Shown piece by piece: positions 1 to 64,000 of a stretch of DNA of 64,000 nt. Below the pieces are notes generated by a model. That model was not told the DNA's origin, made no database searches, and was given only the letters and a program-made list of their open reading frames with translations. How positions within the stretch are numbered: the first letter of the stretch is position 1; each line of letters begins with the position of its first letter. Source of the stretch: Bacillota bacterium (GTDB lineage Bacteria > Bacillota > DSM-12270 > Thermacetogeniales > Thermacetogeniaceae); assembly GCA_029907475.1 (NCBI GenBank), contig JARYLU010000013.1, positions 1 to 64,000 on the forward strand. The letters run 5' to 3'. Both the position numbers and the translations under genes were made by a program.

Positions 1-316
1 CGATCCACCCCGTAGCCCCGGCCTTTTTCCCTTCCTCTTTTTTGTCTGCCTGCGATTCCGTTGTCAGCATCAGAATTGGAGTGAAGCGATAACCCGGCTG
101 GGCGCGCACGGCCTTGATCAGCCCGATACCATCGAGCTTTGGCATGTTCAGGTCGGTTATCAGAAGGTGAAATCTCTCGGAAGCGCTCTTTGCTTTCCCC
201 AGGGCCTCTTCGCCATCTGAAGCAAGTTCTACTTCGTAGCCGGCCCGCTCGAGAACCAGCTTGACGCTCGTCCGGACAGTTGCCGAGTCGTCCACCGCAA
301 GGATCTTCCTGCCCAT
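1..316 (-). CDS. CheY-like response regulator (3' end outside window)
   Basis: Single receiver domain, cut by the left edge after about 105 residues. The start MGRKILAVDDSATVR carries the acidic pair. The phosphoacceptor aspartate is in LLITDLNMPKLDG and the switch threonine in MLTTES; the C-terminal lysine motif lies outside. The ATG at 316 follows a good GAGGAGG ribosome site. No output domain is seen in the visible part, so it probably acts as a diffusible phosphoacceptor for the CheA of the same operon. It lies 18 bp downstream of the receptor-like gene and is the most distal operon gene visible. A fused effector domain beyond the edge cannot be excluded. Confidence 0.88.
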   Translation of the reverse strand, partial: MGRKILAVDDSATVRTSVKLVLERAGYEVELASDGEEALGKAKSASERFHLLITDLNMPKLDGIGLIKAVRAQPGYRFTPILMLTTESQADKKEEGKKAGATGWI

Positions 317-334
317 GCGGAAACCTCCTCGCCC

Positions 335-1495
335 TCAAAAAAGTTCCACATTATCCCCGAATTCCGCAAAAACCCTGCCAACCCTTCCCTCATTAAGGCA
401 CTTCTGCCCCGTCACGACCTCGTGGTGCAACCTCTCCACCCGTGTCGTGTAAACCTTCTGAATTCGCTCGAGTATCGAGACAGCAGAACTCTCGAAATCG
501 CCACAAGAAATTGTTTCCTCAGCTCCATTGAGTTCGCTGTAAAGTTCTTTCAAGACGCTTCTCATATTGACAAGTTTCTGTGTAAAAAGATCCTGAAACT
601 GCAGCACCTCTACGGCTTTGCCGATATTTTCTAGGACTTCGCAGAGCTCCATCCTCGCTTTGGTTAAGCCGGCAACAATAACCTCTACCCCTTTCTCCAG
701 CTCACGGAGGCCCGATCCGAGACTCCTTTCCGCCTCTTCTACAAAAACCGCAGCCTGCCTTGCCTTGCTTTCAAGCTCCCCGGCAAAATCCTCAAACCGC
801 CGAACCTGCAGGCTCAGATGCGCGGCTAACTCCTCGATGGATTTTACGGATTCACCCACCATCCCGGTCAATTTCTTGATCTCTTCGGCAATCACCATAA
901 AGCCGCGCCCGAGCGAGCCCAACCGTGCCGCTTCGATGCCGGCATTTAGCGCCAGAAGATTTGTCTGGCGCAGGATGGCCTTAATCCGCGAGGCGGCCTC
1001 GCGAAATTGTTCGGTCCGGAAGCTTTCCAGGATCCCCATATAAGTGGTGCTGATCCCGAGAAACTCCGAGACTGCGGCCTTGCTCGCATCAACAAGCTGC
1101 AGGGCGGACTCCCGGCTCGCCTCCACAAGACTGCCTGCGCTCCTCCCCTGCTCAGAAGCGAGACCGGCAAGCATCTCCTGAAGCTGGGCAATTCCGGCGT
1201 TTGCCCGCGCCACCATCTCGCCGACGGCGCCTGCCCACTTTTCCCCGGCTTCGTTTATCTCCTCCAGCGCTTCCCCGATCACCCTTTCCATCACCTGGAC
1301 CACGCTTCTGGTAACACTTACAAACTTAAGCAACACACTTTCGTCGTTCAGCCCTTCTTCCCGGGGAGCCGGCCCCGCCTGGTTGCCTCTCTGCCCTGCT
1401 CCCTCGCTTTTCTCAAATAAAAGCCTGCTCAAAAGGCAGGCGCCGGCCGCGCCCAGGGCTGCCCCGAGCAGAAGGGTCAGGAAAAATGCCAGCAA
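335..1495 (-). CDS. membrane-anchored methyl-accepting chemotaxis-type signalling protein
   Basis: 386 residues. An N-terminal hydrophobic segment (about residues 2-26) is followed directly by a coiled-coil region. The receptor hairpin tip, including [15 protein letters not shown], lies around residues 175-205. There is no recognisable periplasmic or PAS sensing domain, so it has the signalling module without a classical ligand-binding module. It may sense membrane state or take input from the STAS protein encoded just upstream (1 bp gap). The tip motif is what binds CheA and CheW in this family. It could also serve as a localisation or scaffold protein rather than a true receptor. Confidence 0.85.
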
Positions 1496-1496
1496 G

Positions 1497-1754
1497 TCAG
1501 AGCACCTCGACTATCTCCAGGAATTTGCGGATCCTGGTGCTTAAGGGTGGGATCGCGGAAACAGAACCGGCTTCGTGCCAGAAGGCAAAAAGGAGCTGGA
1601 AAATGCTGAAGTCGAAATCTTCAAGGTCTCGCAGATCAAGAACAGGGCTCTGAGCTTCTTTCAGATCGAGCAGTGCATGCTTGAGGTCAGGCGCGTCATC
1701 CACGGAGAGGCGGCCAACCAGAGAAAGGACGTTGTCCTTCTTGACAAGCGGCAT
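1497..1754 (-). CDS. small STAS-domain-like protein
   Basis: 85 residues from the ATG at 1754, which follows a GAGGTG ribosome site; a TTG five codons earlier is possible but less well placed. The order of strands and helices ([20 protein letters not shown], then [20 protein letters not shown]) resembles anti-sigma-factor-antagonist STAS domains. In place of the usual phosphorylated serine in D-S-G it has DFDFSIF, so a serine is near the expected site. It sits between cheA and the receptor-like gene and starts within the end of cheA, which implies co-translation. STAS proteins occur in some chemosensory operons as input or output adaptors; its partner here is unknown. Confidence 0.65.
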
Positions 1755-1765
1755 AGTTCCACACC

Positions 1766-4408
1766 TCAAATCATTTCTTTTGGATTGAGAACAAGCAAAA
1801 CGCTGCCATCAGAAAGAAGAGAGGCGCCGGAGTACAGCTTGATGCCGGCAAGGTCTCCGGGAAGCGGTTTCAGGAGCACCTCCACCTCCTGGTCGAGCGA
1901 ATCCACAGCAAGACCAACTCCGTCTCTCAAGACTACAACCGAGCGGCTCCCGTGCAGCTTTCCCGGCAGGCCCAACAGCTCTCTTAAGCAGACCACAGAA
2001 ATCACCTTCTCCCTCAGGGAAATCATGCCCTTCCTGCCAAGGTCCCGGACCTGTTCCGGGCGGAGGCGCACGACCTCCCGCACCTCCTCCAGGGGAATCC
2101 CGAAAATCCCGTCATCTACCCGCACAACCAGAACCCTGGTGGTGGCAAGAGTAAGCGGAAGCTCCAGACGGACCGCAAAACCAGACCCCGGGACATTGGA
2201 AACTTCCACATTACCGCCTAAATGATCAACAACTTCTTTTACCACATCCATTCCCACGCCGCGCCCCGAGAGATCGCTTGCCTCATCCCGCGTAGAAAAA
2301 CCCGGATGAAAAATAAGGCGCAAGGCTTCGTCATCGGAAAGCTGCCCCGCCTCTTCTTCCCCGATCAGCCCCTTCTCAACCGCAGTTTTTCTGATCCGGC
2401 CGGGATCCACCCCCCTCCCGTCATCAACAACTTCGATAAAGACGAAGGGGCCTGCCTGACCCGCCCGCAAGATCAGCGTACCCTCGGGGGTTTTGCCAAG
2501 ATTAACCCTCTCCTCAGGCAGCTCGATCCCGTGGTCGAGAGAGTTGCGTACGAGGTGAACCAGAGGTTCAGAAATTTTTTCCAGCACCGTTTTGTCCAGT
2601 TGGGTTTCTTCGCCTTCGATGACGAGTTTTACCTTCTTTCCGAGGTTTTTGCTGGCGTCCCGGACAAAGCGCGGGAAGCGCTGGAAGACCTGAGAAACCG
2701 GGAGGAGACGGAAATTCATTGCGAGGTCCTGCAGCTCGCGGCTGATCTGCTCGATCACCTGATACTTCTCTTTCAGCTCTCTGGCAGCTTCCGGAACTCC
2801 CCAGACGGCTTCAAGCTTCCGCACCAGGTAGGGAAGGCTGTTTTTGGCAATCACCAGCTCTCCGGCAAGCTCAAAAAGCCTTTCCACGCGCGCCTCCTCA
2901 ACGCGGAGAAACCTCCTCTTGCCCCGAATTCCCGGCACCGGATCACCAGGGACCTGGATCTCGGAGGCCGAAAAAACCTCGCCCCCGGCCCCGTTTTCAC
3001 CTCTTAACTCCACCTCGAGAAGGTCTACTATTTTAAGAAGAGGGTCCCAATCGCGCTCCGGAAGAAGCCGGCACCTCTCGGCAACATCAGCGCGCCCCAG
3101 AGCCAGGGCAACAGATGAGAGCACGCGGCGGAGCGAAGGCTCCGCGAGGTCCTCCCGGCCCTTGTTCAGAGAGAGATAAAGCCTTTGCTGGCGCAAGATC
3201 TCTCCCAACATTTCCTTTCTCTCCCCGGACAAGACCCTGATCGCCCCTTTTTCCGCCTCATCCCCGTCATCTTCGGAGCCGGCAAAGACAGCATCCAGGA
3301 CCAGGTTCATCATACCTAAGGCTTCTTCCAGCTTCGGCTCCGCATCACCGTCAACCCCGCGGCAAACGCAATCCCAGAGCGCCCAGGCAAAAACACATAG
3401 GGCAAAGACGACGCGGCGGCTGAGAGCGTGGTAGTAGGTCTCTCCGGCAGCCTGAAAAACTGTTTCCTTTAACTGGGAAGCCATCTCTAGAAGCGGCCTT
3501 TCCCCGGCGGTGCCGCGGGAAAGAGAAAGCTGCAGCTCGCGCAAAATGCTTCTGATGCGATTGATATATTCACCAGCCACCCTCTGCACGCCAACCCGCG
3601 CTCCTTCGCTCAAGTCGAGATCCGGCACGATGTTTTCAAAGCTGATTTCCCGGATCAAGACGAAGTTGCGGTCGGGATCGAGAAACTCCACAATTTCCTT
3701 GAGCTCGCGGGCCTTCCCCGGCGTCTTTCTGATATAGATCTCGAACCACATGTAGGCGCGTTCGGGATCGATTTGTTCAAGAGAGGGAAGCTCCCCGGCA
3801 TGACGAACAAACTCAAGAGGTTCCCCCACTTCCAGGAAATCTTCGATGATGAGGAGGGGGTCCTGGCCGGTGAAGAAAATCTCGGGATCAAATCTCAACA
3901 CAACCTGGTAGACGCTGTAAACCCCTTCTTCAATGGAGTCAAAAATCTTTTTCCAGGACTCGGGAGCAAGCTTCAGCAAGTACTCATGCGCGGCCCCGGG
4001 CAGGGAAGAGGCGGCCTCGACCGGAACCCCTGAGACCTTGCTTAAACCAGAAAGCATGGTCAGGACCTCCGCGTGCCTCCTCTCGTCCCCTACCCCTCCT
4101 GCAGCAAAGGCAGCCACAAGCCCTTTCACGTAGTCGAATCCCTGGAAGAGAATATCGGCGAGTTCGCTGGTAAAGGCCTGATCACCAGAAATGATCTTTT
4201 CCAGCAGTTCCTCAAGAAGATGGGTTACCTCGGAAATCTGAGAGGCTCCCACAAGGCCGGCGGCACCCTTGAGGGTGTGGGCGCACCGGAAGAGTTCTCT
4301 TAACGCTCCTTCATCCTCCGGGTTTCTTTCCAGGGCCAGGACGAGGTCGCTCAAATCCTCCAGCAAGTCATTAGCCTCTTCGAGGAAGCCGGCCACCAGA
4401 TCACTCAC
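1766..4408 (-). CDS. cheA: CheA-type histidine kinase
   Basis: About 880 residues. The N-terminal phosphotransfer domain has the phosphorylated histidine at about residue 44 (FRCAHTLKGAAGLVG). A long middle region (about 130-480) has no clear domain. It is followed by a dimerisation helix pair, the ATPase core (LVRNSLDHGIELPEER near 620, DDGRGVD, GRGVGMDVV near 720) and a C-terminal CheW-like regulatory domain. The GTG at 4408 is chosen because GGAGG lies 9 nt upstream; the TTG at 4417 is too close to that site. It overlaps the preceding response-regulator gene by 8 bp. It is larger than typical CheA (650-700), mainly because of the middle region. It would phosphorylate the two CheY-like proteins and CheB encoded in the operon. 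Confidence 0.93.
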   Translation of the reverse strand: MSDLVAGFLEEANDLLEDLSDLVLALERNPEDEGALRELFRCAHTLKGAAGLVGASQISEVTHLLEELLEKIISGDQAFTSELADILFQGFDYVKGLVAAFAAGGVGDERRHAEVLTMLSGLSKVSGVPVEAASSLPGAAHEYLLKLAPESWKKIFDSIEEGVYSVYQVVLRFDPEIFFTGQDPLLIIEDFLEVGEPLEFVRHAGELPSLEQIDPERAYMWFEIYIRKTPGKARELKEIVEFLDPDRNFVLIREISFENIVPDLDLSEGARVGVQRVAGEYINRIRSILRELQLSLSRGTAGERPLLEMASQLKETVFQAAGETYYHALSRRVVFALCVFAWALWDCVCRGVDGDAEPKLEEALGMMNLVLDAVFAGSEDDGDEAEKGAIRVLSGERKEMLGEILRQQRLYLSLNKGREDLAEPSLRRVLSSVALALGRADVAERCRLLPERDWDPLLKIVDLLEVELRGENGAGGEVFSASEIQVPGDPVPGIRGKRRFLRVEEARVERLFELAGELVIAKNSLPYLVRKLEAVWGVPEAARELKEKYQVIEQISRELQDLAMNFRLLPVSQVFQRFPRFVRDASKNLGKKVKLVIEGEETQLDKTVLEKISEPLVHLVRNSLDHGIELPEERVNLGKTPEGTLILRAGQAGPFVFIEVVDDGRGVDPGRIRKTAVEKGLIGEEEAGQLSDDEALRLIFHPGFSTRDEASDLSGRGVGMDVVKEVVDHLGGNVEVSNVPGSGFAVRLELPLTLATTRVLVVRVDDGIFGIPLEEVREVVRLRPEQVRDLGRKGMISLREKVISVVCLRELLGLPGKLHGSRSVVVLRDGVGLAVDSLDQEVEVLLKPLPGDLAGIKLYSGASLLSDGSVLLVLNPKEMI

Positions 4409-4784
4409 CGGGCACAACCTCCCCGGTCAAAATGAGACAAGCCTCGGCTAAGGCCTGCGGGGCCACGGGTTTTACGAAGTGAACGTTGGCTCCAGCGCAG
4501 AGACTCATCTTCAGGTCATCGTCGGTTCTTTCAGAGGAGATCACGACAGCAGGAACGGCTGCCAGCTCAGGGTTCGCCCGCACCTCTCTGAGGAAATCCA
4601 GGCCTGTTCCCTTCGTCATGTTGATATCCACCAGGTAAATGTCGAACTCCGCCTGTAAAGCCTTTTCTAAGGCCTCGTACCCGTTCACTGCCTCTGCTGC
4701 GGTAAATCCGGCGGACTCTAAGACTTTTCTGTGATAACTCCGGACTGTTGAAGAATCATCGACAATAAGAACTCTCCTCCCCAT
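4401..4784 (-). CDS. CheY-like response regulator
   Basis: 127-residue single receiver domain. MGRRVLIVDDSSTVR carries the acidic pair, the phosphoacceptor is in YLVDINMTKGTG, the switch serine in VVISSERT, and HFVKPV supplies the conserved lysine. The ATG at 4784 was chosen because the receiver fold begins at once and TGAGG lies about 9 nt upstream. Its end overlaps the start of cheA (GTGAGTGA), so the two are translationally coupled. It is a likely direct phosphorylation target of CheA, acting on the motor or another effector. Confidence 0.88.
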   Translation of the reverse strand: MGRRVLIVDDSSTVRSYHRKVLESAGFTAAEAVNGYEALEKALQAEFDIYLVDINMTKGTGLDFLREVRANPELAAVPAVVISSERTDDDLKMSLCAGANVHFVKPVAPQALAEACLILTGEVVPGE

Positions 4785-4795
4785 CTCAAAAAACC

Positions 4796-5629
4796 TCACT
4801 TCTGGTAGATAATGGCGTTTTTAAACTTTCTGATCCGGAAAATTGGCGAAATCCTGCTCATCGACTCGGAATGTCCGAGAAAAACAAAGCCGCCGGGGCG
4901 AAGTGATTCGTAGAAAAGGAGGGCAACTTCACGCCTTGACCTCTCGTCGAAATAAATGAGCACGTTCCGGCAGAAGATGGCGTCGAAGTCCTGCATCTCG
5001 CGCATCCGGGCGCGGTCGCGCAGGTTGAGCTGATAAAAACGCACTTTCTTCTTGGGGCCCGGGAAAACGTGGTAGCTTCCACCACGCCATACAAGGTATT
5101 TTTCAAGATAGGGAAGAGGCATTTCCCTGACAGCGCGCTCCTCGTATACCCCCATCCCGGCCTTTTGGAGTGCTTCTGTGTTAATGTCAGTAGCATGCAC
5201 TTCAAACTCGCAGCTTTCAGAATCCAACATTTCCTGCAAGATGATGGCCAGAGTGTAGGCCTCCTCGCCGGTAGAACAGCCTGCAGACCAGATCCTGATC
5301 TTCCGGGCCTCAGCGCGGGCGCGGAACAAAATCTCCGGAAGCACCTCTTCGGCAAAGCACTTCAGTTGGTCGTACTCTCTGAAAAAGTACGTCTCGTTTA
5401 CGGTAAGCAGGTTCACCAGGGCCTGGAACTCCGATTCTGAGGGATCGCTGCGCAGAAAGTGGAAGTATTCCCGGAACTCCCCGCGGCCCGCGAGGTGCAT
5501 GCGTTCAAAAACGCGCTTTTCTACATAGTAGCGTTTGTTCTCGTCGTAGAAGATCCCTGTTTTGCGCCAGATGTATTCCGTAAGCCGGGCAAATTCTTCT
5601 TTCGAAATCGTGAAGGAGTTATTCCTCAC
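4796..5629 (-). CDS. cheR: chemotaxis protein methyltransferase CheR
   Basis: 277 residues. The N-terminal helical CheR domain (about 8-75) is followed by the S-adenosylmethionine-binding fold. Recognisable family stretches are LTVNETYFFRE, IRIWSAGCSTGEEAYTLA and FDAIFCRNVLIYFDE. It methylates glutamates on receptor signalling helices and opposes CheB encoded two genes upstream. The start is GTG with GGGGGT upstream, overlapping the end of the HEAT-repeat gene by 11 bp. No tetratricopeptide extension is present, so it is the minimal form. Confidence 0.95.
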   Translation of the reverse strand: MRNNSFTISKEEFARLTEYIWRKTGIFYDENKRYYVEKRVFERMHLAGRGEFREYFHFLRSDPSESEFQALVNLLTVNETYFFREYDQLKCFAEEVLPEILFRARAEARKIRIWSAGCSTGEEAYTLAIILQEMLDSESCEFEVHATDINTEALQKAGMGVYEERAVREMPLPYLEKYLVWRGGSYHVFPGPKKKVRFYQLNLRDRARMREMQDFDAIFCRNVLIYFDERSRREVALLFYESLRPGGFVFLGHSESMSRISPIFRIRKFKNAIIYQK

Positions 5630-6200
5630 AACTTACCCCCATTTTCGAGAGAGCAGTCTCCACAGCAAAATCTAAATAAGGGTTGGAAAGGCGGGAACGC
5701 GCCTGACAGATCGCCTCCCTGTCTTGGGAGGAGCCGCCAAGCTCTCCTAAATACTCCACCGCGCTCCCCACTACGTTCACGTCTGGATCTGTCAGCACAA
5801 CCTCGCGGAGCAAGGGCAAGGCGCCGGAGAAGTGCCCCTCCCCAGCCACCCTCACGGCAAGAAGGCGGACATCGGGGTCTGGGTCGCAAAGCAGCGCCCT
5901 GACCACGTGTTCCGCTTTATCCCCTAACTCCTGGAGAATTTCCGCGGCAGCGTTTCTGACGTAAGCATCGCTGCTCCTCAGGAGCCTCGCTGCTTCCTCG
6001 CCCACCTCCGCCGTTCCAATGCGGCAAAGAGACACAAGGCAGGCCTCCTGAACAGCGCGGCACTCATCGCTTTCGAGGCGAGAGACAAGACCGCTGACTG
6101 CTTCAAATGAAGGGTGGTCCCCCAGTTCCTCCGCCGCCCGCAGTCTTTCCGCCGCGTCCTGGCCTTCAAGCAAACCCAGAAGTCCCCTTAAATCCCTCAA
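5619..6200 (-). CDS. HEAT-repeat protein in chemosensory operon
   Basis: About 193 residues made of repeated helical pairs (for example SSDAYVRNAAAEILQELGD and DPDPDVRLLAVRVAGEG), typical of PBS-lyase/HEAT repeats. The fold implies a protein-binding scaffold rather than an enzyme. A TTG at 6200 has GGAGGGG 7 nt upstream; an in-frame ATG at 6221 lacks a site. The gene overlaps cheB at its start and cheR at its end, so it is embedded between the two adaptation enzymes and may tether them or a receptor to each other. The binding partner is not visible from sequence. Confidence 0.75.
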   Translation of the reverse strand: MRDLRGLLGLLEGQDAAERLRAAEELGDHPSFEAVSGLVSRLESDECRAVQEACLVSLCRIGTAEVGEEAARLLRSSDAYVRNAAAEILQELGDKAEHVVRALLCDPDPDVRLLAVRVAGEGHFSGALPLLREVVLTDPDVNVVGSAVEYLGELGGSSQDREAICQARSRLSNPYLDFAVETALSKMGVSCEE

Positions 6201-7269
6201 AATTCTTCCCCTCCACGGCATTCACAATCAACCTGGGGATTTCGTAAGCAGGTGCCAGGACCCCTGCCCCGCCGCGCTCCCAAACCTCGCGGGGCATCCC
6301 CCAAACAACGGCCGTTTCTTCGGACTCGGCGATGGTGCGGCCCCCTCCCCTCTTAATCAAAGCCATTTCGTCCGCGCCGTCACTTCCCATTCCGGTGAGC
6401 ATCACCCCGACGATTTGATTGTCCTTCACAAACTGGCGCAGGCTCTGGAGGGTAACTCCCACCGAAGGAACGTACAGGGAGCCGCGGGGTTCCCGGGAGA
6501 GGCGCGTCACCAGCTCCCTCTTTCCCGCCCCCCGGCTGAATTTCAGGTGGCAGCCCCCGCGCGCCACCACAATCGACCCTCTCGCCAGGGGCTCCCCATC
6601 TTCGGCCTCTTTCACATGCAAGGCGCAGGCTTCGTTGAGACGTGAAGCAAAGTACCTGGTAAAACCTTCAGGCATGTGCTGGACAACCACCACCGGGGCA
6701 GGAAGATCTCCCGGCAGTCGGGGCAGGACTTCGCCAAGGGTCTTCGGCCCCCCTGTTGAAACCCCGATGACAACAACCTTTTCGAACGAAGAGCTCGAAG
6801 AAACTGCTGGCTTCCGGGGGGCAGCAGCACGCTGCCGCCCCCTCGAAACAGACGCATAATTTTTCAGATTTGCTCTTGCCGCAGCCTTTACCTTTCTCCT
6901 GATTTCCTCGCCCACTTGGTCGATACCCAGGGAAACTGTTCCCTCAGGCTTCGCGACGCACTCCACTGCTCCAAGCTCAAATGCCTCGAAAGTAGCCAGT
7001 GCCCCCCGCTGGGTGAGAGAAGAAACGACCACCACAGGGCACGGAGCAGCGTGCATGATATACTGGAGGGCGGTGAGTCCGTCCATTTTAGGCATGTTCA
7101 AATCAAGGGTGATTACATCGGGTCTCAGCGCAAGGTTCTTTTCTACAGCTTCTTCTCCGTCCCGCGCCATCTCGACAACTTCGAAGCCGGGGTCTTCCTC
7201 AAGGATCTTCCTGAGGTACTTCCTCATAAGGGCAGAGTCGTCAACCACCAGAACCCTGATCCGTCTCAT
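6166..7269 (-). CDS. cheB: CheB protein-glutamate methylesterase/deamidase
   Basis: About 367 residues. The N-terminal receiver domain has phosphoacceptor D56 (ITLDLNMPKMDG) and CVAKPEG as the lysine motif. A variable linker leads to the C-terminal esterase with the catalytic triad visible as Ser in GVSTGGP, His in QHMPEGFT and Asp in GMGSDGA. It removes methyl groups from receptors when phosphorylated by CheA. ATG 7269 and the GTG immediately before it are both possible starts. It overlaps the triple-CheW gene by 29 bp and the HEAT gene downstream by about 35 bp. Confidence 0.95.
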   Translation of the reverse strand: MRRIRVLVVDDSALMRKYLRKILEEDPGFEVVEMARDGEEAVEKNLALRPDVITLDLNMPKMDGLTALQYIMHAAPCPVVVVSSLTQRGALATFEAFELGAVECVAKPEGTVSLGIDQVGEEIRRKVKAAARANLKNYASVSRGRQRAAAPRKPAVSSSSSFEKVVVIGVSTGGPKTLGEVLPRLPGDLPAPVVVVQHMPEGFTRYFASRLNEACALHVKEAEDGEPLARGSIVVARGGCHLKFSRGAGKRELVTRLSREPRGSLYVPSVGVTLQSLRQFVKDNQIVGVMLTGMGSDGADEMALIKRGGGRTIAESEETAVVWGMPREVWERGGAGVLAPAYEIPRLIVNAVEGKNFEGFKGTSGFA

Positions 7270-8731
7270 CACGAAACTTCTCTAATTCGCTCCTTTCCTT
7301 TTTGTTGAGAAGTTGCAAAAGATCGAGCAGGATCAGGATGCGCTCGCCCCGGCGCGCCTTCCCGATCCCGCTCAAAAAACCGGTGTCGTCAGACTCCAGG
7401 AAGACCTCGGGAACCTGCTCAACATCCCGCCGGGAGATTTTCAGGACCTCGCGCACCGCATCAACAACCAACCCCGTCCTGGTATCACCGAGGTCGACCA
7501 CGACGATCCTGTGCGCCTCGCTCCTGCTTTGCTTCTCCAGCCCGAAGCGTGTGCGCAGGTCGACAACGGGAATCACCTGCCCTCTAATGTTGACAACCCC
7601 TTCGGTAAACTCCGGGGCTTTGGGAACGGCAAAGATTTGGGGAACTCTGATGATTTCCTGCACCTGGGAAATAGGAGCGCCGTATTCCTCCCCTGCAAGC
7701 AAAAAAGTGACGTACTGGTCCTCGTCATTCCCCAGGTCCTGGTTTTCCTGAGCTTCAGCTTCCTGATCCTGATCGAGCACCGCGGACTCGAAGCCCGATA
7801 CAACACTAAACAATTTTTCGGCATCAAGGACGTTCACGAGCCTCTCGTCGCCAAGCTTGCACACTCCGCTAATAAACTCCGAGTCCTTCGTTCTGAGGAG
7901 GGCGGGAACAGGTTCAATGTGCTTTTCAGATACCCGGAGAACCTCCGAAACGCTGTCAACAGCAAAACCGGCAGTGATTCTCCTCAGGTCGTTGACGAGG
8001 TTCACCACAACAACGCGGCACCGCTCGTCAAGTTCCCTCTCGCCCATGCCAAGCAGGCTTCCCAGGCGGACAAGAGGAAGGAGCTTCCCCCTTAAGGTGG
8101 CCAGGCCCTCGCAATAATCAGGGGCGCCGGGCACCTTGCTGATCGTCTTGGGAAGGTGCAAAATCTCCTGGACATCCATGATGTCAACGGCATATTCTTC
8201 GTCCCTCACGCGAAAGCTGACAAACTGGTGCTCCTGGCCCTGGTCGCCTTCCGATCTTTCCCGAACATCCATGGAGGCAGCACGCCGTGCCGCCGCCCCG
8301 GTTTTTTTCTCAAGGCGCGGAAAAAGCCGGGCCACATTGACTACCAACACCAAGGCATCTTCTCCTGTCTTAGCCACTCCCTCAACGAACTCGTCGCGCC
8401 CGGCTTCCCTGGCCTCGATATCCTTGAGGGCCACAGTCACAACATCAGAAACGCGGTCCACGACAAATCCCAGTTTTCTTCCCTGGTAGTCGATCACGAT
8501 GACGCGGCTCGCTTCGTCAAAGTCCCTCCGCTCGAGGCCAAAACGCACCCTGCTGTTCACCACGGTGAGGATCGTGCCCCTGAGGTTGGCCAGGCCTTCT
8601 ACATAGGGAGGGGCAAGAGGTGTCTTTGTTAAAGCAGGCACTCTGATGATTTCCTGCACGAATTCGATGTCAACCCCGTATTTCTCCTTGCCAAGGTAAA
8701 AGGAAACAAGCTGCTTGGTTTCATCTGCCAT
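7241..8731 (-). CDS. cheW: triple CheW-domain adaptor protein
   Basis: 496 residues made of three consecutive CheW domains of about 140 residues each, beginning near residues 8, 165 and 335. Each repeats the family signature (FYLGKEKYGVDIEFVQEI, FRVRDEEYAVDIMDVQEIL, FLLAGEEYGAPISQVQEII) followed by EG(L/V)-x-N/T-L/I-RG and a V-V-N/R/D-L/R motif. Single CheW proteins bridge receptors and CheA; three linked domains could cross-link several receptor trimers or hold CheA multivalently. It begins 11 bp after the receptor gene and overlaps cheB. Acidic Gln/Glu-rich linkers separate domains 2 and 3. Confidence 0.92.
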   Translation of the reverse strand: MADETKQLVSFYLGKEKYGVDIEFVQEIIRVPALTKTPLAPPYVEGLANLRGTILTVVNSRVRFGLERRDFDEASRVIVIDYQGRKLGFVVDRVSDVVTVALKDIEAREAGRDEFVEGVAKTGEDALVLVVNVARLFPRLEKKTGAAARRAASMDVRERSEGDQGQEHQFVSFRVRDEEYAVDIMDVQEILHLPKTISKVPGAPDYCEGLATLRGKLLPLVRLGSLLGMGERELDERCRVVVVNLVNDLRRITAGFAVDSVSEVLRVSEKHIEPVPALLRTKDSEFISGVCKLGDERLVNVLDAEKLFSVVSGFESAVLDQDQEAEAQENQDLGNDEDQYVTFLLAGEEYGAPISQVQEIIRVPQIFAVPKAPEFTEGVVNIRGQVIPVVDLRTRFGLEKQSRSEAHRIVVVDLGDTRTGLVVDAVREVLKISRRDVEQVPEVFLESDDTGFLSGIGKARRGERILILLDLLQLLNKKERSELEKFRDETDQGSGG

Positions 8732-8742
8732 CGGTGACCCCC

Positions 8743-10686
8743 CTACAGTTGCTGCAACTCGTCCGCCATTGCAGCAATCTCCTCAATTGCCCGCGCCAGT
8801 TCTTCGGCTCCAGAAGCCTGCTGGCGCGCCGCCGCTGCCGCCTCCTCAGCAGCCGAGGCCGCCTCCTGGGCAGCAGTAGCAATCTGATCCACGCCCTTGC
8901 GTGCTTGACCCACAGCAGCAGCAATTTGGGTGGCGTTGTCGGCAACCTCGCGGGCGCTCTCTACAACCAGCTTCATGTCCTGTTCAATGGTTACCAAATC
9001 CTGAGTAATCTTGCGCGCCTTTTCTGCCTCTTGTTTTGTTGTTTCCCCTACTGCGTCCACGTCCCTAAGCACCACCTGCACCTGCTCCTGAATTGCCTTG
9101 ACAAGGTCCTTGATCTGCTCAGCGTTCTTGGCGCTGTCCTGAGCGAGGTTCCTGATGTCCGAAGCAACAACCGCAAAGCCTTTCCCGTATTCCCCGGCGC
9201 GCGCCGCCTCGATTGCCCCGCTGACCGCCAGCATATTGGTCTGGATGCCCACAGTGACGATGGTATCAACGATCTTGTCGATCTGGCGCGCCCTTTTTTC
9301 CAGCTGCCGGATCTTCTGCACATTTTCTACATTAGCCCGTAGTGCGGACTCAACTCCGGCAATGAGGCCATCCACATTTGCCTTGTTGCGCTCCAACAAC
9401 TCGGAGAGCGCTTGAATGCGCTCGAGGGAAGCATTTGCCCTGTTGAGAATTACGTTCACGCCTTGGTCCATCTGTCCTACCGCGGTCGCGGAATCTTCTG
9501 CTGCCTTTGCCTGTTGAGCAGCGCCCTGAGATGTCTGCTGCAAGGCCGTCATGATCTGCTGGGCTGACTGGTTCATTTCAGCAATGGCCGCAGACGACTC
9601 CTCGGCGGCAGCAGCCAAATTCTCGGCAGATTTCTGGACATCAGTTGAGGAACGCAAGATTTCGGCCATCTCGGCGAGTTCCGCAGCGCTCGTAGAAATC
9701 TGCTCTAGGGCTTTGGTCTGCTGCTCGACAGATCCCAAAACTTCCTGAGCGGCCTGCGCCTGCTCCTCTGCTGTTTTGGCGATTTGAGCAGAACCGTTCC
9801 GGAAGGACTCGGCAACCCCCACGGACTCTTGGGAAAGCCTGTCGATCTCCCGTGAACCCTCTACAACCTCTGCCGTGTCTCTGGCCATGCTCGCCAGATC
9901 CGCGGTGACGACCTTGCCTTTTTCCACCTCCTGGCGCGCCGCTTCCGCGGCCTTGTTGATTTCTTCTGCGATAACCCGAACCTCGCTCTGGATAATCCCC
10001 ACTAACTCCCTGATGTCATTAGCGGCCTTCTCCGAAGTTTCCGCGAGCGTCCGCACCTCGTCGGCAACAACAGCGAATCCCTTCCCGTGCTCCCCCGCCC
10101 GGGCCGCCTCAATGGCAGCATTCAGGGCCAGCAGGTTGGTCTGGTCGGCAATGTTGACGACGGTAGACACGATGTTCCCGATGTTCTCTGCTTCCCGCTC
10201 TAACTCCCCTATCAGGCGCGCGGATTCTGCATTCTTGTCTGCGGCGTCATTTATCCCCTGAATTAGCCCCTCGATTTCTCCAGAATTAACGCCCACGAGG
10301 TTCTGGATTGCCGCTCCTCTTTCTAAAGAAATTCTTGCGGCTTCCATAGCCCTTTCGATGTTGCCGAGTATTTGGGTAATAGCAGCAAGGGACTCCTCGC
10401 AGGCTCCGCCGGCTTGTTCAGCGCCCGAAGCGATCTGATCCATCGCGGACTTTAGTTCTTCGCAGGCGCTTGAAGCCTCCTGAACCCCGGCGGAAAGCTC
10501 ATCTGTGGCGGCAGCGATGCGCTCTGCAATCTGCTGTTGTTTGGCGTAGGTCCGCGCCTGCCTGCGCTGTGCCTCAAGTCTCCGCTTGTCGACCTGATCC
10601 TTGAGAGCAGCATCCCCTACCTTCGCCCCTGTCTTACCGACCCCCACGCGCGCCGGGGGCAGTGCCAGTGTTTTTTCATCAGCCAA
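8743..10686 (-). CDS. soluble receptor with two methyl-accepting signalling tips
   Basis: 647 residues, no membrane segment, almost entirely heptad-type coiled coil rich in Ala, Glu and Gln. Two receptor hairpin tips are present about 300 residues apart: [20 protein letters not shown] near 185, and [20 protein letters not shown] near 485. Each is followed by a GFAVVA(D/S) E/D segment. The N-terminal 40 residues are basic and Pro/Gly-rich. The start is TTG at 10686, set by GGAGGG 7 nt upstream; an ATG in that gap opens another frame that stops at once. It is the first gene of the chemosensory operon. No sensing domain is recognisable. Confidence 0.9.
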
Positions 10687-10758
10687 CTTTCATCCCTCCA
10701 GAAGATTTAATATTTACTTAAGGTGCCGCAGGCACCAAACCTGCCCCTTTAAAAAACA

Positions 10759-10801
10759 AAAAGCACAGGGGTCGGGTTCGAAACCCCCGACCTGCGCTTT
10801 T
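10759..10801 (-). terminator. strong hairpin with T-run in the leader of the chemosensory operon
   Basis: On the minus strand the arms AAAAGCGCAGG-TCGGG and CCCGACCCCTGTGCTTTT pair almost perfectly and are followed by TTTTTGTTTTTT. This is the form of an intrinsic terminator, lying about 75 nt before the TTG start of the receptor gene. As no minus-strand gene lies just upstream, it may act as an attenuator of the chemosensory operon rather than end another gene. Confidence 0.6.
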
Positions 10802-10863
10802 GAGAAAAGCCGGAGTACTCACGAAAGTTAATTGCAGGTTTGCAAAATTATTAATAGGTACAA

Positions 10864-10923
<60 letters not shown>

Positions 10924-10927
10924 GCAA

Positions 10928-11364
10928 GAAGCGTGCCAGCCATTAAATCACCCCTGTCAGCCCGTGAAATTCCAATTAGGCCCGGTTTTCCATCAAAAAA
11001 GCTGGATATCTCAGAATCTCTCCGGAGATCTCATTTAGTGGAAAACTATGCCAGGGATTCTGGATCCAGCTTCGACATAAGTCCCTATTTTTCCTGCTGT
11101 TGTTCAAAAATTTTCAGAAATAATTTAGGATTTAATGCCTATTAGACCTTTAGCCGCTCATGCGACACAATCAGAAGGACGAAAATAACGGGTTATCCTT
11201 GCAGGCGAAGCGACCTTACGGAGGTTGTTACCTCGCTCTTGACGAGGAGCAGCTAACGGCAGCCGAATCGAAACAGGAAGTTGAGATAGGCGACTATGCG
11301 CCACGGATGGCGTCATAGGAGTTGGATCACGGCAAGAAGCTGGTCGGGCTGGAAATTAAACGCA
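10928..11364. other. gene-free stretch with hairpin-rich, possibly transcribed segment
   Basis: No convincing gene. From about 11165 to 11330 the sequence has several short inverted repeats: GAGG..CCTC at 11221-11234, CTCG..CGAG at 11232-11247, and CTATG-CGCCA CGGA TGGCG-TCATAG at 11294-11319. It also has repeated A-N-GGA motifs, partly in loops. It looks like a structured RNA on the plus strand, but it matches no RNA family I can name. Confidence 0.35.
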
Positions 11365-11395
11365 GCGGGGGAGACTGCACACCAGTCTCCCCCGC
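11365..11395 (-). terminator. hairpin after the transmembrane receptor gene
   Basis: Perfect 12-bp stem GCGGGGGAGACT / AGTCTCCCCCGC with a 7-nt loop, 10 bp downstream of the receptor stop codon on the minus strand. The following minus-strand sequence is only weakly T-rich (GCTGCGTTT), so it may terminate inefficiently or protect the messenger 3' end. Confidence 0.65.
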
Positions 11396-11405
11396 CAATC
11401 AATAC

Positions 11406-13391
11406 CTAAATTACGAAGCGATCGCTTGCCTCCTTGAGCTTTTCCGTCAGCTCCACGAGGTTCCGGGCATAGCTGCTGATGCTCTCGGCAGAGGCGCTCA
11501 TCTCTTCCGCCGCCGCGCTGATCTCTTCAGCAGAGGCGGCATTCTCCTGGGAAAGGGCAGCGATATTCGAAACCTCGCGGTTCACGCGCTCGCTTTCTTC
11601 CCGCACCACCTTCGCTTCGCCCTTGATCTGGGCCAGGAGGTCGTTTACCTGCCCGGCGCCCGAGGCGATGGCAAGGAAGTGCTCGAGGGCGTTCTTGCTA
11701 ACGGCATCCTGCTCTGCCACCCGCGTCCCGGCCTCCTCCGCAGCCTGCACCGCGCGGGCAATGTCTTCTGCAATTTTTCCGACTACGGCAGCCACCTCTC
11801 CTGCCTGGGTCCGGGACTCTTCGGCAAGCTTCCGCACCTCCTCGGCCACCACCGCGAAACCGCGCCCGTGCTCCCCGGCACGGGCGGCCTCAATGGCCGC
11901 GTTCAGGGCAAGGAGGTTTGTCTGTTCCGCAATTCCCGTGATTATATCCGCAATCCCCGAAATCTGACGCGCCCGTTCCTCCAAAACATGCATCACTTCA
12001 CGCAAAGTCCCGGTTTGGGCCGCGGTTTCTTCAATCTTGGAGGCGAGCTCCTGCATCAGTTTTTCTCCTTCTCTCGTGCGAGCCGCCGTATCTTCGGTGC
12101 TGGCGGCAATGACTTCAATCCGCTGCTCCAGCACCTGGGTGCGCTTCAGGCTCTCTTCCGAAGCCTGCGTAATCGCTCCCACGGTATGAGCCGTATCCTG
12201 CGTCCCCGCAGAAACCTGGCCGATCGCATCCGCCACCTGCGCCGAGGCCCGCGCCGACTCCTCCGCGGTCCGGGAGATCTCTCTCGCCGCCCCGTCCAGG
12301 TTGCCAACCGCTTCTTTGACGGCTCCCACAACCGCCTGCGTGTTGGCCACCATTTTCTTGAGGGCGCCCCCCAGAATACCGATCTCCCCGCTGTAGTTTT
12401 CTTCTACCTCAATCCGGAGGTCCCCTGTAGCAAGGGTTTCCGCCTGGGACGTAAACTGCACGACAGGGCCGGCAATTCCGCCGGCTATGATAAAGGCAAG
12501 CACCGCTACCAGCACCGCAAGGAGGATGCTCCCGTAAATCGCAGACCTCATGATTGCGTTGGCCGTTGCATAGAATTCCTGTACCGGCGATGTGACAACC
12601 GCCGCCCAGCCGGCGCTCTTTACCGGCGACCAGGCAACGAACTTGTCGATCCCCTCGAATGCGTAGCGGTCAAATCCTTCTCCCCCCTTGATGATCTCGC
12701 TGCCCACCCGGTTCAGGCTCTCGGATTGAGACTTCGTGATGTTGAGCTTGAAGACTTGATCGGGATTGGGATGCGCGATCGCCACCCCCACCGAGTCCAC
12801 CATGTAGGCGTAACCGTCTTTCCCAAAGCGGGTCGCCTCCACCTCGGCAGTGAAGCGCTCAAACCCGACGTTGCCGCCGAAGACCCCGACCACTTTTCCC
12901 TCCAGGACCACAGGGACGGCAAGGGAAATTACCTTCGTCCCGGTAGTCTTGCTGACCCGCGCCTCGGACACGGCGCGCTCACCCTGCAGTGCTTTCTGAA
13001 AGTAGCCACGGTCGCTCATCTCCACTTCCGCGCCCTCTGAGTTGATCGCATTCCCGTCGGGTGGAGCAAAAAAGATGAGTTCGATTTCTGCGGGCAGCGC
13101 GCTCTTGAGCCTTACGAGCTCGGCCGAAATCCGGTCTCGCTCCCCGGACGCAAAAACGGGTGAGGCGGCCATTGCCTCGAACCGGCTGAAGGTATCTACG
13201 AGAAAGTTGTCGATTCCGGCGGAAAGCGTCCGCGCAAGGGCAGCCATGCTGCTTTTTCCAAGCTCCGCCAGCTCTTTGCGCGCCGTATACTGCTGGCAGG
13301 CAACAATAATTCCAAGCGGAACGAGAGCAGCCACAAGAAACCAGGCCAGAAGTTTTCCCTTAAGAGACCCCCTTTTAAACCCCCCCCACAT
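11406..13391 (-). CDS. transmembrane methyl-accepting chemotaxis receptor (Cache-type sensor)
   Basis: About 661 residues. The first membrane segment is near 12-34 ([19 protein letters not shown]). An extracellular region of about 250 residues is consistent with a double Cache sensor ([31 protein letters not shown]), which binds small ligands. The second membrane segment is near 284-306, then a HAMP linker, and the signalling hairpin with tip near 487 ([20 protein letters not shown]). ATG 13391 is chosen because GGGGG lies 8 nt upstream and the first hydrophobic segment then falls at the usual place. It is a separate unit from the operon downstream. The ligand is unknown. Confidence 0.93.
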
Positions 13392-13902
13392 CAAAGCAAC
13401 CCCCTTTTGAAGACTGAAGATTAACATCAAGCCACTAAGATCCTGATAAATTTCCATAATCTTCGTTGTCTTCCAGGAAAACCGGTAGCAACCTGATCTT
13501 TGCTGCCCTGTTCTCACCCCACTTTAAATGAGAAACTCGCTCCTTTTCAATTTCTCGTGGATGAAAATTGTGCCAAATATATTCTATCCTAACTTCGACA
13601 GGATCCCGGTTTTTCCTTCCTAAATTGTCAAAAAAACTGTACAGGCTTAGGACAATTACCCTACTGGAGTACGCGATGATTGGTAACGATATTTCTTTTG
13701 CCCGGACGCGGGCGCAATCAAAAAGGGGTTAAGCAGACCCCTGAGAGCGCGCTACGGAAGTAAATACGATCGCCCCAAAACTGGTGAAAACTGCCATGAA
13801 GGCACACCTCTTCTGCTTCATTCATAGTAATATATTACGATTGTCTACTTTTTGGTGAGAAGAGATAAGCCCTTCAAATACAAAAACCGGGAGTCCTGCA
13901 AG
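13392..13902. other. intergenic region between divergent receptor and spore-protein genes
   Basis: No gene is supported. It contains an inverted repeat AATTGTC..GACAATT (about 13623-13657) and the minus-strand terminator-like hairpin at 13724-13742. Promoters for both flanking genes must lie here, but I cannot place them with confidence. Confidence 0.5.
13724..13742 (-). terminator. terminator-like hairpin AGGGGT/ACCCCT with T-run (minus strand)
   Basis: On the minus strand AGGGGT-ctgctta-ACCCCT is followed by TTTTTG. It lies about 330 nt before the receptor start and after no visible minus-strand gene, so it may be part of an attenuated leader. Confidence 0.45.
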
Positions 13903-14217
13903 GTGCCTGAAATCTCTTTTCAAATTAAGATCGGGAACATCAGAATCGGAACAATTCAAAACGCCTCTTCCTTCAACATTGGGAAGAACTACTTGAGGGA
14001 ATTCAAAAGCTTGAGCAAGACCAACCAGGGACTGGGGAGCATTCTCGGGGACCATAACCAGCTCCCCGGGAGCACCAACTACGTTGAGGACCCGGACGGT
14101 CTGGACATCTGGTGCGGTGCCCGGGAGGAACTCCAGGGAGAATTGCAAGGGCTGCTGGAGCTCTTGGGTCCGGCAAAGGGAGGGGAGGGCGACCCGTGGA
14201 CATCTGGATCAGGATAG
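13903..14217 (+). CDS. GerPA/GerPF-like spore protein
   Basis: 104 residues from the GTG at 13903, which follows GGGAG by about 9 nt and makes the protein start MPEISFQIKIGNIRIGTIQ, as is usual for this group. Features are a short beta-rich start, the segment SSFNIGKNY, a Ser/Lys-rich stretch ending SKTNQGLGSI, and DPDGLDI near the end, which resemble the GerPA/GerPF family of spore-coat germination proteins. An in-frame TTG at 13852 would add 17 residues without a ribosome site. It overlaps the next gene by 22 bp. The role in germinant passage through the coat is inferred from the family only. Confidence 0.6.
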   Translation: MPEISFQIKIGNIRIGTIQNASSFNIGKNYLREFKSLSKTNQGLGSILGDHNQLPGSTNYVEDPDGLDIWCGAREELQGELQGLLELLGPAKGGEGDPWTSGSG

Positions 14218-14444
14218 GGCAACTGGAGGTGCTTACCGTGGAAAACAGCGCCGGGATTTTCAGCGGCGAAAACCGCCAGTCGAACTGGTCCTCGAAAAGC
14301 AAGACCAATCAGGGTCTTGGCACCATCTCCGGACAAAATAACACTGCCAATGGAAGCATCAATATCACCAACGATCCGGACCTGATCGACATGCCTGTGT
14401 CCCTCCTCAAATTTTATCCGGCCCAGCCACCCGTAAAAAGATAA
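14196..14444 (+). CDS. second GerPA/GerPF-like spore protein
   Basis: 82 residues from the GTG at 14196, set by AGGGGAGG 7 nt upstream. It is a paralogue of the preceding product: both have a G-x-L/I-x-I/V-L/x-T opening, a SKSKTNQGLGTI stretch and a DPD-L/I-D motif (TNDPDLIDMP). The start lies inside the end of the upstream gene, so the two are translationally linked. The Asn/Ser-rich centre is typical of small coat-associated proteins. It is followed 18 bp later by the Hsp20-like gene. Confidence 0.62.
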   Translation: MDIWIRIGQLEVLTVENSAGIFSGENRQSNWSSKSKTNQGLGTISGQNNTANGSINITNDPDLIDMPVSLLKFYPAQPPVKR

Positions 14445-14462
14445 CCAAAGGGAGGAAGTTCT

Positions 14463-14993
14463 GTGTTTGATCCGGTATGGATCGAAAAAATGCTAGAACT
14501 GCAAAGACAGGTCCAGGCATGCTCGCAGCAGGGCCCGGCTTGGCCCAAAGAAACCATCGAGGCAATCCTGCAGTCCCTCAAGGGGTGGGGTATTCACCCG
14601 CGCCAGGCCCCCGAAGCCGGAACAGGAGAGGCGGCCGGACTGACGGGGTTGTGGGGCGCGGAAGCGCCCGCTCCCGGAGACAGCCGCGACCCCCAGCTTC
14701 GCATCAGTGAAACCGCGCGTGAAATCACGGTTACGGCGTGGCTTCCGGGAATCAAAGACAGGGGGGACATTTCGGTTAAGCTCTTGGGGGATACCCTTTT
14801 TATTTCCGGGGTGAGCAGCCACCTTAGAGGGGAAATCCCGGGAAAGAGCGGCTCCTTCAGGAGGTGCATCAGGCTCCCTGTGCCCGTCGAGCACCCGGGG
14901 GCACAGGCTGTTTATCAAAAGAACGGGGTCCTGACCATCAGCTTCATGAAGAAAACCCAGGCCCTCTCCGAGATCGAGGTGGCTTTTTCCTGA
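14463..14993 (+). CDS. Hsp20/alpha-crystallin-type protein
   Basis: 176 residues from GTG 14463 behind a strong GGGAGGAAG site. The first 70 residues are variable; the alpha-crystallin domain spans about 80-175 (ITVTAWLPGIKDRGDISVKL, DTLFISGVSS, then VYQKNGVLTISFMKK, the A/N-GVL box of small heat-shock proteins). There is no clear I-x-I tail, so oligomer formation may differ. Its position after two spore-protein genes fits the small heat-shock-like coat proteins of spore formers, but a general chaperone role is equally possible. Confidence 0.75.
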   Translation: MFDPVWIEKMLELQRQVQACSQQGPAWPKETIEAILQSLKGWGIHPRQAPEAGTGEAAGLTGLWGAEAPAPGDSRDPQLRISETAREITVTAWLPGIKDRGDISVKLLGDTLFISGVSSHLRGEIPGKSGSFRRCIRLPVPVEHPGAQAVYQKNGVLTISFMKKTQALSEIEVAFS

Positions 14994-15263
14994 TGCCAAC
15001 CCGCCTGCAGGCCTCGTTCCACTCCAGATAGGCTTTAAGGTTATATTGCCGGTGCTCACGGCATCGACAAAACAACACCGGTTAGAGAACTGGCGGGCCG
15101 CTTTGACCTTGCTTTTTCCCCCAAAAATTAAATCCGTGGAAAGGCAGGGGAAAATCCTTCTGCGTCGAAAATTTCTCCAGGCGAAAACGGATTTATTACC
15201 CGCTTGAGGTGGGGTGATCCTTCATTTTTTTCGAGTCTGGTTTCCAAGCAGGAGGTCCACAAC

Positions 15264-16910
15264 ATGCTGGATCTGACAAAGGTAAGGGATAACGAATTTA
15301 TTGTAAAGAACCATTCTGCAAACAACCCCATTGAAAAGAAGATTGCCCTTGATATTAACGAAGCAGCAGCATGGGCATCCGAATTCACGAAAAAGAACGT
15401 AACCCCCAGCAACATCGCCTATCTCATCCAGTACGGCAAAATTCAAAAACATCAGCAGGATGGAAAAACCCTGGTTATCCTGCAGGACCTGCAAGAATAT
15501 TATGAGCGCAATACAAATGCAGTGCGCGACAAATTCGAGGAAGCTCTTGGAGAGGACATTAACTGGAAGCTGTCCTTTTCAAAAGTTAAAGAAGCCGAGA
15601 CCACCAAGCACGTACACCGGCTCCATCCCTATAAAGGCAAGTTTATCCCCCAACTTGTTGAATACTTTCTTGACAGCCACACTGATAATTTTAAGCGCGA
15701 GGTTTATTTTCATTCAGGCGATGTCATCCTGGACCCTTTTGCCGGCTCTGGCACTACGCTTGTTCAGGCAAACGAGCTGGGGATACACGCCATCGGGGTG
15801 GATATTTCTTGCTTTAACTGCCTGGTCGCAGAAGCGAAACTGGAAACCTATCACCCGGAATCTGTGCTCGCCAGGTGCCAGGAACTGTACCGCATCATCA
15901 AAAGCGAACATGATAAATCGGGCGTTTCTGCCTTAGAAAATGAGTTAGGCTTGCTATTAGGGGACATCAACAAAAAATATTTTTCTAATGATTACAGATA
16001 TCAAGTTGCTCATGGCGGGTTTGATGAGGCAGGTATTCCACAGGCAGCTATAAGAGAAGCGAAACAAGGTTGGCAGAAACTTCTTAAGAAGCATGGCATT
16101 GTTCTGGAGGTTCCGGTAACTGGCTCTAGCTTCCTGGATACCTGGTATGCGGCACCTGTCCTTAAAGAGGCTTTAGCTGTTCGGGCGCTGCTTGAACAGA
16201 TGCCAAACGGAGAGAAAAAACTGCTGACCGTGCTTCTTTCGCGGGCGCTCCGTTCCTGCCGCGCGACCCCGCACTACCAGCTGGAGAAGCTGGAACAGCC
16301 CGTCTTTGAACCGTATTACTGCTATAAACACATGAAGATCTGCAGGCCGGTCTTATCTATGTTGAACAAATATGCCAGGTATTATAAGGATACAGTCAAA
16401 AGGATCAAAGAATTCAAGGCAATCCGGACGGACGCCCATCATGTCCTTTTAGACGGCGATTCCAGAAGGCTTGATATCTTTTCAGCCATACGCTCAAAGA
16501 ACCGTTTGTTCTATGACCTGTTAGTGAAACAGAAAATCCAGGGCATCTTTACTTCGCCTCCCTACGTGGGCCAATTAGACTATCACGCGCAGCACGAGTA
16601 CGCCTATGAATTTTTCGGTTATACCAGGAGGGATGATGAAGAAATAGGCAAAGCAAGCAGGGGAAAGGGAGCCAAAGCAAAGCAGGATTATATCCGGGAT
16701 CTAAGTGATACACTGCTCAACTGTAAAAAATTTCTTGCCGGAGGCTGCCACATTTTTATTGTTGCCAACGATCAGCACAGGCTTTATCCTGCAATTGCTG
16801 AACGTTCGGGTTTACGAATAATACAGGAATTTAAGCGCCCCGTTCTGAACCGGACATCTCGTGACAAAAACCCCTATGGTGAGAGTATTTTTCATATGAT
16901 GATGGTTTAG
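15264..16910 (+). CDS. DNA methyltransferase (N4-cytosine or N6-adenine type)
   Basis: 548 residues from ATG 15264 with GGAGGT 7 nt upstream. S-adenosylmethionine motif I is DPFAGSGTTLVQA (about residue 157) and the catalytic motif IV is TSPPYVGQLDYH (about 430). The SPPY form and motif order point to an amino-methyltransferase. HRLHPYKGKFIPQLVEYFL before motif I is shared by many solitary or restriction-linked methylases. The N-terminal 100 residues may bind DNA. No restriction gene adjoins it apart from the convergent Uma2-type nuclease gene. Lower GC than the chemotaxis genes suggests acquisition. Target sequence unknown. Confidence 0.82.
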   Translation: MLDLTKVRDNEFIVKNHSANNPIEKKIALDINEAAAWASEFTKKNVTPSNIAYLIQYGKIQKHQQDGKTLVILQDLQEYYERNTNAVRDKFEEALGEDINWKLSFSKVKEAETTKHVHRLHPYKGKFIPQLVEYFLDSHTDNFKREVYFHSGDVILDPFAGSGTTLVQANELGIHAIGVDISCFNCLVAEAKLETYHPESVLARCQELYRIIKSEHDKSGVSALENELGLLLGDINKKYFSNDYRYQVAHGGFDEAGIPQAAIREAKQGWQKLLKKHGIVLEVPVTGSSFLDTWYAAPVLKEALAVRALLEQMPNGEKKLLTVLLSRALRSCRATPHYQLEKLEQPVFEPYYCYKHMKICRPVLSMLNKYARYYKDTVKRIKEFKAIRTDAHHVLLDGDSRRLDIFSAIRSKNRLFYDLLVKQKIQGIFTSPPYVGQLDYHAQHEYAYEFFGYTRRDDEEIGKASRGKGAKAKQDYIRDLSDTLLNCKKFLAGGCHIFIVANDQHRLYPAIAERSGLRIIQEFKRPVLNRTSRDKNPYGESIFHMMMV

Positions 16911-16956
16911 ATACTGCTCCATCTGCATCTAATATCTTCATTAAAGATAATAAAAA

Positions 16957-16991
16957 GGGGTTAACGGTTTTCCTTAAAAACCGTTAACCCC
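16957..16991. terminator. bidirectional terminator between convergent genes
   Basis: 15-bp inverted repeat GGGGTTAACGGTTTT / AAAACCGTTAACCCC with a short loop and flanking A/T stretches, placed between the methyltransferase (plus) and the Uma2-type gene (minus). It can serve both strands. Confidence 0.8.
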
Positions 16992-17035
16992 TGGCATATC
17001 AAGGCTCCTTTGTTTATGCAAGACCCGTCACCCTT

Positions 17036-17605
17036 TCATACCGTAAAGATGCTCTCCACGTCGACCTTAAAGCCGTCCAGGAGGCGTGAACAGGCAACTC
17101 CGTCCTTTCCCACTTCCTGGTCCAGGACGAACCGTCCATCCCGCAGAACGAAGACCTGTACCGATTTTTCCACCGGGTCCACGATCCAGTATTCCTTGAC
17201 GCCCGATTTTTCATATACCTTATATTTCTTGCGCAGGTCGTAATAAGCGGTGCTGGGGGAAAGGATTTCCGCCACCAGGTCGGGAGCGCCATTGATCCGC
17301 TCCGGCTCGATGATCTCCAGCCTGTCCCTGGCAATAAACACGAGATCAGGCTGGTAGGTCTCGTGCTCTCCGAGATAGACGTCTACCGGAGCAAACAAGG
17401 TAATTCCCCTTTGCCCGGCTGTTACGAAGTTTACCATCTGAACCCCCAGTCTCATGGAAACAACCTGATGATAGGTCCCCGGCGCAGGTGTCAAAACCAG
17501 TTCCCCTCCGATCAGCTGGTACGGCGCGCCCTCGGGCAGCCTGCGGTAATCCTCGTAGGTGCAGGCCGTCTCCCTTTCCCCCAGGCCTGTCAACGGCATG
17601 GACAT
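17036..17605 (-). CDS. Uma2-family putative endonuclease
   Basis: 189 residues. The family signatures are present: GAPYQLIGGELV, the Asp in YQPDLVFI, the Glu in LVAEILSPST, and KKYKVYEKSGVKEYWIVDP. These match the PD-(D/E)XK-like fold of the Uma2 (DUF820) group, often found as many paralogues in bacterial genomes with unknown biology. The start ATG is followed by another Met codon two residues later. A TATAAT (forward 17644-17649) upstream probably drives it. It is convergent with the methyltransferase; whether the two cooperate is not shown. Confidence 0.82.
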   Translation of the reverse strand: MSMPLTGLGERETACTYEDYRRLPEGAPYQLIGGELVLTPAPGTYHQVVSMRLGVQMVNFVTAGQRGITLFAPVDVYLGEHETYQPDLVFIARDRLEIIEPERINGAPDLVAEILSPSTAYYDLRKKYKVYEKSGVKEYWIVDPVEKSVQVFVLRDGRFVLDQEVGKDGVACSRLLDGFKVDVESIFTV

Positions 17606-17924
17606 GCTTCATACCTCCCGGTCTTACTACCTCCTGCACTGGCATTATACCACATTTTCCCTGTTTAAATCCACCGGCATCCCGCACCCTTGCTTGGCAA
17701 GGCAGCTCTCGATGAAATGAGAAGCCTCTGGCCCCGTGCCGGAGGATGTTCGCGTACATCATATTTCCTAGAAGTGATGTTGTCAAGAGCCTCCTGATGC
17801 TCAACACCGCCGCCACCTCCGTCCAGGGCTTCGTCTTCTGGAACATCATCGCGTATCTGAGATGCCCGAACTGATACAAAATAAATTTGTACAAGGCAAC
17901 AAGAGGACAGGGAGGACAACACCA
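17606..17924. other. intergenic stretch, probable Uma2 promoter only
   Basis: Apart from the minus-strand TATAAT at 17644-17649, I see no supported feature. Short open frames occur on both strands without ribosome sites or family resemblance. Confidence 0.5.
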
Positions 17925-18056
17925 GTGAAGGTTTTAATGGCACTGATATGGATAATATCAGCCCTGATGCTCATTTACCTGGTCTATCGTTTTGCAGTCA
18001 GGCCCTGGATGCTGCGATGGGGCGCAACCGACCAGGAGGTGCAGGTGTCAAACTTC
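17925..18056 (+). pseudogene. truncated N-terminus of a membrane/SRPBCC-type protein
   Basis: GTG 17925 with GGAGGA 8 nt upstream opens a frame with a clear membrane segment (LMALIWIISALMLIYLVYRF). It is followed by RPWMLRWGATDQEVQ, the typical lead-in of membrane-anchored SRPBCC-family proteins. After that the frame runs into the reverse complement of the ATPase gene end (stop at 18064-18066) and loses all similarity. A full gene would continue for over 100 residues. I read it as a gene cut by arrival of the minus-strand cassette. Confidence 0.6.
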
Positions 18057-18063
18057 AAAATAT

Positions 18064-19326
18064 TCAATCCTCTTCAGCAGTATCGGAGAAGAAGTTTTCG
18101 TCCTCTTCGAGGGTGCTGGCGACCAGATCTTCCGCTTCCGGAATAACCTCCTCATGGTACAGGTAGCAGATGTCCAGCGCCTCCAGGGTGGCCCTAATAC
18201 AGGTACGTACCGTGGGGCTATTAAGGTCATGCAACAACTTACCCACATTCAGGGAGGCGTCCCAGCCATAGGCCCGGCCGTGTATCAGGACCAGCTCCTC
18301 CAACAATCCTACCAGAGCCTCTTCGGTTACAGGCTTAATGATCGGGCACCGATCGCTGATAGTACCAATCTCAAAGAATTTCCCGATCTCATCCCGGGCA
18401 GTCTCCCCGAACTTTTCCAAAGCCAGTTCCGGCATCACTACCTCGTCATGCATCATGTTGGCCTTGACGCCTTTAACCTCTGTTGGATGCCACATCTCGT
18501 CGCGTAAGTTTTCAGCCGCGGCTGCTACTGTATAGATCGGGTAGCGCATGGTTCCCGACCAGTTGAGCAGCCAGTTCAGGTTGCGGTAAGCCTTGAGGCG
18601 GCTGATCTTGCCCAGCCTGCCGACCAGCTCCAGCTCATCGATCAGGATCACCCAGCCCCTGCAGCCGCAGAAGCAGATGGCGTCCGCCAACATTCCGAAC
18701 AAGGCGGTAGCGTCTTCACCGGCCTTGAAATTGCGCTCGAATCTGGGCATGGGCTGACCGCGGTAGACCTTGTGAATCCGCTTCAATTCACTGAGGGCGA
18801 CCTTTTCTCCCAGTAAGTAGCCATACAGCAGATCCTGCTCCTGGCCTTCAGCGTAAAAGTAATCCTCCAGGATGATCGCCGGCAGCGGGTGGCTGTAGCG
18901 CCCCGGCTTCATGATCTGGCTCTCCGGCAAGTCGGTGGCCTTTTTCTGATTGAGCTTGCGCTGCAGGCCGTAGACGGCGGAGTCCGGAGTACGCAGCAGC
19001 GGCGCCACCCGGCTGTAGAAATGACCCAGGTTGTGGCACGATACCTCCCGGCTCAGGGAGACCCGGCTCACCGCAAAACCCATCTCCAGGGCCAGGTGCT
19101 CGACGGTAGTCAGCACGTGGGTCTTGCCCTGACCGTAGCGTCCCCAGATCAGACGACCGGGTATGCCCTGCTCCTCACGGAGCAGTTCCAGGTCGTCCTG
19201 GATCATCTCTATCAGATCTTCTCTCAGCTCCGGCAGCGCCCTGGTAGAAACACGGGTCGGCACACCCGCCCGCAACGCCTCCACCACCCCCACCGCTTTC
19301 AGGCGCTCCTCATCGTAGGCGATCAT
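18064..19326 (-). CDS. BrxD-like (DUF2791-type) ATP-binding protein, second of pair
   Basis: 420 residues. Walker A is GRYGQGKTH (about residue 62) and Walker B is GWVILIDELEL (about 225). The spacing and flanks resemble the BREX ATPase BrxD and related DUF2791 proteins. VPTRVSTRALPELREDL at the start and an acidic C-terminus (STLEEDENFF) are also visible. The ATG at 19326 directly abuts the stop of the upstream ATPase gene. It shares only the ATPase framework with its neighbour, so the two probably form a hetero-oligomer. It is the last gene of the cassette. BREX types with BrxD also have PglZ nearby; this cassette has none of its own. Confidence 0.72.
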   Translation of the reverse strand: MIAYDEERLKAVGVVEALRAGVPTRVSTRALPELREDLIEMIQDDLELLREEQGIPGRLIWGRYGQGKTHVLTTVEHLALEMGFAVSRVSLSREVSCHNLGHFYSRVAPLLRTPDSAVYGLQRKLNQKKATDLPESQIMKPGRYSHPLPAIILEDYFYAEGQEQDLLYGYLLGEKVALSELKRIHKVYRGQPMPRFERNFKAGEDATALFGMLADAICFCGCRGWVILIDELELVGRLGKISRLKAYRNLNWLLNWSGTMRYPIYTVAAAAENLRDEMWHPTEVKGVKANMMHDEVVMPELALEKFGETARDEIGKFFEIGTISDRCPIIKPVTEEALVGLLEELVLIHGRAYGWDASLNVGKLLHDLNSPTVRTCIRATLEALDICYLYHEEVIPEAEDLVASTLEEDENFFSDTAEED

Positions 19327-20526
19327 CTATTCCCCCATCCTTTCCATCAGCAAGGCCGTTTCCATCACCCGTGCCCGCAGGTCGCTGTGGCCGCTCAGAT
19401 CCGGTAGTTCCCGGTAGCGGCGCCGGAACCCCGCTTCCTGCAGCAACTGGCTCAGCCTGGCTGCCACTTGTTGGGAAAAATCTTCCCCTTTTGCTTCATA
19501 AAGCAGATCGATATCCACAATGTCAGAGTATGGATTGAAGCGCTGTCCGCGCGCCAGGCCGGGATGCAGCCGCATCCAGAGCGCCTCGTAGCTCTGGAAG
19601 CCCCGCTTCACGTCCTCGACGATCTCCCTGCCCCCGGCCAGAATCAAAACAAATCCATGCAACAACTCGGTATCGTCGATCAGTTGCCTGAACAGTTCGC
19701 AGGTGTCCTTGACGGCATTACTCGTGTATAGATGCCGTCCGGTACCCGGCGCCGCCCTGGTTATCTCTTCGATGTCGTCGATCAGGACTACGAGCCCGGT
19801 CAGCCCGGCAGCGTTCAAGACCTGGATCAGCGAGTTCAACCAGGCCCGGGCGTTGGACTTCTGCAGCGTCTCAAAAAGGTTGGCAGACTTCTTCTCGGCC
19901 AGATTCAGCCTCCCGCCGCCCAGCCAGCGGAGCGCCGTCCTCAGTGGCTCATCCTGACCGTTAACCATCCTGGTGACGGTGGCCAGAAAACAGAAGGTGG
20001 TAAATGCCGGCCCGACGTCGAGGCCGCGAAAACACCGGCCGATGGCCGTCCTGATCTCCTTCATGGCATCACGGGCCGACCAGCCCTCCTTCTCCACCAA
20101 CAACGGCAGCAGGCGATCCGACCCGTCATACTCATCCTCACCATAACCCAGGTGTTCGGCCACGCGCCGGCACAGCCCGCGCACCAGCGCCTCCTTGTCG
20201 ATCTGCTCCACGATTGTCCGGTACAGGACCGGGAGATTGTTCAGGCGGTAGTCAATGTCCCGCAGTGATAGGTAGACCGCGGCGTAACCCAGTGCCCGGG
20301 CATCCTGCTCCACGCAGCGCAACAGGTGGGTCTTGCCGGTCCCCTTGCTGCCGACCAGCACCTTCACCTTGCTGCCGTGGCCGCGCCCGATAAAATTATA
20401 AAGATAATGCTCCTGGAAGCGGTCCAGCCAGTCAGCCCGCCCCTGCGTCATACCGGCCAGCAGTTCAGCGTTGGCAGGCGGGATGCCTGATTTCAGGTCT
20501 TCAAGATCGAGTTCGTCGATGCTCAT
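19327..20526 (-). CDS. BrxD-like ATP-binding protein, first of pair
   Basis: 399 residues. Walker A GSKGTGKTHLLR lies near residue 60 and Walker B LVVLIDDIEEI near 245. KVKVLVGSKGTGKTH and HLYTSNAVKDTCELFRQLID resemble DUF2791/BrxD-type AAA-like ATPases. LAGGREIVEDVKRGFQSYEALWMRL is a likely sensor region. ATG 20526 overlaps the upstream stop (ATGA), so translation is coupled. It is predicted cytoplasmic, with nucleotide-driven remodelling as the general family activity. Its biological target is unknown. Confidence 0.7.
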   Translation of the reverse strand: MSIDELDLEDLKSGIPPANAELLAGMTQGRADWLDRFQEHYLYNFIGRGHGSKVKVLVGSKGTGKTHLLRCVEQDARALGYAAVYLSLRDIDYRLNNLPVLYRTIVEQIDKEALVRGLCRRVAEHLGYGEDEYDGSDRLLPLLVEKEGWSARDAMKEIRTAIGRCFRGLDVGPAFTTFCFLATVTRMVNGQDEPLRTALRWLGGGRLNLAEKKSANLFETLQKSNARAWLNSLIQVLNAAGLTGLVVLIDDIEEITRAAPGTGRHLYTSNAVKDTCELFRQLIDDTELLHGFVLILAGGREIVEDVKRGFQSYEALWMRLHPGLARGQRFNPYSDIVDIDLLYEAKGEDFSQQVAARLSQLLQEAGFRRRYRELPDLSGHSDLRARVMETALLMERMGE

Positions 20527-21338
20527 GGCTGTGCCTCCTCCCGGCGTTCATTCTCCAGGTGGACGATCAGGCTGCTGAGCCGGCTTTCCCGGCCCTGGCT
20601 GTCAATCACCAGCAAGGCGTGGCCCTGGTTACGGGCAAAGCCGAATTCGAACCGGTAGCCCTGGTACCTGATCTCGAACTGTTCCTTCAGCCGTCCCAGG
20701 TCGTAGATATACAGCTCCTTCGGATACTCCTGCCGGGCAGAGCGGCGCACTGTCAACAGTTCGTAGATCGTGGTCAGCGACACCGCACGACCCCACAGCA
20801 CCTCGTTTTGCCGGTAGGCCATCCGGTTGCCGATCCGGTAGGCATCCAGCAATTCCCTGCAGAACTGCTGCGAGTCGAACTTCTTCTCCACCAGCTTCTT
20901 GTACCGGGCCGCCACCCAGGCGGCCACCTGCTGGGGGGCGAGGGCGAATGTCCGTTCGCTCTTACGGCCGACGGACAGGATCACCGCTTCCTGCCCGGGA
21001 TCTACAGTTAATTTGAAGGGGATCAATTCATACCTGGGATAGCTGCCCTGAATCGGTAGACCCGCCTCCCGCAGGGCTGTTTCCAAAGCGCCGGGGTAGT
21101 CGGCGCCCGCTACGTACTCCTGCTCTGCCTTCAGGGCATTGACAACCTCCGGCGTCATTTCCTCGTGCCTGGCTACCAGCAGCCTGGCGTCCTCACCCAA
21201 TGCTGCCAGCATCTTTTTCAAAGTCTTGAAGTCCCAATTCTCAACTGCTTTTTTGGTTATATTCAGGTTTTTAAGCAAGCGCTTGTCGATAGCCGCCAGT
21301 TCACCGATGGCCGCCTTGGCCGCCTGTAGATTCACCAT
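20523..21338 (-). CDS. unrecognised protein of the two-ATPase cassette
   Basis: 271 residues from ATG 21338 (GGAGGCTGG upstream). The N-terminus is helical and Lys/Ala-rich (1-80). After about residue 100 it becomes mixed alpha/beta with many aromatic and charged residues (YELIPFKLTVDP, SERTFALAPQQVAAWVAARYK, FEIRYQGYRFEFGFARNQG). There are no catalytic motifs, membrane segments or metal-binding cysteines that I can identify. It ends within the start codon of the first ATPase gene, so it is part of the same operon and probably the same complex. Confidence 0.65.
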   Translation of the reverse strand: MVNLQAAKAAIGELAAIDKRLLKNLNITKKAVENWDFKTLKKMLAALGEDARLLVARHEEMTPEVVNALKAEQEYVAGADYPGALETALREAGLPIQGSYPRYELIPFKLTVDPGQEAVILSVGRKSERTFALAPQQVAAWVAARYKKLVEKKFDSQQFCRELLDAYRIGNRMAYRQNEVLWGRAVSLTTIYELLTVRRSARQEYPKELYIYDLGRLKEQFEIRYQGYRFEFGFARNQGHALLVIDSQGRESRLSSLIVHLENERREEAQP

Positions 21339-21459
21339 GTTTATCCAGCCTCCAACTCCTGAAATATTTTTGCCTCTAAATCCTGAAGGCTTTTGCCTCC
21401 TATCCTCACCACATCACCGCCCGGTAATGCAAGCAACCGGGGAGCCAACAATCCCCCTT

Positions 21460-22584
21460 TCACCTGCTCCTGCCTTTATGCGATCTTGCCAGATCTTTCA
21501 CCAAACGCAGGACTGCCCTCTGGATGCCCGGGGTGAGTTCAACAAAGTAATCACAGAGTTCAAAGGTCAGTATTCCCGACTCCTGTCCCAGGGCTACAGG
21601 ACCTCCATCATCGTGATCGGTACCGCCGCGCCCGCAAGCGGGCACCCGCTCGTCGCCGCCGCGCCCGCAAGCGCGCCCAGAGGGCACCCGGCCGGGTCCG
21701 CGCCCGCCGGGTACCCGCTTTAGTGGGTGGGGCACCCACCGGGCGCGGTCATCTTCATCGCTTTCGTCATCGGCATCCTCATGTCCGCCACCTACAACAG
21801 CGCTCGATGTAACCGGACGCCTCTCGCCAGCCTCCACATCACTGCCCGGTAATCCCGAAGGGCTTGTCCACCTGACGCCCTGCTGCGCCTCCCGGTTCTG
21901 GACAGCCATGCTCCTCTTGACAGGCGCCGCCTGGTATGAAATTCCCCCCATCAACTGCAACCAGGCGCTGACGAGGCGCGCCTCCTCCTGCTGCACCAGT
22001 TGAACAGCGGTGTCGTAGTCGCCACGCTGTCGCAGCAGGGAGGCGCCGGATTCAACGTTCATGTAGCTCGGGGACAATAGGGCAGCATCGAGACTGGACA
22101 GGATCTCGGAGGAGGGGAGACTACTGCCGAGACGCTCGATCTGACTGAGGTAGGAGAACGAAACACCGCTTCGCTGCTCCAGTTGCCGGAGGGAGATGCC
22201 CTGACTATCGCGTAGCCGGGACAGGGTTTTGGCGATCCTGGCCTTGCACAGCAGTTCCAGAATTCCGGCCTCAAGACGTCCGAGATGGCTCTGCTTGAGA
22301 AGATTCATCCTGTTGACGGTGACACCGGCGCCGGAATGTGTTTCCATCTCCCGCACCACCCGCCTGTCATGCCTGCGGATGATCGCTGCCAGGCCGGCCA
22401 GCGTGGGTTCCGGGTCGAGACCGGCCTTCTTGTCGTTCGTCGCCGCCAGGCTGAGCTCCTTGAGGAATTGCTCGGCCGAAAAAACAGGCAAGGCATCTGA
22501 CGGGCAGTCGTTCTTATCCAATGCCTGTTGACATTTTTTCAGCCACTCTCTGAAGTTGAAGGCCAGCTTCTTAAGTTCGCCCAT
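21460..22584 (-). CDS. helix-turn-helix (XRE-like) protein with repeat-rich C-terminal region
   Basis: About 374 residues from ATG 22584; earlier in-frame starts up to 22716 exist. A helix-turn-helix of XRE type lies near residues 145-190 (LSRLRDSQGISLRQLEQRSG, VSFSYLSQIERLG). The preceding 130 residues are helical. The segment encoded by 21620-21765 is low-complexity (Gly, Arg, Pro) and corresponds to a GC-rich DNA repeat. A more normal stretch resumes at FELCDYFVELTPGIQRAVLRLVKDLAR. It heads the two-ATPase cassette and faces the BREX operon across a 750-bp gap, so it could regulate either or both. Confidence 0.65.
   Translation of the reverse strand: MGELKKLAFNFREWLKKCQQALDKNDCPSDALPVFSAEQFLKELSLAATNDKKAGLDPEPTLAGLAAIIRRHDRRVVREMETHSGAGVTVNRMNLLKQSHLGRLEAGILELLCKARIAKTLSRLRDSQGISLRQLEQRSGVSFSYLSQIERLGSSLPSSEILSSLDAALLSPSYMNVESGASLLRQRGDYDTAVQLVQQEEARLVSAWLQLMGGISYQAAPVKRSMAVQNREAQQGVRWTSPSGLPGSDVEAGERRPVTSSAVVGGGHEDADDESDEDDRARWVPHPLKRVPGGRGPGRVPSGRACGRGGDERVPACGRGGTDHDDGGPVALGQESGILTFELCDYFVELTPGIQRAVLRLVKDLARSHKGRSR
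21620..21765. repeat. GC-rich short-period repeat inside the HTH gene
   Basis: Imperfect repeats of CCGCCGCGCCCGCAAGCG and of GGGCACCCG/CGGGTACCCG units in both orientations, giving strong inverted repeats such as GTGGGTGGGGCACCCACC. It keeps the reading frame open but encodes Gly/Arg/Pro-rich sequence unlike the rest of the protein. This suggests a small palindromic repeat inserted in a coding region. Confidence 0.6.
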
Positions 22585-23338
22585 TTCCCCTCCAGTGCCC
22601 ATCAAACGTCCATGGTTTTTCATGCTACGGTGGATCATCTTTCTTGTTTCTTGCTGGCAATCCACCTGTCTCCCATGTTCGCCCCCAGTAGCTTGAGGGC
22701 TCCCGCAAAACAGCATCGCTAGATAGAAATCTTGTGCACTATGATCGTCTATTATATGTACACACTATCAGCAAACAGGTATACTTGTCAATACTTTCCT
22801 ATAAAATTTGCAGGGATCTAACTTCCGGTAGAAATTGGCCTCGCAGCCTAACTGCTCAAGCAGGGCCTTAAGAATGGGTTATCGTACTTGCTAGAAGCGA
22901 GGAGATAGTGTCTCTGGCAAGCCGTTTTGCCGAAGTTGTTCTGGAAAAATTGGGTGGCTGAAAATCTTAGTATGGGGCTTGAAAGGGGATTTACAAAATA
23001 AGGTAGTCTTGACACAATAAATCTAGACAGTCTAGATTGTTTGAGGCGAACACTATGAGTATGGAATGGCAACTTCGAGAAGCAATTAATCGGTTCAATT
23101 TGGAATTACTTATTGAGTGCAACCTGGGAAATCGAACCAGAGATTGAGATGGCTGCAGGTGAGCGATCAATTTGAAGAGATCATTGATAAAATGTTGCAG
23201 GATTATGGAGGAATTTGTAGAAAAAGGTATCAGCAACCAGATTACCTAGGATTTGAAACGAATGACCGGGGGGAAGTCATAGCCGAGGCCGAGGTTTCAA
23301 GGTTGCACACTTCGACGTTAGCGTTAGGAGAAATCAGA
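22585..23338. other. divergent control region between the two-ATPase cassette and BREX
   Basis: AT-rich compared with both flanks. It holds the BREX promoter and palindrome at 23009-23038. Downstream, a 30-codon frame starts at ATG 23055 and stops at 23147. A GTG frame from 23117 runs into brxF in phase; its first 74 codons are not typical of BrxF, so this part may be a leader or a decayed short gene. No other gene is supported. Confidence 0.5.
23009..23038 (+). promoter_or_regulatory. promoter of the BREX operon with overlapping 19-bp palindromic operator
   Basis: The -35 box TTGACA (23009-23014) is perfect; the best -10 is TAGATT (23033-23038) at 18-bp spacing. A perfect palindrome AATCTAGACAGTCTAGATT occupies 23020-23038, filling the spacer and covering the -10. 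This is the classical layout for repression by a dimeric helix-turn-helix protein. The HTH product encoded at 21460-22584 is the nearest candidate. Confidence 0.75.
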
Positions 23339-23830
23339 ATGGCAGAGCTACTTGCCGATCAGGTTATGCAAAAAATCATCCATGCAAATGAACTTTATTA
23401 CCGTCTTATAATATTGGCAGCACCAGCCGGCTCAGGAAAAACCGCAATACTCCAAGGAATTCAGGAACGGAAGGGCTACCCTCTGGTAAACGTTAACCTG
23501 GAACTTTCCCACCGCATGCTTGAACTTACCGAACGCCAGCGGGCACTACAGCTTCCTCGCTTACTTTCGGAAATCGTGAACGCTTCTGGCGGCGATGTAG
23601 TTCTGCTCGATAACATTGAATTGCTATTTGATGTGTCCCTCAAACAGGACCCGCTGCGGCTCCTCCAAGGACTTTCACGAAACAAGACGCTAGTCGTGGC
23701 CTGGAACGGATCTGCGGGCAGCGGCTACTTGACCTATGCCATGCCGGAACACCCTGAATACCGAAGATACGTAATCCGTGATTTGCTGATCGTTAGCCCG
23801 GAGAAATCAGAAGTGATGAGTGGAAAGTGA
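23339..23830 (+). CDS. brxF: BREX type 3 small P-loop ATPase BrxF
   Basis: 163 residues from ATG 23339 (TAGGAG 8 nt upstream), close to the usual BrxF length. GSGKT at 31-35 forms the P-loop, and [13 protein letters not shown] is the Walker B region. It is the first core gene of the BREX-3 order brxF-brxC-pglX-brxH-pglZ-brxA. The frame extends upstream to GTG 23117, but the added 74 residues are not expected for the family. The last codons fall inside an inverted repeat (23812-23885), so the natural C-terminus may have been altered slightly. Confidence 0.8.
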
Positions 23831-23885
23831 TGGGTGATGAGCAAAGGCACATACACTCATCACTCAGTCCTCATCACTCATCACT
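23812..23885. repeat. large imperfect inverted repeat between brxF and brxC
   Basis: Two arms of about 30 nt built from GTGATGAG units (AGTGATGAG..GTGATGAG and CTCATCACT..CTCATCACT) with a loop of about 14 nt. It covers the brxF stop codon and ends 31 nt before the brxC start. In RNA it would form a long hairpin. It resembles a miniature palindromic repeat that landed inside the operon. Confidence 0.75.
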
Positions 23886-23916
23886 TATGGGCAAAACCGC
23901 ATGGGGGGGGAACGCG

Positions 23917-26900
23917 ATGAAATATGGGGACTTAATCCAGTTCGAACCTATCGAGTCCGTAGTGCAATTGCGGGAAGCCGACAAAGCTACTGCCGCCCGG
24001 CAGCTTGTCCAGACCTATGTCATCTCCAAGGAGATGGCTGAGAGGCTGGTCAACCTCGTCATTCCCCAGCTTCAGTTTGATCAGCCGGTCGATAACAAGG
24101 GGCTTCTGGTCGTTGGCAACTACGGTACCGGCAAGTCTCATCTGATGTCGGTGATCTCCGCCGTAGCGGAGAACGGAGAGCTTTCTTCCCATCTCAACGA
24201 TAGCAACGTTGCCAGCGCAGCGGGGAAAATCGGAGGCTGTTTCAAGGTGGTGCGAACCGAAATTGGGGCGACCACTATGTCCTTGCGTGACATTCTAGTG
24301 GCCGAACTGGAGGAGCGCCTGGCGGCTTTAGGGGTGACCTATACATTCCCATCGGCGGCTCAATTATCCAACAATAAGCGGGCCTTCGAAGAGATGATGT
24401 CCGTTTTCCACCAGGAATACCCTGACCATGGCCTGCTCCTGGTGGTGGATGAATTGCTCGACTACCTCCGTACACGAAAAGATCAGGAACTCATCCTCGA
24501 CCTGAACTTCCTCCGGGAGGTCGGCGAAGTCTGCAAGGACCTGCGCTTTCGCTTTATCGCTGGTGTGCAGGAGGCCATCTTTGACAGCCCTCGCTTTTCC
24601 TTCGTGGCGGACAGTATCCGCCGGGTAAAGGACCGTTTCGAGCAAATCCTTATTGCCCGCAAGGACGTCAAATTCGTGGTATCCGAGCGGCTTCTCAAAA
24701 AAACCGGCGAACAGCAGGCGAAAATCCGCGCATACCTGACTCCCTTTGCAAAGTTCTACGGTCGCATGAATGAGCGCATGAACGAGTTTGTCCGCCTCTT
24801 CCCGGTGCATCCCGACTACATTGACACCTTTGAGCGGGTCACCGCAGTGGAGAAGCGCGAGGTGCTCAAGACCCTTTCCCTGTCCATGAAGAAGCTGCTC
24901 AATCAAGATGTCCCGGACGACCGCCCCGGGTTAATCGCCTACGACGGCTACTGGCTGAACCTTCGTGAAAACCCGTCCTTCCGCGCAGTGCCTGATATCA
25001 AGGCGGTAATCGATTGCAGCCAGGTGCTGGAGGCCCGCATTCAGCAGGCCTTCACCCGGCCCGCCTACAAGCCCATGGCGCTGCGGCTGATCCATGCCCT
25101 ATCCGTCCACCGGCTGACTACGGGCGATATCTATGCCCCCCTGGGCGCAACGGCGGAGGAACTGCGTGACAGCCTCTGCCTCTACCAGCCCGGAATCGAG
25201 GACTTAGGCGGCGACCCGGCTGATGATTTACTCTCCCAGGTGGAAACTGTCCTGCGGGAAATACACAAGACGGTAAGCGGCCAGTTCATCTCGTCGAACC
25301 CGGACAACCGCCAATATTACCTTGATCTGAAGAAGACTGATGACTACGACGCTTTAATCGAAAAGCGCGCAGATAGCCTGGATGACTCCCAGCTAGACCG
25401 CTACTACTACGAGGCCCTGAAACGGGTCATGGAGTGCACAGACCAGACCTACAGAACCGGCTATAAAATCTGGCAACACGAGCTTGAATGGCTGGAGCGG
25501 AAAGCCGCGCGCCAAGGGTACCTCTTTTTCGGCGCGCCCAACGAGCGCTCCACAGCCGTTCCGCCACGCGACTTCTACCTCTATTTCATCCAGCCCTTCG
25601 ATGCGCCGCGCTTCACGGATGAAAAGAAGCCTGACGAGGTATTCCTACGTCTTATAAACAAGGATGAAGCCTTTCACACAGCACTGCGGAGCTATGCCGC
25701 AGCCCTTGATCTGGCTTCCACCGCCTCGGGCCATGCCAAGTCCACCTATGAATCCAAGGCGTCGAGCTTCCTGCGGGAATTGGTGCAGTGGCTAAAGGAA
25801 AACATGATTACGGCCTTCGAGGTTAACTATCAGGGACGTGCCAAGCCCCTTATTGATTGGGCCAAGGGGAAATCAATCCGGGAACTGTCTGGTATTGCCC
25901 TTAACGAGCGGATCAACTTTCGCGACCTCATCAACACCATCGCCGGTATCTGTCTCGGGGCGTATTTCCAGGACCAGGCTCCTGAATACCCCTGCTTCTC
26001 GGTGCTCATCACCGGAGCCAACCGGGTGCAGGCTGCCCAGGACGCTCTGCGGGCCATCGCCGGGCAAAAGCCGACCAAGCAGGCAACCGCAGTGCTGGAT
26101 GCCCTTGAACTTCTTGACGGCGATAAACTTGATCCGTACCGGTCGAAATACGCCCAGCACATCCTCGACATTGCGAAAAAGAAGGGCCATGGCCAAGTGG
26201 TCAACCGTTCCGAGCTTATCCAGGACATCCTTGGGGTGGAATACCTTGCCCCAAAGACCTTGCGTCTCGAGCCCGAATGGGCCGTGGTGGTCCTGGCGGC
26301 ACTGGTTTACTCTGGAGAGCTGGTGCTGGCCATTCCAGGCAAGAAGTTCGACGCCACAGGGCTTCCCCAACTGGCCGGAACCGGCATCGAGGAACTGGCC
26401 CTGTTCAAGCACATCGAGCGGCCTAAAGACTGGAACCTACCGGCCCTTAAGGCCTTGTTTGAGCTGCTCGGGCTTACACCGGGCATGGCGCAGCTGGTTA
26501 CCCAGGGGAAAGAAGAGCCTGTTCATGAGCTGCAGAAAGCAGTAACCAGCACGGTGGATAGGTTGGTGCTTGTTCAGCAGAGCGTGCACAAAGGACTGTC
26601 CTTCTGGGGCCGGAGTTTGCTGGCCGAGAGTGAAGCCCAGAAGCTGCGCTCCCAGCTTAATGAGACCAAGGCCTTTCTGGAATCAATCCAGGTCTATACA
26701 TCTCCCGGCAAGCTCAAGAACTTCCGTTACGAAGCCCAGGAGGTAAGCAGGCATCACGACGGGCTTCAGGTCTTGGAAGAGATTGATTCCCTCCAGAAAC
26801 TAGTAACTGACCTCGGGGTCACAGCAGCATATCTTTCCACGGCCGAGGCGGTCCTGCCCAGCGGGCATGAGTGGATCGATAAGATGAAGGCGGTGCGTGA

Positions 26901-27645
26901 CGAGGTCCTCGGACAGATCAGCGATCCGTCCAAGCGTGGCACGGTAGCCTTCCGCCAGGAGACTCAGCGCAAGCTCTCTGACCTGAAAAAAGCCTACCTG
27001 CAGGCGTACCTGGGCCTGCATACCAAGGCGCGGTTGGGCGTCAACGAGGATAAGCGCAAGGCCAAGCTCATGGGGGATGAACGTTTGAAAGTCCTGCAAA
27101 AACTCTCCACTATCGACCTTATGCCCCGCCAACACCTGACCGATTTCCAGAACCGTCTGGCGGGTCTCAAGAGCTGCTTCGCAATCACCGAGCCGGAGCT
27201 TGACGCCTCGCCCGTGTGCCCGCATTGCAGTTACAAGCCTGCCGCAGAACCACCGGCGGCACCAGCAAGCTCGGTCCTGGACGGTCTGGATGACGAGCTC
27301 GACAAACTGGTAGAGAACTGGACCCAGACGCTTCTTACCAACCTGGAGGACCCGACTACACGGGCCAACTTGGATCTGCTCAAGCCCGAGCCGCGGAAGC
27401 TGGTGGACGGCTTCATCAAAAAGCGCTCGCTACCGGACGACCTTGACCAGGATTTCATCCACGCCCTGCAGGAGGTGCTCTCCGGGCTGCTCAAGGTATC
27501 GGTAAAGACTGCCGACCTGCGCGCAGCGCTGCTCGCTGGCGGCTCACCGGTCACCCCGGCGGAGATGAAGAAGCGATTTGAGGAATACCTGGACGAGCTC
27601 ACCAGGGGGAAGGAGCCCGGCAAAGTACGGATCGTACTCGAATAG
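23917..27645 (+). CDS. brxC: BREX type 3 large ATPase BrxC (DUF6079-like)
   Basis: 1242 residues from ATG 23917 behind a run of eight G; the frame opens earlier at 23827, but only across the inverted repeat. Walker A is GNYGTGKSH (about 67-75) and Walker B is [13 protein letters not shown] (about 173). Long helical regions follow. One C-x2-C pair is present near 1100 (VCPHCSYKP). BrxC is the giant ATPase essential for BREX defence and for BREX methylation in characterised systems. Size and position match type 3. It precedes pglXI by 11 bp. Confidence 0.9.
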
Positions 27646-27656
27646 GAGCGGTTGAC

Positions 27657-30440
27657 ATGACTAAGGAGTATTTTGAACAGAACCTTTTTGAAACGCAGAC
27701 TTCCGCTAAGCCGCTGGGCCCGGTGGAATGCCTGGGGATGACCTTTGAGAGCGACGAGAAGCGCCGGGAATATTTCCTAGAGAAGTTGCGAGAGAAGCTT
27801 AAGGACCCGGAGTTCCGCAAGATCGAGGGATTCCCCATTGGCTCGGACGAGGACATCCTGGCTCTGTCCGACCCGCCGTACTATACCGCTTGCCCAAACC
27901 CGTTTATCGAGGATTTTATAAGATACTACGGTAAACCCTTTGATCCGGCGACGGATAGCTACCGGCGCGAGCCGTTCGCTGCGGACGTGAGCGAGGGAAG
28001 GTATTCTCCTGAAACTCTTTGCCATTCATATCATACAAAGGTTCCAGCTAGGGCAATTGTACGATATTTACTTCACTTTACTAATCCTGGGGACATTGTT
28101 CTTGATGGTTTTTGCGGAACGGGTATGGTAGGAGTAGCAAGCCATCTTTGCTCAAGTCCTGATGCGGATTTTCGAAACGAAATTGAAGCCGAGTGGCACA
28201 ATCTCTTCGGTTGCTTTCCGGAATGGGGAAAACGGAGAACGATTCTTGCAGACCTTTCACCGGCAGCAACATTCATTGCCTACAATTATAACCTTCCTGT
28301 CGACGCTAACGCTTTCGCTACACTATCCAGGGCTATCATAGAGCAGGTAAATTCTGAGTGTGGATGGATGTACGAGACTGTTGACCCCCAAAACAACCGG
28401 AAAGGGAGGATAAATTACTGTGTATGGTCTGACGTCTTCTTTTGCCCAGATTGCAGTAGGGAGGTTGTCTTCTGGGATGCCGCAGCGGATCTAGAAAATG
28501 GCCAAGTGCGTTCCGTAATTAAGTGCCCATACTGTAATTCGGAGATAACGAAAAGGAATCTCGAACGTGTTTGGGTAACCACTTTCGATGATGTTCTTGG
28601 GCTGCCAATTGAGAAGGCGAAATGCATACCTGTGTTGATCAACTATACGCTAGACGGAAAGAGGTTCAACAAAACGCCAGATGAAAAAGATCATGACGTT
28701 ATAGCCCGTATTAACAGTGAACCCATACCATATCGTTTTCCTAGTGAGAAGATGGTCTTGCGTGACGGGATATGGGGAGACCAGTGGAGGGCGGGATACC
28801 ATAAAGACGTCACTCATGCGCACCACTACTATACAAGGCGCAATGTCCGAATCCTTGCTGCGTTTTGGGAAAAGGCAATTCACCACATCCACGATGTTGG
28901 CATGGGAATGTTGTTAACGGCAACTGCTCTTAAGCTAAGCCGACTTTCACGATATATGTTTGATGCTGCCGGAAGAATTCAAAACGGAGTGTTATATATA
29001 CCGTCTCTTCACCAAGAGATGTCACCTCTTCTTCTACTTGATACAGCGGTCAACTATATTTTCCGCTTTCGTTCAAGTGTTAATATTGACAGATCCTGCT
29101 ATGTGTCATGTGGCAGTACAACAGATGTCAGAACGTGTCCATCGAATGCGATTGACTACATATTTACCGATCCTCCCTTTGGTGACAACCTGAAATATTC
29201 GGAACTTAACTTCCTTTGGGAGTCATGGTTACGTCTCTATACAAATACAAATCCAGAGGCAGTTGAAAGCAAAATTCAAGGGAAACGGCTGATCGATTAC
29301 CAAGAATTGATGGTTAAGTGTTTTCAAGAATACTATCGCGTGTTGAAACCCGGCCGATGGTTAACCGTTGAATTTCACAATTCGCGGAATGCCGTCTGGA
29401 GCGCAATTCAAGAGGCCCTAATTAGGGCAGGATTTGTAGTTGCAGATGTTCGAGGGCTCGACAAAAGGCAAGGAGCGTTTAATCAGGTTATGGCCGCAGG
29501 CTCTGTTAAACAGGATTTGGTAATTTCTGCTTACAAGCCCAACGGAGGCCTAGAGGATCGTTTCAAACTCACGGCTGGTACCGAGGATGGTGTCTGGGAC
29601 TTCGTCCGCACGCACCTGAAGCAGCTTCCGGTCTTCGTTTCCAAGGACGGCGTAGCCGAGGTCATTGCCGAGAGGCAGAACTATCTGCTGTTTGACCGCA
29701 TGGTGGCCTTCCACGTTCAGCGCGGGGTAACTGTGCCGTTATCGGCAGCGGAATTCTACAAAGGGTTGGTTCAGCGTTTCCCCGAGCGAGATGGCATGTA
29801 TTTTCTTCCCGATCAGGTTGCCGAGTACGACAAGAAGCGCATGACTGTGCGTGAGGTCTTGCAGCTTCAGCTTTACGTAACCGATGAGTCTTCGGCTATC
29901 CAATGGCTCAAGCAACAGCTTACGAAAAAGCCGCAGACTTTCCAGGAACTCCATCCGCAGTTCCTCAAGGAGATCGGCGGCTGGCAGAAGCACGAGAAGC
30001 CACTGGAGTTATCCGAGTTGCTGGAACAGAACTTCCTGTGCTATGACGGTAAGGGCGAAGTGCCCAGCCAGATTCACAGCTACCTGTCCACCAACTTCAA
30101 GGAACTGCGCAACCTGCCCAAAGACCATCTGGATCTCCGCGCAAAGGCCAAGAACCGCTGGTACGTGCCCGACCCAAACAAAGCTGGCGACCTGGAAAAG
30201 CTACGCGAGCGGGCCCTACTACGTGAGTTTGAGGAGTACCGTGAATCAAAGCAGAAGCGGCTCAAGGTGTTCCGCATGGAGGCCGTCCGCGCCGGGTTCA
30301 AAAAGGCCTGGCAGGAGCGTGACTACGCCACAATCATTAGCGTGGCTCGCAAGATTCCCGAGAACGTCCTCCAGGAAGACCCAAAGCTTCTTATGTGGTA
30401 TGACCAGGCGCTCACCAGAATTGGAGATAACCAATTCTAG
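27657..30440 (+). CDS. pglXI: BREX type 3 DNA methyltransferase PglXI
   Basis: 927 residues from ATG 27657 (AGGAGCGG upstream). There is an N-terminal SDPPYYTACPNPF motif at 71-83 and the SAM-binding DIVLDGFCGTGM at about 147-158. A zinc-ribbon-like pair CPDC..CPYC lies near 262-300, and a second catalytic-type motif FTDPPFGDNLKYSELN near 500. It is predicted to place the host-protecting methyl group at the BREX recognition site. Base composition is mosaic: about 27990-29570 is clearly AT-richer than either end of the gene, suggesting replacement of the central, probably specificity-determining part. Confidence 0.88.
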   Translation: MTKEYFEQNLFETQTSAKPLGPVECLGMTFESDEKRREYFLEKLREKLKDPEFRKIEGFPIGSDEDILALSDPPYYTACPNPFIEDFIRYYGKPFDPATDSYRREPFAADVSEGRYSPETLCHSYHTKVPARAIVRYLLHFTNPGDIVLDGFCGTGMVGVASHLCSSPDADFRNEIEAEWHNLFGCFPEWGKRRTILADLSPAATFIAYNYNLPVDANAFATLSRAIIEQVNSECGWMYETVDPQNNRKGRINYCVWSDVFFCPDCSREVVFWDAAADLENGQVRSVIKCPYCNSEITKRNLERVWVTTFDDVLGLPIEKAKCIPVLINYTLDGKRFNKTPDEKDHDVIARINSEPIPYRFPSEKMVLRDGIWGDQWRAGYHKDVTHAHHYYTRRNVRILAAFWEKAIHHIHDVGMGMLLTATALKLSRLSRYMFDAAGRIQNGVLYIPSLHQEMSPLLLLDTAVNYIFRFRSSVNIDRSCYVSCGSTTDVRTCPSNAIDYIFTDPPFGDNLKYSELNFLWESWLRLYTNTNPEAVESKIQGKRLIDYQELMVKCFQEYYRVLKPGRWLTVEFHNSRNAVWSAIQEALIRAGFVVADVRGLDKRQGAFNQVMAAGSVKQDLVISAYKPNGGLEDRFKLTAGTEDGVWDFVRTHLKQLPVFVSKDGVAEVIAERQNYLLFDRMVAFHVQRGVTVPLSAAEFYKGLVQRFPERDGMYFLPDQVAEYDKKRMTVREVLQLQLYVTDESSAIQWLKQQLTKKPQTFQELHPQFLKEIGGWQKHEKPLELSELLEQNFLCYDGKGEVPSQIHSYLSTNFKELRNLPKDHLDLRAKAKNRWYVPDPNKAGDLEKLRERALLREFEEYRESKQKRLKVFRMEAVRAGFKKAWQERDYATIISVARKIPENVLQEDPKLLMWYDQALTRIGDNQF

Positions 30441-30467
30441 TCTAAGATAAGATAGGAGGAAGTAGTT

Positions 30468-31085
30468 ATGGGAGATTTTCCTTACACCACCGTGCCCGGA
30501 AAGATTTCGGATCTTTTTGCGAAAATCAAACAAACCGGTATCCCTCCCAAAGTAAACCTTCAATGGCTTCAAAGCGTGGGATTCAAATCAAGTAACGATA
30601 GAAGTTTACTCACTGTCCTAAGAACTGTTGGTTTCGCTGATTCTATAGGTAGTCCGACTGACCTTTGGAAGCAATATCGAGGTCAAGGCGGAAAACAGGT
30701 ATTAGCGAAAGGTATACGCGAGGGGTATGCAGAGTTGTTTTCGACTTATCCGCACGCACATGCTTGTTCAAAAGAAGATCTTCAATACTTTTTCTCAACG
30801 CGATCATCTGCGGGAAAACAAGCTATTGCAAAGACGATTTCCACATTTCAGGAGCTATGCAAGCTTGCGGATTTTAGCGCTAGCTCTCCAGAAGACGAAG
30901 CAGTCGAAAAGGAGCAAGATACTAAGTCACGCGACGTAGGGTCGAACACGCGGGAAATGAAATCACTTAGAGATTTTGCTATCAACATCAACATACAGCT
31001 CACTCTCCCGGAGACAACGGATGAGAAAGTATATGAAGCGTTGTTTTCGAGCATGAAGAAACATTTGCTCACGGGAGAGATCTAG
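30468..31085 (+). CDS. DUF5343-like protein inserted in the BREX operon
   Basis: 205 residues from ATG 30468 with AGGAGGAAG upstream. FPYTTVPGKISDLFAKI, then GIPPKVNLQWLQSVGFKSSNDRSLLTVLRTVGF and DLWKQYR match the hallmark pattern of DUF5343 proteins, a small, probably wHTH-like family of unknown function common in defence regions. The C-terminus (about 135-205) is a polar linker and a short beta/alpha segment. It lies between pglXI and a HEPN-like gene, 1 bp from the latter. It is not part of the standard BREX-3 core. Confidence 0.72.
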   Translation: MGDFPYTTVPGKISDLFAKIKQTGIPPKVNLQWLQSVGFKSSNDRSLLTVLRTVGFADSIGSPTDLWKQYRGQGGKQVLAKGIREGYAELFSTYPHAHACSKEDLQYFFSTRSSAGKQAIAKTISTFQELCKLADFSASSPEDEAVEKEQDTKSRDVGSNTREMKSLRDFAININIQLTLPETTDEKVYEALFSSMKKHLLTGEI

Positions 31086-31086
31086 C

Positions 31087-31623
31087 ATGCTTGAAATTGT
31101 CCGTCAATTTCAATATCGTGCTCTCTGTTTTCAGCAGGATGCTCATTCCTTGCTTTCAAGGCATGAGGATACGCTATCACGTGTGATTGCGCTTGATAAA
31201 ACCCGCAAACGAATAAGCAGCCTTTCACTTAGTCAGAAATCTCTGCTCGAAGAAGCAGTCTTAAGCATTGAAAGAGGCTGTTTTCGGGCTGCGCATGTTA
31301 TGGCATGGGCTGCATTTATCGATTATTTGGAGGAAAAACTCGCGTCAGATAATCTTAAGGCAATCAAGGCAAAAAGAACGGGCTGGGCGCAATACAAGAG
31401 CATTGAGGAATTACGAGAGAATGTTGTGGAATACCAGTTGATTGGGGTCGCCAAAGATGTTGGTTTGCTGTCAAAGACGGAGATGAAGACATTGCATGGT
31501 TTGCTGGCGAAAAGGAATGAATGTGCACATCCAAGTCATCATAATCCGGACATGAACGAAGCGATCGGCTATGTTAGTGAGTTGTTAAATCGTATCGATA
31601 GGCTTGAGAAGAAAAGCCTGTGA
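31087..31623 (+). CDS. HEPN-like protein with R-x4-H motif, paired with DUF5343
   Basis: 178 residues, nearly all helical. R143-N-E-C-A-H148 gives the R-x4-6-H catalytic signature of HEPN ribonucleases, and RGCFRAAHVMAWAAFIDYLEEKL is typical of the preceding helices. It starts 1 bp after the DUF5343 gene and ends 12 bp before brxHII, so it is cotranscribed with BREX. HEPN proteins often cleave RNA in abortive defence, while others are inactive or bind nucleotidyltransferases; activity here is inferred from the motif only. AT-rich compared with brxHII. Confidence 0.7.
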   Translation: MLEIVRQFQYRALCFQQDAHSLLSRHEDTLSRVIALDKTRKRISSLSLSQKSLLEEAVLSIERGCFRAAHVMAWAAFIDYLEEKLASDNLKAIKAKRTGWAQYKSIEELRENVVEYQLIGVAKDVGLLSKTEMKTLHGLLAKRNECAHPSHHNPDMNEAIGYVSELLNRIDRLEKKSL

Positions 31624-31635
31624 GGGAATAAAAAA

Positions 31636-34479
31636 GTGCATTACAATGACTGGTACTACAGCCCGGACCACGGGCAGCTCTGTCAGGTTATCGAAACCCA
31701 GACTCTCTGGGGGGAAACTACCTGCCGCGTGTGGTTGCCCGGCAGTGACTCTGTGGTCCGTGTCCCGGCTTCCAGGCTTAAGCCTTTGGATAGCGCTAGT
31801 ATCGGCTCGCCGGACGACATTGCCTACGTGGCTACCGCCGCACGGGTGGTTGATGCGCTGGCCGAGGACGTGCTGCTTGCACCCATCGAATCCTCCGTCA
31901 TTCCGCTACCGCACCAAATCCGGGCCCTCTCGCGCGCTATCTCTAACGACCGCGTGCGCTATCTCCTGGCGGACGAGGTGGGCTTGGGTAAGACCATTGA
32001 GGCTGGGCTCATCATGCGGGAGCTTAAGCTGCGTGGGCTGGTGAAACGGACACTGGTTATCGCTCCGAAGGGGCTTGTGACCCAGTGGGTCAGCGAAATG
32101 CGCTTCCATTTCGGGGAAACCTTTCAGCTTGTTCTCCCCGAAGATTTGAAAACATTGAAGCACATCGGGCCGGTCTCGGGCTTAATCTACGAGGAGCACG
32201 GCAGTCGTGATTCAGAACTCCTGCTTGCCAATGCCTGGCGGATGTTCTCCCAGGTGGTCGTACCAATGGACTCTGTAAAGCCACTCGACAAGCGCCGTGG
32301 ATGGACTGCAGCCCAAGTGGAAGACTACAACCGGGAGCGTTTCGAGGACCTGATTTCTGCGGGCTGGGACCTGGTCATCGTGGACGAAGCGCACCGCCTG
32401 GGCGGGAGCACCGACCAGGTGGCCCGTTTCAAGCTAGGCCAGGGATTGTCGGAAGCAGCGCCATACTTACTACTTCTTTCGGCCACCCCTCATCAGGGTA
32501 AGACCGACGCCTTTTACCGGTTGGTATCCCTTCTTGATTCCCAAGCTTTCCCGGACATCAGCAGCGTTACGCGGGAGCGGGTCCAGCCGTATGTCATACG
32601 GACCGAAAAACGCTGCGCTATCGACGCTGAAGGAAAACCGCTGTTCAAACCCCGGCTTACGCAGCTTGCCCCGGTCTCCTGGGAAGCGCGGCACCGTAAT
32701 CAGCAACTCCTTTACGAGGCCGTCACGGAGTATGTCCGCGAGGGATATAACCAGGCCATACGGGAAAAGCGGAGCTATATCGGGTTCATGATGATCTTGA
32801 TGCAGCGCCTGGTGGTGTCCAGTACGAGCGCAATCCGAACGACGCTGGAGAAGCGGCTTGAAGCGCTTTCCGTTCCCCAGGAGCAATTATCCATTTTCCC
32901 TCTTTACTCCGAAGAGGAATGGGCCGAACTGGACGGCCAGGAGCAGTTGGAAACGCTGCCATATACCCGCCTCAGGGCGCTCAAAAACGAGCGTGCCGAG
33001 GTGAAAATGCTTTTGGAAGCTGCGGCTCGATGTGAGCAGACCGGGCCCGATGCCAAAGCCGAAGCGCTGCTTGATTGGATATACCGCCTTCAGGCTGAGG
33101 AAGGCGATCCCGAACTCAAGGTACTCGTGTTCACTGAGTTCGTCCCCACGCAGGAGATGCTGCGGCAATTCTTAAGCGAGCGGGGGTTCGCGGTAGTCTG
33201 TCTCAATGGCTCCATGGATATGGAGGAACGGAAGCGGGTTCAGGAAGCATTTGCCCACGAGGCTCGCATCCTCATCTCCACGGACGCTGGTGGGGAAGGC
33301 TTGAATCTTCAGTTCTGCCATGTGGTAATCAACTACGATATTCCCTGGAACCCGATGCGTCTCGAACAAAGGATCGGCCGGGTGGACCGTATCGGTCAGA
33401 CGCATACTGTTCGCGCGGTCAACTTCGTATTCGAGCATTCTGTGGAACACCGGGTACGGGAGGTTCTGGAGCAGAAGCTGGCAGTCATCTTCGAAGAGTT
33501 CGGCATCGACAAAACCGGCGATGTTCTTGATTCGGCCCAGGCCGGACGAATGTTCGATGAACTATATGTGGAGGCGATTCTAAATCCCGACAAGGTCGAA
33601 GAATCCGTGGATAACGTGGTTACACGACTTCAAGAACAGGTAAGAGATGCCCGCGAGGCTGCATTGGTGCTAGGAACATCGGAAGACCTGGGCCCAGGGG
33701 AAGCCCAACGGCTTCTTACCCATCCCTTGCCCCATTGGGTAGAGCGCATGACCGTGAGCTACCTGAAGGCACACGGTGGCAGGGCCGAAAGGAAAGACCG
33801 AAACTGGAACCTTACCTGGCCTGATGGCAAAACTTACTCGGGAGTGGTCTTCACTGGTAAAGAGGCCGAAGAAATTCCAGCCGCCCGCCATCTTACCCTG
33901 GAAGACCCAAAGGTCAGAGGTTTGGCGATGCGTCTTCCCCGCTTTGTTCCGGGGCAGCCGGTTCCGATTGTGTCGATCCCAGGAGTCGCCCGGGAAATAC
34001 AAGGGGTTTGGTCCCTTTGGCGGATCTCTATCGCTACTTCGGAGTGGAGCCGTAAGAGCATCATGCCGCTCTTTCTTGCCGACAGCGGCAAGGTTTATAC
34101 ACCAACAGCCAGGCATATCTGGGATCAGCTACTGGTAGCTGACCCAACCGTCCACTCTGTGCTTGACGGCAAATTTTCTCAAGATGCCTTTGCGCAACTG
34201 CAAGAGGCAGCCGAGAAACACGGGAAGCCCATTTACGAGGCGCTCATGCAAGAACACAGGGCTCGCATCGCCCGCGAGCGAGAGAAAGCGGAATACGCCT
34301 TTGCGGCACGGCACAAAGCCATACAGCGAATCGGCCTCCCGCAGGTCCGCAGTTACCGTCTGAACCTCCTTGCCCAGGAAGAACAAAACTTTTTAGAGCA
34401 ACTAGAGCATAGAGCCCAAGCCTATCCCGAAATGGTACCTCTACTCCTGATTCGTGTGGAGGGTGGCAGTCATGAGTAG
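31636..34479 (+). CDS. brxHII: BREX type 3 helicase BrxHII
   Basis: 947 residues from GTG 31636. SNF2-like superfamily 2 motifs in order are LADEVGLGKTIEAG (near 112), VDEAHRLGG (near 249), LLSATPHQGK (near 276), the C-terminal lobe with STDAGGEGLNLQ, and QRIGRVDRIGQ near 576. A long C-terminal region (620-947) with charged coiled segments follows. BrxHII is the helicase specific to BREX type 3. It overlaps pglZ by 8 bp (ATGAGTAG). GC content is higher than in the preceding DUF5343/HEPN pair. Confidence 0.9.
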   Translation: MHYNDWYYSPDHGQLCQVIETQTLWGETTCRVWLPGSDSVVRVPASRLKPLDSASIGSPDDIAYVATAARVVDALAEDVLLAPIESSVIPLPHQIRALSRAISNDRVRYLLADEVGLGKTIEAGLIMRELKLRGLVKRTLVIAPKGLVTQWVSEMRFHFGETFQLVLPEDLKTLKHIGPVSGLIYEEHGSRDSELLLANAWRMFSQVVVPMDSVKPLDKRRGWTAAQVEDYNRERFEDLISAGWDLVIVDEAHRLGGSTDQVARFKLGQGLSEAAPYLLLLSATPHQGKTDAFYRLVSLLDSQAFPDISSVTRERVQPYVIRTEKRCAIDAEGKPLFKPRLTQLAPVSWEARHRNQQLLYEAVTEYVREGYNQAIREKRSYIGFMMILMQRLVVSSTSAIRTTLEKRLEALSVPQEQLSIFPLYSEEEWAELDGQEQLETLPYTRLRALKNERAEVKMLLEAAARCEQTGPDAKAEALLDWIYRLQAEEGDPELKVLVFTEFVPTQEMLRQFLSERGFAVVCLNGSMDMEERKRVQEAFAHEARILISTDAGGEGLNLQFCHVVINYDIPWNPMRLEQRIGRVDRIGQTHTVRAVNFVFEHSVEHRVREVLEQKLAVIFEEFGIDKTGDVLDSAQAGRMFDELYVEAILNPDKVEESVDNVVTRLQEQVRDAREAALVLGTSEDLGPGEAQRLLTHPLPHWVERMTVSYLKAHGGRAERKDRNWNLTWPDGKTYSGVVFTGKEAEEIPAARHLTLEDPKVRGLAMRLPRFVPGQPVPIVSIPGVAREIQGVWSLWRISIATSEWSRKSIMPLFLADSGKVYTPTARHIWDQLLVADPTVHSVLDGKFSQDAFAQLQEAAEKHGKPIYEALMQEHRARIAREREKAEYAFAARHKAIQRIGLPQVRSYRLNLLAQEEQNFLEQLEHRAQAYPEMVPLLLIRVEGGSHE

Positions 34480-36478
34480 CTGGCGCGATGAAATCCTCAA
34501 GGAGTTTACCCCCAAGGTCACACGGCTCACCCTTGTGGCCGACCCGGACGCTCTTCTGCTGGAGGAAAGAATTCTCGAAAGCATTCGGAATCGGGGCTTT
34601 GAGGTGATTACCTTCGAAGATCATGTCGCTTTCCGCTATGCCTATGAATCGAAGTTCCGTTCCCTCTGGGACAGGGGCGAACAGACGGACCTCGTGGTTG
34701 TATTGCGAGCCCAGGCCAGCGATTTGAGCTCTTTGCCGTTTGATCTGCTGCAAGCGGGTCGTAGGCTCTCTTTTAGCCTTAGCGACATATTCCCTAATCT
34801 CAGCTACCCGGTTGTAACAACCTTGGACCGTGGTGACCTTGATGCCTTATATGATGCCCAGAGAAGACACGCGCCTGGACAGCTCGGGGACAACGCCACA
34901 AAGGAGTTCGTTCTCCGGCACGTCTTCGAAATCGCACCCGAGCTCATCAAGCAGCCATCCGACCTGCTCCGCGTGCTGCTTCGGCGCCATTACCGTGGAC
35001 AGCGCGTACCGGGCGTTCTCGACGAACGCTTCATCCAACTTCTACGCCAATATAATACCTTTGACGACTGGCCGTTGGAAACTATCGTCCCGGATCGGGA
35101 GGCTTTCTTTACGTTTCTCCAAGAGCGCTGGCCGGTCTTTCTCGACCATATGGTGGAAAAAAGGGAAACTACTGTGCGGGAGGATAAAAAATCGTACGGC
35201 TTAGCAATCGACGGTCCCCTCGATCTGCCCTTTGACCACCATGACATTCGGGTTTACATGGACAACCTGTTCCTGGAGGGGTTTTTACATTCCGTATCCC
35301 ACGAGCATGTGGATACGCTTTCTAAGACCTGGGTGAGCATAGGTGTTCAAACCGATAAAGCTGAAGACAGACACTGTCGCCTAACAAAGCTCATCGATAG
35401 TCTTCAGTCCTCCATTCCAGCCGAAGATGCTAGACACGGGGAGTGGTTCCATTTTGCCCGTGGGTGGGCTAAACTTACTCTAATGGCCCATGAACAGGAA
35501 AACACCATCGAAGGAGAGGTAATTCAAAGCTTTAAAAGCCTGCAAAATCAGGTGGATACCTCGTTCACCTCATGGCTGATCAGGCGATACGCCGGGCTTA
35601 TCAACCTTCCACCTGTCCCCCCGGTCATGCTTCACCACCTTCCGCGGTTTCTGGCACGTTGTGCGGGGGAGGCCCGCAACACTAAGATCGCCCTGCTGCT
35701 TGTAGATGGGCTTTCACTTGACCAATGGATTGTTGTTCGAGAGACGCTGGCAGCGCGGCGACCCAATTTCCGCTTTCGTGAAAACACCATATTTGCATGG
35801 ATTCCATCGATCACATCGGTATCACGTCAGACTGCTTTCGCCAGTAAGCCTCCCATCTTTTTCCCGGACAGCATCCAAACCACCGATAAAGAACATGCCC
35901 TATGGACGCAGTTCTGGACGGATCAAGGGTTTTCCTTAAACGAGGTTGTTTACGCCAAAGGGTTGGGTGACGGTAGTTTAGAGCGCATCGAGGACATGAT
36001 CTCCTATCCTAAGGTGAAAGTTGCTGGTCTGGTTATCGACAAGGTAGACAAAATTATGCATGGTATGGAATTAGGGACTGCTGGCATGTATAATCAAGTA
36101 CGTCAGTGGGTACAGCAACCTTACTTGGCTGAGCTTCTGGATCTCCTGCTGGATCGAGGTTTTCATGTTTTCCTGACTTCCGACCACGGGAATATTGAAG
36201 CTGAAGGTTGTGGATGTCCTGCTGAAGGGGCGGTGGCTGATCTGCGCGGGGAGCGGGTCCGCATCTATTCCGACAAGCTGCTTCGGGATAAGATAAAAGA
36301 GCGTTTTCCAGCCGCTTTCGAATGGCAACCGGTAGGCTTACCGGATACCTTCCTTCCTCTTATTGCCCCGGCTCGGCAGGCATTTGTTCGCGAGGGAGAA
36401 CGTATTGTTAGTCACGGCGGCATCTCCATTGAAGAAATTATCATTCCTCTTATCCAGATCGAAAGGATGGACACATGA
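34472..36478 (+). CDS. pglZ: BREX type 3 alkaline-phosphatase-fold protein PglZ
   Basis: 668 residues from ATG 34472 with GGAGGG upstream. The PglZ domain occupies the C-terminal half: ALLLVDGLSLDQW (near 408) carries the first metal-binding Asp, and FLTSDHGNIEAEG (near 568) has the Asp-His pair of the alkaline phosphatase superfamily. The N-terminal half begins DEILKEFTPKVTRLTLVADPDALL. PglZ is the one gene found in all BREX types and anchors this assignment. It overlaps the last gene by 4 bp. Confidence 0.9.
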   Translation: MSSWRDEILKEFTPKVTRLTLVADPDALLLEERILESIRNRGFEVITFEDHVAFRYAYESKFRSLWDRGEQTDLVVVLRAQASDLSSLPFDLLQAGRRLSFSLSDIFPNLSYPVVTTLDRGDLDALYDAQRRHAPGQLGDNATKEFVLRHVFEIAPELIKQPSDLLRVLLRRHYRGQRVPGVLDERFIQLLRQYNTFDDWPLETIVPDREAFFTFLQERWPVFLDHMVEKRETTVREDKKSYGLAIDGPLDLPFDHHDIRVYMDNLFLEGFLHSVSHEHVDTLSKTWVSIGVQTDKAEDRHCRLTKLIDSLQSSIPAEDARHGEWFHFARGWAKLTLMAHEQENTIEGEVIQSFKSLQNQVDTSFTSWLIRRYAGLINLPPVPPVMLHHLPRFLARCAGEARNTKIALLLVDGLSLDQWIVVRETLAARRPNFRFRENTIFAWIPSITSVSRQTAFASKPPIFFPDSIQTTDKEHALWTQFWTDQGFSLNEVVYAKGLGDGSLERIEDMISYPKVKVAGLVIDKVDKIMHGMELGTAGMYNQVRQWVQQPYLAELLDLLLDRGFHVFLTSDHGNIEAEGCGCPAEGAVADLRGERVRIYSDKLLRDKIKERFPAAFEWQPVGLPDTFLPLIAPARQAFVREGERIVSHGGISIEEIIIPLIQIERMDT

Positions 36479-37245
36479 ACAGTCGTACAAATCAAATTGG
36501 TTTTAGTCAGCGAGTGCGCCTGGAGTGGCTTGAAATTACTGCAAACCTCGTCCTGGCAGGCAACGATAAATCAGCCATCAATGAAGCATTGCAGGAACTC
36601 CTGAAGGACAAGGTATCAGTGGATGGTAAGGCCAAGTACGGAAACCGCGAGAAGATTATTGCAATCTTGAAGAAGGTTTGGCTCAACGTTCCGCATGAAC
36701 TCGAGGCCCTGCGAGTTGACGGCCTTGAACTGCTTAAACGCGTTCCTCGCACAGACCGCATAGCGGTTCATTGGGGGATGGTCATGGCTGTCTATCCGTT
36801 TTGGGCGTCAATAGCGAGCCACGTCGGCCGCTTCCTGAAACTTCAAGGTTCCGCAACCGCAGCACACATTCAACGTCGTATACGGGAGCAGTATGGGGAG
36901 CGGGAGTCAGTTTCTAGGGCAGCCCGTCGCGTGCTGCGCTCTTTCATTGATTGGGGCGTGCTTAGCGAAACAGGTACAAGAGGAATTTACAGCCAGGGGT
37001 TGTCTGTATCAATTGATGATCCTGTGATTGCCTCATGGTTGATTGAAGCGTCTTTACATTCTTGCTCTAACGGATGTGCACCACTGAAAGATTTAGTCAA
37101 TAGTACGGGCCTTTTTCCGTTTCACATCAAGCATTTTGCCGCAGAGAGGCTGCTGGCAGCGTCTCCACGCCTTGATCTCATACGTCACGGGCTTGACGAC
37201 AAATTATTAATACTGCGAGACCATACGCCGATAAAATATACGTAG
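36475..37245 (+). CDS. terminal BREX-3 gene, BrxA-like by position
   Basis: 256 residues, start overlapping the pglZ stop (ATGA). Mainly helical, with FSQRVRLEWLEITANLVLAG at the start, a central segment VHWGMVMAVYPFWASIASHVGRFL, and a winged-helix-like part (VSRAARRVLRSFIDWGVLSE). In type 3 BREX the gene after pglZ is brxA, a small helical DNA-binding-type protein, and size and place agree; sequence resemblance to BrxA itself is not obvious to me. It ends the operon. Confidence 0.55.
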   Translation: MNSRTNQIGFSQRVRLEWLEITANLVLAGNDKSAINEALQELLKDKVSVDGKAKYGNREKIIAILKKVWLNVPHELEALRVDGLELLKRVPRTDRIAVHWGMVMAVYPFWASIASHVGRFLKLQGSATAAHIQRRIREQYGERESVSRAARRVLRSFIDWGVLSETGTRGIYSQGLSVSIDDPVIASWLIEASLHSCSNGCAPLKDLVNSTGLFPFHIKHFAAERLLAASPRLDLIRHGLDDKLLILRDHTPIKYT

Positions 37246-37518
37246 TTGCGTATTTTCAACATAAAAAATTTTCCTTTTCCGCTATTGTTGCCGCTCACTT
37301 TGATGGTGGAATTCTCGCCGCAATGGCGTACGAGTTTAACCGTCAATCAGCAACTGGGGTGAGAATCCAGCCGCCAGTCGATTAGGGTTTCAAGAGGGAA
37401 GGCGCCAGATACTGCAGAAGAGATATTGGTGTCGAGTCGAGCGCTTTCAATCAGATTCACTTCATTTCATTGTTCGTCAAGTACAATGATTGCCGAAGAT
37501 CTACCATGGAAGATAACA
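37246..37518. other. short gap holding a partial tRNA-Ser copy
   Basis: No gene. AT-rich after the BREX stop. The only feature is the tRNA-Ser fragment at 37432-37450, beside which the sequence is otherwise unremarkable. Confidence 0.5.
37432..37450. repeat. direct copy of the tRNA-Ser anticodon-arm region (possible attachment site)
   Basis: TCGAGTCGAGCGCTTTCAA is identical to 39199-39217, within the intact tRNA-Ser(CGA), in the same orientation, and the match continues imperfectly (6 of the next 9). Such copies are left by integrases that recombine in a tRNA gene. No integrase gene lies between the copies. Confidence 0.65.
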
Positions 37519-38970
37519 TTAAACCAGATATCCCTGTTTCTCGGAGTGCCCTAATAGATAGAGAAAGGCATGCGCCGGAATTTTGACAATAGGTACTTTT
37601 GTTTTGAAGCTTGACAGGCCATAATCATCAGGGCGCTTGGTTACCACAATGGCACCGGCGGTAGCTTCATCTTTGGCCAGATCCACGATAGCCTCTTTTT
37701 CGTCTATGCGGGAATCATCCCTGTACTTCACCTCAATCAATAGCCTTCCCAGTGGATAATCCACCACAACATCGACCTCTTTGCCAGATTTGCCTCCTTG
37801 CCTGTAATAGCCGACGCGCGTTTTTTGCCTGTAGTAAAAGGTGGCTATATGCTTGTAGACTGTGGTCTCGACAATAATACCCATTTCGACCGGATCGGCA
37901 AGAACATCATCGAGCATTAAAACGGCATTGCGTATGGCCGCATCGGCTATATACACCTTGGGCTTTGCTTTCAAGACTTTCTTGCCCCCGATCTCTACCG
38001 GGTTGCTGATATAGATCAAATTTGAGGCATCCAGCAAATGTAAGTAATTGGCTACAGTTTGCCTGGCCACACCGATCTCCTTGGCAATCGTATCAACAGC
38101 GACCAGTCCACCGGAGTGAAGGCATAGATAGAGAAACACCTTTTCAAGTTCCGCCACATTGCGTACGCCAAACAAAACTGTCAGATCGCGTTTTAAAACC
38201 TTGTCCACCACATCTTCCCTGAGCACCCTCTGAGCGAATGGAATATCATCAGATAGGGCGATCTCCGGAAAGCCTCCCAACAAGAGATAGCGGTGAAAAT
38301 ATTTTTGCAGCATCAGGAGCGATCTGATCAGTTGTTCCAGATCAGCAGGCGACAGGTTTCCCAGACGGGTAGGTTTTATATCTACAGGGATTTCCGGTCT
38401 ATCGTCCAACTCTTTGAGCTCACAGTATTCATAAAAAGATAGGGTCGGTATTTTAATAATTGTCCATCTGCCAACCCCGCTCTCGGCTGTTTGGGCGGCC
38501 AAAACCGGACTCGCAGAACCGGCGGCAACTACCCTGCAGTTTTTGTAATGATCATACAGATGTTTCATCCACAGGTCCCACTGGGTGGCATAATGAACCT
38601 CGTCGAAAAAGAAATACAACTCTTTGCTGCTTCCAGAGATGTTTTCTTGATAAATATCAAGGATCTCTTCTATCGTGCAGAATTTTAAGATTGGATGGTC
38701 AAATGAGATATAAAGAATTGATTTTGCTGGAACCTCATGTTCCAACAAGTCTTCGATCAGTTGGTACAATATTATGGTTTTCCCTACCCGCCTCGCCCCT
38801 GAAAGAACAGTATACCGGCGAATGGTTGGGTGATGAAGCACCTTATGCGCCTCATAATACGCAAAGCGCCTCACCGGCTTGGTTGCTTCCCGGGGCACAT
38901 TACCCGTAATCCACCAGGAATTAAAAGAATAGAGCGCTTTCAACAGCCGCTCTCGATCAATAATGGCCAT
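37519..38970 (-). CDS. AAA-type ATPase with DUF4143 C-terminal domain
   Basis: 483 residues. Walker A LSGARRVGKTIILYQ lies near residue 60, Walker B LYFFFDEVHYATQWD near 120, and VVAAGSASPVLAA supplies the sensor. A winged-helix segment (AVDTIAKEIGVARQTVANYL) and the DUF4143 domain follow, with PD-(D/E)XK-like residues in GKEVDVVVDYPLGRLLIEVKYRDD. These ATPases are widespread, often mobile and without clear function. It is flanked by the partial tRNA copy and the intact tRNA-Ser, so it may be cargo of a small integrated element. Confidence 0.85.
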   Translation of the reverse strand: MAIIDRERLLKALYSFNSWWITGNVPREATKPVRRFAYYEAHKVLHHPTIRRYTVLSGARRVGKTIILYQLIEDLLEHEVPAKSILYISFDHPILKFCTIEEILDIYQENISGSSKELYFFFDEVHYATQWDLWMKHLYDHYKNCRVVAAGSASPVLAAQTAESGVGRWTIIKIPTLSFYEYCELKELDDRPEIPVDIKPTRLGNLSPADLEQLIRSLLMLQKYFHRYLLLGGFPEIALSDDIPFAQRVLREDVVDKVLKRDLTVLFGVRNVAELEKVFLYLCLHSGGLVAVDTIAKEIGVARQTVANYLHLLDASNLIYISNPVEIGGKKVLKAKPKVYIADAAIRNAVLMLDDVLADPVEMGIIVETTVYKHIATFYYRQKTRVGYYRQGGKSGKEVDVVVDYPLGRLLIEVKYRDDSRIDEKEAIVDLAKDEATAGAIVVTKRPDDYGLSSFKTKVPIVKIPAHAFLYLLGHSEKQGYLV

Positions 38971-39140
38971 TATTATTCACCTACTTTACATTATAATTAT
39001 ATAAAGTGTAACATACACTTATCATTTATGCAATAAAGCGCCTTGATGTCTTTAGCCGCTTAGTTTTTTAGGTATCATCGCCGCTGTAGAAATAAAACTA
39101 AAAAGAACTCGCAATTTGAATGCGAGTTCCCCTTATTTTT

Positions 39141-39237
<97 letters not shown>

Positions 39238-39251
39238 GCGCAAGCGTAATT

Positions 39252-39809
39252 TTATTCTGTTGGCAGAGCTTCCGTGCCCCCGCGCAGGCGCTGGAAAAAT
39301 TCCTTGAGGAGCCGGGCGCAGGCTTCTTCGCAAACACCGCCCGTTACCTCTACGCGGTGGTTAAAACACTCCTGCGCCAGCAGGTCAACGCAGCTTCCCG
39401 CGGCTCCTCCTTTAGGGTCGCGCGCCCCGTAGACGATCCTGTCCAGGCGCGCCTGGACCGCAGCGCCGGCGCACATGGGGCAGGGCTCCATGGTTACGTA
39501 AAGGGTGCAGTCGTTGAGGCGCCACCCGCCCACCACCAGGGCGGCCTCCCGCATCGCCAGCATTTCGGCGTGGGCGGTGGGGTCTCCCAGCCGCTCCCGC
39601 AGGTTGTGCCCCCTGGCGATAACCCGGCCTTCCTTGACGATGACGGCACCCACCGGTACCTCCCTTTTGGCGGCGGCGCGCCTGGCCTCCTTGAGGGCCT
39701 CCCTCATAAATTTTTCGTCAATCGATCTTTCACCGGCTTTTTCATCAGACACCGGATTCGCCGCGCCCGGCCCGGTGTCCGTTCTCTCAGGCAACTCCGT
39801 CGTTGTCAC
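39252..39809 (-). CDS. tadA: tRNA adenosine(34) deaminase TadA
   Basis: 185 residues. The cytidine-deaminase-type zinc site is clear: THAE (His ligand and catalytic Glu, in DPTAHAEMLAMREA) and PCPMCAGA (two Cys ligands). The core begins at FMREALKEARRAAAKREVPVG. The N-terminal 34 residues are extra and rich in Thr/Pro/Gly, so translation could start further in. TadA makes inosine at position 34 of tRNA-Arg(ACG), and a tRNA-Arg(ACG) gene lies about 260 bp away in the same cluster. Confidence 0.95.
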   Translation of the reverse strand: MTTTELPERTDTGPGAANPVSDEKAGERSIDEKFMREALKEARRAAAKREVPVGAVIVKEGRVIARGHNLRERLGDPTAHAEMLAMREAALVVGGWRLNDCTLYVTMEPCPMCAGAAVQARLDRIVYGARDPKGGAAGSCVDLLAQECFNHRVEVTGGVCEEACARLLKEFFQRLRGGTEALPTE

Positions 39810-39840
39810 GCTCGCTTCTTCTCAAAACTCATTGAGTAAA

Positions 39841-39917
39841 TGGCGCGCCCGGAGGGACTCGAACCCCCGACACGCGGTTTAGGAAACCGCTGCTCTATCC
39901 ACCTGAGCTACGGGCGC
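39841..39917 (-). tRNA. tRNA-Arg (anticodon CCT)
   Basis: Stem GCGCCCG/CGGGCGC, D arm TAGCTCAGGTGGATAGAGC, anticodon loop TTCCTAA (CCT, reads AGG), T arm GGGGGTTCGAGTCCC, encoded CCA. Confidence 0.96.
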
Positions 39918-39959
39918 AGAAAAAAATAAAACACATGTTAGTGACATTTATGGATAAAA

Positions 39960-40054
39960 TGGCGGAGAGAGAGGGATTCGAACCCTCGAAGCAAGCTTTA
40001 ACTCGCTTAGTCGCTTAGCAGGCGACCGCCTTCAGCCAACTCGGCCATCTCTCC
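39960..40054 (-). tRNA. tRNA-Ser (anticodon GCT)
   Basis: Stem GGAGAGA/TCTCTCC, long variable arm, anticodon loop CTGCTAA (GCT, reads AGC/AGU), T-loop GGTTCGAATCC, encoded CCA. Confidence 0.96.
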
Positions 40055-40070
40055 GCAAAAAAATTTTTTA

Positions 40071-40147
40071 TGGTGCGCCCGGAGGGACTTGAACCCCCAG
40101 CCTACAGATCCGTAGTCTGTCGCTCTATCCAGTTGAGCTACGGGCGC
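40071..40147 (-). tRNA. tRNA-Arg (anticodon ACG)
   Basis: Stem GCGCCCG/CGGGCGC, anticodon loop CTACGGA (ACG, converted to ICG by TadA, reads CGN), T-loop GGTTCAAGTCC, encoded CCA. Confidence 0.96.
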
Positions 40148-40169
40148 AAAACTAATGATGCCTCTGAAA

Positions 40170-40260
40170 TGGCGGAGGGGGTGGGATTCGAACCCACGGA
40201 ACCCGCAAGGAGTTCAACGATTTTCAAGACCGCCTCCTTAAACCGCTCGGACACCCCTCC
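40170..40260 (-). tRNA. tRNA-Ser (anticodon TGA)
   Basis: Stem GGAGGGG/CCCCTCC, long variable arm, anticodon loop CTTGAAA (TGA, reads UCA and UCN), T-loop GGTTCGAATCC, encoded CCA. Confidence 0.96.
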
Positions 40261-40444
40261 TGCAGGGGAAACGAGCACGGGAAACCCGCGCTCCTCGGCG
40301 CCAGTATAGCATAAGAACAAGCCACTGTCAAGGCAACCTCGCGGCAGCCGCGGCAGGGGGGCGATCCGTGGTCGGGGCTCCTGGATTGAGAAAATGCCCG
40401 TTCTTCTGGATCGGACGGTTCGGACGGGCAGATGAGCCGCACCG

Positions 40445-41743
<1,299 letters not shown>

Positions 41744-41902
41744 TTAGTTTCTCCAGTTCACCCCACCGTTTCGCTTCCCGGGTTTTCCCGCTTCCCGTTC
41801 AGAGCCTCGGATTATTAAGGCACGCGCGGCACCTGCAGGAGCCAGGAGAAATCGGAGCGCGCGGTATTTGCCCCGTCCTGCCGGTCCTTCCGGTCCTCTC
41901 CT

Positions 41903-43498
41903 TTACAAAGAAACGACCTTAACGTTGAGGATGCCTCCTAGCTGGCGAAGTTTTTCCAGGGTCCCCTCGTCAACAGGGGAATCCACGCTCAAAGTCATGA
42001 GAGCCTCTTCCCCCCGCGTGCAGCGCCCGACCTGCATCATGGCGATGTTAATCTGGGCCTGTCCGAGCAATGAAGCAAAGGGGCCGATTACCCCCGGCCG
42101 GTCGATGTGATCCACAAAGAGCATATACGGGGTGGGGATGATATCCATCTTATAGCGGTTCACCTGGACGATGCGGGGCCCGTTATCCCAGGCGATGGTT
42201 CCGGCATACTCGGCCTGAATTCCGTCCCCGGCGATCCTTGCCGTGATCAGGTTGACGTAACCCGATTTGCTCCCTTCGTCCTGCCGCTCAAAAACCCGGA
42301 TCCCGCGGTTTTCAGCAAGCCAGGCGGCATTGACCAGATTGACATTATCTCCCATCACGGGCCTGAGGAGGCCCTTCAAGAAAGCAAGGGTGATGACGGC
42401 TGTTTCTTTTCTGGCAATTTCTCCGCTGTAAGTGAGCTCCACCCGCTCGGCAGGAACCTTTTCCAGCTGGTAATAAAGCTTTCCCAGTTGCTCCGCAAGC
42501 AAGAAGTAGGCACGCAGAGCATTGATTTCTTCCCCCAGGAGACAGGGAAGATTTACCGTATTGGGAACAATCTCTCCCCTTAAAGCCGACAGGACGTAAG
42601 TGGCCACATCGGTTCCCACCCGGCGCTGGGCCTCGTAAGTGGTTGCCCCCAGGTGCGGGGTCACGACCACATTCTCGAATTCGAGCAGGGGATTCCCCGT
42701 GCACGGTTCTTTGCTGAAAACGTCCAGGGCGGCGCTGGCGACAATCCCTTCCCGCAGGGCGTCGGCCAGGGCTTTTTCGTTAACGATACCGCCCCGCGCG
42801 CAGTTCACCACCCTTAACCCCCGTTTGGCGATGCGAAATTGCTCGGTCCCGATCATTCCGGTTGTTTCCTCGGTTTTAGGAGTGTGGACGGTAATCACGT
42901 CGGCCTCACGGACCAGCTCGTTCAGGGTCTCCATCCGTTCCGCGCCGAACCGCTTGAAGCGCTCCAGCGGAATGTAGGGGTCGTAAGCAATGACTCGCAT
43001 CCCGAAGGCCTTCAGGCGGGTCGCAACCAGGGACCCGATCCGGCCCAACCCCACGATCCCCACGGTCTTCCCGAAAAGCTCATTTCCCATGAAGCGGTTC
43101 CGGCCCCACCCCCCGCCTTTCACAACCTGGTGAGCCTGCGGGAGGCTCCGCGCTGCCGCCAGCATCAGGGCGATGGTTTGCTCGGCAGCCGAAATACTGT
43201 TGCTGTCGGGTGTGTTGACAACCACCACGCCGTACCGGGTTGCCGCGTCGACATCGATGTTATCCACACCGTTTCCGGCGCGCCCTACCACCTTTAACCT
43301 CTTGCCCCGGCGCAGGACCTCCTCCGTGACAAAGGGGATGCTCCGCACGATGAGTGCGTCGTAATTTTCAATGACCCCTTCCAGTTCCGGCTGGCCAATT
43401 CCGAATTCTACGTCGACCTCGGCCTCCCGGCGGAGCATTTCCAGGGCTTCATCAACGATCTTGTCACCAACAAGAATTTTTGGTTTTCCGTTTTGCAC
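41903..43498 (-). CDS. serA: D-3-phosphoglycerate dehydrogenase
   Basis: 531 residues, the long three-domain form. The NAD-binding motif is GIVGLGRIG. The catalytic Arg is in VNCARGGIVNE, the Glu in FSKEPC and the His in VTPHLGAT. An intervening domain (about 315-450) is followed by a C-terminal ACT domain (VDHIDRPGVIGPFASLLGQ) that senses serine. It catalyses the first step of serine synthesis from 3-phosphoglycerate. The GTG start lies 6 nt after the aminotransferase stop, behind AGGAGGA, so the two are cotranslated. Confidence 0.96.
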   Translation of the reverse strand: MQNGKPKILVGDKIVDEALEMLRREAEVDVEFGIGQPELEGVIENYDALIVRSIPFVTEEVLRRGKRLKVVGRAGNGVDNIDVDAATRYGVVVVNTPDSNSISAAEQTIALMLAAARSLPQAHQVVKGGGWGRNRFMGNELFGKTVGIVGLGRIGSLVATRLKAFGMRVIAYDPYIPLERFKRFGAERMETLNELVREADVITVHTPKTEETTGMIGTEQFRIAKRGLRVVNCARGGIVNEKALADALREGIVASAALDVFSKEPCTGNPLLEFENVVVTPHLGATTYEAQRRVGTDVATYVLSALRGEIVPNTVNLPCLLGEEINALRAYFLLAEQLGKLYYQLEKVPAERVELTYSGEIARKETAVITLAFLKGLLRPVMGDNVNLVNAAWLAENRGIRVFERQDEGSKSGYVNLITARIAGDGIQAEYAGTIAWDNGPRIVQVNRYKMDIIPTPYMLFVDHIDRPGVIGPFASLLGQAQINIAMMQVGRCTRGEEALMTLSVDSPVDEGTLEKLRQLGGILNVKVVSL

Positions 43499-43503
43499 CC
43501 TCC

Positions 43504-44673
43504 TCAGCTTCCTCCTTTCCCCGCCGCGGCAAGCGCAACTCTCTGGGCTGCCCTGACCCCCTGCCCCAGCTCTACCTGGTAGCCACAGAGGTTGAGCGCC
43601 ATTTCCAGGGCAGCGAGCACCGCGATCGCGTCTAAATCATGAACGTAGCCCAGGTGTCCGATCCGGAAGATCTTGTTCTCCAGCTGGCGCTGTCCCCCGG
43701 CCACCACAACATTGAACTTATCGCGAAGCACGCGGCGCAGGGTGTTGGCTTCGATCCCTGCAGGACTCAGGATGGCGGTTACCGCCGCCGAAGCTACCTC
43801 ATCCGGTGCCAGGAGTTCGAGGGCCAGTGCCCGCGCCCCCTGCCGCACCATCTCCCGGAGCCGCTTGTGGCGGGCAAAAATGGTTTCAAGCCCCTCGGTC
43901 GCGATCATTTTTAAGGATTCGGCAAGTGCTGTAATTTGGGGGAGCGCCGGTGTGTAAGGTGTTTGGCCCTTGGCTGCCGACTTCCGGGCCGCCTCCACAT
44001 CCCAGTAATAGCGGGCGTTGGTGCAGCCGGCCGCGGCCTCCCAGGCGCGGGGGCTCAGGCATAAAAACGAAAGGCCCGGGGGGATCATAAAGCTCTTCTG
44101 CGAGCCCGCCACCACTACATCTACGTTCCAGGCATCGGTTTCCAGCTCCATCGCCCCCAGACTGCTCACCGCGTCCACAATGAAAAGGGCGGGATGATCC
44201 CCAAGGGCGCCGCGTAAACTCCGTAAATCGTTCGTAACGCCGGTCGAGGTTTCGTTGTGTGTGACATAAACCGCTTTGATTTCCTGTTTCTTGTCCTCTT
44301 TAACGGCATCTGCAAGTGCCGCCGGATCTGCGGCTGTTCCCCAGGTAAAATCGAGCTTTTCGACCCGGGCACCAAAACGCCTGGCAATTTCCGCAAAACG
44401 CTCCCCAAAAACTCCAATGGAAACCACTAAAACCTTTTCTCCGGGCGAAACAAAGTTGGCTACAGCAGCTTCCATCGCCCCGGTTCCTGCCGAGGGAAAA
44501 ATGATGATTTCATTTCGGGTGCGAAAAACCTGTTTTAAGCCCTCCGTAACCTCCTCTAATAGTGCTTTAAATTCAGGACCCCTGTGGTTGATCATCGGTT
44601 TGCCCAGCGCCCGCAGTACCCGGGGGGGTACCGGCGTAGGGCCCGGTAGCATTAGGTACTGTTTCTCCTCCAT
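43504..44673 (-). CDS. class V aminotransferase (serine/phosphoserine or alanine-glyoxylate type)
   Basis: 389 residues from ATG 44673 with GAGGAGG upstream. It begins YLMLPGPTPVPPRVL, typical of alanine-glyoxylate/serine-pyruvate aminotransferases. The PLP-binding Lys is in VVAGSQKSFMIPPGL; the Asp that contacts the ring is in LFIVDAVSSLG. In an operon with serA and serS it probably serves as the phosphoserine or serine transaminase of the pathway, replacing a separate SerC. It is the first gene after the T-box leader. The substrate cannot be fixed from sequence. Confidence 0.9.
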   Translation of the reverse strand: MEEKQYLMLPGPTPVPPRVLRALGKPMINHRGPEFKALLEEVTEGLKQVFRTRNEIIIFPSAGTGAMEAAVANFVSPGEKVLVVSIGVFGERFAEIARRFGARVEKLDFTWGTAADPAALADAVKEDKKQEIKAVYVTHNETSTGVTNDLRSLRGALGDHPALFIVDAVSSLGAMELETDAWNVDVVVAGSQKSFMIPPGLSFLCLSPRAWEAAAGCTNARYYWDVEAARKSAAKGQTPYTPALPQITALAESLKMIATEGLETIFARHKRLREMVRQGARALALELLAPDEVASAAVTAILSPAGIEANTLRRVLRDKFNVVVAGGQRQLENKIFRIGHLGYVHDLDAIAVLAALEMALNLCGYQVELGQGVRAAQRVALAAAGKGGS

Positions 44674-44699
44674 TTTTCTCCTCCTCGGCGTAATAGGCG

Positions 44700-44945
44700 T
44701 AATAAAAAACCCTCGCCCCCTTGCTGGGACGAGAGGTCTTTCCCGCGTTGCCACCCAATTTGGTCCCGGCATAAAAGCCGTGACCCCCTCACCTGGTCGT
44801 TAACGGAATCCTACCGTACCCCTTAGCCCGGCCTGGGACCGGTTTCCGGGGTCAGCTCCGGGGGGGATTCCAACCCGCCTGCTGCCGGTTCCCACCAGCC
44901 ACCGGCTCTCTGAAAAAGACAGGGGTGTTGTACTTGGCCCCTTCT
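44700..44945 (-). promoter_or_regulatory. T-box riboswitch of the serine operon
   Basis: Stem I motif AGAGAGCCGG..GGCTGGTGGGAACCGG, the T-box sequence TTGGGTGGCAACGCGGG, and a terminator with arms CTCGTCCC / GGGGCGAG followed by TTTTTTATT, about 30 nt before the aminotransferase start. Uncharged tRNA binding favours the antiterminator. The specifier region reads GGAGCTGACC; AGC (Ser) fits the operon, but GCU is also possible, so I leave it open. Confidence 0.9.
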
Positions 44946-45105
44946 TAGCCCTAAATCTAAAATTAAATTCGGAAAAATCGCCAGCTCGCTTTCTCTGCCC
45001 TTCTCTCCAAAAAAGACCGGGCAGAAAGTCCCCTCCGCGTCCCGGGGACAGGGAATAACTCTTGCAGGAACGGGGATTCCCGCAAGCGGAAGTAACGCTA
45101 ATGAG

Positions 45106-45134
45106 ATTATACCATTAAAACCGGAAAGAGGCAA
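45106..45134 (-). promoter_or_regulatory. promoter of the T-box leader and serine operon
   Basis: Minus-strand -35 TTGCCT (45129-45134), 17-bp spacer, perfect -10 TATAAT (45106-45111). It gives a leader of about 425 nt before the aminotransferase start, long enough for the whole T-box. Confidence 0.6.
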
Positions 45135-45159
45135 ACTTTTTCTCACAACCTTAGTGCCT

Positions 45160-45735
45160 TTAGTGCGGGCCCGCCGCAAGTTCGAGAAAATAACGGTGGA
45201 TGCGGAGATCCGGCGTGAGTTCGGGGTGGAAAGTTGCAGCAAGCACTCTCCCCTGGCGTGCCAGGACAATCCCCTCCCGGTACCGGGCCAAAACCTCAAC
45301 CTCCGGGCCGGCAGCCTCAATCAATGGAGCGCGAATAAAAACAGCAGGAAAGGGCTCGGCGCCCAGGAACGGGATTTCAAGGTCGGTTTCGAAGCTATCG
45401 ACCTGCCGCCCGTAGGCGTTCCGGTGAATCCGGATGTCCATTAAACCAAGCCGTTTCTGATCGCTCCCCACGATGTCGCGGGCAAGGAGCACCGCCCCGG
45501 CACAGGTTCCGAAAACCGGCAGCCCCGCCTGCGCCCGCCCCAGGATCGGCTCTGCCAGCCCAAAATCGAAAACCAGCTTCCCGATTGTCGTGCTTTCGCC
45601 GCCGGGAAGCACCAGTGCCTCGATCTCTTCTACATCACGGGGCATCCGCACTTCCAGCACAGTGCAACCACAGCGCTCTAAAGCCCGGGCATGCTCCCGA
45701 AAGGCCCCCTGCATTGCTAAAACGCCGACTTTCAC
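45160..45735 (-). CDS. pdxT: pyridoxal 5'-phosphate synthase glutaminase subunit PdxT
   Basis: 191 residues. It is a class I-type glutaminase with ALVLPGGESTTIG, the catalytic Cys in VFGTCAGAVLLA, and the His/Glu pair in TFHPELT. It supplies ammonia to PdxS for the one-step synthesis of vitamin B6 from ribose 5-phosphate and glyceraldehyde 3-phosphate. The gene follows pdxS by 36 bp; the complex is a 12+12 assembly in the family. Confidence 0.97.
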   Translation of the reverse strand: MKVGVLAMQGAFREHARALERCGCTVLEVRMPRDVEEIEALVLPGGESTTIGKLVFDFGLAEPILGRAQAGLPVFGTCAGAVLLARDIVGSDQKRLGLMDIRIHRNAYGRQVDSFETDLEIPFLGAEPFPAVFIRAPLIEAAGPEVEVLARYREGIVLARQGRVLAATFHPELTPDLRIHRYFLELAAGPH

Positions 45736-45771
45736 CTTTTTCAGGTCCTTTCTTGAGAATTTCTCAGAAAT

Positions 45772-46656
45772 CTACCAGCCCCGGACTGCGAGGCGCGCTT
45801 CGGGAGCGAGGGAAGCGAGTTCCAACCCCCGCATTGCCTCGCCCAGACCACGGGAGACCTCCGCCAGCACCTGCGGGTCTCGATAATGGGTCACTGCAGC
45901 CACAGTCGCCCGCGCCCGGGCGGCAGGATCGGAAGACTTAAAGATCCCGGACCCCACAAACACCCCGTCTGCTCCCAACTGCATCATCAGGGCGGCATCG
46001 GCCGGGGTTGCAACCCCTCCGGCCGCGAAGTTGACAACGGGGAGGCGCCCGGCGGTGGCAACTTCTTTAACCAGTTCGTAAGGGGCTCCCAGCTTCTTGG
46101 CGGCTGCCATCAATTCCTCGGGAAGCAAATTTTGGAGCCACCGGATTTCTCCCTGGACCGTGCGCATGTGCCTTACAGCCTCGACGATATTACCAGTCCC
46201 GGCCTCCCCCTTGGTCCGGATCATCGCCGCTCCTTCACCGATCCTCCGGAGGGCCTCGCCGAGATCCCGTGCCCCGCAAACAAAGGGAACGCGAAACTGG
46301 TGCTTATCAATGTGATGAAGTTCGTCTGCGGGAGTAAGAACCTCGCTTTCATCAACATAATCCACCCCAAGCGCTTCTAAAATCTGGGCCTCCACAAAAT
46401 GCCCGATCCGGGCCTTGGCCATTACCGGAATGGTAACCGCTTCCATGATTCGTAAAATTACCTCGGGATCGGCCATCCGGGCTACCCCTCCGGCAGCCCT
46501 GATATCAGCAGGAACCCGTTCCAGGGCCATGACCGCACACGCCCCCGCCTCTTCCGCGATTTTTGCCTGTTCCGGGGTGGTGACGTCCATAATCACGCCG
46601 CCTTTGAGCATTTCTGCAAGACCCTTTTTCAGCGTCCAGGTTCCTTTTGCCTCCAT
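45772..46656 (-). CDS. pdxS: pyridoxal 5'-phosphate synthase subunit PdxS
   Basis: 294 residues from ATG 46656, the usual length; an ATG at 46686 would add ten residues. Conserved stretches are [14 protein letters not shown], the catalytic Lys in [14 protein letters not shown], and the second active-site Lys in [51 protein letters not shown] forms the phosphate-binding end of the barrel. A strong promoter lies just upstream, and it forms an operon with pdxT. Confidence 0.97.
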
Positions 46657-46719
46657 TTCAACCCCGTCCTTTCCTTGTTCAACCATGCCTCGATCAGCTC
46701 ATCTCTTCCTTTTGCTGTT

Positions 46720-46748
46720 ATTCTACTCCATGCGCGATGTCCTGACAA
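46720..46748 (-). promoter_or_regulatory. pdxST promoter
   Basis: Minus-strand -35 TTGTCA (46743-46748), 17-bp spacer, -10 TAGAAT (46720-46725), about 64 bp before the pdxS ATG. No other likely promoter lies between gyrA and pdxS. Confidence 0.65.
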
Positions 46749-46798
46749 GATAAACAATTTGCGATTTTCCCCCGGATTTAACCGGATTGGAAAAATTT

Positions 46799-49243
46799 TC
46801 ACTGCCTAGCTTCACGGAGACTTGACGACGGGAGCTTAGCGAGAGCGACCAGCCGGTCCCCCGCATCCAGGCGCATCAACCGGACACCCTGGGTGGCGCG
46901 CCCCTGCTGGGGAATTTCCCGGACTGCGAGCCTGATGATGCTCCCTTCCCCGCTCATCAGCAGCACCTCATCCTGCTCGGCAACGACCTTGATCCCTGCA
47001 AGGGGCCCGTTCCGGTCCGTAACCTTGAGCGTGGTTACACCCTTTCCGCCGCGCCCCTGTCGCCGGTACTCTTCGAGGGGGGTTCGCTTCCCGTAACCTC
47101 GGTCCGAAACAACCAGCAAATTCCCCTGCGGCCATACCCGCTCCATGCCGATCACCTCATCTCCCGGCCGGAGGCGGATGCCCCGGACCCCTGCGGCCGT
47201 GCGCCCCATCGGGCGCACCTCTTCTTCGTGGAAGCGCAGCACCAGCCCGGCGCGGGTCGCCAGGATCAAATCGCTGTCCCCACCGGTGAGCCTGACCCCG
47301 ATCAGTTCATCGCCGGGATTCAGGCGGAGGGCGATAATTCCGTCCCTCCTCACGGAATCGTACTCCTGCAGCCTCCCCTTTTTCACCACCCCCTGTTTTG
47401 TGGCGAGAAAAAGGTAATGCTCCTTGCTGAATTCCCGCAGGGGGATCACCGCGGTCACCTCTTCATCCCCTGCCAGGGGAAGGAGGTTGACGAGGGCAAC
47501 CCCTTTTGCCTGGCGGCTCCCTTCTGGCAGATCGTAAACCTTGAGGCGGTATACTTTCCCCTTATTTGTAAAGATAAGAAGGTAGTGGAGGGTTGTGGTC
47601 ACAAAGAGGTGCTCCACGAAGTCCTCCTCGCGCGTGGTGAGGGCGGTAACCCCGCGCCCTCCCCTGTGCTGGCCGCGGTAGACCTGCACGGGGATACGCT
47701 TGATGTAGCCGCGCCTTGTGAGGGTGATCACCACAACCTCCTCGGGAATAATGTCCTCTCTGGAGACTTCGGGAGGGGGGCCGGTGATCTCTGTGCGCCG
47801 GGCGTCCCCGAATTTACCTTTGACTTCGAGGAGCTCGTCCCTGATCACGCCCCGGATCAGTTCTTCCCGCGCCAGGAGCTCTTTCAAGCGCGTAATCCTT
47901 TCTTCCAGTTCCCTGCGCTCGAACTCTACCTTTTCCTGCTCCAGGGCAGTCAACCGCTGGAGGCGCATGTCCAGAATCGCCTGTGCCTGGCGCTCACTTA
48001 AATTAAAATTGGCCTGCAGGCCCTGCCGCGCCTCGTCTACATGCTTCGAGCCGCGGATCAGGGCAATCACCTCATCGATGTGCCGGAGTGCAATCGCCAG
48101 CCCCTCCACAATGTGGAGGCGCTCCTCGGCGCGGCGCAACTGGTACTGCGTCCGGCGCGTCACCACCGCGATCTGGTGGTTGAGGTAGTGCTCCAGAACC
48201 TGGCGCAGGTTTAAAACCCGGGGTTCACCGTCAACGAGGGCGAGCATGATTACGCCAAAGCTCTCCTGGAGCTGGGTGTGTTTGTACAGCCTGTTCAGGA
48301 TCACACGGGGGTTTGCCTCACGCCGCAGCTCCATGCAAACGCGCATTCCCGAGCGGTCGGACTCGTCCCGCAGGTCGCTGACTCCGTCGATCTTCTTTTC
48401 CCGGATCAGTTCTGCAATCCGCTCCACGAGCCGCGCCTTGTTTACCTGGTAGGGAAGCTCGGTAATCACGATCTGGTTGCGTCCCCCCGGCCCCTTTTCG
48501 ACGACCGCACGCCCCCGCATGAGCACCGTGCCCCGCCCTGTTTCGTAAGCCGCCCGCACTCCGTCCTGGCCGAGGATCAAGCCCCCGGTGGGAAAGTCAG
48601 GCCCGGGAATGAACCCCATCAGGTCCTGCGGAGTAGCCTCCGGGTGGTCGATCAGGTAAATGAGCCCATCAATCACCTCAGCCAGGTTGTGAGGGGGAAT
48701 GTTTGTCGCCATCCCTACCGCGATCCCCGAAGACCCGTTGATCAAAAGGTTGGGGATCCTGCTCGGCAGGACGGCGGGCTCCTGCAGAGAGCCGTCGTAG
48801 TTGGGAACAAAGTCCACCGTCTCCTGGTCGATGTCGGCGAGCATCGGCAGGGCCACCGGCGCCAGCCGGACCTCGGTATAGCGCATCGCCGCCGGGGCAT
48901 CCCCGTCAACCGATCCAAAGTTCCCGTGCCCGTCGACAAGGGGGTAGCGGCAGGCAAAATCCTGGGCGAGCCGGACGAGAGCGTCATAAACGGCGGCATC
49001 TCCGTGCGGGTGGTAGCGGGCCAGCACGTTTCCCACGACAACCGCGGACTTTTTATGAGGCCTGTCGGGCCCCATTCCGGTATCGTACATGGCGTAGAGA
49101 ATCCGCCTGTGTACGGGCTTCAAGCCGTCCCGGACATCGGGAAGAGCGCGCCCTACAATCACGCTCATGGCATAGTCAAGGTAGGATTTTTGCACTTCTT
49201 CGTTAATGTCAACAGGTAAAATTAAGGTGCCTGGTGTCGCCAA
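46799..49243 (-). CDS. gyrA: DNA gyrase subunit A
   Basis: 814 residues. The winged-helix domain contains [29 protein letters not shown] and the catalytic Tyr in [11 protein letters not shown]. The tower and coiled-coil region is followed by the C-terminal beta-pinwheel with the GyrA box QGRGGKG (in [14 protein letters not shown]). The start is a TTG with GGGAGG upstream; no ATG gives the conserved N-terminus. It introduces negative supercoils together with GyrB. It lies downstream of gyrB on the same strand, separated by 1.1 kb that holds a small plus-strand gene. Confidence 0.97.
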
Positions 49244-49447
49244 AACCTCGCCTCCCTCGAATTCTCATCGGGATGAATTTTCATGCAACTTTTTGCTTCT
49301 TTCCTGTTATCTAAAAAATACCTGGAGTCAGGATGACACTTCTGGCCTGGTGACCCAGTTCAATATTTTACCATAACTCAGGAACAAGATCTACCAAAGG
49401 GAACAGGCCGTTTAACAGGCCCGGACCGCGTCAACCCGGGCCGTCCC
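49244..49447. other. gene-free stretch upstream of gyrA
   Basis: No gene is supported. It should carry the gyrA promoter, but I cannot pick one with confidence. Together with 49448-49792 it makes about 550 bp without coding sequence. Confidence 0.5.
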
Positions 49448-49657
49448 AAAAAGAGACGACCGCTCCGCCTTCATGCTTGATGCTGCCGATCCGTTGCTCC
49501 AGGGGAAAACCCCCGCCGGGGCAGTGATGCCGGTGGCGGGCCTTGATAGGAACGGCACGGGGCTGCCTGGAGGAGCGGGCACCCCTCCAGGAGAGGGAAG
49601 AACCGGGTCTCGGCCTCGCCTGCGGTTTTCAAAAACCGGCTGTGAGGTCTCTTTTCA
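49448..49657. ncRNA. candidate structured RNA or element between gyrA and the small Ala-rich gene
   Basis: The ends pair over distance: AAAAGAGAC (about 49449-49457) with GTCTCTTTT (49648-49656). Inside are three hairpins: CCCGCCGG..CCGGTGGCGGG (49512-49540), CCTGGAGG..CCTCCAGG (49566-49591) and GCGGTTTT-C-AAAAACCG (49622-49638). No reading frame is convincing. It matches no RNA family I know (not SRP RNA or tmRNA), and the strand is undetermined. Confidence 0.35.
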
Positions 49658-49792
49658 TGGGTTAACGTGCTTATCACTGTTTTGGAAAATTTATCATATA
49701 TTAATACTGATAACAAGTTGTAGGCATCTTGTTCTTCTTAAATTCGACCCAATCTTTGACTGATTCTCCACGCTGGAAAGGAGAGAAAATCC

Positions 49793-50248
49793 ATGAAAAG
49801 AGTGGTAATGTTCCGGCCATGGTATTGGATGTCCCTTTATTATAAAGAAAAGGAAAAAAGTAAAGAGGTCAAGCCTGCAACCGGGGAGAAGGCATCGCTT
49901 GAAGCAACAGGGGCAGAGGCTGCAGAAGGCGCCGTGCCTGGAATCGAGGCGGAGCCGCCAACAGTGGCGGAGAACACAGCAGGCCACGCGCCCGAAACAG
50001 ACGGATCGCTTACAATTAAAGCAGGTGCCGCACCTGAAGCCGCCCCTGCAGCTGTGGTAGAAGCCGCTGTGGTCGCCGACTCTTGCACTGCGGCAGCAGA
50101 TCCGGCTGAAGCCGCGCCCGCCGCAGAAGCAAAAGCCGAAACCGAAGTGGAAAAGAGCCAGGCCCGGGAAAAACTCTTTATGGAAGCACTAACCCTGCAC
50201 CACCAGGTATTGTGGACGATCATGAAGCAGTTCAAAAGATACTCCTGA
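49793..50248 (+). CDS. small alanine/glutamate-rich protein between gyrA and gyrB
   Basis: 151 residues from ATG 49793 with a strong GGAAAGGAGAG site. The short basic/aromatic start (MKRVVMFRPWYWMSLYYKEK) is followed by a low-complexity Ala/Glu/Pro-rich middle (about 25-122) and a more ordered C-terminus (QAREKLFMEALTLHHQVLWTIMKQFKRYS). It lies on the opposite strand to both gyrase genes. The disordered acidic middle with conserved-looking ends suggests a scaffold or adaptor. No family is recognised. Confidence 0.55.
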   Translation: MKRVVMFRPWYWMSLYYKEKEKSKEVKPATGEKASLEATGAEAAEGAVPGIEAEPPTVAENTAGHAPETDGSLTIKAGAAPEAAPAAVVEAAVVADSCTAAADPAEAAPAAEAKAETEVEKSQAREKLFMEALTLHHQVLWTIMKQFKRYS

Positions 50249-50367
50249 CGCGCTCCGATGTCCCCCAAATTCACTTGCATTAAGCTGCTCCACCTCCGGT
50301 AGCTAATTACTGGAAAATATTTCTTACCGGAGAGGGAGCTTATTTTGGGTTTTTGCCTTAACAATTG

Positions 50368-52347
<1,980 letters not shown>

Positions 52348-52362
52348 TTAATTCCACATTAT

Positions 52363-52371
52363 ATTATAACA
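52363..52371 (-). promoter_or_regulatory. extended -10 promoter for gyrB
   Basis: On the minus strand TGTTATAAT combines an extended -10 (TG) with a perfect TATAAT, about 75 bp before the gyrB GTG. The -35 region is poor, as expected for an extended -10 promoter. Confidence 0.5.
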
Positions 52372-52419
52372 CATTCCAGCCTTCCAAAACATATGTTCTA
52401 AGGAAAAACACTTTGCGCG

Positions 52420-52665
52420 CTACACGCTTGATTGAGCCCTTTTTAATAATGTTACCGAGGAAATTGGGGAAAAATAAAGCCGCCGCGTTGTCAGAATTGC
52501 ACTTTTGTTCCGTGTTTCTTTTCCAATCTGAACCGCGAGCTGCTCCTCAGCGGCGAAACTCAAAAACTCGCGGGTTACCTCCCGGTGCTCAGTTGATTCC
52601 AGATCGATGATCGCGATTAACTCATCGAGAGGAACCACAATATCTCCACCCAGATGCAGGTACAT
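52420..52665 (-). CDS. remB: RemB/YaaB-type extracellular matrix regulator
   Basis: 81 residues from ATG 52665 with GGGGGTG upstream. It begins MYLHLGGDIVVPLDELIAIIDLE and ends SAILTTRRLYFSPISSVTLLKR, matching the small DUF370-type RemB (YaaB) proteins found between recF and gyrB in Firmicutes. RemA/RemB proteins influence biofilm matrix genes in Bacillus; the role here is taken from the family. The TnpB element now separates it from recF. Confidence 0.9.
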   Translation of the reverse strand: MYLHLGGDIVVPLDELIAIIDLESTEHREVTREFLSFAAEEQLAVQIGKETRNKSAILTTRRLYFSPISSVTLLKRAQSSV

Positions 52666-52710
52666 GGCATCACCCCCTTTTTGTTCCCGCCTTTGGCGCC
52701 CTTCATTGAA

Positions 52711-52900
52711 CCTCCCTCGACTGAAGTCGAGGGATTCCACCGGTAAAGACCGGCGGGCACCCCCGTTCAACTAGGGGCACTTACAGAAAGCCTTCCGTGC
52801 GACGTGGACTGACGGCTGAAGGACCTACTCACCCCGCGCGGGGCGGAGCTTTCAAACCCTCCAGCGCCTCCTTGAAAGGAGCGCCGCCTTCCAGCTCTCT
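52711..52900 (-). ncRNA. predicted omega RNA (reRNA) of TnpB
   Basis: The segment from the tnpB stop to the right end has the usual form: several hairpins, GCCGGTCTTTACCGG, then GAATCCC-TCGACTTCAGTCGA-GGGAGGTTCA at the terminus. In this family the RNA scaffold overlaps the 3' end of tnpB and the guide is read from DNA just outside the right end (below about 52711, the remB leader). Exact ends are estimates. Confidence 0.5.
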
Positions 52901-54481
52901 GCCGAGTTGATACAGGTCGTGGACCTTGATTCCCTTGACCTGTTTTTGGAGATAGCTCCAGTGCGCCCAGTGGTGCCGGCGCCTTATCTTCTCCGGTAAG
53001 GACGCCGACAGCACTCGTGGAACCCTCTCCTTAAAGCCCATGCCCCGGCGGGCGATCACCAGCGCCGCCGCGATGTGGACCGGAATGCCTTTGCTCGCCA
53101 TGTACTTCAGCTTCCCCGCGACCGAGGTGTAGGCGGGCTTCACCTTGAAGACGGCCAAGCCCTCTTTAGCGGCGCGGGCAATGATGGCGTTGGTCAAAGC
53201 GCGGTAGGCAAACAGGGTGATTTTCCGGTTGCGCTTCTTGCTGCCGTACTTGAGCCGGAACTTGGAATCGGTGGTTTCCAGGTCTTCAATGACGATGGGC
53301 TTCTTTTTGAGTTTGGTAGCGTTGACTATATCTATAGCCGCCTGTTCCAGCACTTTAACCGCCTGGCCTTTGGTCAACCCGTCAAGATTATGCGGCACGA
53401 CCTGCCAGTCTACCAGGTTGCCGTGGTGGTTGATTTCCGCTAAGTCCGCGTGGTCGTAGTTCATGTCCAGGCCGAGGACGCCGCCGCCCTTGTAGTAGTT
53501 GGTGTAGGGATTTTCGGGAACGTCCACGGTGACCTTGAAGATGTAGTACTCCCCGTGGTCTTCAATTGCCCAGGCAATGGGCTTTCTCCTCTCGCCCTGG
53601 AGGAGGATGGCGCTGTCCACTTCTTCCTGGCCGTAGCGGAAGGCCGCCTGGACTTTTACCTTAGTCCCGTCCGGCAGGCCGAAGGACAGGGTTCTAGTAG
53701 CCACGTCGTACTTGAAAACAAAATTGCCGTACTTCGCGTCCAGCCTGCCGGAAATTCTCAGGGAGGAGTACCGCGCCCTGCGCCACTCCTCCAGCCAGGC
53801 TTCGTGGTCGTTTCTGTACTTCTCCACGGTGAACTGCTTCTTGAAGAGGTCTTTCGTCCCGAAAGTGCAGCCTTTCAGGAAGCCGCTCCGGAGCTTGTTC
53901 AGCTTTTCTTCCAGGCGGGTCGCAGAATAGTTGATTAACTTGACCTGGTTCTTGAGCTTCTTTATCTCCGGGCGCAGGTACTGCTTTTCGAAGTCGTAGG
54001 CGTTGTAGAAGACGAGGGACAACTTCTTAAAGTCTACACTAATGATGCCGGATTCGTGCAGGGTTATGTTGGAGCCCTTCCAGGCAATGAACTTTCCCTT
54101 CATCAAGGCCTTCAGCAGCTTTTCCAGCCGGCCCAGCCTCCTGTCGAGATCCCTGGCCTTCTCTTTTCTGGTCTTTATCTGCTCCTCCAGACCAGCGATG
54201 TATATCTTCTGCAGTTCTTTCTGAGAGGAGAGTTGTGCCTTTGCCTCCTGGACGGCAGAGTTGGCCCAGTAATCGTTGAAGCCGAAGAGCTCTTTGATCT
54301 GGAGGTGGACAGAGGTGCCATGCTTGACCCCGTAGTTGTGCTCGGCCAGCAGCAGCTTGTACGCCTTGTGCTTGGCCCGGTTGAACCCAATCAGGGCGTT
54401 TGTGATAGAGAGAACCTCCTGGGCAGTAAGGGTGTTTTTGTAGATCCTGTTGGAGAAGTACGTTTTTTCCACGAAAAACAC
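52829..54481 (-). CDS. tnpB: TnpB-family RNA-guided nuclease (IS605 OrfB-like), divergent
   Basis: 550 residues, longer than the usual 350-400. A helical N-terminal half with a coiled coil (about 80-130 and 185-215) precedes the RuvC fold: Asp in VLGLDMNYDHADLAEI, Glu in KPIVIEDLETTD, and at the third site SKGIPVHIAAALVIARRG, where a His stands where Asp is normal. No C-x2-C zinc pair is visible between the second and third sites. It may still be active with an altered metal site or be inactive. The gene fills the mobile element. Confidence 0.85.
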   Translation of the reverse strand: MFFVEKTYFSNRIYKNTLTAQEVLSITNALIGFNRAKHKAYKLLLAEHNYGVKHGTSVHLQIKELFGFNDYWANSAVQEAKAQLSSQKELQKIYIAGLEEQIKTRKEKARDLDRRLGRLEKLLKALMKGKFIAWKGSNITLHESGIISVDFKKLSLVFYNAYDFEKQYLRPEIKKLKNQVKLINYSATRLEEKLNKLRSGFLKGCTFGTKDLFKKQFTVEKYRNDHEAWLEEWRRARYSSLRISGRLDAKYGNFVFKYDVATRTLSFGLPDGTKVKVQAAFRYGQEEVDSAILLQGERRKPIAWAIEDHGEYYIFKVTVDVPENPYTNYYKGGGVLGLDMNYDHADLAEINHHGNLVDWQVVPHNLDGLTKGQAVKVLEQAAIDIVNATKLKKKPIVIEDLETTDSKFRLKYGSKKRNRKITLFAYRALTNAIIARAAKEGLAVFKVKPAYTSVAGKLKYMASKGIPVHIAAALVIARRGMGFKERVPRVLSASLPEKIRRRHHWAHWSYLQKQVKGIKVHDLYQLGRELEGGAPFKEALEGLKAPPRAG

Positions 54482-54598
54482 CTCGGGAATATTCTACCAT
54501 GCAGGAGATGATGCGGACAAGTGTTCGAGAAACAAATGTTTCCCTGCCTCTCATCCCCTCATTGAAATGAGGGGTATTCCCGGCAGGTTTAATAAACC

Positions 54599-55693
54599 TT
54601 AACATGTGAAGAAAAAAATCTCGGGCGTTAGTTGCTGCTTTTGCTTCAGCCCCGTCTTAAAGCAGGATGTTGTAGCCGCAATCACCTGTTTTTTAAATTG
54701 CAGTTCTTCAAACACCTGCTTTTGGTGGGCCGGATCGAGCTCTGAAAATACATCATCCAGGAGGAGGAGAGGCTCAACCTTCTGCTCTTCTCCGAGGAGG
54801 CGACACTGGCCGATTTTTAAAGCAAGGGCGAGCAGCCTCTGTTCTCCCTGGGAACAATAGAACCGCACTTCGTAGTCCCGCAGGTAAAAGCGCAAATCAT
54901 CCCGGTGGGGGCCGGCCGGCGTCGCCCGCCACCGCTCCTCAAGCGGCTGTAACCGGGCCAGAGCTTCTGAGAAGAGATTCCTGTATTCGGTTTCCTCCCT
55001 CACCTGTAGGGAAGGAGGGACGACATGGGAAATATAAGCTCCTTCTAAATCCCCACTACATCCAAGAGAGGTCAGAACTTCGCGGCTTAACTCAATCAGT
55101 CTCATAAAAACTGCCAGGCGCCGCCTCAAGATCCGGGCTCCGACCTCTACCAGCTGCACGTCCCAGGGTCTTAATTCAACTTCTTTAAATGCTCCTTGTT
55201 TGAGCAGGTTGTTGCGCTGGACCAGTATTTCCTGGTAGGAATGTAAATCAACAGCGTGCTGGGGCCTGATCTGGCTGGTTACAAGGTCCAGAAAGCGACG
55301 CCGCAGTCCCGGTGCGCCCTGCAGTAGCAACAGGTCGGTGGGGGAAAAGACAACAACAGGGAGATATGCCGCACAGCTCCCGGATGAATCACGTTTCCCG
55401 TTAATTCTCGTAATTTTCCGGCGCTCCCCGCGCTGGTAAGCCACCTCCAGATTGTGAGTAAGCCCGCCGCTCTGAATCTTGCCGCGAATCACAAAAAAAT
55501 CGGAGCCCCATCCGACAAGAACATCATCCTGGTGCTGGCGGTAAGAATAGCCCGCCCCCAGGTAAAAGATCCCTTCCAACAGGTTGCTCTTCCCGATACC
55601 ATTGGGGCCAACCAGGACTGTAAAACCTTCCGGGGGGGAAAAATCGAGGTCCCGGTAGTTGCGAAAATTTTTTAAGTGAAGTTGAACCAGCAT
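54599..55693 (-). CDS. recF: DNA replication and repair protein RecF
   Basis: 364 residues. Walker A is LVGPNGIGKSNLLEGIFYL, the signature is CSQGEQRLLALALKIGQC, and Walker B is LLLLDDVFSELDPAHQKQV. It acts with RecO/RecR at gaps and stalled forks. It starts 4 bp after dnaN. The TnpB element begins right after its stop codon, so its 3' flank is disturbed. Confidence 0.97.
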   Translation of the reverse strand: MLVQLHLKNFRNYRDLDFSPPEGFTVLVGPNGIGKSNLLEGIFYLGAGYSYRQHQDDVLVGWGSDFFVIRGKIQSGGLTHNLEVAYQRGERRKITRINGKRDSSGSCAAYLPVVVFSPTDLLLLQGAPGLRRRFLDLVTSQIRPQHAVDLHSYQEILVQRNNLLKQGAFKEVELRPWDVQLVEVGARILRRRLAVFMRLIELSREVLTSLGCSGDLEGAYISHVVPPSLQVREETEYRNLFSEALARLQPLEERWRATPAGPHRDDLRFYLRDYEVRFYCSQGEQRLLALALKIGQCRLLGEEQKVEPLLLLDDVFSELDPAHQKQVFEELQFKKQVIAATTSCFKTGLKQKQQLTPEIFFFTC

Positions 55694-55696
55694 AAA

Positions 55697-56818
55697 TTAA
55701 GGCACTCCATCTGAGGTACGGCAAACTGGAAGGACAAGGTGCAGGTACGAACCCCCATCCTCTTCCCGGCAGATGGCGGGTCCTTGAGAACCATTCAGGC
55801 TCAGGGTGATTTCCCGGCTCTCCATCACTCTTAAGGGTTCTAAAAGAAAATGGGCATTAAAAGAAGCTTGACCCTCCCCGGCCGGCGCGCTTTTCAGGGG
55901 AATCTCCTCTGAAAGAGAGCCGACCTGCAGCGCCTGCGCCGTAAGCTGAATAGAGGCGGCTTCAACCTTCAACTCGGCAACTGCATAAGTCTCCGGGGGA
56001 GCAATAAAGAGGGATGCCCTCTCCAGGGCTGAGATAAGTTTTGCGCGCTCCACTTCCACGCTCAATTCATCCTTCTCAGGGATTACCTTTTCATAGGCAG
56101 GAAACTGGCTTTCAAGCAGCCGGGTTGTTAAAGTAAAGCGCGGGGTCTGGAAACTGATCATGTTCTGCTCCCAGCTAATCTCCAGCTGCTCCTTATCCTC
56201 AAGGAGCCGGTTGACTTCTCCAAGCGCCCGTACGGGAATAAACAAATCTGCCGTACGAGAACCAGGAAACGGTAGTTGAAAAAGAGCAAGCCGGTAGGTG
56301 TCTGTCGCAACTAAAGTCAAACATTCCTCTTTTAACTGGAAGTAAACCCCGGCAAATTGCGGCCTTACCTCCTGGGGTGCGGCCGCAAAGAGAACTTTTT
56401 TAATTATATTCTTCCATTTTGAACCTTCGATGATAATTCCTTCACCCGCGGGATTCTGAAGTAAAGAAGGGTAGTCCGAAGCCGGCCAGGTGTTTATAAA
56501 AGTACGGCCCTGGTTATAACAAATCTCCACCTGCTGGTTGATTTCACTCCAAACCAGGTTTAACTCACCTTCCGGCAAGCGGCGGACCAGGTTGTCGAAG
56601 GGGCGTGTTAAAACAACGGTTTTTCCCTGTATTTCAACCTGCGCCGGGACGGCGATTGTAAGACTCAACTCTAAATCGGTGCTCTGGAGAATAAGTCGAT
56701 CTTCTTCTGCAGTTACCAGGAGACCGTTGAGAATAGGGAGCGCTGTCCTGGCAGGAACAATTCGGCCTAAGTGCGCAACGGCCGGTGCGAGCTGGTTTCG
56801 TGAACAGCGAACCTTCAC
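55697..56818 (-). CDS. dnaN: DNA polymerase III sliding clamp (beta subunit)
   Basis: 373 residues with three clamp domains: domain 1 around LGRIVPARTALPILNGLLV, domain 2 with VATDTYRLALFQLPFP, and domain 3 ending HLVLPVCRTSDGVP. Length and order are standard. It starts with GTG and lies downstream of dnaA with 182 bp of origin sequence between. Confidence 0.98.
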   Translation of the reverse strand: MKVRCSRNQLAPAVAHLGRIVPARTALPILNGLLVTAEEDRLILQSTDLELSLTIAVPAQVEIQGKTVVLTRPFDNLVRRLPEGELNLVWSEINQQVEICYNQGRTFINTWPASDYPSLLQNPAGEGIIIEGSKWKNIIKKVLFAAAPQEVRPQFAGVYFQLKEECLTLVATDTYRLALFQLPFPGSRTADLFIPVRALGEVNRLLEDKEQLEISWEQNMISFQTPRFTLTTRLLESQFPAYEKVIPEKDELSVEVERAKLISALERASLFIAPPETYAVAELKVEAASIQLTAQALQVGSLSEEIPLKSAPAGEGQASFNAHFLLEPLRVMESREITLSLNGSQGPAICREEDGGSYLHLVLPVCRTSDGVP

Positions 56819-57000
56819 TTGATAAAAAACTCCTTCCTGTGAAGTATATTTTTATATTTTTTATATAATAATAGGAGTTAAAATAATAGCGTCCGGGATT
56901 TTGTGTATATCCTGGTTTAGGGCTTCAGATGTGGAAATTTCTAAATAACAATTTTTGTGGATAAACAGCGGGCAATCTTGTGGATAAGCTGTGGGAACTT
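56819..57000. other. oriC: origin of replication, dnaA-dnaN part
   Basis: Perfect reverse DnaA boxes TGTGGATAA at 56956-56964 and 56979-56987, with a near match (TGTGGGAA) just after. Next to them is a stretch of almost pure A/T (about 56845-56890), suitable as the unwinding element. The arrangement between dnaA and dnaN is the classical Firmicutes one. Confidence 0.85.
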
Positions 57001-58323
57001 TTATGATGAGTGGAGCATTTTGATCAGGTCATTGATTATTGCTTCAAGATTGCTGTCTTTTTTCATTTCTTCTTTAATTTTATCGTAGGCATGTAAAACC
57101 GTTGTGTGGTCGCGGCCGCCGAACTCCTGCCCTATTTGCGGAAGAGAGGCATCTGTTAGCTCTCTTGCTAAATACATTGCGATTTGGCGGGGAAAAGCCA
57201 CACTCCGGGTCCTCCGGCGCGCCTTAAAATCATCCACACGCAGGTTAAAGCGTTGGGCGACTACTTTCTGGATCATCGTTATCGTCACGTAAGGGGGGCG
57301 GTTTCCTACTAAAATATCTTTTAAAGCCTCAGAAGTTAAATCTAAATTAATTTCCTGTTGGTGCAGGGAGGCGTAAGCGATGATCCGTGCGAGAGCCCCT
57401 TCGAGTTCCCGGATATTGGATTTAATATTGGTCGCGATGAAAAGAAGGACGTCGTCCGGCAGCGAGAACTTCTCAAGCTGGGCCTTTTTTCGTAAAATAG
57501 CAATTCTTGTTTCAAGGTCGGGCGGCTGGATATCCGCCAGGAGCCCCCATTCAAAGCGCGAGCGGAGGCGGTCCTCAAGCGTGGGAATTTCTTTCGGTGC
57601 GCGGTCACTGGAAATGATGATCTGTTTGCTTGCCTCATAAAGAGCATTAAATGTATGGAAAAATTCTTCTTGAGTTCGTTCTTTCCCTGCCAAAAACTGA
57701 ATATCGTCTACCAGCAAAACATCAATCGTCCGGTATTTATTGCGAAATTCCACGGTTTTATCGTCACGAATGGAGTTTATCAATTGATTTGTAAAAGTCT
57801 CCGACGATACGTAAACGACCCTGATGTGGTTGTTGTTTTTTAAAACATAGTGCCCGATGGCGTGCATGAGATGGGTTTTTCCAAGCCCAACCCCGCCGTA
57901 AAGAAAAAGTGGGTTGTACGCTTTACTGGGGGATTCGGCAACCGCAAAAGCAGCCGCGTGGGCCAGGCGGTTGCTGTTTCCAACGACAAATGTATCAAAG
58001 GTGTATTTAGGATTTAATTTTGGTGAGGTTTCCCCGTTGCGTCCCAGGCTCTCACTGTAATTTTCTTCATTTCCTGCCGTCACAAAGCGAAGGGTAACCG
58101 GGTGGTGCAGTTTAGCCTCCAACCTGGAACGAATCAGAGTACTGTAGCGGGTTTCCAGCCATTCCCTGGTAAATTCGTTGAGGGTTGAAATTACCAGCGT
58201 CCCGTCGTGATAAGCGAGCGGTTGCGTGGCCCTGTTCCAGGTTGCAAAATTACGCTCATCTAATTCAGCTTCTAAAATTTTTAAAACCTCTTGCCAGATC
58301 TCCGAGAGTTTATATTTAACCAT
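57001..58323 (-). CDS. dnaA: chromosomal replication initiator DnaA
   Basis: 440 residues. Domain I (1-80) contains [23 protein letters not shown]. The AAA+ domain has [18 protein letters not shown] (Walker A) and [27 protein letters not shown] (Walker B). The C-terminal DNA-binding domain has the signature [19 protein letters not shown]. It binds the DnaA boxes on both sides of its own gene. Confidence 0.99.
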
Positions 58324-58440
58324 TAATCACGCCACCTTAGCATTATCCACAGTTTTTATCCACAATATGTGAACAACATGTTAATAATTTAGAAATCGCT
58401 AAAAACTTGTTTTGTTAAATATACCAGATCAAAAAGAATA
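58324..58440. other. DnaA boxes upstream of dnaA (second part of a bipartite origin)
   Basis: Two perfect boxes TTATCCACA at 58343-58351 and 58356-58364, just upstream of the dnaA start, followed by AT-rich sequence. Bipartite origins flanking dnaA are known in Firmicutes. The same boxes can repress dnaA. Confidence 0.8.
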
Positions 58441-58447
58441 AAAGCAA
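58418..58447 (-). promoter_or_regulatory. probable dnaA promoter
   Basis: Minus-strand -35 TTGCTT (58442-58447), 18-bp spacer, -10 TATATT (58418-58423). Transcription would pass over both DnaA boxes before the dnaA start. Confidence 0.45.
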
Positions 58448-58474
58448 GGTGTAAATCTGTTTCTGTGCTGCGAC

Positions 58475-58502
58475 TTGACAAGGTTCCGGAGTCGTCTATA
58501 AT
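58475..58502 (+). promoter_or_regulatory. rpmH-rnpA operon promoter
   Basis: Perfect -35 TTGACA (58475-58480) and perfect -10 TATAAT (58497-58502) with a 16-bp spacer, about 55 bp before the rpmH start. Confidence 0.8.
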
Positions 58503-58556
58503 GGAAAAAGAAAGTATCAGGAAGATCCGGTTATTTTTAAGGGCAGGTGACTTTAC

Positions 58557-58691
58557 TTGAAGCGTACTTATCAGCCGAAGAGGCGGCGGATGAAAAGAGT
58601 GCACGGTTTTTTGAAGCGCATGAGAACGTCGAGCGGTCGCAATATCATCAGGCGCCGCCGTTTGAAAGGGAGGAAAAACCTTTCTGCGTAA
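58557..58691 (+). CDS. rpmH: ribosomal protein bL34
   Basis: 44 residues from TTG 58557: [18 protein letters not shown], then [22 protein letters not shown], the standard L34 sequence. AGGTGA precedes the TTG. The next gene, rnpA, starts 25 bp later. Its position next to dnaA is conserved in bacteria. Confidence 0.97.
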
Positions 58692-58716
58692 AAGTTTCCG
58701 AGAGAAGTGAGTTAAA

Positions 58717-59067
58717 ATGCTGCCGGCTGAACAACGCCTCCGCACTTCCAGAGAGTTTCAGGCAGTATATCAAGCAGGCAAGGTCGTACGGGGGAAATAC
58801 CTTACAGTTCGCTATCTGAAAAGAAAAAAAGACGGAAAAACGCGGTTTGGGTTCGCGCCGGCGCGCAAAGTCGGCAGTGTGGTGCTGAGAAACAGGATAA
58901 AACGGAGGTTAAGGGAACTTTGCCGGAGATACAGTCACTGCTTTGTAGATCAATGCGACGTCGTGGTTAATATCCACCGTACAGCAGCCGGTATCCCTTA
59001 CCAGGAATTAGAAGCTGATTTTCTGAAAACTTTTAGCCGGGCAAAGTTAATTAAAAGAGTTTATTGA
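58717..59067 (+). CDS. rnpA: ribonuclease P protein component
   Basis: 116 residues. The family signature is in VLRNRIKRRLRELCRRY (the RNR motif), preceded by RFGFAPARKVG. It binds RNase P RNA for tRNA 5' processing. The ATG follows AGAGAAGTGAG. Confidence 0.95.
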   Translation: MLPAEQRLRTSREFQAVYQAGKVVRGKYLTVRYLKRKKDGKTRFGFAPARKVGSVVLRNRIKRRLRELCRRYSHCFVDQCDVVVNIHRTAAGIPYQELEADFLKTFSRAKLIKRVY

Positions 59068-59078
59068 GGTTTTTTTTA

Positions 59079-59288
59079 ATGAAAAAATTGATTATCCTGA
59101 TTCTTCGTTCATACCAGGTTTTATGGTCATCATGGCATCCACCATGTTGCCGTTTTCAGCCTACCTGCTCTCAGTACGCAATACAAGCGGTTGAGCGGTA
59201 TGGTCCTGGGCGGGGCCTGTTGTTAGCACTGCGCAGGATCCTCAGTTGCCATCCGTGGGGTGGGGGAGGTTACGATCCTGTGCCATAA
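59079..59288 (+). CDS. yidD: membrane protein insertion efficiency factor YidD
   Basis: 69 residues from ATG 59079 (TGAGG upstream). LRSYQVLWSSWHP..CCRFQPTCSQYAIQAVERYG is the hallmark of YidD, with the conserved Cys pair, and HPWGGGGYDPVP ends it. It is a small amphipathic membrane-associated protein that aids YidC-dependent insertion. It starts 11 bp after rnpA. A TTG at 59064 is an alternative start. Confidence 0.94.
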   Translation: MKKLIILILRSYQVLWSSWHPPCCRFQPTCSQYAIQAVERYGPGRGLLLALRRILSCHPWGGGGYDPVP

Positions 59289-59409
59289 AATCCTGGGTTC
59301 AATAAAATTGAGTTTAGACTTCCACGTCACTTCTAGTGACCCCAAACCGTTTCTGAAGATAAGGAGGTGAAAACCGCCCCGGCAGAAATCCTGGCGTGGT
59401 GGGGATGTT

Positions 59410-60099
59410 TTGTGGGAATCTATTGTTAGCGGCTTTACCCAGCTTTTGCAATATTTTTACCTTCTGACTGAGTATTTAAAGATCCCAAACTACGGGCTGG
59501 CGATTATATTTTTTACACTTGCCGTGAAAAGCGTTCTTTTCCCGCTGACTGCCAAACAGATGCGTTCAATGCGGGTGATTCAAGAGCTCCAACCAAAAAT
59601 CAAGGCAATTCAAGAGAAGTACCGGGACAAACCGGAAAAAGCGCAGCAGGCCGTGATGAACCTTTATAAAGAGGCGGGAGCCAATCCGCTTTCGGGATGT
59701 TTACCTCTCCTGGTCCAGATGCCGATTTTGTTTGCTTTATACCAGGCACTACTCCATTTTCCTTTTAGCGTAGTGGAACACACCCGCTTTTTGTGGATAC
59801 CTAACCTTGCCCATCCCGACTTGATCGGGTTGCCGGTCCTGGTAGTGATCACAACTTTCTTTCAGCAGTATGTCACGAGTCTTACGACAACCGGTAAAAT
59901 CGACTCCAACCAGCGGATGATGCTCTATTTTATGCCTCTTGTCATCGGCTGGCTCGCGCGTTCCTTTCCGGCCGGTTTATCCTTATACTGGGTGACTTTT
60001 AGCTTTTTAGGGATTATTGAACAGTTTATTATCAAACGGTATGTCCGGATTGGAAGGGAGCAGAGTGTCAGCAATGAGGTGGGTCGAAGCAGAGGGTAA
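59410..60099 (+). CDS. yidC: membrane protein insertase YidC/SpoIIIJ
   Basis: 229 residues, the short Gram-positive form. Five predicted membrane segments include YGLAIIFFTLAVKSVLFPL and CLPLLVQMPILFALYQALL. KQMRSMRVIQELQPKIKAIQEKY is the cytoplasmic hairpin and the SFPAGLSLYWVTF segment follows. No lipoprotein Cys is at the start. TTG 59410 is used; a strong AAGGAGGTGA at 59361 has no well-spaced start of its own. It inserts proteins with or without Sec; in spore formers one paralogue is needed in sporulation. It overlaps jag. Confidence 0.93.
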   Translation: MWESIVSGFTQLLQYFYLLTEYLKIPNYGLAIIFFTLAVKSVLFPLTAKQMRSMRVIQELQPKIKAIQEKYRDKPEKAQQAVMNLYKEAGANPLSGCLPLLVQMPILFALYQALLHFPFSVVEHTRFLWIPNLAHPDLIGLPVLVVITTFFQQYVTSLTTTGKIDSNQRMMLYFMPLVIGWLARSFPAGLSLYWVTFSFLGIIEQFIIKRYVRIGREQSVSNEVGRSRG

Positions 60100-60694
60100 C
60101 ACCGTTGATGAGGCTGTAAAAACTGCGCTTAAAGAACTGGACGCAAAGAGAGACGAGGTCGAGGTCGATATTTTAGATGCCGGAACGCGCGGATTTCTGG
60201 GTATTTTGAAGGGCAGGCAGGCGCGCGTCCGCGTCAGGCTTCTGGTAAACCCTGAGCAGCTGATTGAGGTTTTTTTAAAAAGCGTGGTTAAGGCGATGGG
60301 CCTGGACGTATCTTTTTGTGTGACAAGAGCGGGCGAATACTGGCACGTCGACTTCGAGGGACCGGATGTAAGAATATTAATCGGGCGCCGGGGAGATACT
60401 TTAGATGCTCTCCAGTTGCTGGTGAATCTCGTCATCGGCCGGCGTTGCGAAGAAAAAGAGCGTGTTATTCTCGACGCCGAGGGATACCGGCAGCGCCGGG
60501 AAGAAACGCTGAGGCGCTTAGCCCGCAGGATTTCCGAGCGGGTGCGGCGCTTTAGAAGGGATGTTGCTTTAGAGCCGATGACGCCCCAGGAACGGCGCGT
60601 CATTCACATGGAGCTCCAGGAAAATCCCTGGGTGTATACCATCAGCCAGGGGGAAGAGCCGTACCGGAAGGTGATTATTTGCCTGCGCCGGTAA
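60065..60694 (+). CDS. jag: RNA-binding protein Jag (KhpB/SpoIIIJ-associated)
   Basis: 209 residues from GTG 60065 (GGAAGGGAG upstream). The N-terminal Jag domain (VEAEGNTVDEAVKTALKEL..GTRGFLGIL) is followed by a KH domain with LIGRRGDTLDALQLLVNL and a C-terminal R3H domain (RRVIHMELQENPWVYTISQGEEPYRKV). It binds RNA and is linked to cell-wall and division control in Firmicutes. The start lies inside the end of yidC. Confidence 0.95.
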   Translation: MSAMRWVEAEGNTVDEAVKTALKELDAKRDEVEVDILDAGTRGFLGILKGRQARVRVRLLVNPEQLIEVFLKSVVKAMGLDVSFCVTRAGEYWHVDFEGPDVRILIGRRGDTLDALQLLVNLVIGRRCEEKERVILDAEGYRQRREETLRRLARRISERVRRFRRDVALEPMTPQERRVIHMELQENPWVYTISQGEEPYRKVIICLRR

Positions 60695-60842
60695 CTTCCT
60701 GCACCGGCAGCTGCAAGGGGTGCTCTCCTTTGTTTTTCTTTTATAGAAATGAGGGACTTCAGGGAAGGCCCTTTTTCTTTTTGGCAGGCACTGTGAGGCC
60801 CAAAACGATCCAAAACAATACCATATTATGGGGGGCTGTTTA

Positions 60843-62234
60843 ATGGAGGCTCTCGAAAACGGCGATCTCATCGCTGCCCTGGGTACGCCGTTAGGCGAGG
60901 CAGCGCTCGGAATTGTCCGCCTCAGCGGTCGTGGTGCTGTTGAAATTGTTGAGCGGATTTTTTACCCCCGGCGCACGAATCTGAAGCTTACCGAAGTTCC
61001 CTCCCATACAATCCACCTGGGTGAGATCAGGACAGGAGATGGCAGGGTTCTGGATGAAGTCCTGGTAAGCGTGATGCGGGCGCCCCGAACCTACACCCGC
61101 GAAGATGTAGTCGAAATTTACTGCCACGGGGGAGTAATCCCTGTAAGGTCCGTGCTGGATCTTGTTTTAAAAGAGGGGGCGCGTTTGGCCGAACCAGGTG
61201 AATTTACGAAAAGGGCGTTTTTGAGCGGACGGGTTGACCTCGCCCAGGCGGAAGCTGTGCTCGATCTGATCAGAGCGCGCAGCGAAACCGGGAGGGAGCT
61301 GGCCTTAAAACAGCTCGGAGGGTCTGTTTCCCACACCATTACAGATTTGCGCAACAAGATAAAAAGCATCCTGGCGGAAGTGGAAGCCGAACTGGACTTC
61401 CCGGAGGATGTGGAACCACAGCCCAAGCAGGTCCGTCAAAAGAAAATTGCAGCATTGCTTGAAAAAGTAGATCACCTTGTCAGGGGAGGGCAGATCGGCC
61501 GTTTTTACCGCGAAGGGCTCGCGACGACCCTTGTGGGAAAACCGAATGTGGGAAAGTCCACTCTTTTAAACCTGTTGCTTGGAGAAGAAAGGGCACTTGT
61601 CACCGAAATTCCCGGAACCACGCGCGACCTGATTGAGGAGGTTGTTTTAATTAAGGGGATTCCCTTGCGATTGATTGATACGGCGGGGATCAGGGAGCAT
61701 GCCGGCGTTGTGGAGCGGTTGGGGATTGCCCGCGCCCGGGAGGCCGCGACCCGCGCCGACCTCGTGCTTGCAGTGCTGGATGCCGGCACGGGGGTATCGG
61801 ATGAAGACCGCCTTGTACTGGAACTACTCCAGGAAAAACGCGGCCTTGTGATTTTAAACAAGATCGACCTCCCGGAAAAGCGCTTGACAAAAAGCGACCT
61901 CGAACCCCTGGCAGGCGGCAAGCCCGTTGTGGAGATCTCGGCGCGTTTCGGCTGGGGCCGCGCTCTCCTGGAAGAAAAAATCTGGGAAGTAGTTGGAGCC
62001 GGGGTGGTTGCAGGCGAACCTGTGCTGATCACCAGGGCAAGGCACCAGGCCGCCTTAAAACGCGTTCGGGCGGCGCTGCAAGCCGCCGGGGAGACCCTGG
62101 CGGGAGACTGGCCGCTTGATTGTGTTGCGGTTGATTTATGGAACGCCTGGTTTGCCCTGGGCGAAATCACCGGGGATACGGTGAGCGAGGATGTAATCGA
62201 GGAAATTTTTAGCGAATTTTGCATTGGGAAGTGA
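60843..62234 (+). CDS. mnmE: tRNA modification GTPase MnmE
   Basis: 463 residues from ATG 60843 with GGGGGG upstream. The N-terminal folate-binding domain has EAALGIVRLSG. The G domain has GKPNVGKSTLLN (G1), the switch GTTRD, DTAGIRE (G3) and NKID (G4). It ends with the diagnostic CIGK. With MnmG it modifies the wobble uridine of some tRNAs. There is no mnmG in the window; rsmG starts next. Confidence 0.97.
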   Translation: MEALENGDLIAALGTPLGEAALGIVRLSGRGAVEIVERIFYPRRTNLKLTEVPSHTIHLGEIRTGDGRVLDEVLVSVMRAPRTYTREDVVEIYCHGGVIPVRSVLDLVLKEGARLAEPGEFTKRAFLSGRVDLAQAEAVLDLIRARSETGRELALKQLGGSVSHTITDLRNKIKSILAEVEAELDFPEDVEPQPKQVRQKKIAALLEKVDHLVRGGQIGRFYREGLATTLVGKPNVGKSTLLNLLLGEERALVTEIPGTTRDLIEEVVLIKGIPLRLIDTAGIREHAGVVERLGIARAREAATRADLVLAVLDAGTGVSDEDRLVLELLQEKRGLVILNKIDLPEKRLTKSDLEPLAGGKPVVEISARFGWGRALLEEKIWEVVGAGVVAGEPVLITRARHQAALKRVRAALQAAGETLAGDWPLDCVAVDLWNAWFALGEITGDTVSEDVIEEIFSEFCIGK

Positions 62235-62242
62235 GCCGGGCC

Positions 62243-62989
62243 GTGGGAAAAGTGGAGCCGAAAATCGAGTTCCTTGTGGCGGGAGCGCGCCAGTTGGGTA
62301 TTATTTTAGACCCACGCCAGCAGAGTCAGTTTCAAAATTATCTGGAAATCTTGCTGGAGTGGAACAAAAGAATGAACCTGGTCCGGTTTCGCACCCGTGA
62401 GGAATTAATCCGGAATCATTTCCTTGATTCTCTCTGGTGTACAGCAGGCTGTTCTTTTGAGAACGGCCGCCGCGTCCTCGACCTGGGCAGCGGGGCAGGT
62501 TTCCCGGGAATTCCCCTCAGCATTTCCTTCCCCGGTTTAAAGGTTTTTTTGCTGGAAGCGCAGCGCAAGCGCTGTGTTTTTTTGCGGGAAGCGTGCCGTC
62601 TGCTCGAGTTGTCTAACTGCACAATTTTGGCCGGGCGCGCTGAAAAACTGGCGCACCTCCCGCACCTGCGGGCGACTTTTGAGCGTGTTGTCGTAAGAGC
62701 CCTAGCCCGCCTGGTTGTGATCGTGGAATTTGCTCTTCCTTTCCTGACCTGCGGGGGTTTTCTTGTGGCGTTAAAGGGCAGGGATGTTGAAGAGGAATTA
62801 AAGGAAGCGGGGAACGCTTTAAAGATCCTGGGGGGCGAGATTGCCAGAGTAATCCCGTACCGCTTTCCGGGTGAAACCGGTAGGCACGTGGTTGTGGTGC
62901 ACAAGACAGCCCAGACCCCAGCTCCTTACCCCAGACGCCCCGGGCTTCCCGAGCGACGCCCCCTGTACGGAGTGCAGGAGAATGTCTAA
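62243..62989 (+). CDS. rsmG: 16S rRNA m7G527 methyltransferase RsmG (GidB)
   Basis: About 248 residues. LEILLEWNKRMNLVRFR, FLDSLWC and VLDLGSGAGFPGIPLSI (SAM site) are standard, as is VVVRALARLVVIVE. The start is uncertain: GTG 62243, GTG 62231 (overlapping the mnmE stop) and TTG 62219 are in frame; 62243 has the best spacing from GTGAG. The C-terminus after VVVHKTAQ is Pro/Arg-rich and extra. Confidence 0.94.
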   Translation: MGKVEPKIEFLVAGARQLGIILDPRQQSQFQNYLEILLEWNKRMNLVRFRTREELIRNHFLDSLWCTAGCSFENGRRVLDLGSGAGFPGIPLSISFPGLKVFLLEAQRKRCVFLREACRLLELSNCTILAGRAEKLAHLPHLRATFERVVVRALARLVVIVEFALPFLTCGGFLVALKGRDVEEELKEAGNALKILGGEIARVIPYRFPGETGRHVVVVHKTAQTPAPYPRRPGLPERRPLYGVQENV

Positions 62990-63037
62990 GCATGTCGAAG
63001 GAAAAAGATAATCTAGATTTTTTGGGAGGGTTATCCG

Positions 63038-63865
63038 GTGTGGAAGATTGCCCGGGGCAATGGGAGACGGGGGGAAGTTCAACATGTGGCCGTAAATAAG
63101 ATCAAGGTCGGCCACTTCCAGCCCCGCTTTCAAATTGATGAGGCGAATTTAACTGACCTCGTTGCTTCGATCCGCGAAGTGGGTGTCCTGCAGCCCGTAT
63201 TAGTCCGGCCGTGCGGCGGCGGTTATGAATTGATTGCCGGGGAAAGGCGCTTACGGGCGAGCATCCTGGCCGGCCTGAAACAAATTCCCGTTGTCGTTAA
63301 GGAGTTGAATGACGCCCAGGCAATGGAGGTCGCTTTAATAGAGAATATCCAGCGCCGGAGCCTCCATTTTTTTGAAGAGGCTGAGGGTTATGCCCGGTTG
63401 ATCAAGGAGTTTCGGCTAACTCAAACCGAAGTTGCCCGGCGGATGGGCCTGAGCCAGGGCGCGGTAGCCAACAAGTTACGGCTGTTAAGGCTCGATCCCG
63501 AGATCCGCCTCCAGGTTTATAAACTAAAGCTTACAGAACGCCACGCCCGTGCTCTGCTCGATTTGCCCGATAAAGACCTCCAGAAAAAAGTGCTTAACCT
63601 GGCGGCAACCCGTGAATTTAGCGTTTCCGAATGGGAGAAGGCGATCGAGGTCGAAAAGGATCAATTTATTTCCCGGGAAATAAAAAAAGGCAGGAAAAAG
63701 AAGATGAAGCCTTTGATTAAAGACCTGCGTCTCTTTATTAACTCCCTCGAACGGGGGGTAGAAACGCTGCGTGCCGCCGGTCTCGAGGTATCCCTGCACC
63801 ACCAGAAGGAGGGAAATGTTTTACGTATCATGATCGAGGTTATGTCAAGTGGTTCCCAGGGTTGA
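63038..63865 (+). CDS. noc: ParB-family nucleoid occlusion protein (Noc)
   Basis: 275 residues from GTG 63038 (GGGAGGG 7 nt upstream). The ParB N-terminal domain has LQPVLVRPCGGGYELIAGERRLRAS and ALIENIQRRSL (CTP-binding region). A helix-turn-helix follows (LTQTEVARRMGLSQGAVANKLRLL) and a C-terminal dimerisation part. The place right after rsmG fits Noc rather than Spo0J, which usually follows soj. Noc prevents division over the nucleoid. Confidence 0.85.
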   Translation: MWKIARGNGRRGEVQHVAVNKIKVGHFQPRFQIDEANLTDLVASIREVGVLQPVLVRPCGGGYELIAGERRLRASILAGLKQIPVVVKELNDAQAMEVALIENIQRRSLHFFEEAEGYARLIKEFRLTQTEVARRMGLSQGAVANKLRLLRLDPEIRLQVYKLKLTERHARALLDLPDKDLQKKVLNLAATREFSVSEWEKAIEVEKDQFISREIKKGRKKKMKPLIKDLRLFINSLERGVETLRAAGLEVSLHHQKEGNVLRIMIEVMSSGSQG

Positions 63866-64000
63866 GGTTAAATGGGATCGAGATTTCAATTGCTACGACT
63901 TTATGATTAAAGATTTAGAGGCGACTGTTGCCGATTATGAGGAATGCCTCCTGCGTATGTTTGCATCAACAGAAGCAAAAAGAGGCTACGCACCTTCTTG
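63849..64000 (+). CDS. possible gene start after noc (runs off the window)
   Basis: A frame open from GTG 63849 (overlapping the end of noc) or ATG 63903 to the right edge, 50 or 32 codons visible, including MIKDLEATVADYEECLLRMF. No good ribosome site precedes either start and no family is recognised. Confidence 0.3.
   Translation, partial: MVPRVEVKWDRDFNCYDFMIKDLEATVADYEECLLRMFASTEAKRGYAPS

Follow-up and report, generated by a model that had tools for sequence, protein, structure and literature searches.

Our analysis covered a 64,000-nucleotide stretch of a Bacillota contig (the window), in which ORF calling returned the four minus-strand genes of the initial annotation with matching coordinates. 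These genes, referred to here as the cassette, and the elements beside them are as follows:

18064 to 19326, minus strand: A1, a BrxD-like, putatively ORC-Cdc6-type AAA+ ATPase of 420 aa
19327 to 20526, minus strand: A2, a second BrxD-like ATPase, of 399 aa
20523 to 21338, minus strand: U, an unnamed protein of 271 aa, proposed adaptor
21460 to 22584, minus strand: HTH gene, the first of the operon, encoding an HTH_3-family DNA-binding protein, proposed autoregulator
22757 to 22791, minus strand: probable sigma-70-type promoter of the cassette, with TTGACA at 22791-22786 and the -10 region just downstream
23020 to 23038, no strand assigned: perfect 19-bp palindrome AATCTAGACAGTCTAGATT, a neighbouring element outside the cassette
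23117 to 37245, divergent to the cassette: complete type 3 BREX operon

The overlap between U and A2 is 4 nt, and A1 follows A2 without a gap. The longest ORF of the HTH gene starts at 22716; its start was placed at 22584, which is preceded by a GGAGG site and is also backed by an MGELK start kept in relatives. Chance ORFs are excluded because the cassette genes are conserved at other loci, and U, A2 and A1 are 71-79% identical, in the same order, in relatives without BREX-3. As first described, the cassette lies back to back with a full type 3 BREX, whose BrxF, BrxC, PglXI, BrxHII, PglZ and BrxA are all encoded in the divergent operon and none in the cassette. Two extra genes sit between pglXI and brxHII, and the window's BrxH is called BrxHII from its type 3 context, the PADLOC model being named BrxHI|BrxHII.

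The BrxD-like features originally ascribed to both ATPases were borne out by PF10923 (BrxC_BrxD), which A1 matches at 60.7 bits and A2 at 85.0 bits, above the gathering score of 22.2. The Walker A motif reads GRYGQGKTH in A1, followed by the Walker B motif LIDELEL, and GSKGTGKTH in A2. Identity with BrxD itself was rejected, since the scores against the BREX_BrxD equivalog NF033438 (45.4 bits for A1, 92.1 bits for A2) do not reach its curated cut-off of 350 and each ATPase forms its own fully supported group in the tree, apart from BrxD and from SngB. Both families are monophyletic, with 16 members for A1 and 17 for A2. Many of the top PDB matches to the AlphaFold (AF2) model of A1 (pLDDT 86.3) were ORC/Cdc6 proteins, at probabilities of 0.91-1.00 but with E values of about 1e-3 or higher and TM scores of 0.28-0.44. 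This likeness to ORC/Cdc6 is modest and partly common to AAA+ proteins in general.

The 271-residue protein had been reported as unrecognised, and the U of the window indeed has no match in Pfam, PADLOC 2.0.0 or NCBIfam; there was likewise no credible Pfam match among 17 aligned members of its family and no PADLOC match for the distant U proteins of two further loci (L127 and L125). Its AF2 model (pLDDT 88.8) shows a long N-terminal helical hairpin followed by an alpha/beta domain, for which no fold match at E<=0.001 was found in the PDB or among viral models. Of the residues that 80% or more of the family share, most are hydrophobic or structural, with D213, R216 and E251 as the charged residues among them; this pattern suggests that U is an adaptor rather than an enzyme. 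The alignment across all clades held no stretch conserved enough for a scan of genome contigs; the scan made with a closer subset returned 5 loci, and window-type U was found on neither phages nor plasmids. Profile comparison with 278- and 299-aa proteins encoded at two three-ATPase loci (L109 and L110; hhalign E 0.0016, probability 16%) is only suggestive of kinship.

The conserved core of the cassette is the three genes U-A2-A1. All three could be read at 49 loci, and at every one of them the order was U-A2-A1 on one strand. Across 398 evenly sampled genomes of the phylum, a profile of U retrieved 17 full-length copies, distributed over 16 genomes. The A2 profile scored 398-537 bits at 17 loci, well apart from its next match at 89; the two sets of loci coincide, and A1 is next in line at 17/17. 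Denser sampling of two classes detected U in 29/113 and 9/83 genomes, and the further loci beyond the phylum sample that hold all three genes kept the same order and strand (32/32). Three loci were incomplete, one with a truncated U and no ATPases (L191) and two at contig ends (L192, L209). Across 44 loci, the pairwise distances calculated for each of the three proteins correlate with one another at r=0.975-0.984, with a permutation maximum of 0.19, values that are inflated by genomes drawn from one phylum and by the inclusion of near relatives. Sampling outside the phylum was through a plasmid collection only. Thus, of the four-gene cassette proposed as a unit by the initial annotation, the core recurs widely while the HTH gene is confined to one clade, and no named defence system in the tested libraries matches it. 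U-A2-A1 is a real, recurrent and unnamed module, composed of ATPases of the BrxD/SngB kind and a new protein family; we found no description of the trio in the open-access literature, a search that leaves out most subscription papers and preprints.

The clade marked by the HTH gene comprises the window and two relatives (L008 and L010) that carry all four genes, with HTH proteins 55-61% identical to that of the window, which matches HTH_3 at 3.4e-8 in Pfam. Clear matches to the HTH gene occurred only in the three of 20 family genomes that carry the cassette. The TTGACA element and a TGTGTA block downstream of it are kept upstream of the HTH gene in all three loci, and the HTH protein would act as an autoregulator of the cassette operon. 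Regulation of BREX-3 by this protein was considered and rejected: the palindrome AATCTAGACAGTCTAGATT, which overlaps the -10 of the candidate BREX-3 promoter, is absent from the cassette promoters, with no copy found upstream of the cassette in the relatives.

The wider pattern, in which the trio is accompanied by exchangeable helicase-type motors including Cas3, was not visible from the window alone. The type of neighbour follows the trio clade (8 changes of label along the tree, against a mean of 25 after shuffling), a new result that marks the trio as a portable companion to the helicase-type motors of defence systems. In one clade the trio lies within type I-A, I-B and I-D cas operons, beside Cas3 and on the strand of the cas operon. 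This CRISPR clade includes a second locus of the window's own genome (L007, type I-B), arranged cas3-U-A2-A1-two small genes-cas1, together with L037 (type I-A), L012 (type I-D), L177 (type I-B) and L176, where the CRISPR type has Csc2 and a split Cas3; small DUF4282 membrane proteins accompany the trio at three loci of the clade. A divergent PbeA-like SF2 helicase stands beside the trio at L040-L043, L175 and L201-L206, and an SF1 AAA_11/AAA_12 helicase with a topoisomerase-type Zn ribbon at the 14 SF1-clade loci in the tree, some of which are cut by contig ends. SNF2 helicases adjoin it at L046, L047, L180 and L178, the last of which groups with the CRISPR clade, and BrxL at L045 and L198. 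U-ATPase-ATPase-DEAD helicase sets also occur beyond the phylum, on plasmids of Desulfomonile tiedjei and Aulosira laxa, and these distant versions of the trio adjoin BrxHI/SngC-like helicases. The Desulfomonile U matches that of the window at E 7e-10, and the HTH gene of the same plasmid has no match to the cassette HTH. Directly before the Aulosira set come genes with the annotations alkaline-phosphatase-domain protein, ATP/GTP-binding protein and DEAD helicase; we read these genes as a type 2 BREX. No helicase adjacent to the trio was found in the window, in L008 and L010, in their near relatives L038 and L039, or in L207 and L208.

The two ATPases differ in how strictly their nucleotide-binding motif has been kept. 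The Walker A of A1 is present wherever the N-terminus could be read (the long ORF at L194 being left out), and that of A2 has been lost from two clades, the CRISPR one and the SNF2 one formed by L046, L047 and L180. Because the tree does not place these clades as sisters, the A2 motif was likely lost twice. One active and one dispensable ATPase would fit an ORC-like hetero-assembly.

An ORC-like loader or adaptor is the most likely role of the trio. Our preferred reading, to which we give a probability of roughly 50%, is that the cassette forms an autonomous operon under the control of the HTH protein and carries one version of a widespread trio that acts as an ORC-like loader of helicase-type motors. 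A1 and A2 would form an ORC/Cdc6-like AAA+ assembly on DNA, with ATP hydrolysis performed mainly by A1, and the non-enzymatic coiled-coil protein U would hold this assembly together or aim it. The trio may then load, license or remodel a motor, such as Cas3, an SF1, SF2 or SNF2 helicase, or BrxL in related loci; complex formation, loading and an anti-phage function are what we infer for it. We extend the loader idea to a portable complex because the core is constant while its helicase-type neighbour varies, and because the BrxD-BrxHI pair offers a parallel (PMC12839542). On this basis the trio looks like a widespread and overlooked loader module. Stated at its broadest, and held more tentatively, the proposal is that U-A2-A1 is an unrecognised portable AAA+ loader of prokaryotic immunity that serves at least five kinds of motor (Cas3, SF1, SF2, SNF2 and BrxL) and has been built into three type I CRISPR subtypes as an integral accessory, with U founding a new protein family. 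Since the trio also adjoins cas1 in CRISPR operons, it may act there in spacer acquisition.

The weak point of the loader model is the window's own clade, in which no motor is adjacent, so that the trio must either borrow a motor in trans or act alone. One candidate for borrowing would be the BrxHII of the adjoining BREX-3, a gene that is not conserved with the cassette. Action alone would be consistent with an anti-phage system complete in itself and independent of any helicase, in which the ATPase pair would sense phage DNA or replication intermediates and block replication or trigger abortive infection, with the HTH protein as autorepressor. The HTH-U-A2-A1 operon stands by itself in three genomes with a conserved promoter, the motorless loci extend to L038 and L039, and no PbeA-like partner was found elsewhere in the two relatives' genomes that carry the cassette (G013 and G014). 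However, most other clades have a helicase-type gene beside the trio, and Pfam recognised no killing domain, such as a nuclease or toxin, in any of the four cassette proteins, which makes this alternative rather unlikely. The ORC/Cdc6-like character of the ATPases would also suit a module for replicating or repairing DNA, for instance in origin licensing or plasmid maintenance, that hitch-hikes in defence islands, as would the many loci with no other recognised defence gene nearby and the plasmid-borne Desulfomonile version. We regard this as improbable, given the patchy distribution of the trio (18/398 in the phylum sample, 29/113 and 9/83 in the two classes), its neighbours, which include three type I CRISPR subtypes, BrxL and restriction genes, and the second copy in the window's own genome, whose position inside a cas operon is a better fit to defence.

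Very improbable is the add-on to BREX-3 that the initial annotation had entertained, in which the cassette would, for example, load BrxHII, described as a Swi2/Snf2 helicase (PMC12839542), and be co-regulated from the divergent intergenic region: the head-to-head arrangement, the pairing of another trio clade with SNF2 helicases and the position of the distant Aulosira set after BREX-like genes all speak for it, but of the 49 loci read the window is the only one with BREX-3 next to the trio, neither G013 (84% complete) nor G014 (98% complete) yielded a BREX-3 BrxC, no BREX lies on the contigs of L008 and L010, a genome of the same genus (G003) has BREX-3 and neither cassette nor U, and the palindrome of the BREX-3 promoter has no copy at the cassette promoters. 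We rejected the add-on because BREX-3 was found in neither relative and both have conserved their HTH promoter. The companion suggestion, that the two ATPases and the unrecognised protein make up a single unit separate from BREX, was supported: none of the tested libraries has a name for it, and the core genes recur together at other loci.

These results show scattered genes annotated as 'BREX ATP-binding domain' and an unannotated protein to be parts of a single recurring unit, and provide in U a sequence signature that is missing from the tested libraries. The trio would point to a common loading step in systems treated as unrelated (BREX-like, Shango-like and type I CRISPR), and it makes a question testable, namely whether Cas3 in trio-bearing type I systems depends on an ORC-like loader.

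Among known systems, type 3 BREX resembles the cassette only in being adjacent and divergent in the window; the two have no core component in common and are not conserved together. The closer parallel is the BrxD-BrxHI dyad of type 2 BREX, in which BrxD, an ORC-Cdc6 AAA+ protein, is tightly linked to BrxHI and is possibly its loader (PMC12839542). The trio and this dyad have in common the PF10923 ATPase domain and an association with SF2 helicases, and may also be alike in having an ORC-Cdc6-type AAA+ protein. In contrast to the dyad, the trio has two ATPases in families separate from BrxD, the additional protein U, no PglZ or BrxC of its own, and motors of many kinds. Shango consists of SngA, with TerB, the ATPase SngB and the helicase SngC. 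It is an established anti-phage system with parallel gene content (PMC10250203). The order scaffold - BrxD-like ATPase - helicase is common to both (loci L114-L118), and the distant Desulfomonile U set has a helicase that matches SngC. The cassette has two ATPases rather than one, and A1 and A2 fall outside SngB in the tree. An assignment of the cassette to Shango was rejected, since TerB is absent (U has no Pfam match to it, and profile comparison with hhalign gave E 0.71) and none of the four genes encodes an SngC-type helicase. Accessory genes of type I CRISPR-Cas offer a further comparison: one trio clade is housed in the cas operons of types I-A, I-B and I-D and shares their strand, but neither PADLOC nor NCBIfam has U among its cas families and the trio also occurs outside CRISPR.

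The source genome of the window carries a second, diverged set of the unnamed protein U and the BrxD-like ATPases A2 and A1 (contig C27, locus L007, 4709-7723), flanked by cas3 and cas1 within a type I-B CRISPR operon. Where the trio lies in CRISPR operons, it comes together with small membrane proteins of the DUF4282 type:

L037, 10480-10848: DUF4282 membrane protein
L012, 9889-10248: DUF4282 membrane protein
L176, 10270-10674: DUF4282 membrane protein

At locus L191, a shortened U adjoins type I-B cas genes and is followed by a gene for a Card1-like endonuclease; the ATPases are absent. The A1 gene of Thermosyntropha lipolytica (L039, 2618-3873) is broken across two overlapping frames, possibly by a frameshift.

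The type 3 BREX operon of the window, and the sequence on either side of it, included further features:

23020-23038: palindrome of 19 bp without mismatch, AATCTAGACAGTCTAGATT, which overlaps the -10 element of a candidate BREX-3 promoter
30468-31085: first additional gene, between pglXI and brxHII
31087-31623: second additional gene, between pglXI and brxHII
37519-38970: PDC-S01 candidate gene, at the distal end of BREX-3
39143-40260: five clustered tRNA genes (Ser, Arg), immediately past the defence island

The palindrome occurs once in the whole window, and the first additional gene matches the PADLOC candidate PDC-M34A. The tRNA cluster is a possible integration hotspot. The source genome has a second BrxC of the BREX-3 type, which is split into two adjacent pieces (contig C14, locus L131).

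The PDC-S01 candidate has a 52% identical counterpart in another genome (L110, 6873-8315), adjoining a locus of three ATPases and a DEAD-helicase. Three tandem BrxD-like ATPases follow a protein of 278-299 aa, which may be a distant U, at these loci:

L109, 7303-11998: locus with the protein and three ATPases
L110, 8495-14978: locus with the protein and three ATPases

In L110, the ATPases are followed by a helicase resembling BrxHI of type 2 BREX and SngC of Shango.
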